The position numbers were made by a program, and so were the translations under genes. A stretch of DNA of 46,542 nucleotides from a virus, in IMG/VR virus record IMGVR_UViG_3300032242_002617, positions 1 to 46,542 of that record, one strand, 5' to 3'. Below the pieces are notes generated by a model that was given only the letters and a program-made list of their open reading frames with translations, was not told where the DNA came from and did not search any database. This document shows, one piece after another, positions 1-46,542 of the stretch; within the stretch, counting starts at the first letter, position 1; every line of letters starts with the position of its first letter.

Positions 1-14
1 GAGCATAAACAATA

Positions 15-91
15 GGTCACGTAGCTCAGGTGGATAGAGCAAGACTTTCCTAAAGTCTAGGTCGGATGTTCGAGTCATCCCGTGATCGCCA
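15..91 (+). tRNA. tRNA-Arg (anticodon CCT)
   Basis: The acceptor stem GGTCACG pairs with CGTGATC, and CCA is encoded at 89-91. The anticodon arm is AGACT/AGTCT around the loop TTCCTAA, giving anticodon CCT at 49-51, which reads AGG. The T-loop contains the usual TTCGA. It opens a run of plus-strand tRNAs spread over the first 10 kb. AGG is well used in the phage's tRNA-proximal genes, which fits codon supplementation. Confidence 0.93.
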
Positions 92-111
92 ATTAACAAA
101 GGAGAGTAAGA

Positions 112-216
112 ATGTTTGAGTTAATAATCGGAGCAGTCGTCGGTCTCGTCGTGGGATGGAACTTCCTTCCTCAGCCGCAGTGGGCACAGGACCTTGTTAA
201 GAAAGTTTTCAAATGA
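112..216 (+). CDS. 34-residue single-pass membrane protein
   Basis: This ORF is too short for routine ORF lists. It starts at an ATG preceded by AAAGGAGAG at a good distance and ends in an ATGA overlap with the next gene. The product begins MFELIIGAVVGLVVGW, a single hydrophobic helix of about 16 residues with G-V-V-G spacing, followed by a short proline/tryptophan stretch and a basic end (KKVFK). That is the layout of a small inner-membrane peptide. No family is recognised and no function is claimed. Its ribosome-binding site and the coupled stop/start are the main support that it is translated. Confidence 0.65.
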   Translation: MFELIIGAVVGLVVGWNFLPQPQWAQDLVKKVFK

Positions 217-422
217 TAGACGCCACACTATTCGACCGGTTCGTCGGTGCAAACTACGCCCACGTAGCCGATGAGATCAAGGCCTTGGCCGAGACACTCG
301 ACATCGTGATCGTACCTTGGCCTGAGTCGGTGGACCTGACGGCGGTCGACGGGATGGGTCTGGCCATCCTCGACAGCGACATCAGCCAGATCATCACGAA
401 GTTCGAGTTTCCGCCGGAATAA
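213..422 (+). CDS. hypothetical protein, 69 aa
   Basis: This small acidic protein (begins MIDATLFDRFVG) has no recognised domain. Its ATG overlaps the stop of the 34-residue upstream gene (ATGA), so the two are probably translationally coupled. There are no cysteines, signal peptide or membrane helix. The alternation of charged and hydrophobic residues predicts a compact helical fold. The stop is followed within 7 bases by a sigma70-like promoter that starts the next unit. Function is unknown. Confidence 0.6.
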   Translation: MIDATLFDRFVGANYAHVADEIKALAETLDIVIVPWPESVDLTAVDGMGLAILDSDISQIITKFEFPPE

Positions 423-428
423 AAGGGG

Positions 429-457
429 TTGACATTTATTCTCACTTGTGGTATTAT
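429..457 (+). promoter_or_regulatory. sigma70-type early promoter
   Basis: TTGACA at 429-434, a 17-base spacer, then TATTAT at 452-457. The -35 hexamer is perfect and the -10 differs at one position. It lies in the only intergenic gap here, just after the stop at 422, and fires into the 484 gene. The same hexamer pair recurs through the window. Confidence 0.75.
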
Positions 458-483
458 AAACATAATGGAGATTGGTACAGAAA

Positions 484-879
484 ATGTCAATGCACCTAGC
501 ACCGGTATACTTCAACGACGTCGGCTCGACCAAGCGCAAGCCGAGTAAGTCAAAGCGACTGGCGAAGGCCACGGCCGACCACGACAAGTGGCTCAAGGAC
601 CGCGGCCTTCACCCAAGCCAGCGCGACCTTCAGCGGGCGTTCAAGGGTCGTCGTGTCGTCGACCTGCCTGACCTCAAGGTCGAGGCCAAGCACGAGCTCT
701 CCAACGGTATCGGCAACGGCTTCCGTCGCGGTATCATGGAGAACCTCCACAAGGAGTCCAAGGAGGTACGCGATCAGATCCTCGAGAAGGCCAACCGGTG
801 TGCCCCTCATTATTCTAAAGGGGCATACCAATACATCACGTCTGAAACATCAGCTCATGATATAGGAAAGAAAAAATAA
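484..879 (+). CDS. hypothetical basic protein, 131 aa
   Basis: I chose the ATG at 484 (MSMHLAPVYF). An in-frame TTG at 472 sits only one base from the GGAG at 467-470, and 484 gives a usable though long spacing. The protein is rich in Lys, Arg and His. It has a charged central part and a C-terminus ending ITSETSAHDIGKKK, a tail I associate only loosely with conserved hypothetical proteins of T4-like phages. A nucleic-acid-binding role is possible from charge alone, but no domain is identified. It is the first gene after the promoter at 429. Confidence 0.6.
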   Translation: MSMHLAPVYFNDVGSTKRKPSKSKRLAKATADHDKWLKDRGLHPSQRDLQRAFKGRRVVDLPDLKVEAKHELSNGIGNGFRRGIMENLHKESKEVRDQILEKANRCAPHYSKGAYQYITSETSAHDIGKKK

Positions 880-881
880 AA

Positions 882-1085
882 ATGGAGATAAATGTCGTGG
901 ATAAGGAAGTTGAGATTCAAGCCCGAGACACATCGGGTAACTGGAGAACCTACATGACAACCTACGACGTAGGTCAGCAGGTACTTCGAGCCCTTCGCGA
1001 GTTGCAGAACATGCGTAGTGGATGGCAGGTTCGAGCAGTCGACCGCGGCGGACGCGTAGTCGACTTCCTCGCAGCCGCCGACTGA
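882..1085 (+). CDS. hypothetical protein, 67 aa
   Basis: This short ORF lies two bases after the 484 gene. The ATG at 882 immediately precedes a GGAG at 884-887. An alternative GTG at 897 (MDKEVEIQAR) has that GGAG at a better spacing, so the true product may be 62 residues. The sequence is a small alpha/beta type with a helix around VGQQVLRALRELQNM. No family is recognised. A 6-bp inverted repeat (1077-1082 with 1091-1096) overlaps its stop codon and could attenuate transcription. Confidence 0.5.
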   Translation: MEINVVDKEVEIQARDTSGNWRTYMTTYDVGQQVLRALRELQNMRSGWQVRAVDRGGRVVDFLAAAD

Positions 1086-1128
1086 TTGCGGTCGGCGTTT
1101 ACTATAACTGAAACGGAGTGAATACAGT

Positions 1129-1383
1129 ATGAAGACTACCAAGACACAGCGAGTACTCGACGCCCTCATGGAAGGCGAGACGCTCACGACGAAGCAGCTC
1201 ACGTCGCGCTTCGGCGTCGCCAACCCTACGGCTACGATCTCGTCCCTGCGCATGCAAGGCTACCCGATCTACCTCAACCAACGCACAACGTCAACGGGCA
1301 AGAAGTCGGTCTATCGCCTCGGTACACCAAGTCGTCGAGTCATCGCGGCAGGTTACAAGGCTCTGGCCGCAGGCCTCGTCTAA
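1129..1383 (+). CDS. winged-helix DNA-binding protein
   Basis: This 84-residue protein has a helix-turn-helix core at about residues 18-42 (LTTKQLTSRFGVANPTATIS) followed by LRMQGYPIY, a wing-like strand, and a conserved-looking tail YRLGTPSRRVIAAGYKAL. This arrangement matches small HTH proteins common in marine and alphaproteobacterial phages. A role in transcriptional control is inferred from the fold only; no operator was identified. The start is an ATG after ACGGAG. The gene stands alone between short intergenic gaps and is followed 17 bases later by the 1401 gene. Confidence 0.7.
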   Translation: MKTTKTQRVLDALMEGETLTTKQLTSRFGVANPTATISSLRMQGYPIYLNQRTTSTGKKSVYRLGTPSRRVIAAGYKALAAGLV

Positions 1384-1400
1384 ACCCAACGGAGATACAA

Positions 1401-1763
1401 ATGAGCGACACGACACAAGTACCAAACGTCGACCTGACCAACGTAACAGCCAACCTCTCGGCGGCCATCAACGCAGCCGCTGCTGCACAAGCACCAAGCC
1501 CTGCTGCGAGTGCCGTGTCGCAGCACCCTGATCTGGTCAACCACGCGGACTCGATCTACTCCTACCTCTCGACGGAGCTCGCACGCTTCAGCGAGCTGGT
1601 CGGCATCGTCACGGACCTCAAGCACACGGTCGACGCAGTTCACAACGAACTCGTAGGCAAGGTGCAGCAGGCTGAGAGCTGGGTGAAGAAGGAGGAGAAG
1701 GCTGCGGTGGACTGGCTCCGCAAGGAGGAGAATGCCCTCATTAACTGGTTCAAGAAGAAGTAA
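1401..1763 (+). CDS. hypothetical coiled-coil protein, 120 aa
   Basis: The ATG is preceded by ACGGAGATACAA. The first half is Ala/Asn/Ser rich (NLSAAINAAAAAQAPSPAAS) and probably flexible. Residues about 55-120 form a long amphipathic helix ending in three related Trp-Lys-Glu units: ESWVKKEEKA, VDWLRKEENA and INWFKKK. The repeated W-(x)-KKE/RKEE pattern suggests a coiled coil or membrane-surface helix. No family is recognised. It is the last protein gene before the structured non-coding segment. Confidence 0.6.
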   Translation: MSDTTQVPNVDLTNVTANLSAAINAAAAAQAPSPAASAVSQHPDLVNHADSIYSYLSTELARFSELVGIVTDLKHTVDAVHNELVGKVQQAESWVKKEEKAAVDWLRKEENALINWFKKK

Positions 1764-1889
1764 TATATAACACAGCGGTCCCATCGGGGCTCCATGCCCT
1801 GATTCCGCTTCCGCAGTCGGTGAAACATGGGATGGGCTGCCGACTCGGGGTTGTGGGTTATCCTGACACAAGAAAACCCTCACGAGTTT
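1764..1889 (+). other. structured non-coding segment
   Basis: No convincing ORF is present on either strand. Several inverted repeats are visible: TCCCAT (1779-1784) with ATGGGA (1827-1832), AGTCGG (1815-1820) with CCGACT (1840-1845), and TTGTG (1851-1855) with CACAA. The first two interleave, as in a pseudoknot. It ends directly against the Met-like tRNA at 1890. It may be a small RNA, a leader or tRNA debris; strand and function are not established. Confidence 0.4.
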
Positions 1890-1962
1890 TGCGGGGTAGT
1901 GGAAAAGTGCCACGCTAGCCTCATAAGCTAGAGAACCGGAGCGTCACCGGCGACCGCAACCA
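1890..1962 (+). tRNA. degenerate tRNA-Met-like gene (anticodon CAT)
   Basis: The anticodon arm is perfect: CTAGC/GCTAG around CTCATAA, with CAT at 1922-1924. The acceptor pairs only TGCGG with CCGCA before mismatches, then A and encoded CCA at 1960-1962. A T-stem CCGG/CCGG encloses a 7-base loop AGCGTCA that lacks the TTCRA consensus. The TGCGGGG start and CGCAACCA end resemble initiator tRNA. Either a decayed initiator-type tRNA or an unusual tRNA-like RNA. Confidence 0.5.
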
Positions 1963-1967
1963 AGTTT

Positions 1968-2042
1968 TCCGCGATAGCTCAACGGTAGAGCTTTCGACTG
2001 TTAATCGAACGGGTCCTGGTTCGATTCCTAGCACAGGTGCCA
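1968..2042 (+). tRNA. degenerate tRNA-Asn-like gene (anticodon GTT)
   Basis: The 5' two-thirds is canonical: TCCGCGA, then TA, a D-arm GCTC/GAGC, and an anticodon arm TTCGA/TCGAA around CTGTTAA, giving GTT at 2000-2002. The T-loop TTCGATT is present. The T-stem (CCTGG against CCTAG) and the acceptor (TCCGCGA against CACAGGT) are largely unpaired, though CCA is encoded at 2040-2042. The 3' end looks swapped or mutated, so charging is doubtful. Confidence 0.5.
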
Positions 2043-2061
2043 TCGTAATTAAGGAGTGATC

Positions 2062-2838
2062 ATGAAGGCATACATCCTATACATTGAGCAGGGTGACTCG
2101 AAGAAGTACGCCCTCGAGACACTGAAGTCCTGCAAGGAGAACGGCATCGACGGCGAGCTGTTCGAGGGTGTCAAGGGACTGCAGAACACCGACATCACGA
2201 GGATCTACGGGTACACCATGGGTCGTCCCGGTGCGCCCGACGGTGATGCCCAGTACTGGCGTGAGTTCTGCTGCTCGCTCGGGCACATGATGATCTGGCA
2301 GAGGATCGTCGAGAAGAACGAGCCCGCGATGATCCTCGAGCACGACGCGATCGTCAAGGCTGGGGTAAATGGAATTGAGCAGCACCTGGTCGACGACGCC
2401 ATCTACTGGCTCGGACCGCGCGTCCTGAAGAGGACCGACTACGAGTACCCTAAGGCACTGCCGCTTCGCTTCGCGGACGTATCGAAGTTCGAGGGAACGC
2501 ACGCGTACATCATCACGCCAAGGACAGCACGCAAGATGCTCGGCGGGATCTACGTAACCAACCACATACTGATGAACGTCGACGGGCTGATGGGTGTGAA
2601 CAACATGTTCAAGCTGAGGATGCTCGTCGCGGACCCACCGCTTGCGATCGCCGAGGTAGGCGACAGGAACACCTACGCACAGGCACCTGAGAAGGGCAAC
2701 GCTCATACGAACTGGGAGTACTTCCCGGGATTCCTAAAGGGTCTCCAGCCCGGCGTGGTGCCCTTCACGAGCACCAAGGAGGAGCTCGCGAAGTCGCAGA
2801 GTAAGAACGACATGTACAACTTCATGTACAAGACGTAG
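2062..2838 (+). CDS. glycosyltransferase family 25-like protein
   Basis: This 258-residue protein looks like a GT25 (LPS glycosyltransferase) enzyme. It opens with YILYIEQGDSKK and has the donor/metal motif region PAMILEHDAIVK at about residues 98-109, where GT25 enzymes usually have E-D-D. Later comes THAYIITPRTARKML, typical of the family. It would transfer a hexose from a nucleotide sugar. The acceptor could be surface glycan, or less likely DNA. The start is the ATG at 2062, six bases after AAGGAG, rather than the in-frame GTG at 2056. The His in place of the first acidic residue of the DxD-like motif is unusual. Confidence 0.75.
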   Translation: MKAYILYIEQGDSKKYALETLKSCKENGIDGELFEGVKGLQNTDITRIYGYTMGRPGAPDGDAQYWREFCCSLGHMMIWQRIVEKNEPAMILEHDAIVKAGVNGIEQHLVDDAIYWLGPRVLKRTDYEYPKALPLRFADVSKFEGTHAYIITPRTARKMLGGIYVTNHILMNVDGLMGVNNMFKLRMLVADPPLAIAEVGDRNTYAQAPEKGNAHTNWEYFPGFLKGLQPGVVPFTSTKEELAKSQSKNDMYNFMYKT

Positions 2839-2846
2839 TGATTTGA

Positions 2847-2921
2847 GCGGGTGTAACTCAGTGGTAGAGTTCCTGCCTTCCAAGCAGGATGTCGAGGGTT
2901 CGAATCCCTTCGCCCGCTCCA
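2847..2921 (+). tRNA. tRNA-Gly (anticodon TCC)
   Basis: The acceptor GCGGGTG pairs with CGCCCGC. The anticodon stem CCTGC/GCAGG surrounds CTTCCAA, with TCC at 2879-2881, which reads GGA/GGG. The T-loop TTCGAAT is canonical and CCA is encoded. All arms pair well, in contrast to the two degenerate genes upstream. Only three bases separate it from the end of the convergent endolysin gene. Confidence 0.95.
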
Positions 2922-2924
2922 ACA

Positions 2925-3425
2925 TCAAGCCTCGTTCAAGGAGAGAGGTCCCGCGTACTCCTGAACGATAGGTCCGGTAAAGTCATGGGCTGCCTCACTC
3001 GGCCAGCGGATCGAGTGAAGGCGGTTCTTACCCACTCGGGTAATGTCGACCATGTCCGACTGATTGCCTCCGAGGATGTGGTACGCCTCATCGTCCTCAC
3101 CTACGTAGAACCCGACGTGCCCGCCTCCGTTCCTCGTGAAGACCATGACCGCGCCGTACGACGGGTGGTTGAGACCGACACCCCATTGCGAGTACTCGAG
3201 AGCGCTGAGTGGATTTCCAGGTATCCTCATCTGGTTCTCAGTCAAGCAGTGTGCCACGAACAGGCCGCACCACGGGATGTCGTCGGTCGTGTAGTACTTC
3301 GCGACGAAGCCGCCGATCATCTTCGCCCACTCGACGATCTCGGGGTTGCTCCCCTTGCCGGAAACTTCCTTGGTGCCGATGAGCTCCTTTGCGGACTCCA
3401 TCCACGCGAGTGTAGGTAGTGCCAT
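2925..3425 (-). CDS. CHAP/NlpC-like peptidoglycan hydrolase (endolysin)
   Basis: This 166-residue protein resembles the TIGR02594/CHAP-type amidase-endopeptidase family used by phages for lysis. It has a catalytic-type Cys at about residue 53 in DDIPWCGLFVAHCL, a His at about 103 in GGGHVGFYVGED, and a polar residue at about 121 in ILGGNQSD. There is no signal peptide, so release would need a holin; none is recognised here. The start is MALPTL, since its ATG has AGGAG eight bases upstream; an in-frame ATG 11 codons earlier lacks one. It is the only minus-strand gene in the first 12.9 kb and is flanked by convergent and divergent plus-strand genes. Confidence 0.82.
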   Translation of the reverse strand: MALPTLAWMESAKELIGTKEVSGKGSNPEIVEWAKMIGGFVAKYYTTDDIPWCGLFVAHCLTENQMRIPGNPLSALEYSQWGVGLNHPSYGAVMVFTRNGGGHVGFYVGEDDEAYHILGGNQSDMVDITRVGKNRLHSIRWPSEAAHDFTGPIVQEYAGPLSLNEA

Positions 3426-3443
3426 ATCGTATCTCCTGTTCAT

Positions 3444-3472
3444 TTGACATTTATTCAAGATCTATATATAAT
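3444..3472 (+). promoter_or_regulatory. consensus sigma70 promoter of the sugar-modification operon
   Basis: TTGACA at 3444-3449, a 17-base spacer, TATAAT at 3467-3472: a perfect consensus pair. It sits between the divergent endolysin gene and the 3508 methyltransferase. It is the evident start of the coupled plus-strand operon running to about 8694. Confidence 0.88.
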
Positions 3473-3507
3473 CAAAATGAACGGTCGTCCTGTGGAGGAG
3501 TTTTATT

Positions 3508-4242
3508 ATGGGTGTGGACCTCGCGTCGCTTAACTTTCTAGTATCACACAAAGAGTACGTCAGGGGAAATACCCTGCAGCTCGGCAGGCAAGGCCTCCAC
3601 TACGCAGGACCTTGGGCGGATCGTACCGGAAACAAGGTTCGGATCAGCAACGAGATCCTCAAGAGGAACGGCATCCCGTTCAGTGCCGAGGACACGGTAA
3701 TCGGCGGAGACGGTCATACCGAGAAGCTGTTCCTCATGCTCGGTGCGGATACGGTCGACACTCTGGACTACTCGCGCTACGAGAACTGCACGATCGTCCA
3801 CGACATGAACCTTCCGATACACGAGTCCTTTCACGGCAAGTTCGACTTCATCTTCGACTCAGGTACGATCGAGCACATCTACGACGTCAAGACTGTCGTC
3901 GAGAACATCAAGTCGATGCTCAAGATCGGCGGTGTGGTATCGATCACGACGGTGTGCAACAACTTCGTCGGTCACGGGTTCTACCAGTTCAGCCCTGAGT
4001 TCTTCCGCACCCTGTTCTCGCAGGAGGCTGGCTTCAACATCATCGACATCTGCATGCACGAGCTGACGAGCGACGAGTCGTTCACGGTCCACAGCCTGTC
4101 GGATCCTAGGTTCGGTGATCGCCAGGAGATGAGGACTCGCGACAACCCTCACTACGTCTGCTTCATCGCGCAGAAGGTCGGCGAGTCGAGCAAGAAGAAC
4201 TACCAGCAGAGCGACTACCTCAAGGCCTGGGGTGAGATCTAA
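3508..4242 (+). CDS. class I SAM-dependent methyltransferase-like protein
   Basis: This 244-residue protein has the class-I methyltransferase layout. The strand/loop region VIGGDGHTEKLFLMLGADTVDTLDYS stands in for motif I and the acidic ribose-binding position. KFDFIFDSGTIEHIYDV at about residues 113-129 is the motif IV/post-IV region, and MLKIGGVVSITT follows. Motif I is poorly conserved, so SAM binding is likely but not certain. The gene is first after the perfect promoter at 3444 and overlaps the next gene as TAATG. Its position in a glycosyltransferase run suggests methylation of a sugar or sugar-linked group. Confidence 0.7.
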   Translation: MGVDLASLNFLVSHKEYVRGNTLQLGRQGLHYAGPWADRTGNKVRISNEILKRNGIPFSAEDTVIGGDGHTEKLFLMLGADTVDTLDYSRYENCTIVHDMNLPIHESFHGKFDFIFDSGTIEHIYDVKTVVENIKSMLKIGGVVSITTVCNNFVGHGFYQFSPEFFRTLFSQEAGFNIIDICMHELTSDESFTVHSLSDPRFGDRQEMRTRDNPHYVCFIAQKVGESSKKNYQQSDYLKAWGEI

Positions 4243-5000
4243 TGAAGAAGAGTCTGATCTTTACGTCGGTCGGCATCCCGATCGCGTTTCACCCTGAGGC
4301 ATACGATCCCGAGAACCACTGGCGCTTCACTAAGCCCGAGCGACTCTACGAGACGATAGCCTACAGGTACAACGACATCGAGGTCGAGCCTGATACATAC
4401 GACCACATCAGCCCGAGCAACACGGGCTTCAAGTGGCAGATAGCCCACAAGTTCCTGAACGAGTTCGACCTGTCTGACTACGAGTACGTCGGGTTCCTCG
4501 ACGACGACCTGATCTCCGACATCGACAACGTCAACAGGTCGATCAAGCTCGCCTACGACAAAAGGGTAAAGATCTTCCAGCTCTCGACGCTCAAGGGATC
4601 GGAAAGCTCGCACGGCATCCTTCACCAGAGGGACGACCTCGAGTACTCGATCACTAACTTCGTCGAGGGCATGTCCGTGTTCGTTCACACCTCGTGCATA
4701 CCCACGCTGCTCGAGTTGTGGAAGCTGCACGACTTCAAGAGCGGCTACGGCTTCGACGTCATCCTGACGAAGGTTCTCAGGGAGAAGGCAATGGTCGTCC
4801 ACTCCGCGTCGGTGTACCACCCTCCGGCTTCCTTCGAGGGCTACAAGCCGAGCTACTACAAGGTCGAGGAGGCCAACCGCGAGATGCATCACATCTTCCA
4901 GTGGGTCTACCCGACCTTCATGATGAATCACTACAAGGAGTTCGTACTACCGCTGAGCGGGATACAGTACGTAGTTTATGAAGAGGTAAAGCGAGCATGA
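4242..5000 (+). CDS. DUF707/GT-A-type glycosyltransferase
   Basis: In this 252-residue protein the key element is EYVGFLDDDLISDI at about residues 81-94, an acidic D-D-D cluster used by GT-A enzymes to hold the metal and nucleotide sugar. The surrounding pattern, including NFVEGMSVFVHTSC, resembles DUF707 proteins. The start overlaps the preceding methyltransferase stop (TAATG), and its end overlaps the next ATG (ATGA), so all three are coupled. It probably glycosylates the same unknown acceptor as its neighbours. There is no signal peptide, so it is cytoplasmic. Confidence 0.65.
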   Translation: MKKSLIFTSVGIPIAFHPEAYDPENHWRFTKPERLYETIAYRYNDIEVEPDTYDHISPSNTGFKWQIAHKFLNEFDLSDYEYVGFLDDDLISDIDNVNRSIKLAYDKRVKIFQLSTLKGSESSHGILHQRDDLEYSITNFVEGMSVFVHTSCIPTLLELWKLHDFKSGYGFDVILTKVLREKAMVVHSASVYHPPASFEGYKPSYYKVEEANREMHHIFQWVYPTFMMNHYKEFVLPLSGIQYVVYEEVKRA

Positions 5001-5593
5001 CTGACAAGAACTTATACCCGTGGTTGATCTCCGAGCTGGTCGACCTCGGTGTCTGGGACATCAAGAAGTACTTCTCGGCTCCGGGACTGATACCCGTAGT
5101 CGCAGGTCTCTCGACAGGTACCGACCGCATAAAGGGTCTCGAGATCGGAGTGGCGAGCGGTTGGAACATGTTCAACTTCCTCACGAACATCCACGATCTA
5201 GAGCTCACGGGCGTCGACCCGTACATCCCGTTTCAGGACTGGAACGGATACGTCGGCGACGACATCCTGAGTGCGCAGTGCGAGGCGGCGAAGCTTAACG
5301 TAGCGCAGTTCGGCGACAGGGCGACCATCATCAAGGACAGGTGCGAGAACATCGTCGACAACTACGACGACGGCCACTTCGACTACATCTTCGTCGACGG
5401 CGATCACTCCGAGGAGGCGGTCTATCGCGACTGCAAGAACTTCTACAGCAAGGTCAGGAAGGGCGGTGTCTTCTCAGGTCACGACTTCGACCTGCCTGCA
5501 GTTAATGCAGGGCTAAATAAGTTCAGGTCGGAGGGTAGCTACCCGCAGATCACTCGATGTGTCGACAACGCTTGGTATTGGATTAAAGAATGA
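4997..5593 (+). CDS. class I SAM-dependent methyltransferase (Methyltransf_24-like)
   Basis: This 198-residue protein has motif I GLEIGVASGWNMFNF, motif II LTGVDPYIPF, and HFDYIFVDGDHSEEAVYRDC as the motif IV region. RKGGVFSGHDFDLPAV follows. The D-G-D-H and G-H-D-x-D elements are typical of the Methyltransf_24 group, often sugar O-methyltransferases in polysaccharide clusters. It overlaps both neighbours by four bases. A second gene of the same group lies at 8113, suggesting duplication or two methylated positions on one product. Confidence 0.8.
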   Translation: MTDKNLYPWLISELVDLGVWDIKKYFSAPGLIPVVAGLSTGTDRIKGLEIGVASGWNMFNFLTNIHDLELTGVDPYIPFQDWNGYVGDDILSAQCEAAKLNVAQFGDRATIIKDRCENIVDNYDDGHFDYIFVDGDHSEEAVYRDCKNFYSKVRKGGVFSGHDFDLPAVNAGLNKFRSEGSYPQITRCVDNAWYWIKE

Positions 5594-6381
5594 GCTCACA
5601 AGGATATGTCCTAATTGCAGTAGGTCAGAGATACATAGATGAGGTCGCGTGCTTAATCAGTACTCTGAGAAAGCAGAATGATCTCAGACCTATAACAGTT
5701 ATAATTGATCCCGACGACGTAGGTTATTTTGTTGAAAAAAATACCGGAGCTTCATATACTGAGCTGAGAGATGTCAACGGTAACTTTGATCTCTTTCTGA
5801 CGGATTTTGAGAGAAAAGGCACGTACCCTAAGGTAAGTTTGTTTGACTTTACGGTATATGACGAGACTATTTTTCTTGACTCAGACGTCCTGTGTCAGTA
5901 CGACACGAGTAAGGTCTGGAACTTCATGGGTACTCAGCCGCAGCACATCGCCATGGTCGGTAAGAAGTACGATCCTCACTGGGCCGCCGGTGAAATTGAA
6001 AGTGTGATACAAAAAATTGGCAAGCACATCTCTCACACTCACGGCGGCTTTGTCTACTTCAGAAAACCACAGGCAAAGCTGATGTACGACTACTTCGTCG
6101 AGACCGTAGTCAACTATAACAGATGGTGTGGTCAACGACACTATAAGAACTCTATGCCGGATGAGATGCTGTACGCGATGGTGTTTTCTAAGTTCGACTA
6201 CTGGCCGCTGGAATTTGATGAGTTTCCCATCATGACGTTTAACGCCGATCCAGACGGCGAATTTCCATCTAAATTGCAGACAAACATCGGTAAAGAGTTA
6301 GACGACTTTATTCCATTCATACATATGTACAACAGAAGTTCTCATGGAAGAGTCTATAATATGATCATGGAAAAGGAATAA
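5590..6381 (+). CDS. GT8/glycogenin-like glycosyltransferase
   Basis: This 263-residue protein begins with a Rossmann-like GT-A strand (YVLIAVGQRYIDEVACLIST). The metal-binding motif ETIFLDSDVLC is at about residues 92-102 (D97-S-D99), as in glycogenin/GT8 enzymes. HTHGGFVYFRK and the late FIPFIHMYN fit the family's C-terminal half. Codon use in the first 300 bases is markedly more A/T-rich than in its neighbours, suggesting replacement or recent acquisition. It is coupled to the preceding methyltransferase through ATGA. Donor and acceptor are unknown. Confidence 0.75.
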   Translation: MSSQGYVLIAVGQRYIDEVACLISTLRKQNDLRPITVIIDPDDVGYFVEKNTGASYTELRDVNGNFDLFLTDFERKGTYPKVSLFDFTVYDETIFLDSDVLCQYDTSKVWNFMGTQPQHIAMVGKKYDPHWAAGEIESVIQKIGKHISHTHGGFVYFRKPQAKLMYDYFVETVVNYNRWCGQRHYKNSMPDEMLYAMVFSKFDYWPLEFDEFPIMTFNADPDGEFPSKLQTNIGKELDDFIPFIHMYNRSSHGRVYNMIMEKE

Positions 6382-6382
6382 G

Positions 6383-7486
6383 ATGACTACGGTAATTCTT
6401 GATAACACCAAAGATAAAGTCCAAGGCAGGACATATACCAGCAACCACGTCAAGCTCCTTAAGCACATGGATCGCCTCTCGATCATTCAGAAGGGCGGTC
6501 GTCCCAAGCCGGTGATGTTCCACATGTCACCCTGCAACCCCTGCAACCTGACCTGCTCCTTCTGCTGCTTTGCAAACCGCAACCTCAAGGAGATGCTCAC
6601 CAAGGAGCAGATGATCAAGGCGGTCGACCAGTTCGCCGAGCTTGGCGTCCTCGGCATGGAGTTCACGGGAGGCGGCGAGCCTACCCTGCACCCCGACCTC
6701 GACTTCATGATCGAGTATATCCACAACAAGGGCATCAAGATCGGCATCGTCACGAACGGATCGCGCCTCCGCAAGGTCAAGAACTGGCACATGGTGTCGT
6801 GGGTTCGCCTAGGCATGTACGGCTTCGACGAAGGCTACGAGTACGACCTCTCGGTGTTCGACAACTGCCCTGACGTCGCGATCTCTGCTGCATACGTCTG
6901 GGACGGTGCGCTCGAGACGTCTAACAACCCGAACGTCACGGGCGAGTGGGCTGACCCATCGAACGCTACAGGCAAGAAGATGCTCGCCAAGGCGCACTAC
7001 AAGGAGGAGAACTTCTTCCGCATGCTCAAGTGGGTCGAGGAGAAGAAGATCCCCTGCCGCATCGCCTTCAACGCGATCAAGGACCCCACGGAGACCGCAA
7101 AGGACATCGACAAGATCCGCTCGATCCTCAACATCTTCGAGGGTGAGAACGGTCCTCTCAAGTTCGCGTTCCTGTCCGACTTCAACTTCAAGGGAACACG
7201 TCGCAACGACAACTGCTACATGCACATGGTCAAGCCCTGCGTGTTCACCGACGGGAACGTCTACGTCTGCCCGTCCGCCGAGCTTGCCCCCGAGAACGGC
7301 TACCACGTAAACGACGAGTTCAAGGTGTCTGACATCGACGGCATCCTCGACTACTACAACAGTCTCGACTCCGAGGACGTCGGCGTCAAGCGCCGTCATC
7401 ACGCGTGCTCCTTCTGTAAGTACGCATATCAGAACGAGCTGATCGACGACATCGTAACCCAAACTAACCACAACGAGTTCGCATAA
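6383..7486 (+). CDS. radical SAM enzyme
   Basis: This 367-residue protein carries the CxxxCxxC cluster motif at C54, C58 and C61 (CNLTCSFC). FTGGGEPTLHPDL follows, the GGE element that contacts SAM. Extra cysteines at the C-terminus (KPCVFTDGNVYVCPSAE and HHACSFCKYAY) could hold an auxiliary iron-sulfur cluster, as in SPASM/twitch proteins. It would generate a 5'-deoxyadenosyl radical acting on an unknown substrate. The gene sits among glycosyltransferases and methyltransferases and has an AAGGA site before its ATG. Candidate roles are sugar remodelling (dehydration, epimerisation) or modification of a nucleotide or peptide. Confidence 0.88.
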   Translation: MTTVILDNTKDKVQGRTYTSNHVKLLKHMDRLSIIQKGGRPKPVMFHMSPCNPCNLTCSFCCFANRNLKEMLTKEQMIKAVDQFAELGVLGMEFTGGGEPTLHPDLDFMIEYIHNKGIKIGIVTNGSRLRKVKNWHMVSWVRLGMYGFDEGYEYDLSVFDNCPDVAISAAYVWDGALETSNNPNVTGEWADPSNATGKKMLAKAHYKEENFFRMLKWVEEKKIPCRIAFNAIKDPTETAKDIDKIRSILNIFEGENGPLKFAFLSDFNFKGTRRNDNCYMHMVKPCVFTDGNVYVCPSAELAPENGYHVNDEFKVSDIDGILDYYNSLDSEDVGVKRRHHACSFCKYAYQNELIDDIVTQTNHNEFA

Positions 7487-7497
7487 GGAAATATACA

Positions 7498-8109
7498 ATG
7501 AATGTTTTTGATGAGAAGTACTTCGAGGACGGCGTTCGCAACCACATCAGTGCCTATGAGAACTACCGGTGGATGCCCGAGCGCACCATCCGCGAGGCGT
7601 CGTCGATCTGTCGCGAGATCAGCTTCAACAACGTACTCGACTTCGGCTGTGCCAAGGGGTTCATGGTCTATGCCATGCGCCTGCTCGGTAAGGAGGCCCA
7701 CGGCGTCGACATCTCCGACTACGCGGTGAGCAACTGCCAGCCACAGGTCAAGGACTACCTCTCGGTCATCAAGTCGACCGAGGAGATCAAGGGTGGTTGG
7801 GACCTCATCATCGCGAAGGACGTGCTCGAGCACATCAACAAGGAGGACCTGCCCAAGGTCCTCGCGGACTTCCGCGCTCGCACCAAGCAGATCATCATCG
7901 CGGTTCCCCTCGGTGACGGTCGTCGCTTCCGCATTCGCGAGTACGAGATGGACATCACCCATGTCGTGCGCGAGCCCGAGGAGTTCTGGCTTACCGCCCT
8001 CGCCGAGGCCGGCTTCAAGATCAAGTACTTCGACTACACTCTCGGTCACCTCAAGACCAACTGGACAGAGGACCATCCCTACGGCAACGCGTTCATCATC
8101 GGGGAGTAA
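7498..8109 (+). CDS. class I SAM-dependent methyltransferase
   Basis: This 203-residue protein has a clear motif I, NVLDFGCAKGFMVYAMRLLG, then HGVDISDYAV for motif II. WDLIIAKDVLEHINKEDLPKVL is the motif IV region of the UbiE/Methyltransf_11-23 type. It is most like small-molecule or sugar methyltransferases of glycan clusters. There is an AAGGAA site upstream and only 11 bases separate it from the radical SAM gene. The substrate cannot be read from sequence. Conservation of all SAM-binding motifs indicates an active enzyme. Confidence 0.87.
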   Translation: MNVFDEKYFEDGVRNHISAYENYRWMPERTIREASSICREISFNNVLDFGCAKGFMVYAMRLLGKEAHGVDISDYAVSNCQPQVKDYLSVIKSTEEIKGGWDLIIAKDVLEHINKEDLPKVLADFRARTKQIIIAVPLGDGRRFRIREYEMDITHVVREPEEFWLTALAEAGFKIKYFDYTLGHLKTNWTEDHPYGNAFIIGE

Positions 8110-8112
8110 GAC

Positions 8113-8694
8113 ATGGAAGAGCCGTCTAAGTACCATAACATTCCAGGCTTCTTTAACTTCGAGGAGGTCTACAAGAGCATAATCCAGGACCTCGACGACG
8201 ACTCAACGTTCGTCGAGGTCGGAACGTGGTTCGGAAAGTCGATCACATACGCCGTCGAGTCGTCATTGGCTCAAGGCAAGAGGATCAACTTCGTCGCGGT
8301 GGATACGTTCGAGGGATCGCCCGAGGAACCTCTCGTGCAGCCGGACGGTCGAGACATCTACAGGCTGTACCTTGAGAACACCAGGGAGTTCACCAAGTAT
8401 ATTACCACACTGAAGCTCTCGAGCGTCGAGGCCGCGAGGCTGTTCGACGACAAGAGCCTCGACTTCGTCTTCATCGACGGGTCTCACCTCTACGAGAGCG
8501 TAAGGGACGACATCGCCGCCTGGGCTCCTAAGATCAAGAGCGGCGGCATCATCGCCGGTCACGACTACGACACGCCTGAGGACGAGTTCAACGGCGTCAA
8601 GAAGGCGGTCGACGAGGTGTTTGGAGACAACAAGGTTACCGTATACGATCCAGGACACGTATGGGGTAAGAGCTGGATGATAAGGCTCCTATAG
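8113..8694 (+). CDS. class I SAM-dependent methyltransferase (Methyltransf_24-like)
   Basis: This 193-residue protein is related in layout to the 4997 gene. FVEVGTWFGKSITYAV is motif I, NFVAVDTFEG motif II, LDFVFIDGSHLYESVRDDI the D-G-S-H region, and SGGIIAGHDYDTPEDEF the downstream metal-like motif. The family includes glycan O-methyltransferases. It has a GGGAG site upstream. Its last ten bases, including the TAG stop, are also the first ten bases of the tRNA-Thr acceptor region. A transcript must therefore serve both as mRNA and as tRNA precursor. Confidence 0.82.
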   Translation: MEEPSKYHNIPGFFNFEEVYKSIIQDLDDDSTFVEVGTWFGKSITYAVESSLAQGKRINFVAVDTFEGSPEEPLVQPDGRDIYRLYLENTREFTKYITTLKLSSVEAARLFDDKSLDFVFIDGSHLYESVRDDIAAWAPKIKSGGIIAGHDYDTPEDEFNGVKKAVDEVFGDNKVTVYDPGHVWGKSWMIRLL

Positions 8695-8758
8695 TTAAAT
8701 GGCATAACGCATCCTTGGTAAGGATGTATCCCAAGTTCGATTCTTGGTGGGAGCACCA
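8685..8758 (+). tRNA. tRNA-Thr (anticodon GGT)
   Basis: The acceptor GCTCCTA pairs with TGGGAGC. The D-arm is GTTA/TAAC, and the anticodon stem CATCC/GGATG surrounds TTGGTAA, with GGT at 8717-8719, reading ACC/ACU. The T-arm CCAAG/CTTGG encloses TTCGATT, and CCA is encoded. The 5' end overlaps the stop region of the 8113 methyltransferase gene by 10 bases. Confidence 0.94.
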
Positions 8759-8761
8759 CTC

Positions 8762-8911
8762 GTGGAGTTAGAGGAACCTGAGTTCGTCGAGGCTTTCTGG
8801 AAATGGTTCGACTCGCTTCCCGTGAGCGAGAAGGAGAGGTTCTGGAACTACCAGTCAGACATGGCCAAGCTCTTCTTCTACAATAAGTTCTGGATAAAGA
8901 GGAAGAAGTAA
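8762..8911 (+). CDS. 49-residue hypothetical protein
   Basis: This short ORF starts at GTG (product begins MELEEPEFVEAFWKWF) three bases after the tRNA-Thr CCA. The only plausible ribosome-binding sequence is GGGAG inside the tRNA's own acceptor strand (8749-8753). It ends in a TAATG overlap with the next gene. The product is rich in Trp, Phe, Glu and Lys, with a basic end (KFWIKRKK), and looks helical. No family is recognised. The coupled stop/start and coding-like composition support it. Confidence 0.5.
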   Translation: MELEEPEFVEAFWKWFDSLPVSEKERFWNYQSDMAKLFFYNKFWIKRKK

Positions 8912-9531
8912 TGGAAGACGTCGAGGCAAAAGCGTGGAGGAACGCAGAGGAGCAGGACCTATGGATATTCGACAAGCTCATCGTGTCGAGGAGGATGGGC
9001 TACACCTGCGGTCCTGCAGGCATGGATGTTCCCCGTCCTGACGTCTACGTCGTGAGGCCTTGCGTCAACATCCCTGGAATGGGAAAGGGCGCGTACTTCA
9101 CCTACATAGACAAGGAGTCCTCACACCTTCCTCCGGGTTCCTTCTGGTGCAAGAAGTTCTACGGTCGACACATCAGCGTCGACTACAAGGACGGGCGCCA
9201 GGTGCTTGCGGTCGAGGGCTTCAGGGACGACGGCGCTCCGTTCTGGCGGTTCAGCAAGTGGGTCAAGATCGACGACGTGATACCAATGCCATCGATGCTC
9301 TACGACATATCGAAGAGGTACGAGACGATCAACGTCGAGTACATCGACGACAACCTCATCGAGGTTCACCTCAGGGGTAACCCAGACTTCATATACGACA
9401 ACTCGGTCATGTACCCCATGTGGAATGACCAGAAGCTCTCCGACTTCCCATTCATAGCTGCCGAGAAGCTCAGGCTCGTCAATGCTGTGGAGTACAATAG
9501 GCAGGGAATATGGGTTGACAAACAATCCTAA
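8911..9531 (+). CDS. conserved phage hypothetical protein, 206 aa
   Basis: The ATG overlaps the preceding stop (TAATG). The protein contains a striking run around residues 22-60 (KLIVSRRMGYTCGPAGMDVP, then VVRPCVNIPGMGKGA) and a Trp/Asp-rich centre. I associate this pattern with conserved proteins of T4-like phages of marine and alphaproteobacterial hosts, without a known activity. The glycine-rich GPAGMDVP and PGMGKGA loops could bind a nucleotide or phosphate, but no known fold can be assigned. Its 3' end contains the promoter at 9515 within the codons for Val-Asp-Lys. Confidence 0.6.
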   Translation: MEDVEAKAWRNAEEQDLWIFDKLIVSRRMGYTCGPAGMDVPRPDVYVVRPCVNIPGMGKGAYFTYIDKESSHLPPGSFWCKKFYGRHISVDYKDGRQVLAVEGFRDDGAPFWRFSKWVKIDDVIPMPSMLYDISKRYETINVEYIDDNLIEVHLRGNPDFIYDNSVMYPMWNDQKLSDFPFIAAEKLRLVNAVEYNRQGIWVDKQS

Positions 9532-9543
9532 ACGTGATATAAG
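9515..9543 (+). promoter_or_regulatory. sigma70-type promoter inside the 3' end of the 8911 gene
   Basis: TTGACA at 9515-9520, 17-base spacer, TATAAG at 9538-9543. It overlaps the last codons and stop of the upstream gene. It points at tRNA-Leu and the outer-membrane protein gene, giving these their own early transcription. Confidence 0.78.
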
Positions 9544-9556
9544 TAAGTAGTACACC

Positions 9557-9633
9557 GCGTGCGTAGGCCAACTGGTAGAGTCACCGGACTTAAAATTCGG
9601 GTGTTGTGGGTTCGAGTCCCACCGCGCGCACCA
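9557..9633 (+). tRNA. tRNA-Leu (anticodon TAA) with a short variable loop
   Basis: The acceptor GCGTGCG pairs with CGCGCGC, discriminator A, encoded CCA. The anticodon stem CCGGA/TTCGG surrounds CTTAAAA with TAA at 9591-9593, reading UUA. The T-arm GTGGG/CCCAC encloses TTCGAGT. The variable loop is only five bases (GTGTT), whereas bacterial tRNA-Leu normally has a long variable arm. Assignment as Leu is from the anticodon only. Confidence 0.85.
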
Positions 9634-9658
9634 ACTAGCTAGAATGGAGTAAATCTAA

Positions 9659-10291
9659 ATGAAGCATGTTATCGCAGCCTTGGCTGCACTTCTCGTCGCA
9701 ACTTCTGCATACGCAACGGACCTTCCTAAGAAGAAGAAGGCTCCGCTCCCGCCTGTTCAGCAGTTCGTCCAGAAGCAAGTCCCGACGACCACGGTCACAG
9801 CCGAGGTCTCGTCCGAAGGTGACCTCAAGGCGATCAACGACGGCACCTTTGCCTACACCCTCGGTGTCGAGCACAAGGTCGGCTACGGCTTCTTCGTAGC
9901 TGCTCAGGCGCAGCACAAGGAAGGCGACACCGACAACTCGATCGAAGGTTCGGTAGGCTACACCCTCCCGCTTACCTCATCGGTCAGCGTCAAGGCGTCG
10001 GTCGGCACGGGTAAGCACTTCGTCACGGGCGACAACTACGCCTACTACGTGGCTCGTCTCGGAACGGACGTCAAGCTGTCCGATCACCTGACTTGGAACG
10101 CACTGCAGTATCGCTATCGTAACTCATACGATACCGCGTACGACTACGAGTCTCACCAGATCGGTACGGGCCTCACCTACCACTTCAACCAGCAGCACGC
10201 GGTCTTCGCCAAGGTGTTTCGTAACTACGATCATAACTTCAACAACCACGTGGACGACACCGTCCTAGTCGGCTACTCGTTCTCGTTCTGA
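9659..10291 (+). CDS. outer-membrane beta-barrel protein
   Basis: This 210-residue protein has a classical Sec signal peptide (MKHVIAALAALLVATSAYA, cleavage expected after A19). A Lys/Pro-rich linker TDLPKKKKAPLPP follows. The rest alternates hydrophobic and polar residues in about eight strands separated by polar turns, and it ends in the aromatic C-terminus YSFSF. That terminus is the recognition signature for the BAM outer-membrane assembly machinery. The N-terminal style resembles rhizobial Omp25-type porins. An obvious hypothesis is alteration of the host surface during infection, for example superinfection exclusion. The gene has a GGAG site and lies between tRNA-Leu and tRNA-Ser under the promoter at 9515. 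Confidence 0.82.
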   Translation: MKHVIAALAALLVATSAYATDLPKKKKAPLPPVQQFVQKQVPTTTVTAEVSSEGDLKAINDGTFAYTLGVEHKVGYGFFVAAQAQHKEGDTDNSIEGSVGYTLPLTSSVSVKASVGTGKHFVTGDNYAYYVARLGTDVKLSDHLTWNALQYRYRNSYDTAYDYESHQIGTGLTYHFNQQHAVFAKVFRNYDHNFNNHVDDTVLVGYSFSF

Positions 10292-10296
10292 TAGCC

Positions 10297-10384
10297 GGAG
10301 CGTGGGCAGGACGGTAATGCAGCGGTTTGCTAAACCGTACTACCCGAAAGGGTAGAATAGGTTCGACTCCTATACGCTCCGCCA
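10297..10384 (+). tRNA. tRNA-Ser (anticodon GCT)
   Basis: A class II tRNA. The acceptor GGAGCGT pairs with ACGCTCC. The anticodon loop TTGCTAA gives GCT at 10329-10331, reading AGC/AGU. A long variable arm CTACCC-GAAA-GGGTAG is clear, and CCA is encoded. It is the last tRNA of the set and is followed directly by a terminator hairpin. Confidence 0.94.
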
Positions 10385-10392
10385 ACAACAGA

Positions 10393-10421
10393 GGGGTCCA
10401 TATATACTATGGATCCCTTTT
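10393..10421 (+). terminator. rho-independent terminator after tRNA-Ser
   Basis: A ten-pair stem GGGGTCCATA/TATGGATCCC (10393-10402 with 10408-10417, one G-U pair) with a five-base loop is followed by TTTTCTTT. It closes the tRNA/outer-membrane protein unit before the 10438 glycosyltransferase. Confidence 0.82.
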
Positions 10422-10437
10422 CTTTATGGAGGTTACT

Positions 10438-11310
10438 ATGGTTGACGTGATTGCAGGTGCGATAAGCGGGTACGACTACGAGCAGGTAAGGCCTTGGCTC
10501 GAGTCCATCCGGCGAACAAACTTTCAAGGCGATGTGATACTGATCTGCTACGAGATCGACGGCTTCACCCTCTCGAAGCTGCGGTCCGAGAAGGTCGGGT
10601 GCATCGAGGTCAAGAAGGTCGACAACATCATGGTCGATCGCTTCCTCCAGGCCTGGAGGTTCCTCAACGACCTTCCAGAGGACGACGTCGTGATATGGAC
10701 TGACGTTCGCGACGTGGTCTTTCAGAAGAACCCGAGCGACTGGATTCACAAGAACATGTTCTTCAAGGACAAGTCGATCATCGTCGGCTCGGAGAACCTG
10801 ACATACGCGGACGAGCCTTGGGGTAGGAACAACCTCCTCGAGTCGTTCGGCGAGCTGCACTTCAACAAGATCATGAACTGGCCGATCAACTGCGCAGGTG
10901 TCATCGCAGGTAAGGCCAAGGTCGTCACGGACCTGTTCTTCGCCTTGTACACTATATGCAAGAACCTGCCCGCGGAGATCCCAGGAGGCGGCGGTCCCGA
11001 TCAGGCGGCACTGAACGTCATGCTCTCGCTCGAGCCGTACCGCAGCATCACGAAGTTCTGCACGACAGACGACGACTGGGTATGTCACCTCGGCACGTCG
11101 ATGGCGGCGATAGAGGCGGGCAGCGGAGGCATCGGTCAGTACTGCAGGATGTACGGTCAGCCAGCCCTCGACTACTTCAGGACCAAGATGATAGGTGCAG
11201 ATCCTAAGCTCGAGGACGGTCTCGTCATCAACCCGCTTACCGGCGCTCCGTACTGCATCGTGCACCAGTACGATCGAGTCCCGTCGTGGAAAGATAAGAT
11301 GTCGAGATGA
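10438..11310 (+). CDS. GT-A-fold glycosyltransferase
   Basis: The ATG at 10438 (MVDVIAGAISGYDYEQ) has GGAG six bases upstream; a longer reading frame into the tRNA is not credible. The 290-residue protein has a Rossmann-like start and a metal-binding acidic motif DVVIWTDVRDVVFQKNP at about residues 83-99 (D89xxD92). A Gly-rich stretch EIPGGGGPDQAAL resembles the acceptor-binding region of nucleotide-diphospho-sugar transferases. The exact CAZy family is uncertain. It begins a second coupled block with the GNAT and ATE-like genes. Confidence 0.7.
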   Translation: MVDVIAGAISGYDYEQVRPWLESIRRTNFQGDVILICYEIDGFTLSKLRSEKVGCIEVKKVDNIMVDRFLQAWRFLNDLPEDDVVIWTDVRDVVFQKNPSDWIHKNMFFKDKSIIVGSENLTYADEPWGRNNLLESFGELHFNKIMNWPINCAGVIAGKAKVVTDLFFALYTICKNLPAEIPGGGGPDQAALNVMLSLEPYRSITKFCTTDDDWVCHLGTSMAAIEAGSGGIGQYCRMYGQPALDYFRTKMIGADPKLEDGLVINPLTGAPYCIVHQYDRVPSWKDKMSR

Positions 11311-11747
11311 CCATAATACTACGGAGGCCTCAGGTCGACGACATCGACGAGATGCTCGTGATCGAGTACTCCAACTTCAGCACGGACTTCATATCGCGGC
11401 AGGAACTTGAGGACAACCTCGAGTCCTGCCGTGTCCTCATCGTGGACAATGAGATCGCTGGCTACTGCCTCTGGTATAATAATTATGATGATATGATAGG
11501 AAATTGCTACCTGTACAGCCTCGTGGTCGATAAATACTATCGGCGTCGAGGATATTCGCGACTTCTCCTAGATCATTTCCTCTCAAATGAGTCTACTATT
11601 CATTCCCTCCACGTCTCAGTCAGCAACAAAACGGCGATTTCACTTTATGAATCGGTCGGGTTCAAGCCTGTCGAGACAGTAGAAAGCTTCTATGAGGACG
11701 GAGGGTCAGCACTGCTGATGCTAAGAAGAAATGAAAACGAAGACTAA
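11307..11747 (+). CDS. GNAT-family N-acetyltransferase
   Basis: This 146-residue protein has the RimI-type layout. YLYSLVVDKYYRRRGYSRLLLDHFL contains the acetyl-CoA pyrophosphate-binding R-R-x-G-x-(S/A) loop at about residues 74-79. VSNKTAISLYESVGFKPV is the C-terminal motif B. It would move an acetyl or larger acyl group from CoA to an amine. It starts in an ATGA overlap with the glycosyltransferase and itself overlaps the next gene by 17 bases. About 200 bases in its middle are A/T-richer than the flanks. An amino sugar is the most natural substrate in this context, but that is inference. Confidence 0.87.
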   Translation: MTIILRRPQVDDIDEMLVIEYSNFSTDFISRQELEDNLESCRVLIVDNEIAGYCLWYNNYDDMIGNCYLYSLVVDKYYRRRGYSRLLLDHFLSNESTIHSLHVSVSNKTAISLYESVGFKPVETVESFYEDGGSALLMLRRNENED

Positions 11748-12417
11748 TCACTTCTTTGGAAGGCAGGACCACTACGACCTCCAGCTCGTCAAGCTCGAGC
11801 TGGATCTCGAGAGCTCGCGCGAGCACGAGGCACTCGACCAAGGCTGGTCGATCTACGACGGCAAGTGGATACAGAGCCGCCTCACGAGGCTTCGCCTCGA
11901 CGCATGGGTTAAGAGCCCTAAGCCACTCAAAGGTCACACAGTGCAGTACGTCCACTCCTTTGTCAAGAGCGATGAGGTCGAGCAGGTGTACGCAAAGTTC
12001 CTGGAGTACAAAGGGTTCAACCCTCACTTCGACCTGTACTGCGACATGGACAGGTCGTCCGTCGTGGAGGTCCGCAAGGACGGGAAGCTCACCGCATTTA
12101 CTAAGTTCGTCGAGTACGACGGTGGGATCGAGAGCCAGTTCACGGTCTGGGACTACGCCGACCCTAAGATGTCGCTCGGCAGGAAGATCGTCGACTTCGA
12201 GATCCAGAACGCCAAGGATCTCGGGTACGACTTCCTCTACATAGGTCCCGGATACGACGACAGCTCGGTCTACAAGTCCAGCTTTCCCGGCTTCGAGTGG
12301 TGGACGGGTAGCGAGTGGAGCACCGATAAGGATAAATACATCGAGCTATGCAAGTCGGATGCGAGTGTCCAGAACCTCGATGATCTTAATGATCTCTTTA
12401 ATGGATTTAAGGAATGA
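11731..12417 (+). CDS. ATE-like (aminoacyl-tRNA-protein transferase) acyltransferase
   Basis: In this 228-residue protein the C-terminal half matches arginyl/leucyl-tRNA-protein transferases. It has FTVWDYADPKMSLGRKIV, then FEIQNAKDLGYDFLYIGPGY, then VYKSSFPGFEWWTGSEW. Known ATE/Bpt proteins show D-P-x-x-x-x-S-L-G, A-x-x-L-G-x-x-Y-L-Y-x-G-Y and Y-K-x-x-F-x-P in this order. The N-terminal Cys-cluster domain of true ATE is not evident. It may therefore transfer an amino acid from charged tRNA to a non-protein acceptor, or be a relic of the fold. It overlaps the GNAT gene. Confidence 0.6.
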   Translation: MKTKTNHFFGRQDHYDLQLVKLELDLESSREHEALDQGWSIYDGKWIQSRLTRLRLDAWVKSPKPLKGHTVQYVHSFVKSDEVEQVYAKFLEYKGFNPHFDLYCDMDRSSVVEVRKDGKLTAFTKFVEYDGGIESQFTVWDYADPKMSLGRKIVDFEIQNAKDLGYDFLYIGPGYDDSSVYKSSFPGFEWWTGSEWSTDKDKYIELCKSDASVQNLDDLNDLFNGFKE

Positions 12418-12938
12418 AGAAAACAAACATCGGCTCCTTTAGAGTCTTCAGGATGGTCAACGATCCTAGATTCAAGAAAGCGATGGATGCGTCCTGTGTC
12501 GTAAACAGGGAGTATGATATTCCATACCTTGCCGGTTACTCAAAGGACAGGAAGACGTTCTACATCGATCGTCACCTCCCTACAAAGTTTCCTGGAGATG
12601 GTAACGTCCTACCTCACCTGCTCATCCACGAGAAGGTCGAGAAGGCTCTCGAGGACATCTTCAAGCTCCGCTATCAGGACGCCCATAAGATCGCCCTGCA
12701 CTTCGAACACGAAGCAGTTACCAAGTCCGGCATCAGCTGGGACAAGTACTCAAGGTTCATGGACAAGTGGATAAAGCTCGACGGGCACGAGAAGCTCACC
12801 AAGGTTCCTAAGGACCTCGACTTAAAACCCTACGAGGACGAGCGCGATAACAGGCTGCTGTTCAAGTTGAGGAAGATGGAGCACATCTCCAACATCGCGA
12901 GAGACCATGAAATCATAAAGAACAAAGGCGGCCACTAG
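12414..12938 (+). CDS. hypothetical protein with HExxE-like motif, 174 aa
   Basis: It starts in an ATGA overlap with the ATE-like gene. The centre reads LPHLLIHEKVEKALEDIFKL, then YQDAHKIALHFEHEAV, giving several His and Glu residues spaced as in metal-binding helices (H-E-x-x-E, H-x-E-H-E). The pattern recalls uncharacterised proteins of alphaproteobacteria and their phages. Peptidase or hydrolase function would be a guess. The last codons form one arm of the terminator hairpin at 12924-12948. Confidence 0.55.
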   Translation: MKKTNIGSFRVFRMVNDPRFKKAMDASCVVNREYDIPYLAGYSKDRKTFYIDRHLPTKFPGDGNVLPHLLIHEKVEKALEDIFKLRYQDAHKIALHFEHEAVTKSGISWDKYSRFMDKWIKLDGHEKLTKVPKDLDLKPYEDERDNRLLFKLRKMEHISNIARDHEIIKNKGGH

Positions 12939-12948
12939 GACCGCCTTT
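12924..12948. terminator. bidirectional terminator hairpin
   Basis: AAAGGCGG (12924-12931) pairs with CCGCCTTT (12941-12948) around a 9-base loop that includes the TAG stop of the plus-strand gene. The T-rich run is better on the minus strand (TTTGTTCTTT), so it mainly ends the SLT lysozyme transcript. It separates the convergent early and late units. Confidence 0.72.
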
Positions 12949-12951
12949 GAG

Positions 12952-13446
12952 CTATGCTTTCATATTGTGAAACACCAGTCTACAGTAGGACGAGGTCTTC
13001 TTGACCCTACCCGAGTTGTAGAACGTGGAAGCGCTGCACAGATCCCCGTTAGCCATCTTTATTCCGTGGCTAAGATAGCGCATGCTATACTCTAGATTTG
13101 TCTCAGGATCGAGCAACTCACTGCACTTCCCTTTGAAACCAACATCCCTTGCAGTACTGCAAAAGATCTGACCTAATCCGTACTCGCCTGCCGCTCCTCT
13201 GAGCTTAGGGTTGAAGTCGGACTCCGTCTTGATCACGGCCTGCGCGAATTTCTCAGGCACACCGTGTTCTACCGCCTTTCTCGATACCATCTGCTCTATA
13301 GTAACTCGCGTGTGGACCGCGGGCACTACCTGCATGACCTCCGAGGGTTTGCTCGGTTGGGTCTCGGCCGGGGAGCCGTAGACCGTGGTCACTTGAGCAG
13401 ACGAGACCGATAGCAACGCAGCGGCTGCAATTGCCGTAAGTCTCAT
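12952..13446 (-). CDS. secreted SLT-type lytic transglycosylase
   Basis: This 164-residue protein has a cleavable Sec signal (MRLTAIAAAALLSVSSA) and an SLT/goose-lysozyme domain. The catalytic Glu is at about residue 85 in AVIKTESDFNPKLRG, followed by GEYGLGQIFCSTA and NLEYSMRYLSHGI. These are the ES, GLMQ-like and AYNSG-like landmarks (here FYNSG). It would cut glycan strands in the periplasm. The start has AAGGAG nearby, and a perfect late promoter TATAAATA lies at 13520-13527. With the CHAP-type endolysin at 2925 the phage has two different wall hydrolases, one exported. Confidence 0.88.
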   Translation of the reverse strand: MRLTAIAAAALLSVSSAQVTTVYGSPAETQPSKPSEVMQVVPAVHTRVTIEQMVSRKAVEHGVPEKFAQAVIKTESDFNPKLRGAAGEYGLGQIFCSTARDVGFKGKCSELLDPETNLEYSMRYLSHGIKMANGDLCSASTFYNSGRVKKTSSYCRLVFHNMKA

Positions 13447-13519
13447 TTGTTCTCCTTAGTGATGGGGTACGGGTTCTATCCGCACCTTACCTCACGCCAA
13501 AGGATACAGCGTGAATGGA

Positions 13520-13527
13520 TATTTATA
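13520..13527 (-). promoter_or_regulatory. T4-type late promoter (TATAAATA)
   Basis: The minus-strand sequence is exactly TATAAATA, the T4 late consensus recognised by gp55, which this phage encodes at 28713. It lies 73 bases upstream of the SLT lysozyme start and overlaps the stop codon of the preceding gene. Confidence 0.82.
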
Positions 13528-13876
13528 GAGGCTCTTCTTCGGCCTCTACGCGATCCTCGATCCCTACGGAGTCGAGGGTGTTATCGACGACGAAGTACTG
13601 GACATCGGCATCGAGCTCGGAGTCAGCGTCGAGCAACTTACGTGCCTCGATGAGCTGAGTAATAACCTTGCGAATTGTGTTGTGTACGATCTCGTCGTTG
13701 TCACCGTTAACGAGGTCTGCAAGTGCACCCTCTAGGTTCCAGTCAGGAGAGAAGTCGACGTGTATCTTTGCGCCGTTCTTCTCGACGATCTTTGGAGGCG
13801 GGAACAGTATCTCCTTAAGCTTCTCGAGCTTCGCCGCTTCCTTGCCTTTATCTTTCTTTCTCATAATCTTGAACAT
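13523..13876 (-). CDS. conserved T4-like phage hypothetical protein, 117 aa
   Basis: The protein begins with a very basic stretch (MRKKDKGKEAAKLEKLKE). It then has VDFSPDWNLEGALADL and a helical segment TIRKVITQLIEARKLLDAD, and ends acidic. I recognise this general pattern from cyanophage genomes near regA/62, but no function is known. The start is uncertain: the ATG at 13876 would fall at the predicted transcription start of the promoter at 13882-13910, so the ATG at 13864 (MRKKDKG) may be used. Neither has a good Shine-Dalgarno sequence, so it may be a near-leaderless mRNA. Confidence 0.65.
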   Translation of the reverse strand: MFKIMRKKDKGKEAAKLEKLKEILFPPPKIVEKNGAKIHVDFSPDWNLEGALADLVNGDNDEIVHNTIRKVITQLIEARKLLDADSELDADVQYFVVDNTLDSVGIEDRVEAEEEPL

Positions 13877-13881
13877 GATAT

Positions 13882-13910
13882 ACTATATCAAACCTCTCAC
13901 CATTTGTCAA
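13882..13910 (-). promoter_or_regulatory. sigma70-type promoter
   Basis: Minus strand: TTGACA (13910-13905), 17-base spacer, TATAGT (13887-13882). The -35 lies within codons for Ile-Asp-Lys at the end of the 13897 gene. It fires into the 13523 gene with almost no leader. Confidence 0.78.
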
Positions 13911-14103
13911 TAGGACATTTTGAATCTTTTAGGTATGTCTTGGCTCTCATGAAGCACCCGCAGTGCCTGCAGGTATCGAGGGCGTTGAGGTCAGGGCACT
14001 GCTTGCAGGTACTGAACCTTATCTCCCTCTCCTCGTCGTCGACTCGATCGACTAGGTTCTTGACGAAGTTCGCCACGGCTGTGGCGAGACCGTCCTCGTT
14101 CAT
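13897..14103 (-). CDS. small zinc-finger-like protein, 68 aa
   Basis: It contains FSTCKQCPDL, then DTCRHCGCFM, and near the end SKCPIDKW. The C-x-x-C, C-x-x-C-G-C and C-P set could hold one or two zinc ions. Small proteins with this arrangement are common next to regA and clamp-loader genes in T4-like phages. The function is unknown; nucleic-acid or RNA polymerase binding would be typical for such a finger. The ATG overlaps the regA stop (ATGA), placing it in the clamp-loader operon. Confidence 0.68.
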   Translation of the reverse strand: MNEDGLATAVANFVKNLVDRVDDEEREIRFSTCKQCPDLNALDTCRHCGCFMRAKTYLKDSKCPIDKW

Positions 14104-14501
14104 ACCTTCTTCCTACCGATGTTGTACTTGGCAACGAGCTCCCACTCACCCTTCTCCTTGTGGGCGATGATCTTTACCTGACTCATCGGCGCACGGGGAT
14201 GGGCTGCCTTGTCCTCGTCGAGGATCTTGACCAGACCCCACTGCTCGAGCAGGGCTGCGATCGTGTTCCTACGGCCTTTGTCCTCGTCGGAGAAGCTGTA
14301 GGGCTTTCCATCGAGGGCGAAGAGCTCCTTGAAGTGAACGATGTAGTACCTTCCCTGCTTGTGAAGGATGTGGCACGATTGGTAGAGCTTCCTCTCCTTG
14401 CGAGATGCCACTCCGATCCGGGTCAAGGTCTCCTTGATCTTAAGGAAGTCCTCTTCCTCTCCGATCCTGACCTCAATCAAGGAATCTACTATTGAGCTCA
14501 T
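14100..14501 (-). CDS. regA: RegA translational repressor
   Basis: This 133-residue protein aligns throughout with T4 RegA. It has FLKIKETLTRIGVASRKER, then KLYQSCHILHKQGRYYIVHF, then DKGRRNTIAALLEQWGLVKI, and a C-terminal WELVAKYNIG. T4 RegA binds start regions of early mRNAs and blocks ribosomes, including mRNAs for the clamp and clamp loader. It lies in the same order as T4 (45-44-62-regA). Its ATG overlaps the stop of gene 62. Near-complete conservation of the core block leaves little doubt. Confidence 0.95.
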   Translation of the reverse strand: MSSIVDSLIEVRIGEEEDFLKIKETLTRIGVASRKERKLYQSCHILHKQGRYYIVHFKELFALDGKPYSFSDEDKGRRNTIAALLEQWGLVKILDEDKAAHPRAPMSQVKIIAHKEKGEWELVAKYNIGRKKV

Positions 14502-14875
14502 TTAATGCCACCTTTTTCTGTTCTTTTTCTTATAGCATCGAGCTGTTCTTTGGTAAGGATACTGAGAGCTGTCTCAGTATCTCGCACATTATACCCGTAG
14601 TGGTCCTGAACCAAAGAAAAATCCCGATCCCGCTGTGGTTTTGACCACTTTGAGAATCTTTTCCCTTTTCTAATGGTATTTATAAGGTAGTCGAACTGAA
14701 GACGGCCTTCCAGATGGGGATTCAGGTTCATCTCCTGAGCCCACATGATGCAGTCCACGTAGTACGAGAGACCCCTGTTTACCATGAAGGAGGGGTACGC
14801 CTTCTCACTTACCTCGTCGGTGAGGAGGTCCTCCTTGGTCTGGGTGATGGCTCCGATTACTTCAAATGGGTTCAC
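14498..14875 (-). CDS. 62: gp62 clamp-loader small subunit
   Basis: The true start is a GTG at 14875 that overlaps the gene 44 stop (GTGA), giving 125 residues beginning NPFEVIGAITQTKEDLL after the initiator. A much longer in-frame ORF upstream is only the shadow of gene 44. LSYYVDCIMWAQEMN and FDYLINTIRKGKRFSKW match the cyanophage-type short gp62. With gp44 it loads the gp45 clamp at primer-template junctions. Codon use drifts A/T-rich toward its 3' end. Confidence 0.85.
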   Translation of the reverse strand: MNPFEVIGAITQTKEDLLTDEVSEKAYPSFMVNRGLSYYVDCIMWAQEMNLNPHLEGRLQFDYLINTIRKGKRFSKWSKPQRDRDFSLVQDHYGYNVRDTETALSILTKEQLDAIRKRTEKGGIK

Positions 14876-15810
14876 TTGAAATCGAGCTCCATCATCATCT
14901 CGACCAGACACGCCGCGAGGTTGATCTCGTGATCCGCCGCGAAGGCTGCCTGGTACTGGTACTTTCCGATGAGGAGGACGAGTGCGGGAACGTAGTTCGG
15001 CTTGAGGAACTCGGCTGCGGTGTCGTACAGCCTGCGGTACACCACCCCTTGGTCGACGTCGGAGTTCTCGCCGACCCACTTGCGGATCGACGTGAAGTCC
15101 TTGTCCTTCATCAGCTTGATGAGTTCGCGGAGGGAGACCTCCTCGAGCTTCGTGAGGATACCCGTGTCGATCTTACCAGAAGCTGAGTACCGTTGGAGCT
15201 CGTTGAGTACTCGACGCCAGTCGGGAAAATGTTTCTTAATGACCTCGGCCACCACGGCTTGGTCGTAAGATACTCCCTCATCACCAAGTATGTTGGTGAC
15301 TCGCTTGAAGAACTGCGAAGCAAGTTTAGATATATCTGATCGGGATACTTTGAAGTCGATGACGGAGCACCGCGACTGGAGCGGCTCGATGATTCGTCCT
15401 TTGAAGTTACAAGTGAGAATAAAGCCGCAGTTCCGGCTGAACTCCTCCATGAAATTTCGTAGAGCCGGTTGGGTAGAGTTGGGGTTGAGGTAGTCAGCCT
15501 CGTCAAGGATGACGTACTTTCTTCCACCAACCAGAGATACTGAGGAAGCGAAGTTAAGAATATCGTTTCTAAGGGTATCAATGTTTCCATTCATCGATCC
15601 GTTGATGACTACATAGTCACACCCGAGTTCCTCGAGCATGGCCTTTGCCACGGTGGTCTTACCCACGCCGGGAGGACCGGCGAGGATAAGGTTTGGTACG
15701 CTGCCTTGGTCGACGAACTTCTGAAAGGTATCCTTCAGCTCCGCCGGTAGGATCGTGTCGACAATCTTCTTGGGACGATACTTCTCGACCCAGAGGAAAT
15801 CACTCTGCAT
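14872..15810 (-). CDS. 44: gp44 clamp-loader ATPase
   Basis: This 312-residue AAA+ protein opens FLWVEKYRPKKIVDTILP, as in RFC/gp44. It has Walker A GPPGVGKTT at residues 45-53, Walker B VILDEADYL, sensor 1 FILTCNFKGRI, and the arginine-finger SRC motif (EPLQSRCSV). It assembles with gp62 and opens the gp45 ring. There is a GGAAG site before the ATG. Roughly 15230-15600 is visibly less GC-biased than the rest of the gene, a possible recombination patch. Confidence 0.95.
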   Translation of the reverse strand: MQSDFLWVEKYRPKKIVDTILPAELKDTFQKFVDQGSVPNLILAGPPGVGKTTVAKAMLEELGCDYVVINGSMNGNIDTLRNDILNFASSVSLVGGRKYVILDEADYLNPNSTQPALRNFMEEFSRNCGFILTCNFKGRIIEPLQSRCSVIDFKVSRSDISKLASQFFKRVTNILGDEGVSYDQAVVAEVIKKHFPDWRRVLNELQRYSASGKIDTGILTKLEEVSLRELIKLMKDKDFTSIRKWVGENSDVDQGVVYRRLYDTAAEFLKPNYVPALVLLIGKYQYQAAFAADHEINLAACLVEMMMELDFK

Positions 15811-15842
15811 GATGTACTTCCAATCATAATATAAAGTTCAAG

Positions 15843-16505
15843 TTAGGAGTTTGAGTTGGACTCAACCGCAATCCAGTACTCAGCAACGTCGTTCACGAAG
15901 TGAGAGATACCCTTCTTAGAGATCTCAACAGTATAGTCACCAGGGATAACCTTGATGTTCTCGGCCTTGAAGATCATCTTGAACTTCTCGGCAGACTTAC
16001 CCACGACGATCGAGTAGACATCGGATACCTTGCCGGTCGAGTCGATTGCCTGGAGGTTGATGTCCTCGCCGTCGCCTACCACTGCGATCTCGGGGAGTCG
16101 AAGAACCGCGAGGGCCTTCATTACGTCCGACAGCGCGAGGTTGGTAAGCTTGAACGAGATGTCGACCGACGGGAGCTTGATCTCCTTGTCAGGCGGAGAG
16201 ATGATGGCGCTAGGGTCCGCAAACCCATAGCGCATCTTCTTGGTGTCGCTCGAGATCACGACGAACTTATCGTTGATCTCGAGTGTCGGGTTGTCGAACA
16301 ACGACAGTGTGCTGAGGAAGCGAGAGACGTCGTAGATCGCGAACGTGCTCTCGAACTGCTGGTCGATGCTTGCCTTCGCCATGATCGTCCGAGTAGGAGA
16401 GATCGTGGTCAGCTCCTTTCCCGGCTTGATCAGGATCGAAGGGTTGATCGTCGAGAAGCTCTTCAGCACCGAGATCGTCTTCTGTTCGAGTTTAATAGCC
16501 TGCAT
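15843..16505 (-). CDS. 45: gp45 sliding clamp
   Basis: This 220-residue protein has the length and pattern of T4-like gp45. It opens LEQKTISVLKSFSTINPSIL, has FAIYDVSRFLSTLSLFDNPT in the first domain, and ends FVNDVAEYWIAVESN. As a homotrimer it tethers DNA polymerase. In T4 it also couples late transcription to replication through gp55 and gp33; gp55 is present here. A GAGAGGAA site precedes the ATG, and the gene heads the 45-44-62-regA order. Confidence 0.93.
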   Translation of the reverse strand: MQAIKLEQKTISVLKSFSTINPSILIKPGKELTTISPTRTIMAKASIDQQFESTFAIYDVSRFLSTLSLFDNPTLEINDKFVVISSDTKKMRYGFADPSAIISPPDKEIKLPSVDISFKLTNLALSDVMKALAVLRLPEIAVVGDGEDINLQAIDSTGKVSDVYSIVVGKSAEKFKMIFKAENIKVIPGDYTVEISKKGISHFVNDVAEYWIAVESNSNS

Positions 16506-16521
16506 AATATATTCCTCTCAA

Positions 16522-17508
16522 TTAGGCTTTCATCATCTTCTTGCCGCCGAGCGACGACGGGTCTGCAGTGGCGGAGACGCCTACCGACGCGAGGTCGGCG
16601 AGTGATCCACCAAAGATATAAGTTCCAACGTGCTGCATGACCATCCACGGGCAGAACCATGTCTTCATACCGAGTTCCTGGATCTTCTGACAGAACCAGT
16701 AGTCCTCAGAGAGGTAGCGCTTCGACTTGTGAGCATTGAGCTCCTGAGCCGTCTGCAGTACCTTGTCGATCTCCTGCTGGAGGCGAACCGGATCTTGGAT
16801 CTTCAGGTCGGAGATGCGCTTCATCTGCGACTCGTAGTACGTCTTGAAGTCGATCTGGTCGACCTCTGCCTGGAAGTACATCGTGATCTCACGCGAGCCG
16901 TCGAAGGCCTCCGTGCGAACGTGATCCGGACGATAGAGGTACTGCGGGAACGCGTCGGCGAACTTCTTCATCGTCTCGCGCTTGACCATCATGAAGCCCG
17001 TGCCGATCTCGAGAACCTCGCAAGGCTCGTTGATCTGGATCGAGACTTGTCCGCCCTTAGGGTTGAACACGTAGTCTCCAACGAAGCGCTCGAGGATGTT
17101 CGGGTCCTTGTCGGCGATACCCTTGTCGACCGCAGCCTTGACCTTCTCCCACGAGATGCACTTCTTAGGATACGGACCGCCGATGACGTCGAACTGGTTG
17201 CCTTCCTGAATCGTCATTGCGAGGAGTGCGATGACATCGTGAGGGTTGAAGCCGATGTCCGAGTCGATGAACATCAGGTGGGTTGCGTCCGAGCGCATGA
17301 ACTCGTCGCTGCAGTAGTTACGTGCTCGAGTGATGAGCGACTCGTTGAAGAGGAAGTAGAACTGTAGGCCGATGCCGTAGTGCGTGCAGAGTGCCGAGAG
17401 GTCGGCGACAGAGCGAGCGAACATGCCTGCGCATGCACCGCCGTACATAGGAGTTGCCACAAACAACTTATACTTCCGCAGCTCCTCGACGGGAACGTTG
17501 ATCTCCAT
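16522..17508 (-). CDS. GT2-like glycosyltransferase
   Basis: In this 328-residue protein KYKLFVATPMYGG starts a GT-A fold. THLMFIDSDIGFNPHDV at about residues 77-93 carries the D-S-D metal motif, and YLSEDYWFCQKIQELG is the E-D region characteristic of family-2 enzymes. No membrane helices are visible. Its start overlaps the DUF3310 stop (TAATG). It is thus the last gene of the putative DNA-modification operon and directly precedes gene 45. A role in adding a second sugar to modified DNA is possible; a glycan role cannot be excluded. Confidence 0.75.
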   Translation of the reverse strand: MEINVPVEELRKYKLFVATPMYGGACAGMFARSVADLSALCTHYGIGLQFYFLFNESLITRARNYCSDEFMRSDATHLMFIDSDIGFNPHDVIALLAMTIQEGNQFDVIGGPYPKKCISWEKVKAAVDKGIADKDPNILERFVGDYVFNPKGGQVSIQINEPCEVLEIGTGFMMVKRETMKKFADAFPQYLYRPDHVRTEAFDGSREITMYFQAEVDQIDFKTYYESQMKRISDLKIQDPVRLQQEIDKVLQTAQELNAHKSKRYLSEDYWFCQKIQELGMKTWFCPWMVMQHVGTYIFGGSLADLASVGVSATADPSSLGGKKMMKA

Positions 17509-17996
17509 TAGATAGTCTCCTTATTGACAATGTCGTGAACGTAGAGTTGCATCATCGCGTAGTGAATGACCTTCAATAGGTCCTTGCGCCAGTCCTCGCG
17601 CGATCCCTTGCGGCCGTATCGCTGGGCGTACTTGAGTACGTTGCCCATGCAGAACCCCGTGCCGTGGCCTGAGTCCATGATGAACTCGGTAGCCTGAAAC
17701 TTATTTCTTGAGTAGTGTTCTGAGTATGTAGAGTTAATATAATCCGTAATCTCTTTAATGTACACCCCTTCGTTGTACTTATAGCTGATTTTTTTCTCAG
17801 CAAAGCTCCGCTGCTTATAGTACTCGTCGTGAGGAATCCACTTGCCGTCTACTAAAATGGATCCGTGGCGGCCTCCACCACCACTACCACCTCCACCACC
17901 GCGAAGTTCGATCTTGGTGTTTGGATCAATTGTCCAGCTATTAGTATACCTCACGTTGATGCCTTCTGACACCTTACCTTCATTGTTCAAAGCCAT
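17508..17996 (-). CDS. DUF3310 protein with glycine-rich linker
   Basis: In this 162-residue protein the C-terminal half (FQATEFIMDSGHGTGFCMGNVLKYAQRYG, then WRKDLLKVIHYAMMQLY) matches the DUF3310 nucleotide-kinase-like family. That family is widespread in phages and often sits in nucleotide-metabolism or DNA-modification clusters. The N-terminal half contains RGGGGGSGGGGR, a flexible hinge separating a Thr/Asn-rich arm. Its start overlaps the methyltransferase 3' end by 10 bases. The 5' part (17700-17960) is lower in GC than its surroundings. Substrate unknown. Confidence 0.72.
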   Translation of the reverse strand: MALNNEGKVSEGINVRYTNSWTIDPNTKIELRGGGGGSGGGGRHGSILVDGKWIPHDEYYKQRSFAEKKISYKYNEGVYIKEITDYINSTYSEHYSRNKFQATEFIMDSGHGTGFCMGNVLKYAQRYGRKGSREDWRKDLLKVIHYAMMQLYVHDIVNKETI

Positions 17997-19174
17997 GATG
18001 TAATATCTCCTCCACTTCTTGACTCAACGTCCACGCTCTTTGATATGTTGCTCTGCAGGACGTAGTCGGCATCGACCTCGTCCAGCTCACCCTCAAGCCA
18101 CTTCTTGATCTCACCTGCCATGTCCTTCGCCGTGAGGACGGGAACGTTCTGACAGATGTGGTTGGTGCTCTTCTTTGCGTCGAGCAGCTCGAAGTTGTCG
18201 GGCAGGCCCATGATCGTCATGGCCTCCCTATAGTTTATATAGCGATCCTCGACGGGATGGGTCAGCATGTAAGGGTAGTGACCTACGAACGCCCCGATGT
18301 GATCTTTAGGGATGATGGTCATCCTGCGCATGATGTTCTTACCGGAGGTTAGCTTGGTATGACGGTACTCGCACTTGGCGATCTCCTTCTCGAAGCCGTG
18401 CTCTCGCATCCAGTCACCTACCTGCACGTAGTTGTAGCCCATCTTCTCGATGTAGGACTGCGTGTCGTTCTCACGAACCTTGGCCGCTCCCGCCTGCTCG
18501 ACGTACTCGCGATGGCTGATGCCTCCGTGAATGTGCTCGAGGATGAAGCGGTAGTAAGGATCGTGCGACGGTGTCTTATGATTTATAACTTCCCGCTGGC
18601 TGTTGCCCTTGGCACCGAGGATGACGTCCTCGATCTTAGCGTGAGGGCGGTTGAAGTAGTTGAAGACGGGAACCTTGTCGCCTTGCCAGAAGAAGTAGAA
18701 CGAGCGGTCTCGAACCTGAGGACCGCCGTGAAGGATCGTCCTAGTTCTATATACCGACATCGTGTAGCCGTTGTCCTTACCGATCTTCTTGAGCTGGTTG
18801 CGAACGGTCGCACCGATCTTACCGGCAAATCCTGGGGCGTTCTCACCCCAGAACACCTTAGGCCTGAGCTCGCCGAGGACGTAGTTCGCCGTCTCGATCA
18901 TCCACTTGTTGTTCTCGTTGTGATCACCAAATCCGTGCGACAACTGAGACAGACCCGCACACGGGCATACGGTTCCTATCACGTCTACCTTTGTATCAGG
19001 TTTCTCACCTTTGTCAAGGAGGTAGTAAGGGACGTCTCCGTAGTGATTGACGATGTGTCGATCGTTACCTTGAAACGCACTGTAGGAGACGAGGTACTCA
19101 GGTCGAGTACCAAACGCGAGCTCTTGCCCGAGTGTCTCGCCTCCGATGAGTGGAACTATTGTGCCGTGCTTCAT
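17987..19174 (-). CDS. C5-cytosine DNA methyltransferase family protein
   Basis: In this 395-residue protein the motifs appear in the right order. Motif I is diverged (VPLIGGETLGQELAFG, residues 7-22). Motif IV has CPCAGLS with Cys72 as the likely nucleophile (Q of PCQ replaced by A), motif VI ENAPGF (111-116), and motif VIII PQVRDRSFYFF (152-162). The variable target-recognition region spans about 170-330. Motif IX is NYREAMTIMGLPDNF and motif X QNVPVLTAKDMAGEI. It should flip out and modify cytosine in DNA. Translationally coupled (ATGA) to the alpha-glucosyltransferase homologue. Acting on or beside already modified cytosines would be unusual. Confidence 0.85.
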   Translation of the reverse strand: MKHGTIVPLIGGETLGQELAFGTRPEYLVSYSAFQGNDRHIVNHYGDVPYYLLDKGEKPDTKVDVIGTVCPCAGLSQLSHGFGDHNENNKWMIETANYVLGELRPKVFWGENAPGFAGKIGATVRNQLKKIGKDNGYTMSVYRTRTILHGGPQVRDRSFYFFWQGDKVPVFNYFNRPHAKIEDVILGAKGNSQREVINHKTPSHDPYYRFILEHIHGGISHREYVEQAGAAKVRENDTQSYIEKMGYNYVQVGDWMREHGFEKEIAKCEYRHTKLTSGKNIMRRMTIIPKDHIGAFVGHYPYMLTHPVEDRYINYREAMTIMGLPDNFELLDAKKSTNHICQNVPVLTAKDMAGEIKKWLEGELDEVDADYVLQSNISKSVDVESRSGGDITSWL

Positions 19175-20415
19175 GCAAGGAAGTCCTCGAGGTTGCTGAC
19201 CTTTACGCGCGCGTTGTTCTTCGCGCCGGTCGTCTTCTTAATGATGTCGTCGTAGATGCTTCCTGCGTCCGAGTGGTCTTTCCAGAACTCGAAGGCCAGC
19301 TCGCGCCAGTCGGACCTCATCACGCGATCACCGGCGAGCTTGACGATCGTGTCGGCAGTGTCCTTAGGATTCTTCGGGTCGTACCAGATGGTCCCTGAGA
19401 ACTTTGCGGTCGCCTTGTCGCCCGTCTTGTTGTGAGTGATGTGATCACCGAAGTGCTTGTGAAATACCGGAACGGTACCCGACGCTACGACCTCGGCGTG
19501 ACAGTACTCGATGTTGTTGCCGTAGAACTCAGGCTTCAGGTGATATAGGTCGGAGCCGAACGCACTGAGCGCGAGCCTGCGCATGCAGTCGTCGTGAACG
19601 TAGTCCGGATAGAGGTAGGGTGCGCTGCCCGGAACTTCCTTGTTGTAGTGCTGCCTGGCCTTGCTGCGATTTGCACCGCGGATGAACTCCTGCACGTCTC
19701 GTCTCTGCTGTCGCGTTGCACCGTCGACGTGGGTTATCAAGGTCGACTGCACGGACGCCTCGAGTCCTTCGAGACTCGTGATGAAGTCCTCAGCCCTGAG
19801 GTAGTTGTTGTGAAGGTCGATGATCTCGACAGGACCCTTCCACAGGGCGCAGCGACCGATCCACTTGAGCGACTTGTCGATCTGCTCATCTACCGGAAGC
19901 CAGAACTTCTTGCGGTGTGCCCCGTAGTCGAAGCCGACACCCATAGTCGTCAACGGTGTCGTGATGTTGTTCTTCTTGCACCATCCTGCAAACGCCCCGC
20001 TGAGCGAGTGGGTCATGAGCAGGTCGATCGACTCACAGACCTCATCGAGCTTGGCATTACGCGTTATCGATGCCGAGTTGTGGTCAACCTGAACGAGTGA
20101 CTTGGGAAGCTTGATGGCGCGAAGTAACCTAACGAAGTTCTCGGCAGTCTTCTCCGCGTGCTTGGTCGATGGGATCGAGTAGACCACGACGGCGTCGTAG
20201 TTGTCGTTGATGTCGGTGATGACCTTGTCAACCACGGCGTCCTCCGCACACACGAAGTCGACGCGATCGATCTCCATGGAGTTAATGCGCGGCCATTTTT
20301 TATCAGAAACTGCGAAAATTGTGCTGTTCGGGTAGTACTTCTTGAACTCGACGGCGTTCTTCGTAACGCCACACCCCTCGACACCACGGCCGAGGAGGAC
20401 CGCAATCCTGCTCAT
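19171..20415 (-). CDS. agt: DNA alpha-glycosyltransferase (T4 alpha-glucosyltransferase homologue, GT72-like)
   Basis: The 414-residue length matches T4 AGT (400). GRGVEGCGVTKNAVEF at residues 9-24 parallels ARGLEGCGVTKFSLEQ of T4. LKWIGRCALWKG (183-194) parallels the WIGR-TWKG segment, and SLEGLEAS follows. IEYCHAEVVASGTVPVF (302-318) and SGTIWYDPKN match the T4 nucleotide-sugar-binding C-domain. T4 AGT moves glucose from UDP-glucose to 5-hydroxymethylcytosine in DNA. Conserved donor-site residues imply an active GT-B enzyme. Upstream is a GalE-like gene (ATGA overlap), so the sugar may be an epimer. The acceptor is presumably a 5-substituted cytosine made by the 22101 enzyme. Confidence 0.88.
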   Translation of the reverse strand: MSRIAVLLGRGVEGCGVTKNAVEFKKYYPNSTIFAVSDKKWPRINSMEIDRVDFVCAEDAVVDKVITDINDNYDAVVVYSIPSTKHAEKTAENFVRLLRAIKLPKSLVQVDHNSASITRNAKLDEVCESIDLLMTHSLSGAFAGWCKKNNITTPLTTMGVGFDYGAHRKKFWLPVDEQIDKSLKWIGRCALWKGPVEIIDLHNNYLRAEDFITSLEGLEASVQSTLITHVDGATRQQRRDVQEFIRGANRSKARQHYNKEVPGSAPYLYPDYVHDDCMRRLALSAFGSDLYHLKPEFYGNNIEYCHAEVVASGTVPVFHKHFGDHITHNKTGDKATAKFSGTIWYDPKNPKDTADTIVKLAGDRVMRSDWRELAFEFWKDHSDAGSIYDDIIKKTTGAKNNARVKVSNLEDFLA

Positions 20416-21287
20416 TTTTTAAGCTCCATCTTGTATGCACTCAGGCACATGTCCTCGAGTGTTCCGGTAACCTTCATGTAGTCCGATACCTTATCGGATG
20501 GTACCGTGATTATTGCAGCGTCACCGTCACGTCTTGGTGCGTCCTCAACCGTGAAGTCAACACCGCTCACTCGCTTCATTGTATTTATGACCTCGCGGTT
20601 GCTGTGGCCCTTGCCGGAACCTAGGCACTCGAAAGGAGTGTTCTTAGGTGTTATCACGGCGCTGAGGATTGCGTTGGCGATGTCCTCGACGTGAACGTAG
20701 TCCCTGATGCACGTGCCGTCGGGAGTGTCCCAGTCCGTGCCGTTGACGAACATCTTATCCCGCTTGCCCGCTGCGGTCTCGGCGGCGATGCGGATGAGGT
20801 GGGTTGCCCTACCCATCTGCCTGAAGATCCCGTTGTTGCCAGCGACATTGAAGAACCGGAAGATCGTGTAGTTCTTGGTCCTGGCCTTGACGACGCTCTC
20901 GGCCATGAGCTTCGACTGTGCGTACGGTGACACGGGATCGAAGGCGGCCGCCGTCGATGCGAGCACGAAGTTCTCGTGCTCGTTGTAGGTGATCATCCAG
21001 TCGGTGCCCATCGTGTTGACACTGAAGTAGTCCATCGGCTCCTTTACCGACTCCTCGACCGAGATCCTAGCGGCTAGGTGAACTATCGTGTCGAACTTGT
21101 TGTACCAACCTGCACCGCTGGTCACGCTCTTCCAGAGCATTGTGTCGACGTACTTGCTGATGTCGTTGGGTGAGTAGTCGCCGCACAGCGCGGTGATGTT
21201 GTAGCCGTGCTCGGCAAGGAGCTTGACGACGTGTGACCCGATGTAACCGTTGGCTCCGGTTACCAGAACTCTCTTACGCAGCAACAT
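20412..21287 (-). CDS. GalE-like NAD-dependent sugar epimerase/dehydratase (SDR)
   Basis: This 291-residue product starts at the ATG at 21287 (MLLRKRVLVTG), which has AGGAG ten bases upstream; a GTG at 21296 is too close to it. It has the NAD-binding VTGANGYIGSH near the N-terminus, HLAARISVEESVKEP, and the catalytic YAQSK (YxxxK). FRFFNVAGNNG and the conserved GTCIRDYVHVEDIANA are GalE landmarks. It should interconvert UDP-sugars. It is coupled to the alpha-glycosyltransferase and is the natural donor-supplying enzyme for it, suggesting UDP-galactose or another epimer as donor. Confidence 0.87.
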   Translation of the reverse strand: MLLRKRVLVTGANGYIGSHVVKLLAEHGYNITALCGDYSPNDISKYVDTMLWKSVTSGAGWYNKFDTIVHLAARISVEESVKEPMDYFSVNTMGTDWMITYNEHENFVLASTAAAFDPVSPYAQSKLMAESVVKARTKNYTIFRFFNVAGNNGIFRQMGRATHLIRIAAETAAGKRDKMFVNGTDWDTPDGTCIRDYVHVEDIANAILSAVITPKNTPFECLGSGKGHSNREVINTMKRVSGVDFTVEDAPRRDGDAAIITVPSDKVSDYMKVTGTLEDMCLSAYKMELKK

Positions 21288-21636
21288 ACTTACCACACTC
21301 CTGAAGCATCTTCAATTCATAGTCTTTGTCGTTTAGTTTTCTATTTAGCCCAGAAGGATGCGGCAGGGTGAAGTGGTCTACAGATAATTTTCTCAGGACG
21401 GCGGACGGGAAGTTGCCTAGTGCGATCACCTTGTCGTGCTGCTCGGAGTACTCCTTGACCATATCGTATCGAACGTCCTTCATCCGGTACTTTCCAGGAA
21501 CGCCGATGCAGTTGATAAAGGTGTGATCCTTAACGCCCATGAACTCGAGCCACTTGGGCAGGCGACGGTGTGTCGTGCAGTTCGGCTTGAGCACCCAGTC
21601 GGAAGGGTTGATACCAATGACGAGAACCTTAGACAA
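21274..21636 (-). CDS. uracil-DNA-glycosylase-superfamily protein
   Basis: Read from a TTG at 21636 the product is 120 residues beginning SKVLVIGINPSDW after the initiator, with HPSGLNR near residues 93-99. G-I-N-P-(G/S) and H-P-S-x-L-N are the two active-site motifs of the Mug/family-4-like UDG superfamily. The protein is shorter than classical UDGs. It could excise deaminated or unmodified bases, or be a catalytically altered relative acting in base modification. The start is uncertain: the frame extends to 21666, but the shorter start gives a normal family N-terminus. Confidence 0.68.
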   Translation of the reverse strand: MSKVLVIGINPSDWVLKPNCTTHRRLPKWLEFMGVKDHTFINCIGVPGKYRMKDVRYDMVKEYSEQHDKVIALGNFPSAVLRKLSVDHFTLPHPSGLNRKLNDKDYELKMLQECGKYVAA

Positions 21637-22117
21637 TGTCGATGACCTCACCGCTGTTAAAGTCAAGGCGAACTGCCTCGACCTCGGCCTCCTTGAACAT
21701 CATCGTCGTGAACTTATAGGCGTCCTGCCAGATCGGAGCGATGTCGGCAGGGTGACAGATGAACACGCGCTTGATGCCGACCTGGATTATTCCCTTTGCG
21801 CACTCAGAGCAAACAGGAAGACCATGAACGTAAAGGTCCGCATTATTGAGACTAGTTCCATTAAGTGTGGCATTGTATATGCAGTTCTGCTCGGCATGGA
21901 CTACGAACTTGTACTTGACATCACGATTTTGAAGGCGTGCGTCAGTGTCGTCGACCCCGCGAGGGAAGCCATTGTAACCCTGTGCAAGGATCTGACCTTG
22001 CTTACCGACGGCGACGGCGCCGACCTTAGTTCCCGGATCCTTGGACCAAGTTGAGATGTGCTTGGCCAAGTTGAGGTAGTTCTGCGTCCATCGCCATGTT
22101 TTACTTGACAAGATCAA
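21629..22117 (-). CDS. cd: dCMP deaminase
   Basis: This 162-residue protein has DPGTKVGAVAVGKQG and YNGFPRGVDD. The zinc motifs are HAEQN (H74, proton-shuttle E76) and PVCSECAKG (C103, C106). It converts dCMP to dUMP for thymidylate supply, as T4 Cd does. It begins at TTG 22117 or TTG 22111, since no ATG is available and AGAGG lies just upstream. It overlaps the end of the dCMP-type synthase gene by 17 bases. Paired with that enzyme it splits the dCMP pool between dUMP and modified dCMP. Confidence 0.9.
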   Translation of the reverse strand: MILSSKTWRWTQNYLNLAKHISTWSKDPGTKVGAVAVGKQGQILAQGYNGFPRGVDDTDARLQNRDVKYKFVVHAEQNCIYNATLNGTSLNNADLYVHGLPVCSECAKGIIQVGIKRVFICHPADIAPIWQDAYKFTTMMFKEAEVEAVRLDFNSGEVIDIV

Positions 22118-22763
22118 AGTGCCTCTGGTATATGTGTAATGACCCGACCTGCCAGAAGATGTCGCCTGTCATCATGCCGAGTGCGTGGGCGAGCTCGGCC
22201 TGGACGTACTTCTGCCATGCCCAGTCGTTCTTATATCCGTACACGACATCGTTGGATCGCATCTGAACGACGACCTGGAGCTTCTCGTCGCGGATGAGGT
22301 ACTGCACCGTGTTGGTGCACATGAAGTCGGAGCGACCTGCATGGTTGTAGTCGTGCCACATGTTCGGGCGAGTGTAGATCATCACTGCACGACGGGTCTC
22401 AGGGTTCTTCTTGAGCTCCTCGAGCACGTGGTCGTACTGCTTGTAGTTACCATGGGACCAGATGCAGTGACCGTAGTTGCTGTTGATGTAGCCGTTGCGG
22501 TCCGCGACCTTCTTCCAGATCTCAGGTGGACCGCCTGGGATGTCGTTGACGTTGAGCGACATCGACTTGTACCACTGGATCTCGCGATCGATGTAGTCCT
22601 GATTTGGAGTGCCGAAGATGGCCGGCTCGTTGGCACGGAACTGAGCGCCGATCATCTCGAGCATCTTAACGCCGGTCTTGTCGGTGACGAAGTCCTTGCG
22701 CTCGAGCATGTCCTTGAACACTCGGCGGATGGTGTCGACTGTGAACGCGTAGTTCTGACTCAT
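22101..22763 (-). CDS. thymidylate-synthase-family dCMP hydroxymethylase/methylase
   Basis: This 220-residue protein has folate-dependent TS-family landmarks. Y97-G-H is near the N-domain loop, the nucleophile is Cys149 in DFMCTNTVQYL, MRSNDVVYG is at 168-176, and GSLHIYQRHFD at the end corresponds to the HxY of TS. At the position of E. coli TS Asn177 (RS-D-x-x-x-G-x-x-x-N) this protein has Asp180 (GYKNDWAW). In this superfamily Asp there indicates dCMP specificity, as in T4 gp42. It therefore most likely makes 5-hydroxymethyl-dCMP or 5-methyl-dCMP. ATGA overlap with the Nmad1 gene. Shorter than T4 gp42. Confidence 0.82.
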   Translation of the reverse strand: MSQNYAFTVDTIRRVFKDMLERKDFVTDKTGVKMLEMIGAQFRANEPAIFGTPNQDYIDREIQWYKSMSLNVNDIPGGPPEIWKKVADRNGYINSNYGHCIWSHGNYKQYDHVLEELKKNPETRRAVMIYTRPNMWHDYNHAGRSDFMCTNTVQYLIRDEKLQVVVQMRSNDVVYGYKNDWAWQKYVQAELAHALGMMTGDIFWQVGSLHIYQRHFDLVK

Positions 22764-23182
22764 TTCAACGGTCCTTCGTAGCCGATGGTGATGCCAAATC
22801 CTGGAGCGCCTGTAGGACCTAAGGCGACCTTCTTGTTGATCTGGTCGATCTTCTTGCGATTTAGGAAGTCGCGATCGGACGACTGACCGTCGACCTTACC
22901 GCGGGAGTACGCCACGAAGAAGGAGGCGTAGTTGATCAGGTCCTTGGCCGAGTCCTCGAGGGACTCGAAGTTCTGCTTGTACTCGGGATCACTCTGCATC
23001 GCCTCCATGACGGAGCGCATGCGAAGCATCTTGGCGTGCATGATCTCGAGGATGGTCAGGCAGCCGGACGGGTAGTAGTCGGCCTGCTTGATCTTTGAGT
23101 TGGGATTCTGATAGTCGTTGGACTTCTTACGCTGCAGGTCGATACACTCCTGCAGTACTTTCACTGATTCACGGTCCGTCAT
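22760..23182 (-). CDS. Nmad1/DUF1599 nucleotide-modification-associated protein
   Basis: The start is the ATG at 23182 (MTDRESVKVL), overlapping the stop of the upstream gene (ATGA) with GGAG six bases away. An earlier ATG inside that gene is less suitable. The 140 residues contain LQRKKSNDYQNPNSKI, YYPSGCLTILEIMHAKMLR and SLEDSAKDLINYASF. The pattern resembles DUF1599/Nmad1, a domain named for its linkage to phage base-modification genes. No catalytic activity is established. Its place directly before the dCMP-type synthase is what the family association predicts. Confidence 0.72.
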   Translation of the reverse strand: MTDRESVKVLQECIDLQRKKSNDYQNPNSKIKQADYYPSGCLTILEIMHAKMLRMRSVMEAMQSDPEYKQNFESLEDSAKDLINYASFFVAYSRGKVDGQSSDRDFLNRKKIDQINKKVALGPTGAPGFGITIGYEGPLK

Positions 23183-23757
23183 GCTGCACTCCATAGATCT
23201 ACGCAGTGACCATTCTTTATGGCACTGGTGTGGTCGAACTTATACTCGCTGTAGCCGGTGTTGGCCTTTACAATATACCGCGGCATCGATTTACTGTCAA
23301 TAAGATAACGAGGGCGGTAGCGGTACTTGAGCGGCTGGATCTCCTCGTAGGCCACGACGAGGAAGTAGTCGTTGAAGCGAGTCGAGTACATGACCGACTC
23401 GGCCTGCCCGTCCGAGATGTACCAGACAGGGTACTTAGCGTTCATCGTCTTGACCTCGGCGAGCTTACCCTCGCACTCGACGTCCTTCTTACGCTGGGCA
23501 AAGCTGAGACCCTGTGCGTTCTCAGTAATTGGAGCCGCCGCCTTGAACAGGCCGGTGGACTGCAGTGCTATCTCGGCACCGAAGCCACAGGCTGTGTTCT
23601 TCTTCACAACGTCGAAGGAGCGCTTGCCACGGCGCTTCTGCTCGGTCTTCCAGTTGGTGTTAACCATCATCATGAAGTCATCATCATGGTCCCGAACATC
23701 CACAACCTCGTTGAGGGTGGTCAGGACCTTCATCACACTATCACTGTACATAATCAT
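23179..23757 (-). CDS. PD-(D/E)XK nuclease-like protein
   Basis: In this 192-residue protein the stretch GFGAEIALQSTG, followed by KDVECEGKLAEVKTMNAK, resembles the E...D...(E)xK core of PD-(D/E)XK nucleases. In these a helix with Glu precedes an acidic strand and E-V-K. The C-terminus is Tyr/Lys rich. A nuclease could degrade unmodified host cytosine DNA, or the fold may be non-catalytic. The domain call rests on motif spacing only. A sigma70-like promoter precedes the gene, and another lies inside it before the Nmad1 gene. Confidence 0.5.
   Translation of the reverse strand: MIMYSDSVMKVLTTLNEVVDVRDHDDDFMMMVNTNWKTEQKRRGKRSFDVVKKNTACGFGAEIALQSTGLFKAAAPITENAQGLSFAQRKKDVECEGKLAEVKTMNAKYPVWYISDGQAESVMYSTRFNDYFLVVAYEEIQPLKYRYRPRYLIDSKSMPRYIVKANTGYSEYKFDHTSAIKNGHCVDLWSAA
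23272..23300 (-). promoter_or_regulatory. sigma70-type promoter inside the 23179 gene
   Basis: Minus strand: TTGACA (23300-23295), 17 bases, TATATT (23277-23272). It lies in the 3' part of the PD-(D/E)XK-like gene and points into Nmad1, the dCMP-type synthase and the rest of the modification operon. Confidence 0.72.
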
Positions 23758-23777
23758 ATCCTACCTCAGATACTATT

Positions 23778-23806
23778 ATAGTATCACAAGTTAGATCAAA
23801 TGTCAA
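23778..23806 (-). promoter_or_regulatory. sigma70-type promoter
   Basis: Minus strand: TTGACA (23806-23801), 17 bases, TACTAT (23783-23778). The -35 overlaps the TGA stop of the MazG-like gene. It starts transcription for the 23179 gene. Confidence 0.75.
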
Positions 23807-24204
23807 TACTTAATCTTAGAGAACAACCCGTGGTTACCCTCGTGGGACGGAGCCTTCCAGCCTTCCGGCTTGATGAGGTCGGGAAGCCCGAGAGGGTTTG
23901 GCCGGGACTCCTTGACTCCAGGGCGCTTGTTCATGTTGGCCTTTAGGACCTCGTCCCAAGCCTTGTGCGAGTCGACGTCGAAGGCGTCCAGTGTTCCGAT
24001 CGCGACGACGCAGAGGTCGATCAGCGCGTCGACGACGTCCTCGGCGTCCTTGGAACTGCGGAGTTCTTCAAGTTCCTCGTTGAGGAAGTTGATGCGGAAC
24101 TCAAGGAACTTTGCCAGAGTCTCACCGTCCATCCTATCGATCGCAGGGTGAACACCGTAGTACTCGTGCATGTTCTTGATGTCCCTAACCCAATCCTTAC
24201 TCAT
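23803..24204 (-). CDS. MazG-like NTP pyrophosphohydrolase
   Basis: I start this at the ATG at 24204 (MSKDWVRDIKN), which has GGAG eight bases upstream. The longer frame to 24288 runs through the promoter at 24256-24284. The 133 residues contain FRINFLNEELEELRSS and DAEDVVDALIDLCVVAIG, the E-x-x-E-E and (E/D)-x-x-D metal-binding helices of MazG/HisE-type all-alpha pyrophosphatases. Such enzymes hydrolyse dNTPs to dNMPs. Beside a dCMP-modifying enzyme it is a candidate functional analogue of T4 gp56 (dCTPase), removing dCTP and feeding dCMP. Nucleotide preference is not visible. Confidence 0.78.
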   Translation of the reverse strand: MSKDWVRDIKNMHEYYGVHPAIDRMDGETLAKFLEFRINFLNEELEELRSSKDAEDVVDALIDLCVVAIGTLDAFDVDSHKAWDEVLKANMNKRPGVKESRPNPLGLPDLIKPEGWKAPSHEGNHGLFSKIKY

Positions 24205-24255
24205 AGTAAAGTCTCCGTTTGATTCATTAAGTAACTCATAGAGTATATCGTATGT

Positions 24256-24284
24256 ATCATACCACTCCTCCCTCAGTTTGTCAA
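24256..24284 (-). promoter_or_regulatory. sigma70-type promoter of the modification operon
   Basis: Minus strand: TTGACA (24284-24279), 17 bases, TATGAT (24261-24256). The -35 overlaps the last codons and stop of the 24273 gene. It decides the MazG-like start: codons upstream of 24204 are promoter and leader. Confidence 0.78.
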
Positions 24285-24806
24285 CCACTCGGGCGGGCTC
24301 CTCTTCTTCCAGTTGTGCATTCTCGCCTTGCCGACCTTGTAGTAGTTGCGATAGTTCTCGAGTGGGTCGTCGCCTACGATGTACTCAGGAGCCATGGCCG
24401 ACGGCATGGGAGTCCAGTCGTAAGCTTTGAGGTTCTTAGGAGGTGACTGGAGGTAGTAGCCCATGTCGAAGCACTTGTGCCTCTTGCCGTAGCGGTACGT
24501 GTACTCGTCGAGTAGTCCGAAGAAGTGCTCGACGAGCCACAGGTAGTTCTCGATGGAGGTCCGGCACCATATTGCCGACGGGTGGTTGACGTGGGTTGCC
24601 GAGTACATGACACTCTCGCGATTGTCGTGAAGCTTCCATCGCTTGATCTTACGACCGCTCGAGGCGTCGACGTACTGCTCGCCGTCGAGCACGCGGTGTG
24701 CGGTCGACAGCAGCTGCGCCGACTCGAGGATCATCTTTACACAGTGTTTATCCACTAGAGATTGGGCAGCAACCTTGGGATCAGGGTCTACGTAGAATAT
24801 GTTCAC
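24273..24806 (-). CDS. conserved phage protein of unknown function, 177 aa
   Basis: It begins MNIFYVDPDPKVAAQSLVDK, then KMILESAQLLSTAHRVLDG. Later motifs include NHPSAIWCRTSIENYLWLVEHF and EYTYRYGKRHKC, ending in a Trp-rich tail. I recognise this as a widespread family in large lytic phages, with no activity I can name. The strongly conserved His, Asn and Trp positions suggest an enzyme acting on nucleotides or DNA. It starts at a GTG overlapping the peptide deformylase stop (GTGA). Confidence 0.7.
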   Translation of the reverse strand: MNIFYVDPDPKVAAQSLVDKHCVKMILESAQLLSTAHRVLDGEQYVDASSGRKIKRWKLHDNRESVMYSATHVNHPSAIWCRTSIENYLWLVEHFFGLLDEYTYRYGKRHKCFDMGYYLQSPPKNLKAYDWTPMPSAMAPEYIVGDDPLENYRNYYKVGKARMHNWKKRSPPEWLTN

Positions 24807-25285
24807 GCCACTCTCCGATATTTCTTAAGTGCCTGCTCGCGGTGGTACCTGCCGGCTCGATTGTAGAACACCACGCCGTTGAGGTGGTCCATCTCATGTT
24901 GGAAGATGCGGGCCGTGATACCGTAGAACACCTCGGTGCGGACCTCGCCGTTTGCCATGGTGAAGCGAACGCGGATGTTCTTGGGACGCTTGACCTTGAC
25001 CACGAGTCCGGGATACGAGAGGCAGGCCTCCTCGAGCACTACCTCCTCCTCGCCGAAGCCTACGATCTTAGGGTTGAAGCATACGAAGTGCTGAGGCATA
25101 CCTCGCATCGCGAAGATGCGGTACGGAACACCTACCTGATTTGCCGCGAGTCCTATGCCGTTGTTCTCGAGCATGAACTTGACGAGGTCCTTGGCGAACT
25201 CGACCGGATCGAAAGGCGGGTTGCTGAAGTCGAACTCCACGCACTCCCTGGTTAGAATTGGGTTGCTTCCTGATACTAGTTCCAT
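24803..25285 (-). CDS. def: peptide deformylase
   Basis: The start is ATG 25285, overlapping the gene 46 stop (TGATG). The 160-residue protein has motif 1 GIGLAANQVG (residues 43-52), motif 2 EACLSYP with metal ligand Cys88, and motif 3 QHEMDHLNG with His130 and His134. It removes formyl groups from new proteins. Phage deformylases usually carry the shortened C-terminus seen here and, as known in cyanophages, are made early. Ala replaces the Gly of the bacterial EGCLS. A consensus promoter sits just upstream inside gene 46. Confidence 0.93.
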   Translation of the reverse strand: MELVSGSNPILTRECVEFDFSNPPFDPVEFAKDLVKFMLENNGIGLAANQVGVPYRIFAMRGMPQHFVCFNPKIVGFGEEEVVLEEACLSYPGLVVKVKRPKNIRVRFTMANGEVRTEVFYGITARIFQHEMDHLNGVVFYNRAGRYHREQALKKYRRVA

Positions 25286-26997
25286 CACGCTACCATCCTT
25301 GAGAAGTTACGGTGCTTCTCGAACCTGATCACGTTGTCGAACTTATCCGAGATCTGGTCCGTCTTATGAGAGATTATATACACGTTTGTGTCATTTGTCA
25401 ACTGGCTTAGGATCTTCATGAACTCCTCGGTACCGCCCGAGTCCAGCGAGGAGTCGAACACCTCGTCCATTATGAGGATGTTGGTGTTGATCGAGTTGCG
25501 GAGCTTTGCCACGGCCCTCCACGTGAAAAGGATCGCGAGGTTGATCCTCATCTTCTCGCCTTCGGAGAACGAGGAGTAGCTGAACTCGTCGCGGAACCTC
25601 GACTTAATGGTCTCGTTGAAGTTCTCGTCGAGGTTGAACTCCACGAAGAAGTCCAATGCCGCGAGGTACTTGTTGATGAGCTTGTTGATGATCGGGATGT
25701 ACTGCTTGATGATGCGGGACTTGATGCCGCCGTCCTTGAGCAGTGTGGACGCAGCGCCTAGAAGCTGGGTCTGCTCCTCGAGATCGGCGAGCCTCAGAGA
25801 TACCTTCTCGCGATCGACCTTGAGCGTGTCGAGCTTTGCGGTGTCCGGCTTCTCAACGGTCTTCTTGATCGCGTCGAGCTCCTCCCTGAGCTTATTCGAG
25901 TAGTCCTCGAGCCCGTCGACCTTGGTCAGGACGCGGTGTCGCTCGAACTTCTTGTTGTTGATCGCCGACTGGGCGTCCATGAGCTCCTTGAGTCGAGCGT
26001 TGGCCGCCTCGTACTCGTCCGCGAGCTTCTGAAGACCGCCGTCGACCTCGGTGATGTCCTCGCTCTTCTTCTGGATCGACTCGGCGCGGAAGTCCTCGGC
26101 GATGTGCTGGCGACACGTCGGGCAGTTCTCGTGGTCGTTGAGGAAGTTGATGTCGCCCTTGAGCGACGCGATCTTTGCCTCGAGCTGGTGCTGCAGGTTC
26201 GACAGCTTCTTGATGCGCCGCTCGACGCTCTCCTGGTCGAGTATCCTCGACGTCAGGTCCTCGATCTCCTTGTCGAGGGCGAACTTCTGCTCGATGAGCT
26301 GCGAGATCTGATCGGCCGTGTACTTGATGCGGTCCTTCTTCTCCTGAGCGAGCTTCTGACTGTTCTTGTGAACCTCGGAGATGTGCTCCTTGACGAGCTT
26401 GATCTTCTCGTCGATGAGGTCGCGGTCCTTCTCGGACTGCCACGTCTCGTTGGTGTTCTCGGTAACCCTCTGCTTCAGGACGGAGTTCATCCTCGTGAAG
26501 ATCTGCAGGTCGAGGAGGTCCTCGATGATCTCGCGACGCTGTCCTGTCGGAAGCTGCATGAACGGTACGAACGACGCCGAGCCGAGCACGACGACCTGAC
26601 AGAACGACTTGTGGTTGATCTTCAGGACGTTCTTCTCGAGGAACTCCTGGTAGTCCCGGTTGTCGGAGTCCTGATTGAGGAGCACCTCGTTCATGTAGAT
26701 CTCGAAGACCGCCGGCTTGACGCCGCGGACGACCTTGTAGTGGTTCTTACCTACGCTGAGCTCGACCTCCACGACCAGCTCGCGCTTCGTGATGGAGTTC
26801 ATGAGCTGCCCCTTGGTCACCTTGCGGAACGGCTTGTTGAACAGCGCGAACGACAGCGCGTCCAGGATCGTCGACTTGCCGGCACCGTTCTCACCGATGA
26901 TGAGGGTGGTGCTTGACTTGTCGAGCTGGATGTCGGTGAAGGTGTTGCCTGTTGACAGTAGATTTTTATAACGTATCTTATGGAAAGATATGGCCAT
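25285..26997 (-). CDS. 46: gp46 recombination nuclease subunit (SbcC/Rad50-like)
   Basis: This 570-residue protein has Walker A GENGAGKS at residues 35-42 and the ABC Q-loop region SFCQVVVLGSASF. Two coiled-coil arms meet at a zinc hook CPTCRQ near residue 300. The ABC signature FSEGEKMRINLAI and Walker B ILIMDEVFDSSLD follow. With gp47 it resects DNA ends in recombination-dependent replication. A perfect sigma70 promoter lies inside the 3' end. The gene is separated from 47 by an inserted HNH endonuclease. Confidence 0.95.
   Translation of the reverse strand: MAISFHKIRYKNLLSTGNTFTDIQLDKSSTTLIIGENGAGKSTILDALSFALFNKPFRKVTKGQLMNSITKRELVVEVELSVGKNHYKVVRGVKPAVFEIYMNEVLLNQDSDNRDYQEFLEKNVLKINHKSFCQVVVLGSASFVPFMQLPTGQRREIIEDLLDLQIFTRMNSVLKQRVTENTNETWQSEKDRDLIDEKIKLVKEHISEVHKNSQKLAQEKKDRIKYTADQISQLIEQKFALDKEIEDLTSRILDQESVERRIKKLSNLQHQLEAKIASLKGDINFLNDHENCPTCRQHIAEDFRAESIQKKSEDITEVDGGLQKLADEYEAANARLKELMDAQSAINNKKFERHRVLTKVDGLEDYSNKLREELDAIKKTVEKPDTAKLDTLKVDREKVSLRLADLEEQTQLLGAASTLLKDGGIKSRIIKQYIPIINKLINKYLAALDFFVEFNLDENFNETIKSRFRDEFSYSSFSEGEKMRINLAILFTWRAVAKLRNSINTNILIMDEVFDSSLDSGGTEEFMKILSQLTNDTNVYIISHKTDQISDKFDNVIRFEKHRNFSRMVA
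25373..25401 (-). promoter_or_regulatory. consensus sigma70 promoter inside gene 46
   Basis: Minus strand: TTGACA (25401-25396), 17 bases, TATAAT (25378-25373), both hexamers perfect. It is within codons for Leu-Thr-Asn near the gp46 C-terminus, about 90 bases before the peptide deformylase start. Confidence 0.82.
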
Positions 26998-27001
26998 TTA
27001 T

Positions 27002-27598
27002 CTATCTCTTTCTCAAGTTTTCTTTCCATGGTAAAAGCTGTAAATTATCAACACTTGCAGCTTGTTCTATGGATATATTTTCATCAAAGCATTGTCTTAG
27101 AGATTTTATATGGTCTAATTGATAACCGCCTTCAACTCCGCATATAGTTCTAGGATAGTTATTTGGATTTATTTTATCTGCGTTCATTGCGTAATTTTTC
27201 TCACTCAACCTTCTCACTTTTCCCGAATATTTCTTAAACTCAGGAAGATCATCTTTTTTAAGCCATTGTGACCAGTCATCATTCTTTTGATACGATCTAT
27301 CCATATTCTTAAGAATTTCAGAATCACATACAGGCTTACCTTTTCTAGATTTCCAATAACATTCTTTGCAGCAAAACTTAGAATCATTTTTTGTACTATA
27401 TTCTTTATCACATACACTACATAATTTTATCTGAAGCACTTTGGTTTCCGGCCTGCCGATTTTTATTCCTTTTTCTTCAATAGTCTTTTTTCTCTTCAAG
27501 TTAATTTCAGAGAAGTTATATTCTTTGATCTTCTCTTTCATTTTTTTACTTTGTCTCTGCTTTATTTCTTCTGTTCTCTCATAGACTCCTGCTGGCAT
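27002..27598 (-). CDS. HNH homing endonuclease
   Basis: This 198-residue protein starts at the ATG at 27598 (MPAGVYERTEE), which has GGAGG at a good distance. It has a Lys-rich N-terminus, a zinc-finger-like region (CSVCDKEY, then CCKEC), and the HNH core GGYQLDHIKSLRQCF plus DNLQLLPWKENLRKR (D162-H163, N185, N194). The gene is far more A/T-rich than its neighbours and splits genes 46 and 47, typical of a mobile intergenic endonuclease. It nicks or cuts a target in HNH-free relatives and spreads by repair. A late-type element and inverted repeat lie upstream. Confidence 0.88.
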   Translation of the reverse strand: MPAGVYERTEEIKQRQSKKMKEKIKEYNFSEINLKRKKTIEEKGIKIGRPETKVLQIKLCSVCDKEYSTKNDSKFCCKECYWKSRKGKPVCDSEILKNMDRSYQKNDDWSQWLKKDDLPEFKKYSGKVRRLSEKNYAMNADKINPNNYPRTICGVEGGYQLDHIKSLRQCFDENISIEQAASVDNLQLLPWKENLRKR

Positions 27599-27604
27599 AT
27601 TATC

Positions 27605-27661
27605 CTCCACAATAAAATTTGATTATATTTATTAAAATACAATCTTTATATTGTGGAAGGT
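27605..27661 (-). promoter_or_regulatory. AT-rich leader of the HNH gene with inverted repeat and late-type element
   Basis: CCTCCACAAT (27605-27614) is mirrored by ATTGTGGAAGG (27651-27661). In RNA this hairpin would enclose the leader and sequester the GGAGG site. Within it the minus strand reads AATAAATA (27634-27627), one base from the T4 late promoter. Hairpins that hide early ribosome-binding sites are known for T4 homing-endonuclease genes. Confidence 0.5.
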
Positions 27662-27663
27662 TA

Positions 27664-28716
27664 TCATTCCAGTGTCAGTGCCTCATCGTATAGGTTTCGC
27701 ACGATACCCTCGAGCTTGGTCTTGTCGACCCTGATCGTGCTCTGGTCAATGTACTTACGGAAGATCGTCATGGTGTCCTCGGCCTCCTGAACGATCGAGC
27801 CGTCGTCCTCGATGTTGAGGTTGAGGTGGTCCTCCACGATCTGAACCTGCTGCGGGTTGGCCTTCTCGACCCGCGTCATGAAGACGTCGAACAGGTAGGG
27901 GTTGGACTTGGTCTTTACGATGACCTTGACGATCTTGCCTGTGAACTTGGCAAAGTTGACCTTATCGAGGTCGTCACCCCTCATCTCGGTATCGTCGTAC
28001 CACGCCTTCTCGAACACCGTGAACTCGTTCCTGATGAAGCCGAGGCTGCGGGTGGTCGTGTCGAAGACGTGGAAGCCTCGGTCGTCGTTGTGGTCGTTCC
28101 ACGTGAACTCGCCGTGACTGCCTAGGTAGTGGATGTTGCCCGTGCTGGACTTGTGATGGTAGTGACCGCTGAGCACGGTGTCGAACTTATCGAACGAGGA
28201 TGCGTCCTCGCCGTGCGAGCTCACGGTACCCCTGAACATCTCGAAGCCCTTGAGCTCGAGGTGACCCATTGCAACCTGCGCGTCGGTCGACCTGATGAGC
28301 TCGAGCGTGTGGTCGCGGTTGTCCGCCGTGATCCACGGGATGAACAGGGTCTTGGTCTCACCGAGGTACACCTCCTCAGCGCGCTCGTAGCGAACGAGGT
28401 CGCCGTAGAGCTCCGCGATGGCGTTGACGTCGTTGGTGTTCTTGTAGTAGACGTCGTGGTTGCCTAGGATCAGGTGGAGGTCCAGCCCGCGCTGGCGAAT
28501 AGGGTTGATGAAGTCGCTCCTGAGTCGACTCGCCGTGAGGAAGTTGATGTACTTCCTGCGGTCGACGAGGTCGCCGAGGTGAACGATCGTCCTGATCCCC
28601 TGCGCGTCGATGAGCGGGAAGAAGGTCTCGTCGAGGAACCTCTTGGTATTGTCGAGGAACAGCGCGTTGTCGTTGCGCACGCCCCAGTGGGTATCTGTTA
28701 TGATCGCTACCTTCAT
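27664..28716 (-). CDS. 47: gp47 recombination nuclease subunit (SbcD/Mre11-like)
   Basis: This 350-residue calcineurin-fold phosphodiesterase opens IITDTHWGVRND (D and H metal ligands). It then has IVHLGDLVDRR, LHLILGNHDVYY and LSGHYHHKS, the full set of Mre11 motifs. It forms the nuclease half of the gp46/47 complex. Its ATG overlaps the gp55 stop with GGTGAGG upstream. The order 55-47-[HNH]-46 follows T4-like phages. Confidence 0.95.
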   Translation of the reverse strand: MKVAIITDTHWGVRNDNALFLDNTKRFLDETFFPLIDAQGIRTIVHLGDLVDRRKYINFLTASRLRSDFINPIRQRGLDLHLILGNHDVYYKNTNDVNAIAELYGDLVRYERAEEVYLGETKTLFIPWITADNRDHTLELIRSTDAQVAMGHLELKGFEMFRGTVSSHGEDASSFDKFDTVLSGHYHHKSSTGNIHYLGSHGEFTWNDHNDDRGFHVFDTTTRSLGFIRNEFTVFEKAWYDDTEMRGDDLDKVNFAKFTGKIVKVIVKTKSNPYLFDVFMTRVEKANPQQVQIVEDHLNLNIEDDGSIVQEAEDTMTIFRKYIDQSTIRVDKTKLEGIVRNLYDEALTLE

Positions 28717-29276
28717 GCCTCACCCTGACCCGTGAACTTCTCGATACCTACCATCTTACCACGCTTCGTCGTCTTTGTCAACTTCTCCTCAAAGCTCCTG
28801 ATGATGTCGTCGGAGTAGTAGTTGTGCTTCTGCTGGACGGAGTGCCCGCCCTCGGAGCTGTTGTAGTCCATGAGCTCGTCCATGATCCCCGAGTTCTCGA
28901 AGTTCTTGTGCTTGATGTAGGACTGCTTCTTCTCGCGGGTGATCCGCCGGATGAACGCGTTCCACGCGATCTGAGTGAAGTAGGCGAACGGGTTGACCGA
29001 TCGCTCGGGGTTGAAGTTGCTCACTGAGGACAGGCAGTTCTCGATCGCGTCGCCCACCATCTCGTCTCGATACGAGTAGTTCATGAAGTTGGGCTTCGTG
29101 GACAGCTTCTCGCAGATGAGCATTATGCACTCGCCGATGTACCTCGGGACCTGCGGGACCTGATTGGCACCTCGCTCGGCTGCCTCGCGACACTCCTCTC
29201 GGTACTTGACCATGGCCTCGTAGAAGTCGCGGTTGTTGATGTAGTGCCTGCGTGCTCTAGGCTTCTGAATGCTCAC
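28713..29276 (-). CDS. 55: gp55 late-transcription sigma factor
   Basis: This 187-residue protein has the minimal sigma region 2 pattern: DEMVGDAIENCLSSVSNFNP, then NPFAYFTQIAWNAFIRRI, then REKKQSYIKHKNF. This matches T4 gp55 and cyanophage homologues. It directs host RNA polymerase to TATAAATA promoters, several of which are visible in this window. It starts at a GTG overlapping the uvsW stop (GTGA). Confidence 0.93.
   Translation of the reverse strand: MSIQKPRARRHYINNRDFYEAMVKYREECREAAERGANQVPQVPRYIGECIMLICEKLSTKPNFMNYSYRDEMVGDAIENCLSSVSNFNPERSVNPFAYFTQIAWNAFIRRITREKKQSYIKHKNFENSGIMDELMDYNSSEGGHSVQQKHNYYSDDIIRSFEEKLTKTTKRGKMVGIEKFTGQGEA
28753..28781 (-). promoter_or_regulatory. sigma70-type promoter inside gene 55
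   Basis: Minus strand: TTGACA (28781-28776), 17 bases, TAAGAT (28758-28753). It lies in codons for Leu-Thr-Lys near the gp55 C-terminus, immediately before gene 47. Confidence 0.68.
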
Positions 29277-30730
29277 TCTTTAGTCCTCACTGTGTACACC
29301 TTGTAGTCGAACCTCTCCTCGTTGTAGATCTTGATCCGCTCGACGAAGTGAAGTATGGTAAAGTTCTTTCTCGTCTTCCACGAGAGGTCGTCCGCTATGT
29401 CGAACAGCGTCACGCTGTCCTTGGTATCCGTCCTGCGGAGCCCGCGTCCGATGGACTGCAGGTTCCTGACCCTAGACTTCGACGGGCTCGCGAACACCAC
29501 GTTGTGGAGGTTCTTGATGTTGACGCCGGTGGAGAAGGTACCGTAGCTCGCCACGATGACGGCGTGGGTCTCGCCCTCCACGATCCTGCGTATCTCCTCG
29601 CGCTCGTCACCGTCCACGGATCCCGAGACGAAGAACACCGGCCTCTCCCCGGCCTCCGACTTAATCATATCATACAACACTTTTCCGTGTTTGTCAACAA
29701 ATTGGAAGAGGACCAGGGTGTTTCCTTCGAGGGAGAGCGAGAGGTTCTTTATGAAGCGGTTCCGCGGCTCCGACCTGACGAGGTAGTCCATCTCCGCCTG
29801 GTAGTCCGCCTTGGACATGAGCTGGCAGACGCTGTCGGGGTACTTGAGCACTATGGCCTTGATGAGAAGCTTGGCGATGTGGTCCTGGTCCATGAGGTCG
29901 GCGGTCGTGGTGACCTTGCGGACCGGACCAAAGAGACCCTCGAGGACGAGCTTGTGCGTCTGGGTACCGTCGAGCGTTCCTGTAAAGCCGAAGCGGTAGC
30001 GTACCTTGCCCAGCTTCTCCATTATGGACTGCAGGGACTTGGCCTTGAAGAGGTGGGCCTCGTCGCCTATGACAACGTCAAACGATTCAAAGTACGAGCT
30101 AGGAAGCTTGTAAATCGACTGCCATGTCGAAATTGTAATCGGTTTATTCGAAGCTTTATCCTGTCCTGAATATACCTTGTGTACCGTGCGGTCAGAGTCG
30201 AGACCGTAATCAGCAAAGTCAGAGGAAAGCTGGCTAACAAGAGAAGTAGTAGGAACAATGATGAGGGTGCGCGCACTGTAGAACCTCGTCAGCAGGTAGA
30301 TGATGAACGACTTGCCGGAGGCCGTCGGCGATAAGAGAAGTGACCTGCGGCTTCGGACCGCGTGTACGAACGCCTCCAGCTGGTAGTCGCGAGGCTGCAT
30401 TGTAGGCTTGAGCTTGGCAACGAAGTCCCTCGCCTCCTTGAGGGAGAACTCCTCCTGATCGAAGTGGTCGCCGTCGAGCTCGAGGTCGTACCCTCGGTCC
30501 TTGCAGAACTTGTCGACGTAGGACAGGAGTCCGGCGTAGAGCAGTCCGGTCATGGCGTTGTAGAGTCTGATCTTACCGTCCCACACCTTGTTGCGGTAGG
30601 CCGGCATGAACTTGGCACCTGGGACGTCGAAGGTAAAGTACTCCCCGAGCTCGAAGGCTATGCCCGGCTCCGATGTGACCTTCATGTAGGTCTCGTTGAA
30701 GTGCTCCACCCTAACTACGTCAGCCGCCAC
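29273..30730 (-). CDS. uvsW: UvsW recombination helicase
   Basis: In this 485-residue superfamily 2 helicase LSPTASGKSFI is motif I, LIIVPTTSLVSQL Ia, VIGDEAHLF motif II, and FGFTGTLDG motif III. VNIKNLHNVVFASPS and LQSIGRGLRR (motif VI) are in the C-domain. The N-terminal region corresponds to the T4 UvsW DNA-binding domain. It unwinds branched intermediates and R-loops. The GTG start overlaps uvsY by 11 bases. Positions 30060-30260 (motif Ia-II) are lower in GC than the rest, and a promoter lies inside at 29669. Confidence 0.95.
   Translation of the reverse strand: MAADVVRVEHFNETYMKVTSEPGIAFELGEYFTFDVPGAKFMPAYRNKVWDGKIRLYNAMTGLLYAGLLSYVDKFCKDRGYDLELDGDHFDQEEFSLKEARDFVAKLKPTMQPRDYQLEAFVHAVRSRRSLLLSPTASGKSFIIYLLTRFYSARTLIIVPTTSLVSQLSSDFADYGLDSDRTVHKVYSGQDKASNKPITISTWQSIYKLPSSYFESFDVVIGDEAHLFKAKSLQSIMEKLGKVRYRFGFTGTLDGTQTHKLVLEGLFGPVRKVTTTADLMDQDHIAKLLIKAIVLKYPDSVCQLMSKADYQAEMDYLVRSEPRNRFIKNLSLSLEGNTLVLFQFVDKHGKVLYDMIKSEAGERPVFFVSGSVDGDEREEIRRIVEGETHAVIVASYGTFSTGVNIKNLHNVVFASPSKSRVRNLQSIGRGLRRTDTKDSVTLFDIADDLSWKTRKNFTILHFVERIKIYNEERFDYKVYTVRTKE
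29669..29697 (-). promoter_or_regulatory. sigma70-type promoter inside uvsW
   Basis: Minus strand: TTGACA (29697-29692), 17 bases, TATGAT (29674-29669), in codons for Val-Asp-Lys. It is about 400 bases before gp55 and would allow gene 55 to be expressed separately from full-length uvsW. Confidence 0.72.
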
Positions 30731-31151
30731 TCGTGAACCTCAAGAAATCGATTGCGTTCTTGATCGCGTACCCGCGCGTGGTGAGGGTCCTGACGAAGCT
30801 CTCCAAGGCCTCGACCTTCTCGCGCTGGTAGTCGATCTTCAGTAATCTATCTATGATGTCCCGATCGGACTCCATGTACATCTGTACGTCCGACTTGATG
30901 ACCATCCCGCGAGGAGGGAGCTTCCAAGTGGTAGGGGTGTCCTCGTTAGGACCCTGAGTGTAGAACTCGTACTTGTCCAGCTTGAGCTGCTTGAGGTCTG
31001 CCTCCATCTTGCGGAGCTTGAGCCTCTCCGTAGAGAACAGCCGGTAGTACTTGGCATGAAGCTGCGGTGTCCTCAATGACTCCTCGCCTAGCTCAGTCCT
31101 GTCAATATCACTGTCCTTACGCCACTCGTCGAGGATCTCGTCAAGCGTCAT
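30720..31151 (-). CDS. uvsY: UvsY recombination mediator
   Basis: The start is ATG 31151 (MTLDEILDEWRKDSDID), with GGAGG six to seven bases upstream. The 143-residue protein matches UvsY in length and layout: Asp-rich start, LHAKYYRLFSTERLKLRKME, KLDKYEFYTQG, and the C-terminal TRGYAIKNAIDFLRF, equivalent to T4 SRGFAIKHIQDMRAF. It loads UvsX recombinase on gp32-coated DNA. It lies in the T4 order uvsY-uvsW. Confidence 0.9.
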   Translation of the reverse strand: MTLDEILDEWRKDSDIDRTELGEESLRTPQLHAKYYRLFSTERLKLRKMEADLKQLKLDKYEFYTQGPNEDTPTTWKLPPRGMVIKSDVQMYMESDRDIIDRLLKIDYQREKVEALESFVRTLTTRGYAIKNAIDFLRFTSGG

Positions 31152-31193
31152 TGTCAACCTCCATAATAATATACTTCAATGATCCATAGATCT

Positions 31194-31221
31194 ATTATAC
31201 ACAGTCTGGAGGATTTGTCAA
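31194..31221 (-). promoter_or_regulatory. sigma70-type promoter of uvsY
   Basis: Minus strand: TTGACA (31221-31216), 16 bases, TATAAT (31199-31194). The -35 overlaps the stop of the upstream tube-like gene. It starts the uvsY-uvsW-55-47-46 unit. Confidence 0.8.
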
Positions 31222-31748
31222 CCGCTAAATACGTTGGTTATGTTAAAAGATGTGTAACGGAAAGACGCCGTCACGTCGAGGAAGTTGACATCACTAGATG
31301 TCGTGTCGAACTGTAGGCTGTCGAGCGAGACCGGAAATGCGTCGACGAACGTGATGAGGTAGTTCGAGTTCCTGGCGGCCGTGAGGAGGGTCAGGTTGAG
31401 GTCGGATACGATACCGCCTCCTGTGTAAGGCTTCTGGTTCTGGAGGTTCTTGTACTCGTCGTAGTTGTCCGGCTTGCTGAGGCCGATGATCCAGTTGTAG
31501 ATCTCCATGTAGTTCTGGAGGTCCTCGTCGACTCGGAACGTGATCTTGAACTCCTCGTAGCTGAGGTGCTCGCCCGAGTATGGAACTTTGATCATGGGAT
31601 TCGATACCATGATAGGCTGGACGCTCAGTCCCGGGAGGTTGACCTTCTGAATGAAGAAGTTGACGTGCGGAGCCCTCTGTATCTTAAACGTAAAGTTTAA
31701 CGGTGATAAGAAGTTCCGATTAGATGGGGTATCTGTAATGGCGCTCAT
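31218..31748 (-). CDS. tail-tube-like (gp19-related) structural protein
   Basis: The start is ATG 31748 (MSAITDTPSNRN), with GGAGGA upstream. The 176-residue protein has FTFKIQRAPHVNFFIQKVNL, VPYSGEHLSYEEFKITFRVD and SSDVNFLDVTASFRYTSFNI. This is the beta-rich pattern of the gp19/gp54 tail-tube family, as also seen in cyanophage virion proteins located here. It sits where T4 has gene 24, but is not a vertex protein. Either a second tube-like protein or a tail-completion protein. A late-type promoter precedes it. Confidence 0.7.
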   Translation of the reverse strand: MSAITDTPSNRNFLSPLNFTFKIQRAPHVNFFIQKVNLPGLSVQPIMVSNPMIKVPYSGEHLSYEEFKITFRVDEDLQNYMEIYNWIIGLSKPDNYDEYKNLQNQKPYTGGGIVSDLNLTLLTAARNSNYLITFVDAFPVSLDSLQFDTTSSDVNFLDVTASFRYTSFNITNVFSG

Positions 31749-31765
31749 GATCTGTCCTCCATCAC

Positions 31766-31773
31766 TATTTATG
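31766..31773 (-). promoter_or_regulatory. late-type promoter (CATAAATA)
   Basis: The minus strand is one base from TATAAATA and lies 18 bases before the start at 31748, directly after the gp23 terminator. This gives the tube-like gene its own late transcript. Confidence 0.62.
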
Positions 31774-31775
31774 TT

Positions 31776-31803
31776 AAAAAAAAGAGGGGGCCGTAGCCCC
31801 CTC
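31776..31803 (-). terminator. strong rho-independent terminator of gene 23
   Basis: Minus strand: GAGGGGGC (31803-31796), tetraloop TACG, GCCCCCTC (31791-31784), then eight T. A textbook terminator, as expected after the most heavily expressed late gene. Confidence 0.93.
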
Positions 31804-31839
31804 GAAGTGCGTCCAGTAAACCTGGATCTTTTTGAAAGA

Positions 31840-33234
31840 TCAGAGCAGGTTGTTGACGATGATCTTGCGATAGTAGTAGTTGCTGTTCGTGTGCAACACA
31901 CCAGCGCCTGCCGTGAGACCTTCAGCGAACGGATTGGCAACGACACCATAACGTGTCTTGAAGCCAATCTTCGGCTGGAAGGAGCTCTGGTCGACGGCGC
32001 GAACCATCTGCAGAGGAACGTACGGGCAGTAGAAGAGGCCTGCGTCGAATGCGCTCGAACCCTTGTAGCCGACGGTGACGTAGTTACCACCGGTTGCGTA
32101 TGGGTCGATGTAGACGCGGAGGCGACCATTGACGACACCAGCGAAGGTGTTGCCCGTGTCGTCAACCTGAAGGTTGTTGCTGTTGAGAGCAGGTGCGTAG
32201 TCGAGAACACCGGCCATCTGCAATGCGGAAGCGACGTCCGAAGAGCAGATGATGATGTTACCCTTACCGCGACGAGTCGTACGAGCGATGAAGTTCGACT
32301 CGCGCTCGAGCTGGAACATCAAGCCCTTGAACTTTTCAACCAACCAACGACCGTTGGAATCGGTATCGAGATCGAAGATACCTGCAGTCGTGGTGTTCTG
32401 TTGAGCACCCGGCTGAGCAGTGATGTTGATGGTACGAACGATTTCACGGTTGATTTCCGCGAGGATTTCTGCCGTGAGGATGTTCGCCAACTCGGTCTCC
32501 GCGTCAAGACCGTGAATTGCCTTCAGGTCCTGTGCGAGTTCCATGCTGTACTCTGCCTTGAGGGCGCGAGTCTTAGCGGTAACGGTGACCTTCTCGATCG
32601 AGAATGCCATCTGAGCGAAGGCAGCGTTCGAGTCGGCGCCGAGGGCTTCACCCTGTGCAGTCGACATACCGAATGCCGTGTTATAGGCGTTGGCAAGGGT
32701 CGTGTTAGGAGTTGCCAACGGAGTCGTGTTCGAGTTACCTGGGATACCGTAGTTGTTGGTATAGGCATCACCGAGGCTGTTCGATCCACCGACAACCGAC
32801 GAGAACGCAGTGTTCACTTCGTTGTAGAAGGTTTCTGCACCCGAGTTGTTGTAGGAGGTCGAGTTAGCATAGCGCGAGCGCATTGCGAAGATGAGGCCGG
32901 TAGGACCGGTCATCGGCTGCACGCCGCAGATGTCGTATGCGATCAAGTTAGGCATCGCACGACGAACGAGCGAGATGAGAACAGGATCGAACGTGTCGAT
33001 ACCGCCTGCACCTGCGGTCGAGCTCGACGCACCCATGAAGTTTGCAGGAATAGCAGACGAGGTTTCCGTCAGCGACTGGAAACCACCGCGAGCGGCATCT
33101 TCACGAAGAGCCTTCTCGGTGTTCTCGAGCATCACTGCGGTGATCGAGCGACGCTGAACGTCCTTGATCGGGTTGAGGTCTGGGTGCTCCAGGATTGGAG
33201 CCCACTTGTTTTGGATTTCCTCAGCTAAGTACAT
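31840..33234 (-). CDS. 23: gp23 major capsid protein
   Basis: This 464-residue protein begins MYLAEEIQNKWAPILEHPDL, the gp23 delta-domain style of T4-like phages. RRAMPNLIAYDICGVQPMTGPTG is the conserved core, and QLERESNFIARTTRRGKGN and DPYATGGNYVTVGYKG follow. The precursor is cleaved by gp21 after an Ala/Gly-flanked Glu near residue 60-80. It forms the capsid hexamers. A late-type element and GGGAG precede it, and a strong terminator follows. Confidence 0.96.
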   Translation of the reverse strand: MYLAEEIQNKWAPILEHPDLNPIKDVQRRSITAVMLENTEKALREDAARGGFQSLTETSSAIPANFMGASSSTAGAGGIDTFDPVLISLVRRAMPNLIAYDICGVQPMTGPTGLIFAMRSRYANSTSYNNSGAETFYNEVNTAFSSVVGGSNSLGDAYTNNYGIPGNSNTTPLATPNTTLANAYNTAFGMSTAQGEALGADSNAAFAQMAFSIEKVTVTAKTRALKAEYSMELAQDLKAIHGLDAETELANILTAEILAEINREIVRTINITAQPGAQQNTTTAGIFDLDTDSNGRWLVEKFKGLMFQLERESNFIARTTRRGKGNIIICSSDVASALQMAGVLDYAPALNSNNLQVDDTGNTFAGVVNGRLRVYIDPYATGGNYVTVGYKGSSAFDAGLFYCPYVPLQMVRAVDQSSFQPKIGFKTRYGVVANPFAEGLTAGAGVLHTNSNYYYRKIIVNNLL

Positions 33235-33261
33235 TATTGTCTCCCTTTTTTGGAACTTTTT

Positions 33262-33269
33262 TATTTATC
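33262..33269 (-). promoter_or_regulatory. late-type promoter (GATAAATA)
   Basis: The minus strand matches seven of eight bases of TATAAATA, 28 bases before the gene 23 start. It fits separate late transcription of the capsid gene. Confidence 0.65.
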
Positions 33270-33274
33270 TAGAA

Positions 33275-34342
33275 TTACTTCTTGACAGTGCGAGAAATTG
33301 CTTGAGCGTAGATGTTAACGGAAGGATCGCTCGAAGGAGTGGACTTCGGTTGTTCTTCCTCTTCAAAGCTCTCAGTCATGATATTGGACTCCACCTTCTT
33401 ACCGGAGAAGTAGGTGTTCCTGATCATATCGAGTTTCCTTGAGTACGCATCAACGTCGCCGTCGAAGTCAATACCCTCTGCGAGGGCGGCGAACTTCTCC
33501 TGCTGCGGCAAGGTCAGACCTTCCTTAAGTGCACTGAACACTTCACGTGCCGACGACTCGATGAGTCCGCGACGGAGCTCGGTGTTCTCCTTGATAGTCT
33601 CGTCGAGCTTCGACTCGAGGGTCTCGACCTTATCGGCGAGCGACTCGACGACATCGATCTTTTCCTGAGGCATGTTGATGTAGTGCTCGGAGAAGAGACC
33701 CTTGAGTCCTTCGATGAAGTCTTCCATCACCTCGTTGCGCAGTGCCGACTCGACGGCAACTTCGTTCTCACCCATCCACTTCTCGACGACGTAGTCGAGA
33801 TATGAATCGATACCTGAGACGAGCTCTTCAGTGATCTCAGCAACTTCTTCCTCGAGCTTTGCTTCGAAGGCTTCCTCGAGGCGAGCCTGTTCGATGACGA
33901 GGCGAGCGTTGATCGCAGCCTCGAACAAGGTGGTTGCCTTGTCCTTGAACTCTTCCGAGAGCTCCTCACCTGCAAACATCTGCTCGACGTCTTCGCGAAC
34001 ACCGAGCTTAGGCATCGGGTACTTGGTCTTAGGACCGACGTTGATCGAAGCGTGCGATGGCTTCATGTCGATCGAGGCGTGGTTCTTATCGGAGTTGTCG
34101 ACTGCACCAGGCATCTTGTCAGGTCCGAACTGAGCAATGGTCTTGGCAAACCAGTCGGTCAAGTCCTGCTTGTTCATGCCGGACATGAGTCCGACCATCT
34201 GTTGCATCATGCCGACCTTAGAGGCATCGAGAGCCTTTGGGTCTTTGGTCGAGCGAGCTGCCGGATGAAGCGAAGAGGCCGCTTCGGTCTCCTCATCAAT
34301 CAACTCAACCGCATCGGCTTTCGTTTGTTCTAGGTCTGCCAT
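33275..34342 (-). CDS. 22: gp22 prohead core scaffold
   Basis: This 355-residue, highly charged, mostly helical protein starts MADLEQTKADAVELIDEE. It has Glu/Ala coiled-coil stretches (RLEEAFEAKLEEEVAEITEE-type) and KVETLESKLDETIKENTELR. Length, acidic composition and position between 21 and 23 identify it as gp22. It forms the internal scaffold and is digested by gp21 to small peptides. GGAGAACC before the ATG and a perfect late promoter upstream. Confidence 0.92.
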   Translation of the reverse strand: MADLEQTKADAVELIDEETEAASSLHPAARSTKDPKALDASKVGMMQQMVGLMSGMNKQDLTDWFAKTIAQFGPDKMPGAVDNSDKNHASIDMKPSHASINVGPKTKYPMPKLGVREDVEQMFAGEELSEEFKDKATTLFEAAINARLVIEQARLEEAFEAKLEEEVAEITEELVSGIDSYLDYVVEKWMGENEVAVESALRNEVMEDFIEGLKGLFSEHYINMPQEKIDVVESLADKVETLESKLDETIKENTELRRGLIESSAREVFSALKEGLTLPQQEKFAALAEGIDFDGDVDAYSRKLDMIRNTYFSGKKVESNIMTESFEEEEQPKSTPSSDPSVNIYAQAISRTVKK

Positions 34343-34372
34343 TACTGGTTCTCCTCGTTTGGAATTTGAATA

Positions 34373-34380
34373 TATTTATA
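34373..34380 (-). promoter_or_regulatory. T4-type late promoter (TATAAATA) of gene 22
   Basis: An exact consensus on the minus strand in the short gap between genes 21 and 22, 31 bases before the gp22 ATG. Confidence 0.83.
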
Positions 34381-34392
34381 AAGCGCTGATGT

Positions 34393-35061
34393 TTATTGGC
34401 CTCTTGCGAGGTTCGCAAGGTAGTTCTCAAAGATCGCAAACTTCTTGTCCTCGATCTCCTTCAAAGACATCTTATGAAGGTTCTTCTTCTCTCGATCGAG
34501 GTGTTCCTCGAGCCAGGTGTTCTTAACCGGATCGTAGATCCACTCGACGTTCTCCATGATGCCTTGAACGAAAGCTCCAGGTGCGGAAGGCTCGGCGACG
34601 ACGTCGGCCGCCGTCGCGAGCTTGAAGTCGTCCCCGACGACCATCGTCCCGTCCTTGCTTGCTTTGAGCGAGCCCATCCCGCGGGATGAGACGCCGAGGT
34701 TCGCGCCGGACTTGAGGAGACCCTTTACGATCTCGCCCATAGGAGTCTCGGTGATCTTCGCCTTGCCGATGAACCTGTGTCCATCCTGCTTGAGGTCGCA
34801 GATGAGTATGCAGACGCGATCGAGGTTGATCTGAGGACCTTGAGGATGACCGAGCTCACCGTAACCACGGTTGTTGTGCACGACATCGTTGAGGTATCGA
34901 CTGACCTCCCTCTCCATAACGGACATGGGATAAAAACGACCGTTCTTGTTCTTCGTCTCAGCGACGAGGAACGGACCGTGTATGTAATGGGTCTTGATAC
35001 CGTTCTCTGATGTCTCCGTCAGGAACTCAAAGTTCTCGACGAGTTCTGTGATGAGCTTCAT
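34393..35061 (-). CDS. 21: gp21 prohead protease
   Basis: This 222-residue herpes-type serine protease has THYIHGPFLVAETKNKNGRFY, then RGYGELGHPQGPQINLDRV (His in ELGHP). HRFIGKAKITETPMGEIVKGL and GVSSRGMGS (catalytic Ser) follow. It matures the prohead by cutting after Glu in L/I-x-E sites of gp23, gp22 and core proteins. Located between the inserted 35074 structural gene and gp22. Confidence 0.94.
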   Translation of the reverse strand: MKLITELVENFEFLTETSENGIKTHYIHGPFLVAETKNKNGRFYPMSVMEREVSRYLNDVVHNNRGYGELGHPQGPQINLDRVCILICDLKQDGHRFIGKAKITETPMGEIVKGLLKSGANLGVSSRGMGSLKASKDGTMVVGDDFKLATAADVVAEPSAPGAFVQGIMENVEWIYDPVKNTWLEEHLDREKKNLHKMSLKEIEDKKFAIFENYLANLARGQ

Positions 35062-35073
35062 CCTAGTATTCCT

Positions 35074-36714
35074 TTACGACATTGCTTCCTGGGCAACCAG
35101 CTGAGCACCGACGTTTGCAGAAGTTCCAGAAGGAGTAGATACTGCAACCGTCAGGATGTCAGGTGAGTTACCCCTGATGTTGTTGTAGAGTGCGAACAAG
35201 TTAGTAATGTCGAATGTCTGAAGTCCCGAGCCACCGGTAGGTGACGAGAAGGCGTAGATCACTTCGCCCGAGTTGGCAGTCACGGCGTTCGACGAGTAGT
35301 CCCTCGACGCTAGGGAGTTGAACGAACCTTGCGTGTTCATCGGGATAAAGTTTGAGTTGGTAAGCTGAACCGGGTTAGATGCAGTGCTGACGATGAGCTC
35401 AACTAGACAAGCTGCGTCAGCAGAGACGATCAACGACTGCGGGAGGATCTGACCACGATTAACAAGACCGATCTGATACTGATAGGCACTTGTCGGAGTG
35501 AACGCCCCGCCGGTGCTATTTACCACACCGGTTGTATTTGCTATGATGTCGGTGAAGTATATGCTGTTGGTCGTGTTGTTGGCGATACGACCGACGATCG
35601 TGTTGGCGGAGCTACCTGTTCCTTGGAACGAGATCGCACGGCCGACGTACGCGTTTGCAACCCACGGCGCACCAGTTGCCACGGTGATGTACGTGCTGTT
35701 ACCTGACGAGATCGAGTTAGAGGTACTATTACCTTGGAACTCAACCTTACCCATCTGGTTCATCTGGACAGAAGTTACCGGATAGCGCTTGGTGTTCTGT
35801 GCAACGGTCCTCCTGATCGAGGTGTTGTCGTTGCCGTACGAGTACGTAAAGCCGCGCTGCTCGTCGCGCTTGCCTTCGACCACGACGGACACACCGAAGT
35901 GGACGAGCGCGCTGTTTCCTGTTGTAGGACCGATGTTGCGCTGCTCGTAGCGAACCGGGAGGTTACCTGTACGAGCCCAAGGGAACTGCTGCGGTGATCC
36001 CCTGTAGGAGGCGTTGCCTGTTCCTACCTCGTGGAGGACGTACGGCTCGCCGTTGAGCTGGCAGCCCCAGCGGACCGCACCTGCGCCGTACCATGCGTAC
36101 TCGATCCAGAGCATCTGGATCTTTGTCCAGTCGATGAGCTGTGCCACCGGATCCCCGATCCAGTTCTCGTAGGAGAACTTAGTGTCGACGGGAAGCGAGG
36201 ACGTATAGGTGCCGTCGTTGAAGTTGACGGTACCGGCATCCGAGCGGATGACGCAGTACAAGCCTGATGGATTGTTAGCAGTTGCAACGCCTTGCTCAAA
36301 GAACACGCCGTTGCCGTCGTCGAAGAACCCGATGCGCTGGACGCTGTTGGCAGTAGGGGTGCCGAAGTTCATGGCGGTTGCCATGTACATCGTCTTACCT
36401 GGCTGGTAGCGCTGGTAAGGACGGGACTGGCGAATCGTGAGGTCGCCCGCGCTGTTTCCAATGAGCATTCGAACACCGCCCATACCTGGCATGTGCACGA
36501 TGTTCGCGATGCTGCCTGACGCTGCGGAGTTAACAGTTAGGTTCTCCCAGCGCATAGGCTGGGTACCGTACTCGAAGTCCGCTTCGTAGATGTTCTGATG
36601 TTGGGACATCTTTACACGACCGACGACGTCGCGAACACGATTTGGGAACAGGACCGACTCAGGGCGAGTTGTCTTTGCAGTGTAGTTATTAGAATTGACC
36701 GGTGGTTGTGCCAT
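35074..36714 (-). CDS. 546-residue virion structural protein inserted in the head-gene block
   Basis: A large, Asn/Ser/Thr/Gly-rich beta protein (MAQPPVNSNNYTAKTTRPES). It has RIGFFDDGNGVFFEQ, GLYCVIRSD and MLWIEYAWYGAGAVRWG, and repeated hydrophilic turns. The FFDDGNGVFFE-type pattern occurs in structural proteins of marine T4-like phages. T4 itself has nothing here. It may be a head decoration, fibre or neck component. It has no cysteine-rich or enzymatic motif and no promoter of its own that I can see; it follows the 36719 gene closely. Confidence is in being structural, not in the exact role. Confidence 0.7.
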   Translation of the reverse strand: MAQPPVNSNNYTAKTTRPESVLFPNRVRDVVGRVKMSQHQNIYEADFEYGTQPMRWENLTVNSAASGSIANIVHMPGMGGVRMLIGNSAGDLTIRQSRPYQRYQPGKTMYMATAMNFGTPTANSVQRIGFFDDGNGVFFEQGVATANNPSGLYCVIRSDAGTVNFNDGTYTSSLPVDTKFSYENWIGDPVAQLIDWTKIQMLWIEYAWYGAGAVRWGCQLNGEPYVLHEVGTGNASYRGSPQQFPWARTGNLPVRYEQRNIGPTTGNSALVHFGVSVVVEGKRDEQRGFTYSYGNDNTSIRRTVAQNTKRYPVTSVQMNQMGKVEFQGNSTSNSISSGNSTYITVATGAPWVANAYVGRAISFQGTGSSANTIVGRIANNTTNSIYFTDIIANTTGVVNSTGGAFTPTSAYQYQIGLVNRGQILPQSLIVSADAACLVELIVSTASNPVQLTNSNFIPMNTQGSFNSLASRDYSSNAVTANSGEVIYAFSSPTGGSGLQTFDITNLFALYNNIRGNSPDILTVAVSTPSGTSANVGAQLVAQEAMS

Positions 36715-36718
36715 TATA

Positions 36719-37855
36719 TCAGACCCTCGCTACGTCTAGGTTATATGCGGCTACCTTGTTAGGCTCGCCTTCGCCGCCGCTGCGGCTCATGTTGATCGGG
36801 GTATCACAGGACTCACAGACCATGCTCTTGCCCTTTGGCTTGAACTTCGATCCACCGCACTTGCTGCACTTTGACTTCTCGGTAATGAGCTTCTTATTCT
36901 TAGGAGGAAGGACTTCCTCACCTTCGTGAACGTGCTCCTCGTTCGCGGTCTTATTAAGCATGTAGTCGCGAACACCCGAGATCATCGACTTTGCAACGGC
37001 TACCTTGGACTGGACCCAAGGTTCGATGTGCATGTTCTTTGGCATCTTATTCAAGAGGTCCTGTGCGTCTGCACAGATGGCCCTGAGCTCTGTCGCGACC
37101 ATGCTGATCTCGTCGTCGGTATCATCACTGTCCTTTGCCTCGCTGACGCTCTCGCTGCGCTGCTTTGCGTAGTACGCAGCGAGCGCCATCTGCTTGCGCT
37201 TGTCCTTTGACTTGCCGGCAAACTTAGGGTTGTCCGAGTCGACGAAGTCCTTGATCCACTCTCCTGCCGGAGACTTCTTTGTTAAGACCTCGTCGACCTG
37301 CTCGGCACCTTCTTTTAACTTTGAGGACCTGATGTGGCTCGCATAGGTCTCTTTTGCTGAGCGCTCATAATCATGCGCGCGATCCTTGAAGTCCATGTTC
37401 TTATCAGGATTATCATAGTGCCTGTCGGCAGAGTGGTGTGCTCGCTGTGCGGCCTTGAGGTCCTTCGACACCGACTTGTAAACAGGATGCTTTGTCCCTA
37501 CGGTCTTTGCCAAGTGACCTAGGATACGATCGTGATCGTTCTCAGCCTTCTGAGGTGAGCCGTCGTGGTCGCCGTCCGTGCCGTGAAAGTACTGCATTAC
37601 GGCAGCTTCGTTAACTTCCTCGTAGGCGTCCTGCGACTGGCGCGGGTGATCGGCAACGTCGGTCTTACCACCGGCAAACACGTCAGGCCCGTTACCGACG
37701 CGGTTATCGTGCTTCTCGGTCTTGTGCTTAGCGACGAACTTCTGCTCGTCGCCGGCTTTCGGCTTGTAGTCGACGCCGGGGTTCTTACCTGTAGAACCTT
37801 CTACGGTCTTCGACGACTTCTTTCCCTTAAGGATGTCGCTAAGCAGCTTTGGCAT
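36719..37855 (-). CDS. putative prohead core/internal head protein (gp68 position)
   Basis: This 378-residue, very charged, low-hydrophobicity protein is rich in Lys, Asp, Glu and His. It occupies the place of T4 gene 68 between 67 and 21. Sites resembling gp21 cleavage sequences are scattered through it (VNE/AA, KLKE/GA, VSE/AK), so it may be processed inside the prohead. The C-terminal part carries a zinc ribbon CSKCGGSKFKPKGKSMVCESC, unusual for a core protein. It is about twice the size of T4 gp68. GGAAGAG lies before the ATG. Confidence 0.6.
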   Translation of the reverse strand: MPKLLSDILKGKKSSKTVEGSTGKNPGVDYKPKAGDEQKFVAKHKTEKHDNRVGNGPDVFAGGKTDVADHPRQSQDAYEEVNEAAVMQYFHGTDGDHDGSPQKAENDHDRILGHLAKTVGTKHPVYKSVSKDLKAAQRAHHSADRHYDNPDKNMDFKDRAHDYERSAKETYASHIRSSKLKEGAEQVDEVLTKKSPAGEWIKDFVDSDNPKFAGKSKDKRKQMALAAYYAKQRSESVSEAKDSDDTDDEISMVATELRAICADAQDLLNKMPKNMHIEPWVQSKVAVAKSMISGVRDYMLNKTANEEHVHEGEEVLPPKNKKLITEKSKCSKCGGSKFKPKGKSMVCESCDTPINMSRSGGEGEPNKVAAYNLDVARV

Positions 37856-37857
37856 TT

Positions 37858-38115
37858 TTACTCTTCCTCTTGATCCTGTTCGTCGTCGGCATCCTCGTCG
37901 TCACCGAAAACTACGTCGTCCTCGTCATCCTCGACCTCTTCCGGCTCATCCGGCTCGTCGAACATGGTCTGGGCGATCTCGTTCTTCCTGAGCTCGACCG
38001 CGGCGTTTAGCTTGTCGAGCATCAGTGAGTTGAACGTGTTCTCAAAGTCTAGAGGCTGCTGTTCGATACTGTGTTGAACTAAGTCAGCTATCGTATATTT
38101 ATCAACATCTGGCAT
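37858..38115 (-). CDS. 67: gp67-like prohead core protein
   Basis: This 85-residue protein has a helical first part (IADLVQHSIEQQPLDFENTF, then LMLDKLNAAVELRKNEIAQTM) and a strongly acidic tail of Asp/Glu repeats. This is the architecture of cyanophage and T4 gp67. It lies directly after the portal gene as in T4. It helps shape the prohead core and is cleaved by gp21. GGAG lies before the ATG. Confidence 0.8.
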   Translation of the reverse strand: MPDVDKYTIADLVQHSIEQQPLDFENTFNSLMLDKLNAAVELRKNEIAQTMFDEPDEPEEVEDDEDDVVFGDDEDADDEQDQEEE

Positions 38116-38127
38116 GCTATCACTCCG

Positions 38128-39837
38128 TTACTTGTTCTTGGCAACGATCTGAGACACCGACTTGAGTATCTCCTCGTCCTTCTTGGTCTTATCCGTCTTC
38201 TTCATGAGAAGGTTGTATGTTGCTCGAGCCTGGGCGATCTTCTTGATCTTATCACCGCGGGAGTCCGAAGCCGACCCGTCGTCGGAAGGAGGTGGCTGAC
38301 CACCGTCGTCCTCCTGCTGGACAGGCTGGCCGTTCTCGTCGACCTGCGGGTTGAAGATCGGGTCGTTCATCTCGGCGATGATCTGCTCCCGCATCTCCTC
38401 GATGTCCTCGTCCGACATCTGCAGGATGTTCTTCATTGCCCAAGTACGGGAGTAGAACGCCCCGAGGAGAGGCTGCATCATCATGAACGCCTGGATCCTG
38501 TTCGACAGGACCTCGGTGTCCTTGAGCTCGGTGAAGTGGTTGTCCTTGGCGAAGTCGAACTTGATGTCGGGGCTGATGTTGTTCCAGTCCTCGATTGTCA
38601 TCAGTCCCTTGAGGACGAGCTGCTTGCCGAGGATCTCACCGAAGAGGGCGGCGAAGCGGCTGCGGAGTCTCGAGATGAACTTGAAGAACTTGACCTCGTC
38701 GCGTGTGACCTCGGTAGCCCTACCGAGCGAGAACATGGCGTCGCTGTTGAGGCGGTTGACCGGAACGTTCAGTGTCTGGTAGAGCTTCTTCTGGAAGTAG
38801 AGGACGTCGTCCATCTGCCCGAGGTTCTGACCGCCGGGAAGTGTCGTGACCTCGGTACCCTTGCCGCCTTCGCGACGCGGGATCCAGTAGTCCTCGAGCA
38901 TCGTCATGAACTTGCGATCGTCGCGAATCTCGCCGCTGTTGCCGTCGTAGATCAGGCGGTTCTTGTGCTTGACCATGATCTCGCGAACGTACTGCTCGGC
39001 CTTCATCTTGGGGAGGTTGCCGATGTCGATGTACCAGATACGACGCTCTGGAGCGCGGGCGAGGCGGTAGATGACCAGCGAGTCCTCGAGAGTCCTGAGC
39101 TGGTTGAGTGCCTTGATGCCTTTGTGAAGGTACGAGAGGACCATGGTACCTTGGGTGTCGGTAAGTCCTGACGTGACGTAGACGATCGAGTCCTTGGCGA
39201 TGCGGAGGCCGGTGGTCGACGGACCTACCGACTTGTTACCGTAGTTGAAGCCGCGGTCGTTGAATACGAAGTACTCGTTCTGAATCTTCTGGATGATGGC
39301 GTCGCCCTGCTCGCCACCCTTGACTCGCTTCTTGTTGACCTCGCGGATCTTGCGGATCTTACGAGGGTCGATGTAGCGAAGTTCCTTGATGCCCTCGCGA
39401 GGGTTCTTCTCGTCGATGACGACGTGATAGTACATTCGCCCGTCGGTATACCACCTGCGGGCGATCTCGTAAGCGTGGCGCTCGAAGTCGAGGATGTTGA
39501 GTACGTTCTTGAACTCGGCCTCGATGATCTTCTTCGTGTTAGGCTGGATGTTGAGGTTGTCGAGGATGATGCGGACGATGTCCGGCTCGTCGATGGCAAC
39601 CATCTCGTTGACGATCTCGTCGATCGCGGTGTCGACCTCGGGTTGAAGTGCCATCTCGCGGTACTTAGTAACGAGCTCGGCCTCCGTCCTGACTGTTCCG
39701 TCGAGGTCGAGGTAGGTGCCGTAGGATCCTGTCGCAGAGACGACGGCGGCACCGTCGTCGGTCTGTGGTGGTACGAAGGATGAATTTACGTCTTGAGGAG
39801 ATTTCCTCTTGAATTCGAACCCAAACAACTCGGCCAT
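38128..39837 (-). CDS. 20: gp20 portal protein
   Basis: This 569-residue protein has GYSFKRKS-style start (FGFEFKRKSPQDV), DTAIDEIVNEMV, WYTDGRMYYHVVID, and PERRIWYIDIGNLPKMKAEQY. DYWIPRREGGKGTEVTTLPG and DVLYFQKKLYQTLNVP are typical of T4-like gp20. It forms the dodecameric DNA channel where the head joins the tail and initiates prohead assembly. The C-terminus is Gln/Asp/Pro rich. Confidence 0.96.
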   Translation of the reverse strand: MAELFGFEFKRKSPQDVNSSFVPPQTDDGAAVVSATGSYGTYLDLDGTVRTEAELVTKYREMALQPEVDTAIDEIVNEMVAIDEPDIVRIILDNLNIQPNTKKIIEAEFKNVLNILDFERHAYEIARRWYTDGRMYYHVVIDEKNPREGIKELRYIDPRKIRKIREVNKKRVKGGEQGDAIIQKIQNEYFVFNDRGFNYGNKSVGPSTTGLRIAKDSIVYVTSGLTDTQGTMVLSYLHKGIKALNQLRTLEDSLVIYRLARAPERRIWYIDIGNLPKMKAEQYVREIMVKHKNRLIYDGNSGEIRDDRKFMTMLEDYWIPRREGGKGTEVTTLPGGQNLGQMDDVLYFQKKLYQTLNVPVNRLNSDAMFSLGRATEVTRDEVKFFKFISRLRSRFAALFGEILGKQLVLKGLMTIEDWNNISPDIKFDFAKDNHFTELKDTEVLSNRIQAFMMMQPLLGAFYSRTWAMKNILQMSDEDIEEMREQIIAEMNDPIFNPQVDENGQPVQQEDDGGQPPPSDDGSASDSRGDKIKKIAQARATYNLLMKKTDKTKKDEEILKSVSQIVAKNK

Positions 39838-39861
39838 TTAATCTTCCATCTCTTTTCAAGT

Positions 39862-39891
39862 AAAAAGGGGCCAGTGTGCCCAGCCCCTTTT
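39862..39891 (-). terminator. rho-independent terminator of gene 19
   Basis: Minus strand: AAAAGGGGC (39891-39883), an 11-base loop, GCCCCTTTTT (39871-39862). It lies between genes 19 and 20 and should lower read-through from the highly expressed tube gene. Confidence 0.86.
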
Positions 39892-39935
39892 CGTCTACCA
39901 TTAGCATACTAAAGAGGCTTTCACTAATAATTATA

Positions 39936-40577
39936 TTATTGAGATACGCCGTTCCCGCCGAAGTTACCGTAAGGAGGCGACTGAGACTGATCCGAGCTGC
40001 TCGTTCCGACATCCTGGGCGTAGGTGTCGTAAGCTGGGTTCTCAATTGCCGGTACCCAGAAGTCGTATGCGAAGGTGCAGTTGAAGCGTTCGATCTGGTT
40101 GGTGGTATCCCATGCGAGCTGGATCGCCGAGATCTCAGTAGGGAAGAGACCTCGGAACTCGTACGAGCGAATTGCCGAGCCGTCCTTGCTGAACTGCGTG
40201 ACGAAGGCGTGCTCGCTCTTGTAGTCGGCCGGGTTTGAGGCAAGCCTCTCGTTGGTGACCATCGTGTTGAGCGAGTTGTGCCAGCTCTCGAGCATCGCGC
40301 GGATTGCGAAGTCCTCGTCGTTGAGGATCGTAACCGTCCAGTCCTGGAACGTCCTGTCTCCGGCAAGCTTGATCGTCCTGCCGAAGTAGGGAACGCTGAC
40401 CGGTTGGATTGTCGAGGACGGGAGCTCCGTTGCCTCTACGAGGAACGTCATCTTGGCAATGGCCCGATTGCTCAGGCCGATGCCGCGAGGAGCGCTCATC
40501 TGGATCTCAAACAGTGAGGGACGGGCGCCGCCGTGTACCAGACCGTTTGACTTGAAGGATTGGATATTAAAGCCCAT
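39936..40577 (-). CDS. 19: gp19 tail tube protein
   Basis: This 213-residue protein has NGLVHGGARPSLFEIQMSAP, KMTFLVEATELPSSTIQPV, VPYFGRTIKLAGDRTFQDWT and FRGLFPTEISAIQLAWDTTN. These are the conserved blocks of T4-like gp19. It polymerises inside the gp18 sheath. A late-type promoter AATAAATA lies upstream with GGAG, and a terminator follows. Confidence 0.94.
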   Translation of the reverse strand: MGFNIQSFKSNGLVHGGARPSLFEIQMSAPRGIGLSNRAIAKMTFLVEATELPSSTIQPVSVPYFGRTIKLAGDRTFQDWTVTILNDEDFAIRAMLESWHNSLNTMVTNERLASNPADYKSEHAFVTQFSKDGSAIRSYEFRGLFPTEISAIQLAWDTTNQIERFNCTFAYDFWVPAIENPAYDTYAQDVGTSSSDQSQSPPYGNFGGNGVSQ

Positions 40578-40601
40578 CTCTATAACTCCTGTCTATTGTC
40601 T

Positions 40602-40609
40602 TATTTATT
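40602..40609 (-). promoter_or_regulatory. late-type promoter (AATAAATA) of gene 19
   Basis: The minus strand is one base from TATAAATA and lies 25 bases before the gp19 ATG, at the very end of gene 18. Confidence 0.62.
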
Positions 40610-42743
40610 AGTACTGGCCGATGACTTCGGAGAATGCCACGCCCGTCCTAACGGCGACGAAGTTGAGCTGGATATAGTTGATCGAGCGAGCCGGCTTGAT
40701 GTAGATGTCACCCCAGAACTCGTTGCGATCAATGCGCTCAGGTGTGTTGTTCGACTCGTCGCAGACCACCGCGAAGTCGTAGATACCGCGGCGACCCTTG
40801 ATGTCCCTGAGGAACGGAGTCACGAGGCTTACGAACTGAGCGCGAGTGAACTGATCGTTGAGCTCGAACAGAGTGAACTTAGCAGCGGTCGAGATCGCCT
40901 TCTCGAGGACGATGAACAACCTGCGGACGTTGATGCGATCGAAGGCCGACGGTTGCGAGAGCATGGTCTTATCCCCGTAGAGGACTGTGCCCTGTCCCGG
41001 GAACGATACGACCGGATTGATACCGGCAGGATAGAGGATGTCGCGCTCGGCCTTACGCGGGTTGTACGCGAGGCGAACGATGTTCTTGATCTGACCGCGG
41101 TTGAAGCCGGCAGGTGAGTACCATGCGTCGCGGGTCGTCTCGGTACGAACGCAGAGGCCTGCGATGTCGCCGTTGAGAGGGATCCAGCGATATACGTCGT
41201 TGTAGCGATCGTACATATACTTATAGCCGCTGTCGATGACCGAGTAGGAGGTCGAACGAAGGTTGTTGCGGAATGAGATGATGTTCGTCATCTCGTTTCC
41301 AACCTGATTAACGACATCCCCGTACCTAGGTGAGATGAACGCGATGCAGTCCTTCCTGACTTCCGTGATGTTGTCGATGATCCAGTTCGGAACGGTGTAG
41401 GTCGAGTCCTTCGTCTTGCCGGCAATGATCATCGCGATGTCGAGGTCTTCCGTGTTCTGGAAGAGGCTGTAACCGTTGATGAGGTCGCCGTCGGCAACAG
41501 TTGCCTCGTCGTAGCTGTCGGTACCACCGTTGAAGGCGACGGTGTACGGTGTGGTCCTCGTGCTTGAAGCGACGAGAACAGCCGTGTTCGAGATCGAGCT
41601 CTGATCGTCGTTCGTTGCCCAGACGTACTGAGACACCTGGTTGATGTAGTTCTTGTAGTAGATTGCCCCGCCGTCAGGGGACTTAGCATCCGTGGCGCGC
41701 GAGAGGTTAGGGAACACCTCGAGGACAGTTCCTGGAACTCCCGAGAACAATCCGTTCTCGTCCTGCACCACGACGTGGAGCTGGTCCTGAGCGGCCGTGT
41801 TACCGAACTGAGCGACGTAAGGCGACTGGGTCGGGGCGTTCTGAACGACGTTGTAGAACTCCCAGTACCTGCTGACCGAGTTGGTCGTGTAAGTTCCGGT
41901 AAGCCTGAACGGCGATGTGAAGTTGACGACGAACGATGCCGATGCACCTGCAGAGTTTGCCGGAACAAGCGACGAGACGTTCGAGACCTGCATGTACTGC
42001 GTGCCGATCGTCGAGTTACCAACGAGGATGTAGTCACCCACGGTGATAGACGCGAGGACTGCTGCCGCCTGGGTGGTCGTCGACGAGTTAGAACCAGCAG
42101 ATCCCTGTCCGATCGCGATCTGAGCAGCGTTGCTGTTGTTAACGATCGAGAAGTAGGTTGCGGACGCGCTCGAGTTGATGATGTTCGTTCCGGTACCGAC
42201 CAGGTTGATCGAGTTGGAGTAGTGCGTGTTCGAGTAGCAGACCGAGACCCTGAGGCTGTTGCCGATCGCACCAGGATACCTAGCAACGAAGTTGGCGTTG
42301 GAGGTGATGGTGTTTGCCTTGGAAATGTAGTCGTTGCGGTTCTTGATCGTCGCGTTGAGCGAGTCGCTCGCAGGGATTGAGATCGTGGTTCCGTATGCCG
42401 AGTTTGGTCCGGCGATCGCGCTCAGTGTCGCGGTCGGGAGACCGTTCGAGTAGAGCACGCCTGAGGTTGAGTTAGTTGCGGTCGTGTTCGCAGCGCGGAC
42501 CACGTACAGGATGTTGCCGTAGCCGAGGAAGCTCGAGGCGCTGAACCACGTCTCTGCGTTGAAGGAGGTCGGCTTGCCGAAGCGAGCTGCAAGTGTTGCC
42601 TCGGTGTCGATGAGAACGCGAGTTCCCACCGGACCCCAGCGAAACACGCCTGCGATACCGGCCTGGGTTGTCGCCACTGCTGGGACAATCGTGGTCAGGT
42701 CTATCTCAGTGACGTTTACTCCAGGACTGACTTGGAATGCCAT
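40608..42743 (-). CDS. 18: gp18 tail sheath protein
   Basis: This 711-residue contractile sheath protein opens MAFQVSPGVNVTEIDLTTIV, the universal sheath N-terminus. It has QAGIAGVFRWGPVGTRVLID and a long Ser/Asn/Thr-rich protruding middle. The C-domain is LSQPSAFDRINVRRLFIVLE and FLRDIKGRRGIYDFAVVCDE. It is longer than T4 gp18 (659), the excess lying in the surface domains. Perfect late promoter upstream and GGAG at the start. Confidence 0.96.
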   Translation of the reverse strand: MAFQVSPGVNVTEIDLTTIVPAVATTQAGIAGVFRWGPVGTRVLIDTEATLAARFGKPTSFNAETWFSASSFLGYGNILYVVRAANTTATNSTSGVLYSNGLPTATLSAIAGPNSAYGTTISIPASDSLNATIKNRNDYISKANTITSNANFVARYPGAIGNSLRVSVCYSNTHYSNSINLVGTGTNIINSSASATYFSIVNNSNAAQIAIGQGSAGSNSSTTTQAAAVLASITVGDYILVGNSTIGTQYMQVSNVSSLVPANSAGASASFVVNFTSPFRLTGTYTTNSVSRYWEFYNVVQNAPTQSPYVAQFGNTAAQDQLHVVVQDENGLFSGVPGTVLEVFPNLSRATDAKSPDGGAIYYKNYINQVSQYVWATNDDQSSISNTAVLVASSTRTTPYTVAFNGGTDSYDEATVADGDLINGYSLFQNTEDLDIAMIIAGKTKDSTYTVPNWIIDNITEVRKDCIAFISPRYGDVVNQVGNEMTNIISFRNNLRSTSYSVIDSGYKYMYDRYNDVYRWIPLNGDIAGLCVRTETTRDAWYSPAGFNRGQIKNIVRLAYNPRKAERDILYPAGINPVVSFPGQGTVLYGDKTMLSQPSAFDRINVRRLFIVLEKAISTAAKFTLFELNDQFTRAQFVSLVTPFLRDIKGRRGIYDFAVVCDESNNTPERIDRNEFWGDIYIKPARSINYIQLNFVAVRTGVAFSEVIGQY

Positions 42744-42788
42744 TGATCGTCTCCTTCTCGTATAGGATTGGTTTAATATCTTTGGGGA

Positions 42789-42796
42789 TATTTATA
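42789..42796 (-). promoter_or_regulatory. T4-type late promoter (TATAAATA) of gene 18
   Basis: An exact minus-strand consensus in the 71-base gap between genes 17 and 18, about 46 bases before the gp18 ATG. Confidence 0.84.
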
Positions 42797-42814
42797 ATCT
42801 GGAGACCCTTATCC

Positions 42815-44440
42815 TTAGAACCAGCCCGCGTCCTCCCCTTCGAGAATGGGCTGTGAGTTTATGTCGAAGCCGTCGTCCACGAAGCCGAACGGGGTCAGCT
42901 CCTCGAGCAAGGACTCCTCGTTCTTCTCCCTGAGCATCATCAGGGTGTTGATGTCGGTGATGTCCCTGAAGAAGTTCTGGTCAGACATCCACCCGAACAG
43001 GACGAGAGGCATGACCATGTCGTCGTGACAGCCGGACTCGGCCTCGAAGCTCTTGCCTTTCCTAGAGAAGGTCGAGAGCTCCTGGATCGTGTCGAAGTCG
43101 TTGATGACGAGCTGGTTCTGCTCGATCAGCATCTTGAGCATCGAGCAGCCTATGGACTTGACAGTGGCCGACGTCCTGACCCCACGCTCTTGGTTAGGAG
43201 TGCCAAATCCGGTCGAGATCTTCTTGCCGCGGTTGGTCACCTCGGTGTAGAGGATGTTAGGGTACTCGAACTCGAACAGGAGGTCGCGCGCCACCTGATC
43301 GCCTACGTCGTTGAGCTCGACGAGGACGGCCGCGTTGTTGTAGAGGCGACAGATCCTGTTGACTAGGTCGGCGTAGTCCATCGTCGTGATGAGGTTACTG
43401 CGGTAGGTGCAGACCTGCTGGTAAGGCATGCTCGTCACGTCGATCATCTGCAGGCACGAGAAGTCGAGGCCTTTTCCTTGGGACGTATCGACTATGCATA
43501 TGTACTTGTGCCCTTTCTCGGGCTTGATGTACTGGCTCAGACCCTCGTTCTTTACGATCGGTGTCTGGTAGGTCAGCTCCTTGAGCTTCCAGCCGGATAT
43601 GAGGGTGCCGGACGAGCCTTGAAACTCGACCTCCATCTCCTGTGCGAACTTCTCGACGTCGCCGTTCATACCCTGCAGTGTCTGCCGCTTCCAGTTCTCA
43701 TCACGGCCGGGAACGTCCTCCCACCTGACCAAGATCGGGTTGTACCCGTTGCGACCTTCGATGGCTCCGGTCCAGGTCTTATAGAAGTGGTTGAGACCGA
43801 ACGGGGTCGAGACGAGGACGACCTTCGTGCTCTGACCGGACGATACCGTCGGGAACACCGAGGTGAAGAACTCGTCCCAGTTCTCGATGTGCGCGGCCTC
43901 GTCGATGAACAGCATGTTGATGGTGTAACCGCGGATGGCGTCCGCCGAGGTCGATCCCGCGATGACCCTCGACTTGTTCTCGAGCTCGAAGGATCCCTTG
44001 TTCCACTCGACCACGCCCTGCTGGAGCCACTTGGGTAGGTGCTGGTAGGCGAGCTGGACCCTGCCTAGAATTTCTCGCGCGGTGTCGCCCTTGTTGGCGA
44101 GCAGTGCGACCGTCTTCTCCTTGTGGAAGATGATGTACCAGAGGATGAAGGCGCAGGTCGTCGTCGACTTACCGGCCTGACGAGCCGTCGCGATGATGGT
44201 GAACCTGTTGTCCATCATGCTCGTCAGCATCTTCTTCTGGTAGTCGTAGAGCTTGAAGTTGATCAGGCCGCGGTCGACGTTGATGATCTTCATGTACTTC
44301 TCCGTGAAGTACACGACGTCCTGCGAGCACTTGATGTACTCCTCGACCAGATCAGGCGACCACTCTACGGCGACCCCGGATCTCTTTAGGTTTGAGTTAC
44401 CGTTGTAGGCCTTGAAGTTCGTGATGTTGCCGTCGGTCAC
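42815..44440 (-). CDS. 17: gp17 terminase large subunit
   Basis: This 541-residue protein has Walker A ARQAGKST at residues 86-93, Walker B MLFIDEAAHIENW near 175-187, and coupling motif VVLVSTPFGLNHF. The RNase-H-like nuclease has ICIVDTSQGKGLDFSCL, VLVELNDVGDQVA and GCHDDMVMPLVL acidic residues. It pumps and cuts DNA during headful packaging. It begins at a GTG overlapping the gene 16 stop (GTGA). Shorter than T4 gp17, like cyanophage versions. Confidence 0.96.
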   Translation of the reverse strand: MTDGNITNFKAYNGNSNLKRSGVAVEWSPDLVEEYIKCSQDVVYFTEKYMKIINVDRGLINFKLYDYQKKMLTSMMDNRFTIIATARQAGKSTTTCAFILWYIIFHKEKTVALLANKGDTAREILGRVQLAYQHLPKWLQQGVVEWNKGSFELENKSRVIAGSTSADAIRGYTINMLFIDEAAHIENWDEFFTSVFPTVSSGQSTKVVLVSTPFGLNHFYKTWTGAIEGRNGYNPILVRWEDVPGRDENWKRQTLQGMNGDVEKFAQEMEVEFQGSSGTLISGWKLKELTYQTPIVKNEGLSQYIKPEKGHKYICIVDTSQGKGLDFSCLQMIDVTSMPYQQVCTYRSNLITTMDYADLVNRICRLYNNAAVLVELNDVGDQVARDLLFEFEYPNILYTEVTNRGKKISTGFGTPNQERGVRTSATVKSIGCSMLKMLIEQNQLVINDFDTIQELSTFSRKGKSFEAESGCHDDMVMPLVLFGWMSDQNFFRDITDINTLMMLREKNEESLLEELTPFGFVDDGFDINSQPILEGEDAGWF

Positions 44441-44859
44441 TTCTCACCTCTCATCCTCTCGATGACGTTCTGAAGCTCGGCGGTCGACCCGACGAAGAGG
44501 TTGTTGTTGATCGTCTGGGCCTTCTCGTTCATAGGTGCGTCGGCCGCGCTGATGTCCCGGATCTTCTTCTGGATCTCGAGGAGGTCCTTGTTAGCATCGA
44601 CGATCGTCTTCATGAGTGTCGAGTAGACCTCGTAGACGCGGGCGGACTGCGACTGGTCAGCCAGCTCCCCGAGGCGGTTGATGGCCTCCATGCCTCCGTC
44701 GATTACACGATGGAGGTTGATCCTTGCGGACTCGAAGTCGGACCTCGCGCTGTCGTCGTGCGCCTTGGCCAGTATCGTGTCGACTGGGTTGCTCGCGAGT
44801 GGGACCATCCCGAGCGCGGAGCTCAGAGGGTCGGTGTTCGAGCTCTTATCATCATTCAA
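44437..44859 (-). CDS. 16: gp16 terminase small subunit
   Basis: This 140-residue helical protein has FESARINLHRVIDGGMEAIN, a long coiled coil in the centre (VYEVYSTLMKTIVDANKDLL, then EIQKKIRDIS) and VGSTAELQNVIERM at the end. These are the gp16 pattern in T4-like phages. It recognises viral DNA and stimulates gp17. The start is a TTG overlapping the gp15 stop region, as no in-frame ATG exists nearby. Located between 15 and 17 as in T4. Confidence 0.9.
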   Translation of the reverse strand: MNDDKSSNTDPLSSALGMVPLASNPVDTILAKAHDDSARSDFESARINLHRVIDGGMEAINRLGELADQSQSARVYEVYSTLMKTIVDANKDLLEIQKKIRDISAADAPMNEKAQTINNNLFVGSTAELQNVIERMRGEK

Positions 44860-45679
44860 ATTCAGTAATTCCTATAACATATCCGAAGTCGTCGGTGGCC
44901 AGGATCTCGCTGACCGGAATGGAGAGCGCGGCGTTGGAGGTCGGCGCTCCGTTGGCCTGAAGTCCAGGCTGGGTGTGTATATTTACAGAGACGCTGGTGT
45001 TGCCTATCGCGTCCCTTATGTCCTGCGTGTTTGCCACGTAGAAGTTCGTGTTGGCGAACTTGATCACGCCGCGGTTCTTCACAGGACCGTAGAGGTAGCC
45101 CTTGAGGGTGAAGTCGAGGGTCCACATGAGCGAACGTCTCTTGCTGAAGTCACCCTCGTAGTTGTCCGTGAGCGTTACGTCGTTGAGGATCACCGGGATG
45201 TCCATCTCGATGTTGAGCTCGGGGATCAGCTTGACCTTGCTGCTCCAGTCCGGCGTGAAGAACGGTAGGATCTGCTCGACTATCTTCGTGCCGTCCTCGG
45301 CGTTCTTGACCAGGATCGTCAGCTCGAAGTTGAAGTTGTACGCGACCGGATTGTACTGGTAGACGGTGCTGTTCGGGCTGGTCGTGTTCGCGGCGAACGA
45401 GCGGTTGATCGTCGGGAGCTTCCTCGTGCCGTCGTACTTCATGCTCTTCATCTCGAAGGTCATGAGCGGGAGCTCGACCGAGAACGGGCGACTGATCGTG
45501 GGATCGGCCTGGACGCGGGCCAGCATCTTATCGCGAGGTCCGTACGTCAGCGGGACCTTAATGATCTCGTTGGTGACACCAGTCGAGTCGGTTCGCCTGA
45601 TGTATATGTCGTTGAACAGGGTGCCGAACACGATTATGTACTTGCGGATCGTGCTGAAGTAGTACATCTCACCGAACAT
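44852..45679 (-). CDS. 15: gp15 tail completion / sheath terminator protein
   Basis: In this 275-residue protein FGEMYYFSTIRKYIIVFGTL at the start, VPLTYGPRDKMLARVQADPT, and PVAYNFNFELTILVKNAEDG are typical of T4-like gp15. So is ILPFFTPDWSSKVKLIPEL. It caps the tail tube and sheath and contacts the neck. Its ATG overlaps the gp14 stop (TAATG). Confidence 0.93.
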   Translation of the reverse strand: MFGEMYYFSTIRKYIIVFGTLFNDIYIRRTDSTGVTNEIIKVPLTYGPRDKMLARVQADPTISRPFSVELPLMTFEMKSMKYDGTRKLPTINRSFAANTTSPNSTVYQYNPVAYNFNFELTILVKNAEDGTKIVEQILPFFTPDWSSKVKLIPELNIEMDIPVILNDVTLTDNYEGDFSKRRSLMWTLDFTLKGYLYGPVKNRGVIKFANTNFYVANTQDIRDAIGNTSVSVNIHTQPGLQANGAPTSNAALSIPVSEILATDDFGYVIGITEFE

Positions 45680-46413
45680 TAGAACACTCCTGTCTCAGAG
45701 AAAGGATCGTGCTCGGAGAAGTCGATGAACGAGTCGGATTCCAACTGGATCTCGTCGTTCTCAGCAAGCGGGTTGATGTTCGTCTCGATGAACTTCTCGC
45801 TCACGAGGTAGTCGTACTCCTGAGTGACGAGGTAGTTTCCGTCCTCCGTCATGATTGCCCAGTCGAGGATGTTCTGGCTGTACTTCTGCTGCAGCGAGTC
45901 GATGAACGACAGGCCTGTGTTGAAGGTCTCGCCTGCGTACTCGAACAGCTCGCACGTCATCTCCCACGTCTGCAGGGCGCCGAGCTGGTAGAACATCTCG
46001 AACTTGTTGACGTACTTGATCTGGAAGCACTTGTTGTTGAGCGGGAAGTATATCAGGTCGCCTTCGTTAGGCCTAGGCTGGTTCGTTATCGAGCCGATCT
46101 CCTGCGCGAAGATGCGCTGTGCGACCGAGAACTTCACCTGGTCTCGTATCTCAAGACCGAACTTGCTCATGAAGTTACCGTCGCCGCCGAAGCCGTCGAT
46201 CGACTTGATGTACATCGCGATCATCGTCGCGCTGTTGTAGCTCGACTGATCGTCCTCACCGCGGATGGGATCGAGGTTGCCGATCGTGCGAGGGATGTAG
46301 TACATGTCCTGACCGTAGATCGAGATGGCCTCGATGACCAGCTCCTCGAGGAGCAGCTGCTCCTGAGATGCGTTGTACTGATTGAAGAAGAAGTTGGTGA
46401 CCCCAGTTGACAT
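45679..46413 (-). CDS. 14: gp14 neck protein
   Basis: In this 244-residue protein FFFNQYNASQEQLLLEELVI, QDMYYIPRTIGNLDPIRGED and KFGLEIRDQVKFSVAQRIFA are strongly conserved in T4-like neck proteins. So are DLIYFPLNNKCFQIKYV and YQLGALQTWEMTCELFEY. With gp13 it closes the packaged head and joins the tail. A perfect late promoter lies upstream. Order 14-15-16-17-18 as in T4. Confidence 0.94.
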   Translation of the reverse strand: MSTGVTNFFFNQYNASQEQLLLEELVIEAISIYGQDMYYIPRTIGNLDPIRGEDDQSSYNSATMIAMYIKSIDGFGGDGNFMSKFGLEIRDQVKFSVAQRIFAQEIGSITNQPRPNEGDLIYFPLNNKCFQIKYVNKFEMFYQLGALQTWEMTCELFEYAGETFNTGLSFIDSLQQKYSQNILDWAIMTEDGNYLVTQEYDYLVSEKFIETNINPLAENDEIQLESDSFIDFSEHDPFSETGVF

Positions 46414-46439
46414 GTACTCTCTGCCTAATCCATCTGAGG

Positions 46440-46447
46440 TATTTATA
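46440..46447 (-). promoter_or_regulatory. T4-type late promoter (TATAAATA) of gene 14
   Basis: An exact minus-strand consensus overlapping the stop codon of the truncated upstream gene. It drives the 14-15-16-17 unit. Confidence 0.83.
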
Positions 46448-46542
46448 ACTTACCTCTGATCCAACTGTCACCAGGACACTCAGCAGACCTCCTGTTCGCA
46501 GAGCCGTCGTTCCACCAGAACGTGCCCTTGGAAGGAGATGGC
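46443..46542 (-). CDS. C-terminal fragment of an endonuclease-like phage protein (runs off the window)
   Basis: Only the last 32 codons are in the window. They read through a motif G-T-F-W-W-N-D-G, then R-R-S-A-E-C-P-G, then W-I-R-G-K-L and stop TAA. This W-(W/Y)-N-x-G ... ECPG-x-x-W-x-x-G pattern is familiar to me as a C-terminal domain of phage homing endonucleases and related accessory proteins. It is not gp13, which normally precedes gp14, so an insertion between 13 and 14 is likely. Identity needs the missing upstream sequence. Confidence 0.55.
   Translation of the reverse strand, partial: PSPSKGTFWWNDGSANRRSAECPGDSWIRGKL

Follow-up and report, generated by a model that had tools for sequence, protein, structure and literature searches.

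We found that the invariant core of a seven-gene operon in a T4-like myovirus is a two-gene module, consisting of a Twitch-type radical SAM enzyme and a class-I methyltransferase (MT3), while the neighbouring glycosyltransferases are exchanged. Together the seven genes very probably assemble a sugar chain and modify it chemically; the chain is most likely located at the infected cell's surface. With a probability of roughly 55%, we favour the reading that the operon is an early pathway for tailoring polysaccharide of the host envelope, which would mask receptors and exclude co-infecting phages.

Organization of the operon

The stretch of DNA analysed (the window) is a 46,542-nt contig of this myovirus, IMG/VR record IMGVR_UViG_3300032242_002617. 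The features relevant to the analysis are as follows.

2062..2838, plus strand: GT25 glycosyltransferase, neighbour of the operon (PF01755, E=3.4e-12)
3444..3472, plus strand: perfect sigma-70-type promoter TTGACA-N17-TATAAT upstream of the operon (12/12 match, 17-nt spacer)
3508..4242, plus strand: MT1, class-I methyltransferase, Methyltransf_23 (PF13489, E=2.6e-6), with orthologues in the nearest relatives
4242..5000, plus strand: GTa, GT-A-fold glycosyltransferase with an invariant DDD motif (D87-D89), by AlphaFold2 and Foldseek
4997..5593, plus strand: MT2, class-I methyltransferase, Methyltransf_24 (E=1.7e-15), optional, in the loci of some relatives
5590..6381, plus strand: GTb, GT8-like glycosyltransferase (Glyco_transf_8, 3.7e-5, just under the cut-off; phrog_1903, 2.5e-40)
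6383..7486, plus strand: Twitch-type radical SAM enzyme (PF04055, E=5e-15, 56 bits against a cut-off of 29.5)
7498..8109, plus strand: MT3, class-I methyltransferase, Methyltransf_23, obligate partner of the radical SAM gene by linkage
8113..8694, plus strand: MT4, class-I methyltransferase, Methyltransf_24, TylF-like (E=5.3e-19), frequent in the close clade
10438..11310, plus strand: GTc, glycosyltransferase-like, inside the module in relatives and displaced downstream here
17987-21296, minus strand: DNA alpha-glucosyltransferase (AGT-type) island with its own epimerase
+3444, -31221 and -25401: perfect promoter matches in the window

All seven operon ORFs (3508-8694, plus strand) are uninterrupted and co-directional, in the order MT1, GTa, MT2, GTb, radical SAM, MT3, MT4, and the set adjoins tRNA genes in a tRNA-rich accessory region. 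The promoter lies 36 nt upstream of the MT1 ATG, which is preceded by a GGAGGAG ribosome site. Perfect TTGACA-17-TATAAT sites are expected at a frequency of 0.005 per window in Markov-simulated windows, against three observed. The sequence-only reading of this DNA, which had described seven plus-strand genes behind a perfect promoter, was thus borne out. Its description of mostly ATGA/TAATG overlaps holds for three of the six junctions: MT1/GTa (TAATG, 1-nt overlap), and GTa/MT2 and MT2/GTb (both ATGA, 4-nt overlaps). The other three, GTb/radical SAM, radical SAM/MT3 and MT3/MT4, are tightly spaced, with gaps of 1, 11 and 3 nt. The operon itself encodes neither a flippase nor a polymerase, nor any other membrane glycan protein. 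All of its enzymes look soluble.

The assignment of two GT-A enzymes, four class-I methyltransferases and one radical SAM protein with auxiliary cysteines is supported by Pfam and phrog matches, by the GTa model and by invariant cysteines. By profile, GTa gave a weak DUF707 match alone; its AlphaFold2 model (pLDDT 91) matched GT-A-fold glycosyltransferase structures in Foldseek. A radical SAM gene lies downstream of GTa in 32/32 testable GTa genes, and tblastn recovered no GTa match among isolated phages. GTb is optional in relatives, with related genes in the sugar clusters of Synechococcus phage ACG-2014f. The sequence-only reading had also counted flanking genes in the pathway. For GTc this holds, as it precedes the radical SAM gene in 43 of the 44 testable loci whose radical SAM protein is at least 65% identical. 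GT25 is likely a pathway member as well; it is kept near the module in close relatives, and a GT25 is also found 3' of MT3 in cyanophage SynMITS9220M01. In the window, both GTc and GT25 stand outside the operon's transcription unit. The case for the GNAT/ATE-like genes is weak: apart from the window, a single lineage (L006/L007) has them in the vicinity of the module, where they are not adjacent to it.

The radical SAM enzyme and its linkage to MT3

The three cysteines of the CX3CX2C RS-cluster motif (C54/C58/C61) are invariant in 37 aligned sequences, which places the protein in the radical SAM superfamily. Four auxiliary cysteines, arranged as C278-X12-G291-X4-C296 ... C342-X2-C345, are likewise invariant, and no further conserved cysteine follows them in the 37-sequence alignment. 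This arrangement corresponds to the first half of the SPASM consensus, CX9-15GX4C-gap-CX2C (PMC6231123). With that half present and CX5CX3C-gap-C absent, the enzyme falls by motif into the Twitch subclass (truncated SPASM), and is predicted to carry one auxiliary cluster.

None of the named NCBIfam radical SAM families (MoaA, PqqE, viperin, sactipeptide maturases and others) reached its curated cut-off. The best rows, 49 bits against the 325 required for MoaA and 46 against 180 for prokaryotic viperin, covered the core domain only, and viperin was rejected on its score. Structure matches of the model were generic, with DesII, SuiB, PqqE and MoaA within about one unit of each other at Z 16-17; no single nearest enzyme emerges, and the C-terminal part of the model is of low confidence. 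BtrN, a 2-deoxy-scyllo-inosamine dehydrogenase, is a Twitch enzyme with four cysteines, one fully cysteine-ligated auxiliary cluster and a carbohydrate-like substrate (PMC9012708, PMC6231123). However, it was not matched by sequence search and scored Z 13.8, below DesII and SuiB, so that the apparent resemblance is one of cysteine pattern and general fold only. A plasmid search with the radical SAM protein returned core-domain matches covering at most 36% of the query among the matches listed. These include genes on a Brachyspira hyodysenteriae plasmid that also carries rhamnose/LOS genes, an analogy rather than a relative.

The radical SAM gene has relatives in numerous viral contigs, of which 94 distinct genes were examined, and in a single isolate, SynMITS9220M01. 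MT3 follows the radical SAM gene in 64/64 testable genes, and the reciprocal holds in 69/69. Pair-bearing loci range from 28 to 54% GC. Between the related loci L002 and L005, the radical SAM protein and MT3 are 95% and 97% identical, but GTa and MT4 only 56% and 68%: the neighbouring glycosyltransferases are exchanged while the pair stays fixed. Protein identity to L002 is 86% despite a GC3 shift from 84.5% to 32%, a sign of strong purifying selection. In the dN/dS comparison synonymous sites are saturated, and only the low non-synonymous difference was used. Together with the 100% linkage of the core, such selection answers in part the objection that the genes could be unexpressed or unrelated, and conservation of the gene set as a module in relatives strengthens the earlier proposal of a small biosynthetic pathway.

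The radical SAM family is nearly restricted to viruses, being nearly absent from the cellular genomes searched with two strict peptide patterns, a scan that distant cellular relatives could escape. The sole full-length cellular match, a 9.5-kb contig (L069) in a Saprospiraceae MAG, is probably viral sequence placed in that bin, because its radical SAM protein and MT3 are 87% and 80% identical to those of SynMITS9220M01. None of 23 related contigs had a psbA match above the family cut-off, and the related contigs are therefore not evidently cyanophages. Searched at the nucleotide level, the region had no match in 50,697 phage records.

Proposed pathway and alternative readings

In the pathway that we favour, the soluble GT-A glycosyltransferases GTa, GTb, GTc and GT25 would attach sugars to the precursor of a host envelope glycan, on its cytoplasmic face. 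The radical SAM enzyme would take a hydrogen from one sugar; with its four-cysteine auxiliary Fe-S cluster, it would probably oxidise the sugar by two electrons in the manner of BtrN, or else epimerise or dehydrate it. MT3 would methylate the product, and MT1, MT2 and MT4 would add further methyl caps. With its polysaccharide altered, the infected cell would no longer be open to adsorption by competing phages or by released progeny. Of the two targets suggested by the sequence-only reading, host-surface sugars and a DNA-linked sugar, the former fits best. The host-envelope reading draws support from envelope-sugar genes (heptose, carbamoyltransferase, dehydrogenase, epimerases) in related clusters and from what PMC7029224 proposes for related phages. 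A more specific version is that the pair is virus-exclusive and makes a sugar modification unknown from the hosts, and that the exchangeable glycosyltransferases set its placement, which would amount to a new surface-rewriting chemistry; we hold this only tentatively, as somewhat less than an even bet.

The same enzymes could instead glycosylate and methylate the phage's own virion proteins (tail fibres, capsid), altering adsorption or shielding particles. Soluble enzymes without glycan-export genes would suit such a role, as would the glycosyltransferases near a tail fibre in ACG-2014f and those that related phages carry interspersed with the tail-fibre genes of their host recognition cluster (PMC7029224). 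We nevertheless consider it unlikely. No TATAAATA late promoter lies near the operon, which is predicted from its sequence signals to be expressed early, though TATAAATA sites precede the neck, sheath and scaffold genes, all on the minus strand, and a lytic-transglycosylase-like gene; this argues against virion decoration. Moreover, related clusters hold genes for heptose and NDP-sugars, of a sort usual for envelope polysaccharide. Elaboration of the DNA-linked sugar could draw on the C5-cytosine methylase-like protein, AGT-type DNA alpha-glucosyltransferase (E=3.5e-30) and epimerase that the window encodes, and is nonetheless highly improbable, because the AGT island lies on the opposite strand, 9 kb from the operon, looks self-contained with its own epimerase, and is missing in related records. 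The AGT family, the only one followed, did not co-occur with the module: it was absent from 22 radical SAM-bearing related records, mostly fragments, while the window's own AGT was recovered as a positive control. Records lacking it include the complete SynMITS9220M01 genome and a 110-kb contig whose operon is close to that of the window. It is also improbable that the pair matures a peptide or small secreted molecule (RiPP- or cofactor-like), which the glycosyltransferases then glycosylate. Peptides are frequent substrates of SPASM/Twitch enzymes, the structural matches include SuiB, PqqE and SkfB, and the enzyme may accept peptide or nucleotide substrates, since those matches are generic and the C-terminal part is modelled with low confidence. 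However, the genes conserved alongside the pair are sugar genes, and the called ORFs, all of at least 70 codons, include no short gene that is conserved with it; a shorter precursor peptide could escape this limit.

Phage glycosyltransferase clusters are common and their sugars mostly unknown. A conserved two-gene core within a fast-changing cluster offers a concrete entry point, for the product of the pair can be made and identified. Should the pair act on glycans of the host envelope, it would help to account for the way in which large aquatic phages exclude competing phages from the infected cell.

Comparison with known systems

The sequence-only reading had considered neither target to be a described phage pathway. 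This does not hold for the host surface: in the available part of PMC7029224, T4-like pelagi- and cyanomyophages are described as carrying glycosyltransferase clusters with sugar-synthesis genes and "radical SAM" cassettes, with a proposed role in modifying the O-chain of the host and preventing co-infection. Those clusters lie between VrlC and gp14, whereas the operon lies in the tRNA-rich accessory region; in the window, a contig fragment, the neck gene (45679-46413) is at the far end from the operon, whose surroundings show no recognisable tail-fibre gene. The obligate radical SAM-MT3 pair is absent from the cluster description in that part of the source, a search of the open-access literature found no description of a phage radical SAM and methyltransferase module, and the pair appears to be undescribed.

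Among sequenced phages, the gp210-212 region of SynMITS9220M01 has an adjacent radical SAM (56.5% identical) and MT3 (49%), followed by GT25. Unlike in the window, the pair sits inside a much larger heptose/carbamoyl/epimerase cluster, with a heptose pathway and a carbamoyltransferase beside it, and relatives of GTa, GTc and MT1 are missing. The two genes are annotated there as a hypothetical protein and a methyltransferase. Pelagibacter phage HTVC008M (AGE60492-AGE60494) encodes a full-length remote radical SAM homologue (HHalign 99%) with an MT3 homologue (41%) directly after it. However, its radical SAM protein is only 20-22% identical and has an N-terminal extension, and a carbamoyltransferase follows, in a cluster that also holds a UDP-glucose/GDP-mannose dehydrogenase. 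Other related clusters carry NDP-sugar epimerases, a DegT aminotransferase, GT11 and GT17. The O-antigen conversion operons of the P22 gtrABC type share with our proposal a phage-made change of surface glycan that blocks other phages (PMC11436027). No operon protein matches the gtrABC-type Pfam families (GtrA flippase, GtrB bactoprenol glucosyltransferase), and the operon differs from these systems in lacking both, in belonging to a T4-like phage, and in its methyl and radical SAM tailoring.

Phage, operon and promoters

The window, a 46.5-kb viral record, is by its gene content from a T4-like myovirus: it encodes Gp23 major capsid protein, T4-type portal, sheath, large terminase, neck, tail sheath stabiliser, clamp loader, clamp, and UvsW. 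Best capsid protein matches (61–68% identity) were headed by Stenotrophomonas phage DLP6, followed by Sinorhizobium and aquatic T4-like phages. No nucleotide match to the operon region was found in phage records. All seven operon genes (3508–8694) are intact and coupled, and encode four class-I methyltransferases (MT1–MT4), two GT-A-type glycosyltransferases (GTa, GTb), and one radical SAM enzyme. The coupling noted in the sequence-only reading was confirmed: ATGA/TAATG overlaps occur at three of six junctions (TAATG, ATGA, ATGA), the others having gaps of 1, 11, and 3 nt. tRNAs flank the operon (Gly 2847, Thr 8685, Leu 9557, Ser 10297); 1969–2041 (plus) resembles tRNA-Asn(GTT) by eye, and is absent from the ARAGORN list.

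The perfect consensus promoter claimed for the operon was borne out: exact TTGACA-17-TATAAT lies at 3444–3472, with 0.005 sites expected per simulated window. The three exact (the operon's included) and six 11/12 σ70-like sites across the window mark strong promoters as characteristic of this phage. Five exact copies of the T4 late promoter TATAAATA were found (0.2 expected), and none on the plus strand.

Promoter motifs besides the operon's
25401 and 31221, minus: perfect or 11/12 σ70-like promoters
429, plus: perfect or 11/12 σ70-like promoter
46440, 42789, 34373, about 14677–14684, and 13520, minus: TATAAATA, exact

The site at 25401 falls within coding sequence. Late motifs precede the neck (by 34 nt), sheath (53), scaffold (38), and lytic-transglycosylase-like (81) genes; the remaining copy is the one at ~14677–14684. 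Since the plus-strand operon has a σ70-type promoter and no TATAAATA, motifs and established T4 biology together suggest early rather than late transcription.

The radical SAM–MT3 module

The radical SAM protein used as query recovered 64 viral loci, and an alignment-based scan 121 candidate stretches; collapsing near-identical genes left 94 for linkage counts. MT3 was no more than 2.2 kb downstream of radical SAM in 64/64 genes with enough downstream sequence, directly adjoining it in 58. Reciprocally, radical SAM preceded MT3 in all 69 testable MT3 genes (from the best 80 of 290 matches). The neighbourhood proposed for a search in other phages does recur, and the operon is real and conserved. 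Radical SAM also lay downstream of GTa in 32/32 GTa genes, and in the clade whose radical SAM identity is at least 65%, 43 of 44 loci had GTa and a further glycosyltransferase-like gene, GTc, together with the pair, usually as GTc-GTa-radical SAM-MT3-(MT4), with optional inserts (MT2, GTb or epimerase, among others). GTc is relocated in the window, to 10438–11310. None of the 27 loci that diverge most has GTa; in its place, GT11, GT17, DUF3431, DegT aminotransferase or carbamoyltransferase genes are frequent there.

Several neighbours were observed in related loci. In a close relative, just upstream of the module, an IMPDH/GMP-reductase-like gene adjoins a Vut_1 (queuosine-precursor-transporter-type) gene (L002:5311–7004), which hints at 7-deazaguanine chemistry in that locus. 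A protein of ~940 aa (L009:11914–14742), cytidylyltransferase-like near its N-terminus and also carrying a kinase domain of zeta-toxin/AAA_33 type, belongs to a 27-member family, downstream of the module in many loci. In 16 loci, a DruA (Druantia)-like protein (L009:2093–3208) is encoded in the stretch that separates a DnaB-like helicase from the module.

The window has 54% GC (closest relatives, ~35%). Radical SAM GC3 is 84.5%, versus 32% in locus L002; synonymous sites are saturated, while protein identity is 86% and non-synonymous difference 0.10. Operon GC equals the window average, so the operon was not newly acquired from a low-GC source. When L002 is compared with a second locus, L005, identity is 95% for radical SAM and 97% for MT3, but 56% for GTa and 68% for MT4: the core is constant and glycosyltransferases are exchanged.

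The radical SAM enzyme carries CX3CX2C (C54/C58/C61) and four further invariant cysteines, C278-X12-G-X4-C296 and C342-X2-C345, in agreement with the auxiliary motifs noted earlier. Because this pattern corresponds to the first half of the auxiliary-cysteine consensus of SPASM domains (PMC6231123), it is assigned to a Twitch domain with one predicted auxiliary cluster; the cysteines suffice for full cysteine ligation, as in BtrN. NCBIfam radical SAM models matched the core only, far under cut-off. Structure matches of the AlphaFold2 model (pLDDT 70.7) to DesII, SuiB, PqqE, and MoaA were bunched at Z 16–17, indicating a generic SPASM/Twitch fold that names no substrate. Within the sequence sets searched, the family appears nearly virus-restricted: the one cellular full-length match, on a Saprospiraceae MAG contig (L069:1–9456), is probably viral sequence in that bin, given 87% (radical SAM) and 80% (MT3) identity to one cyanophage, SynMITS9220M01.

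The likely target of the operon

The sequence-only reading had offered two targets, host-surface sugars and the DNA-linked sugar. We favour tailoring of a host envelope glycan, at a probability of roughly 0.55, because of the genes accompanying the pair in related phages. In SynMITS9220M01 heptose-pathway genes (kinase, isomerase, nucleotidyltransferase-like protein, epimerase) adjoin it, as do a carbamoyltransferase and a GT25; a remote pair in HTVC008M adjoins a carbamoyltransferase and an NDP-sugar dehydrogenase, and close relatives carry NDP-sugar epimerases.

Features bearing on the target, and a neighbouring pair
9659–10291, plus: beta-barrel outer-membrane-like protein, apparent signal peptide, conserved (37–40%) in relatives
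17987–21296, minus: coupled C5-cytosine methylase-like protein, AGT-type DNA alpha-glucosyltransferase, and NAD-dependent epimerase
11307–12417, plus: GNAT acetyltransferase overlapping an arginyl-tRNA-protein transferase (ATE_C)-like protein; recurs in loci L006 and L007

Decoration of phage DNA by the operon is disfavoured. The AGT island suggests a sugar placed on cytosine using a dedicated NDP-sugar. It is separate from the operon, and AGT is missing from 22 related records (mostly fragments), while the same search recovered the window's copy. Decoration of the virion is likewise disfavoured, the promoter evidence speaking against it. Alongside envelope-glycan tailoring, the beta-barrel protein is a possible second surface-altering gene; the GNAT/ATE_C-like pair might modify protein N-termini.

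Comparison with known systems

The sequence-only reading took the pathway to be undescribed in phages; this does not hold, as PMC7029224 reports glycosyltransferase and radical SAM cassettes in pelagi- and cyanomyophages, thought to alter the host O-chain and stop co-infection. Temperate phages are known agents of O-antigen conversion (PMC11436027). The operon resembles both in outline, but lacks the GtrA/GtrB of conversion systems, and its position does not demonstrate membership in a host recognition cluster. It is probably an early glycan-tailoring operon, as judged from sequence, and its obligate radical SAM–MT3 pair appears to be the new element relative to known systems.
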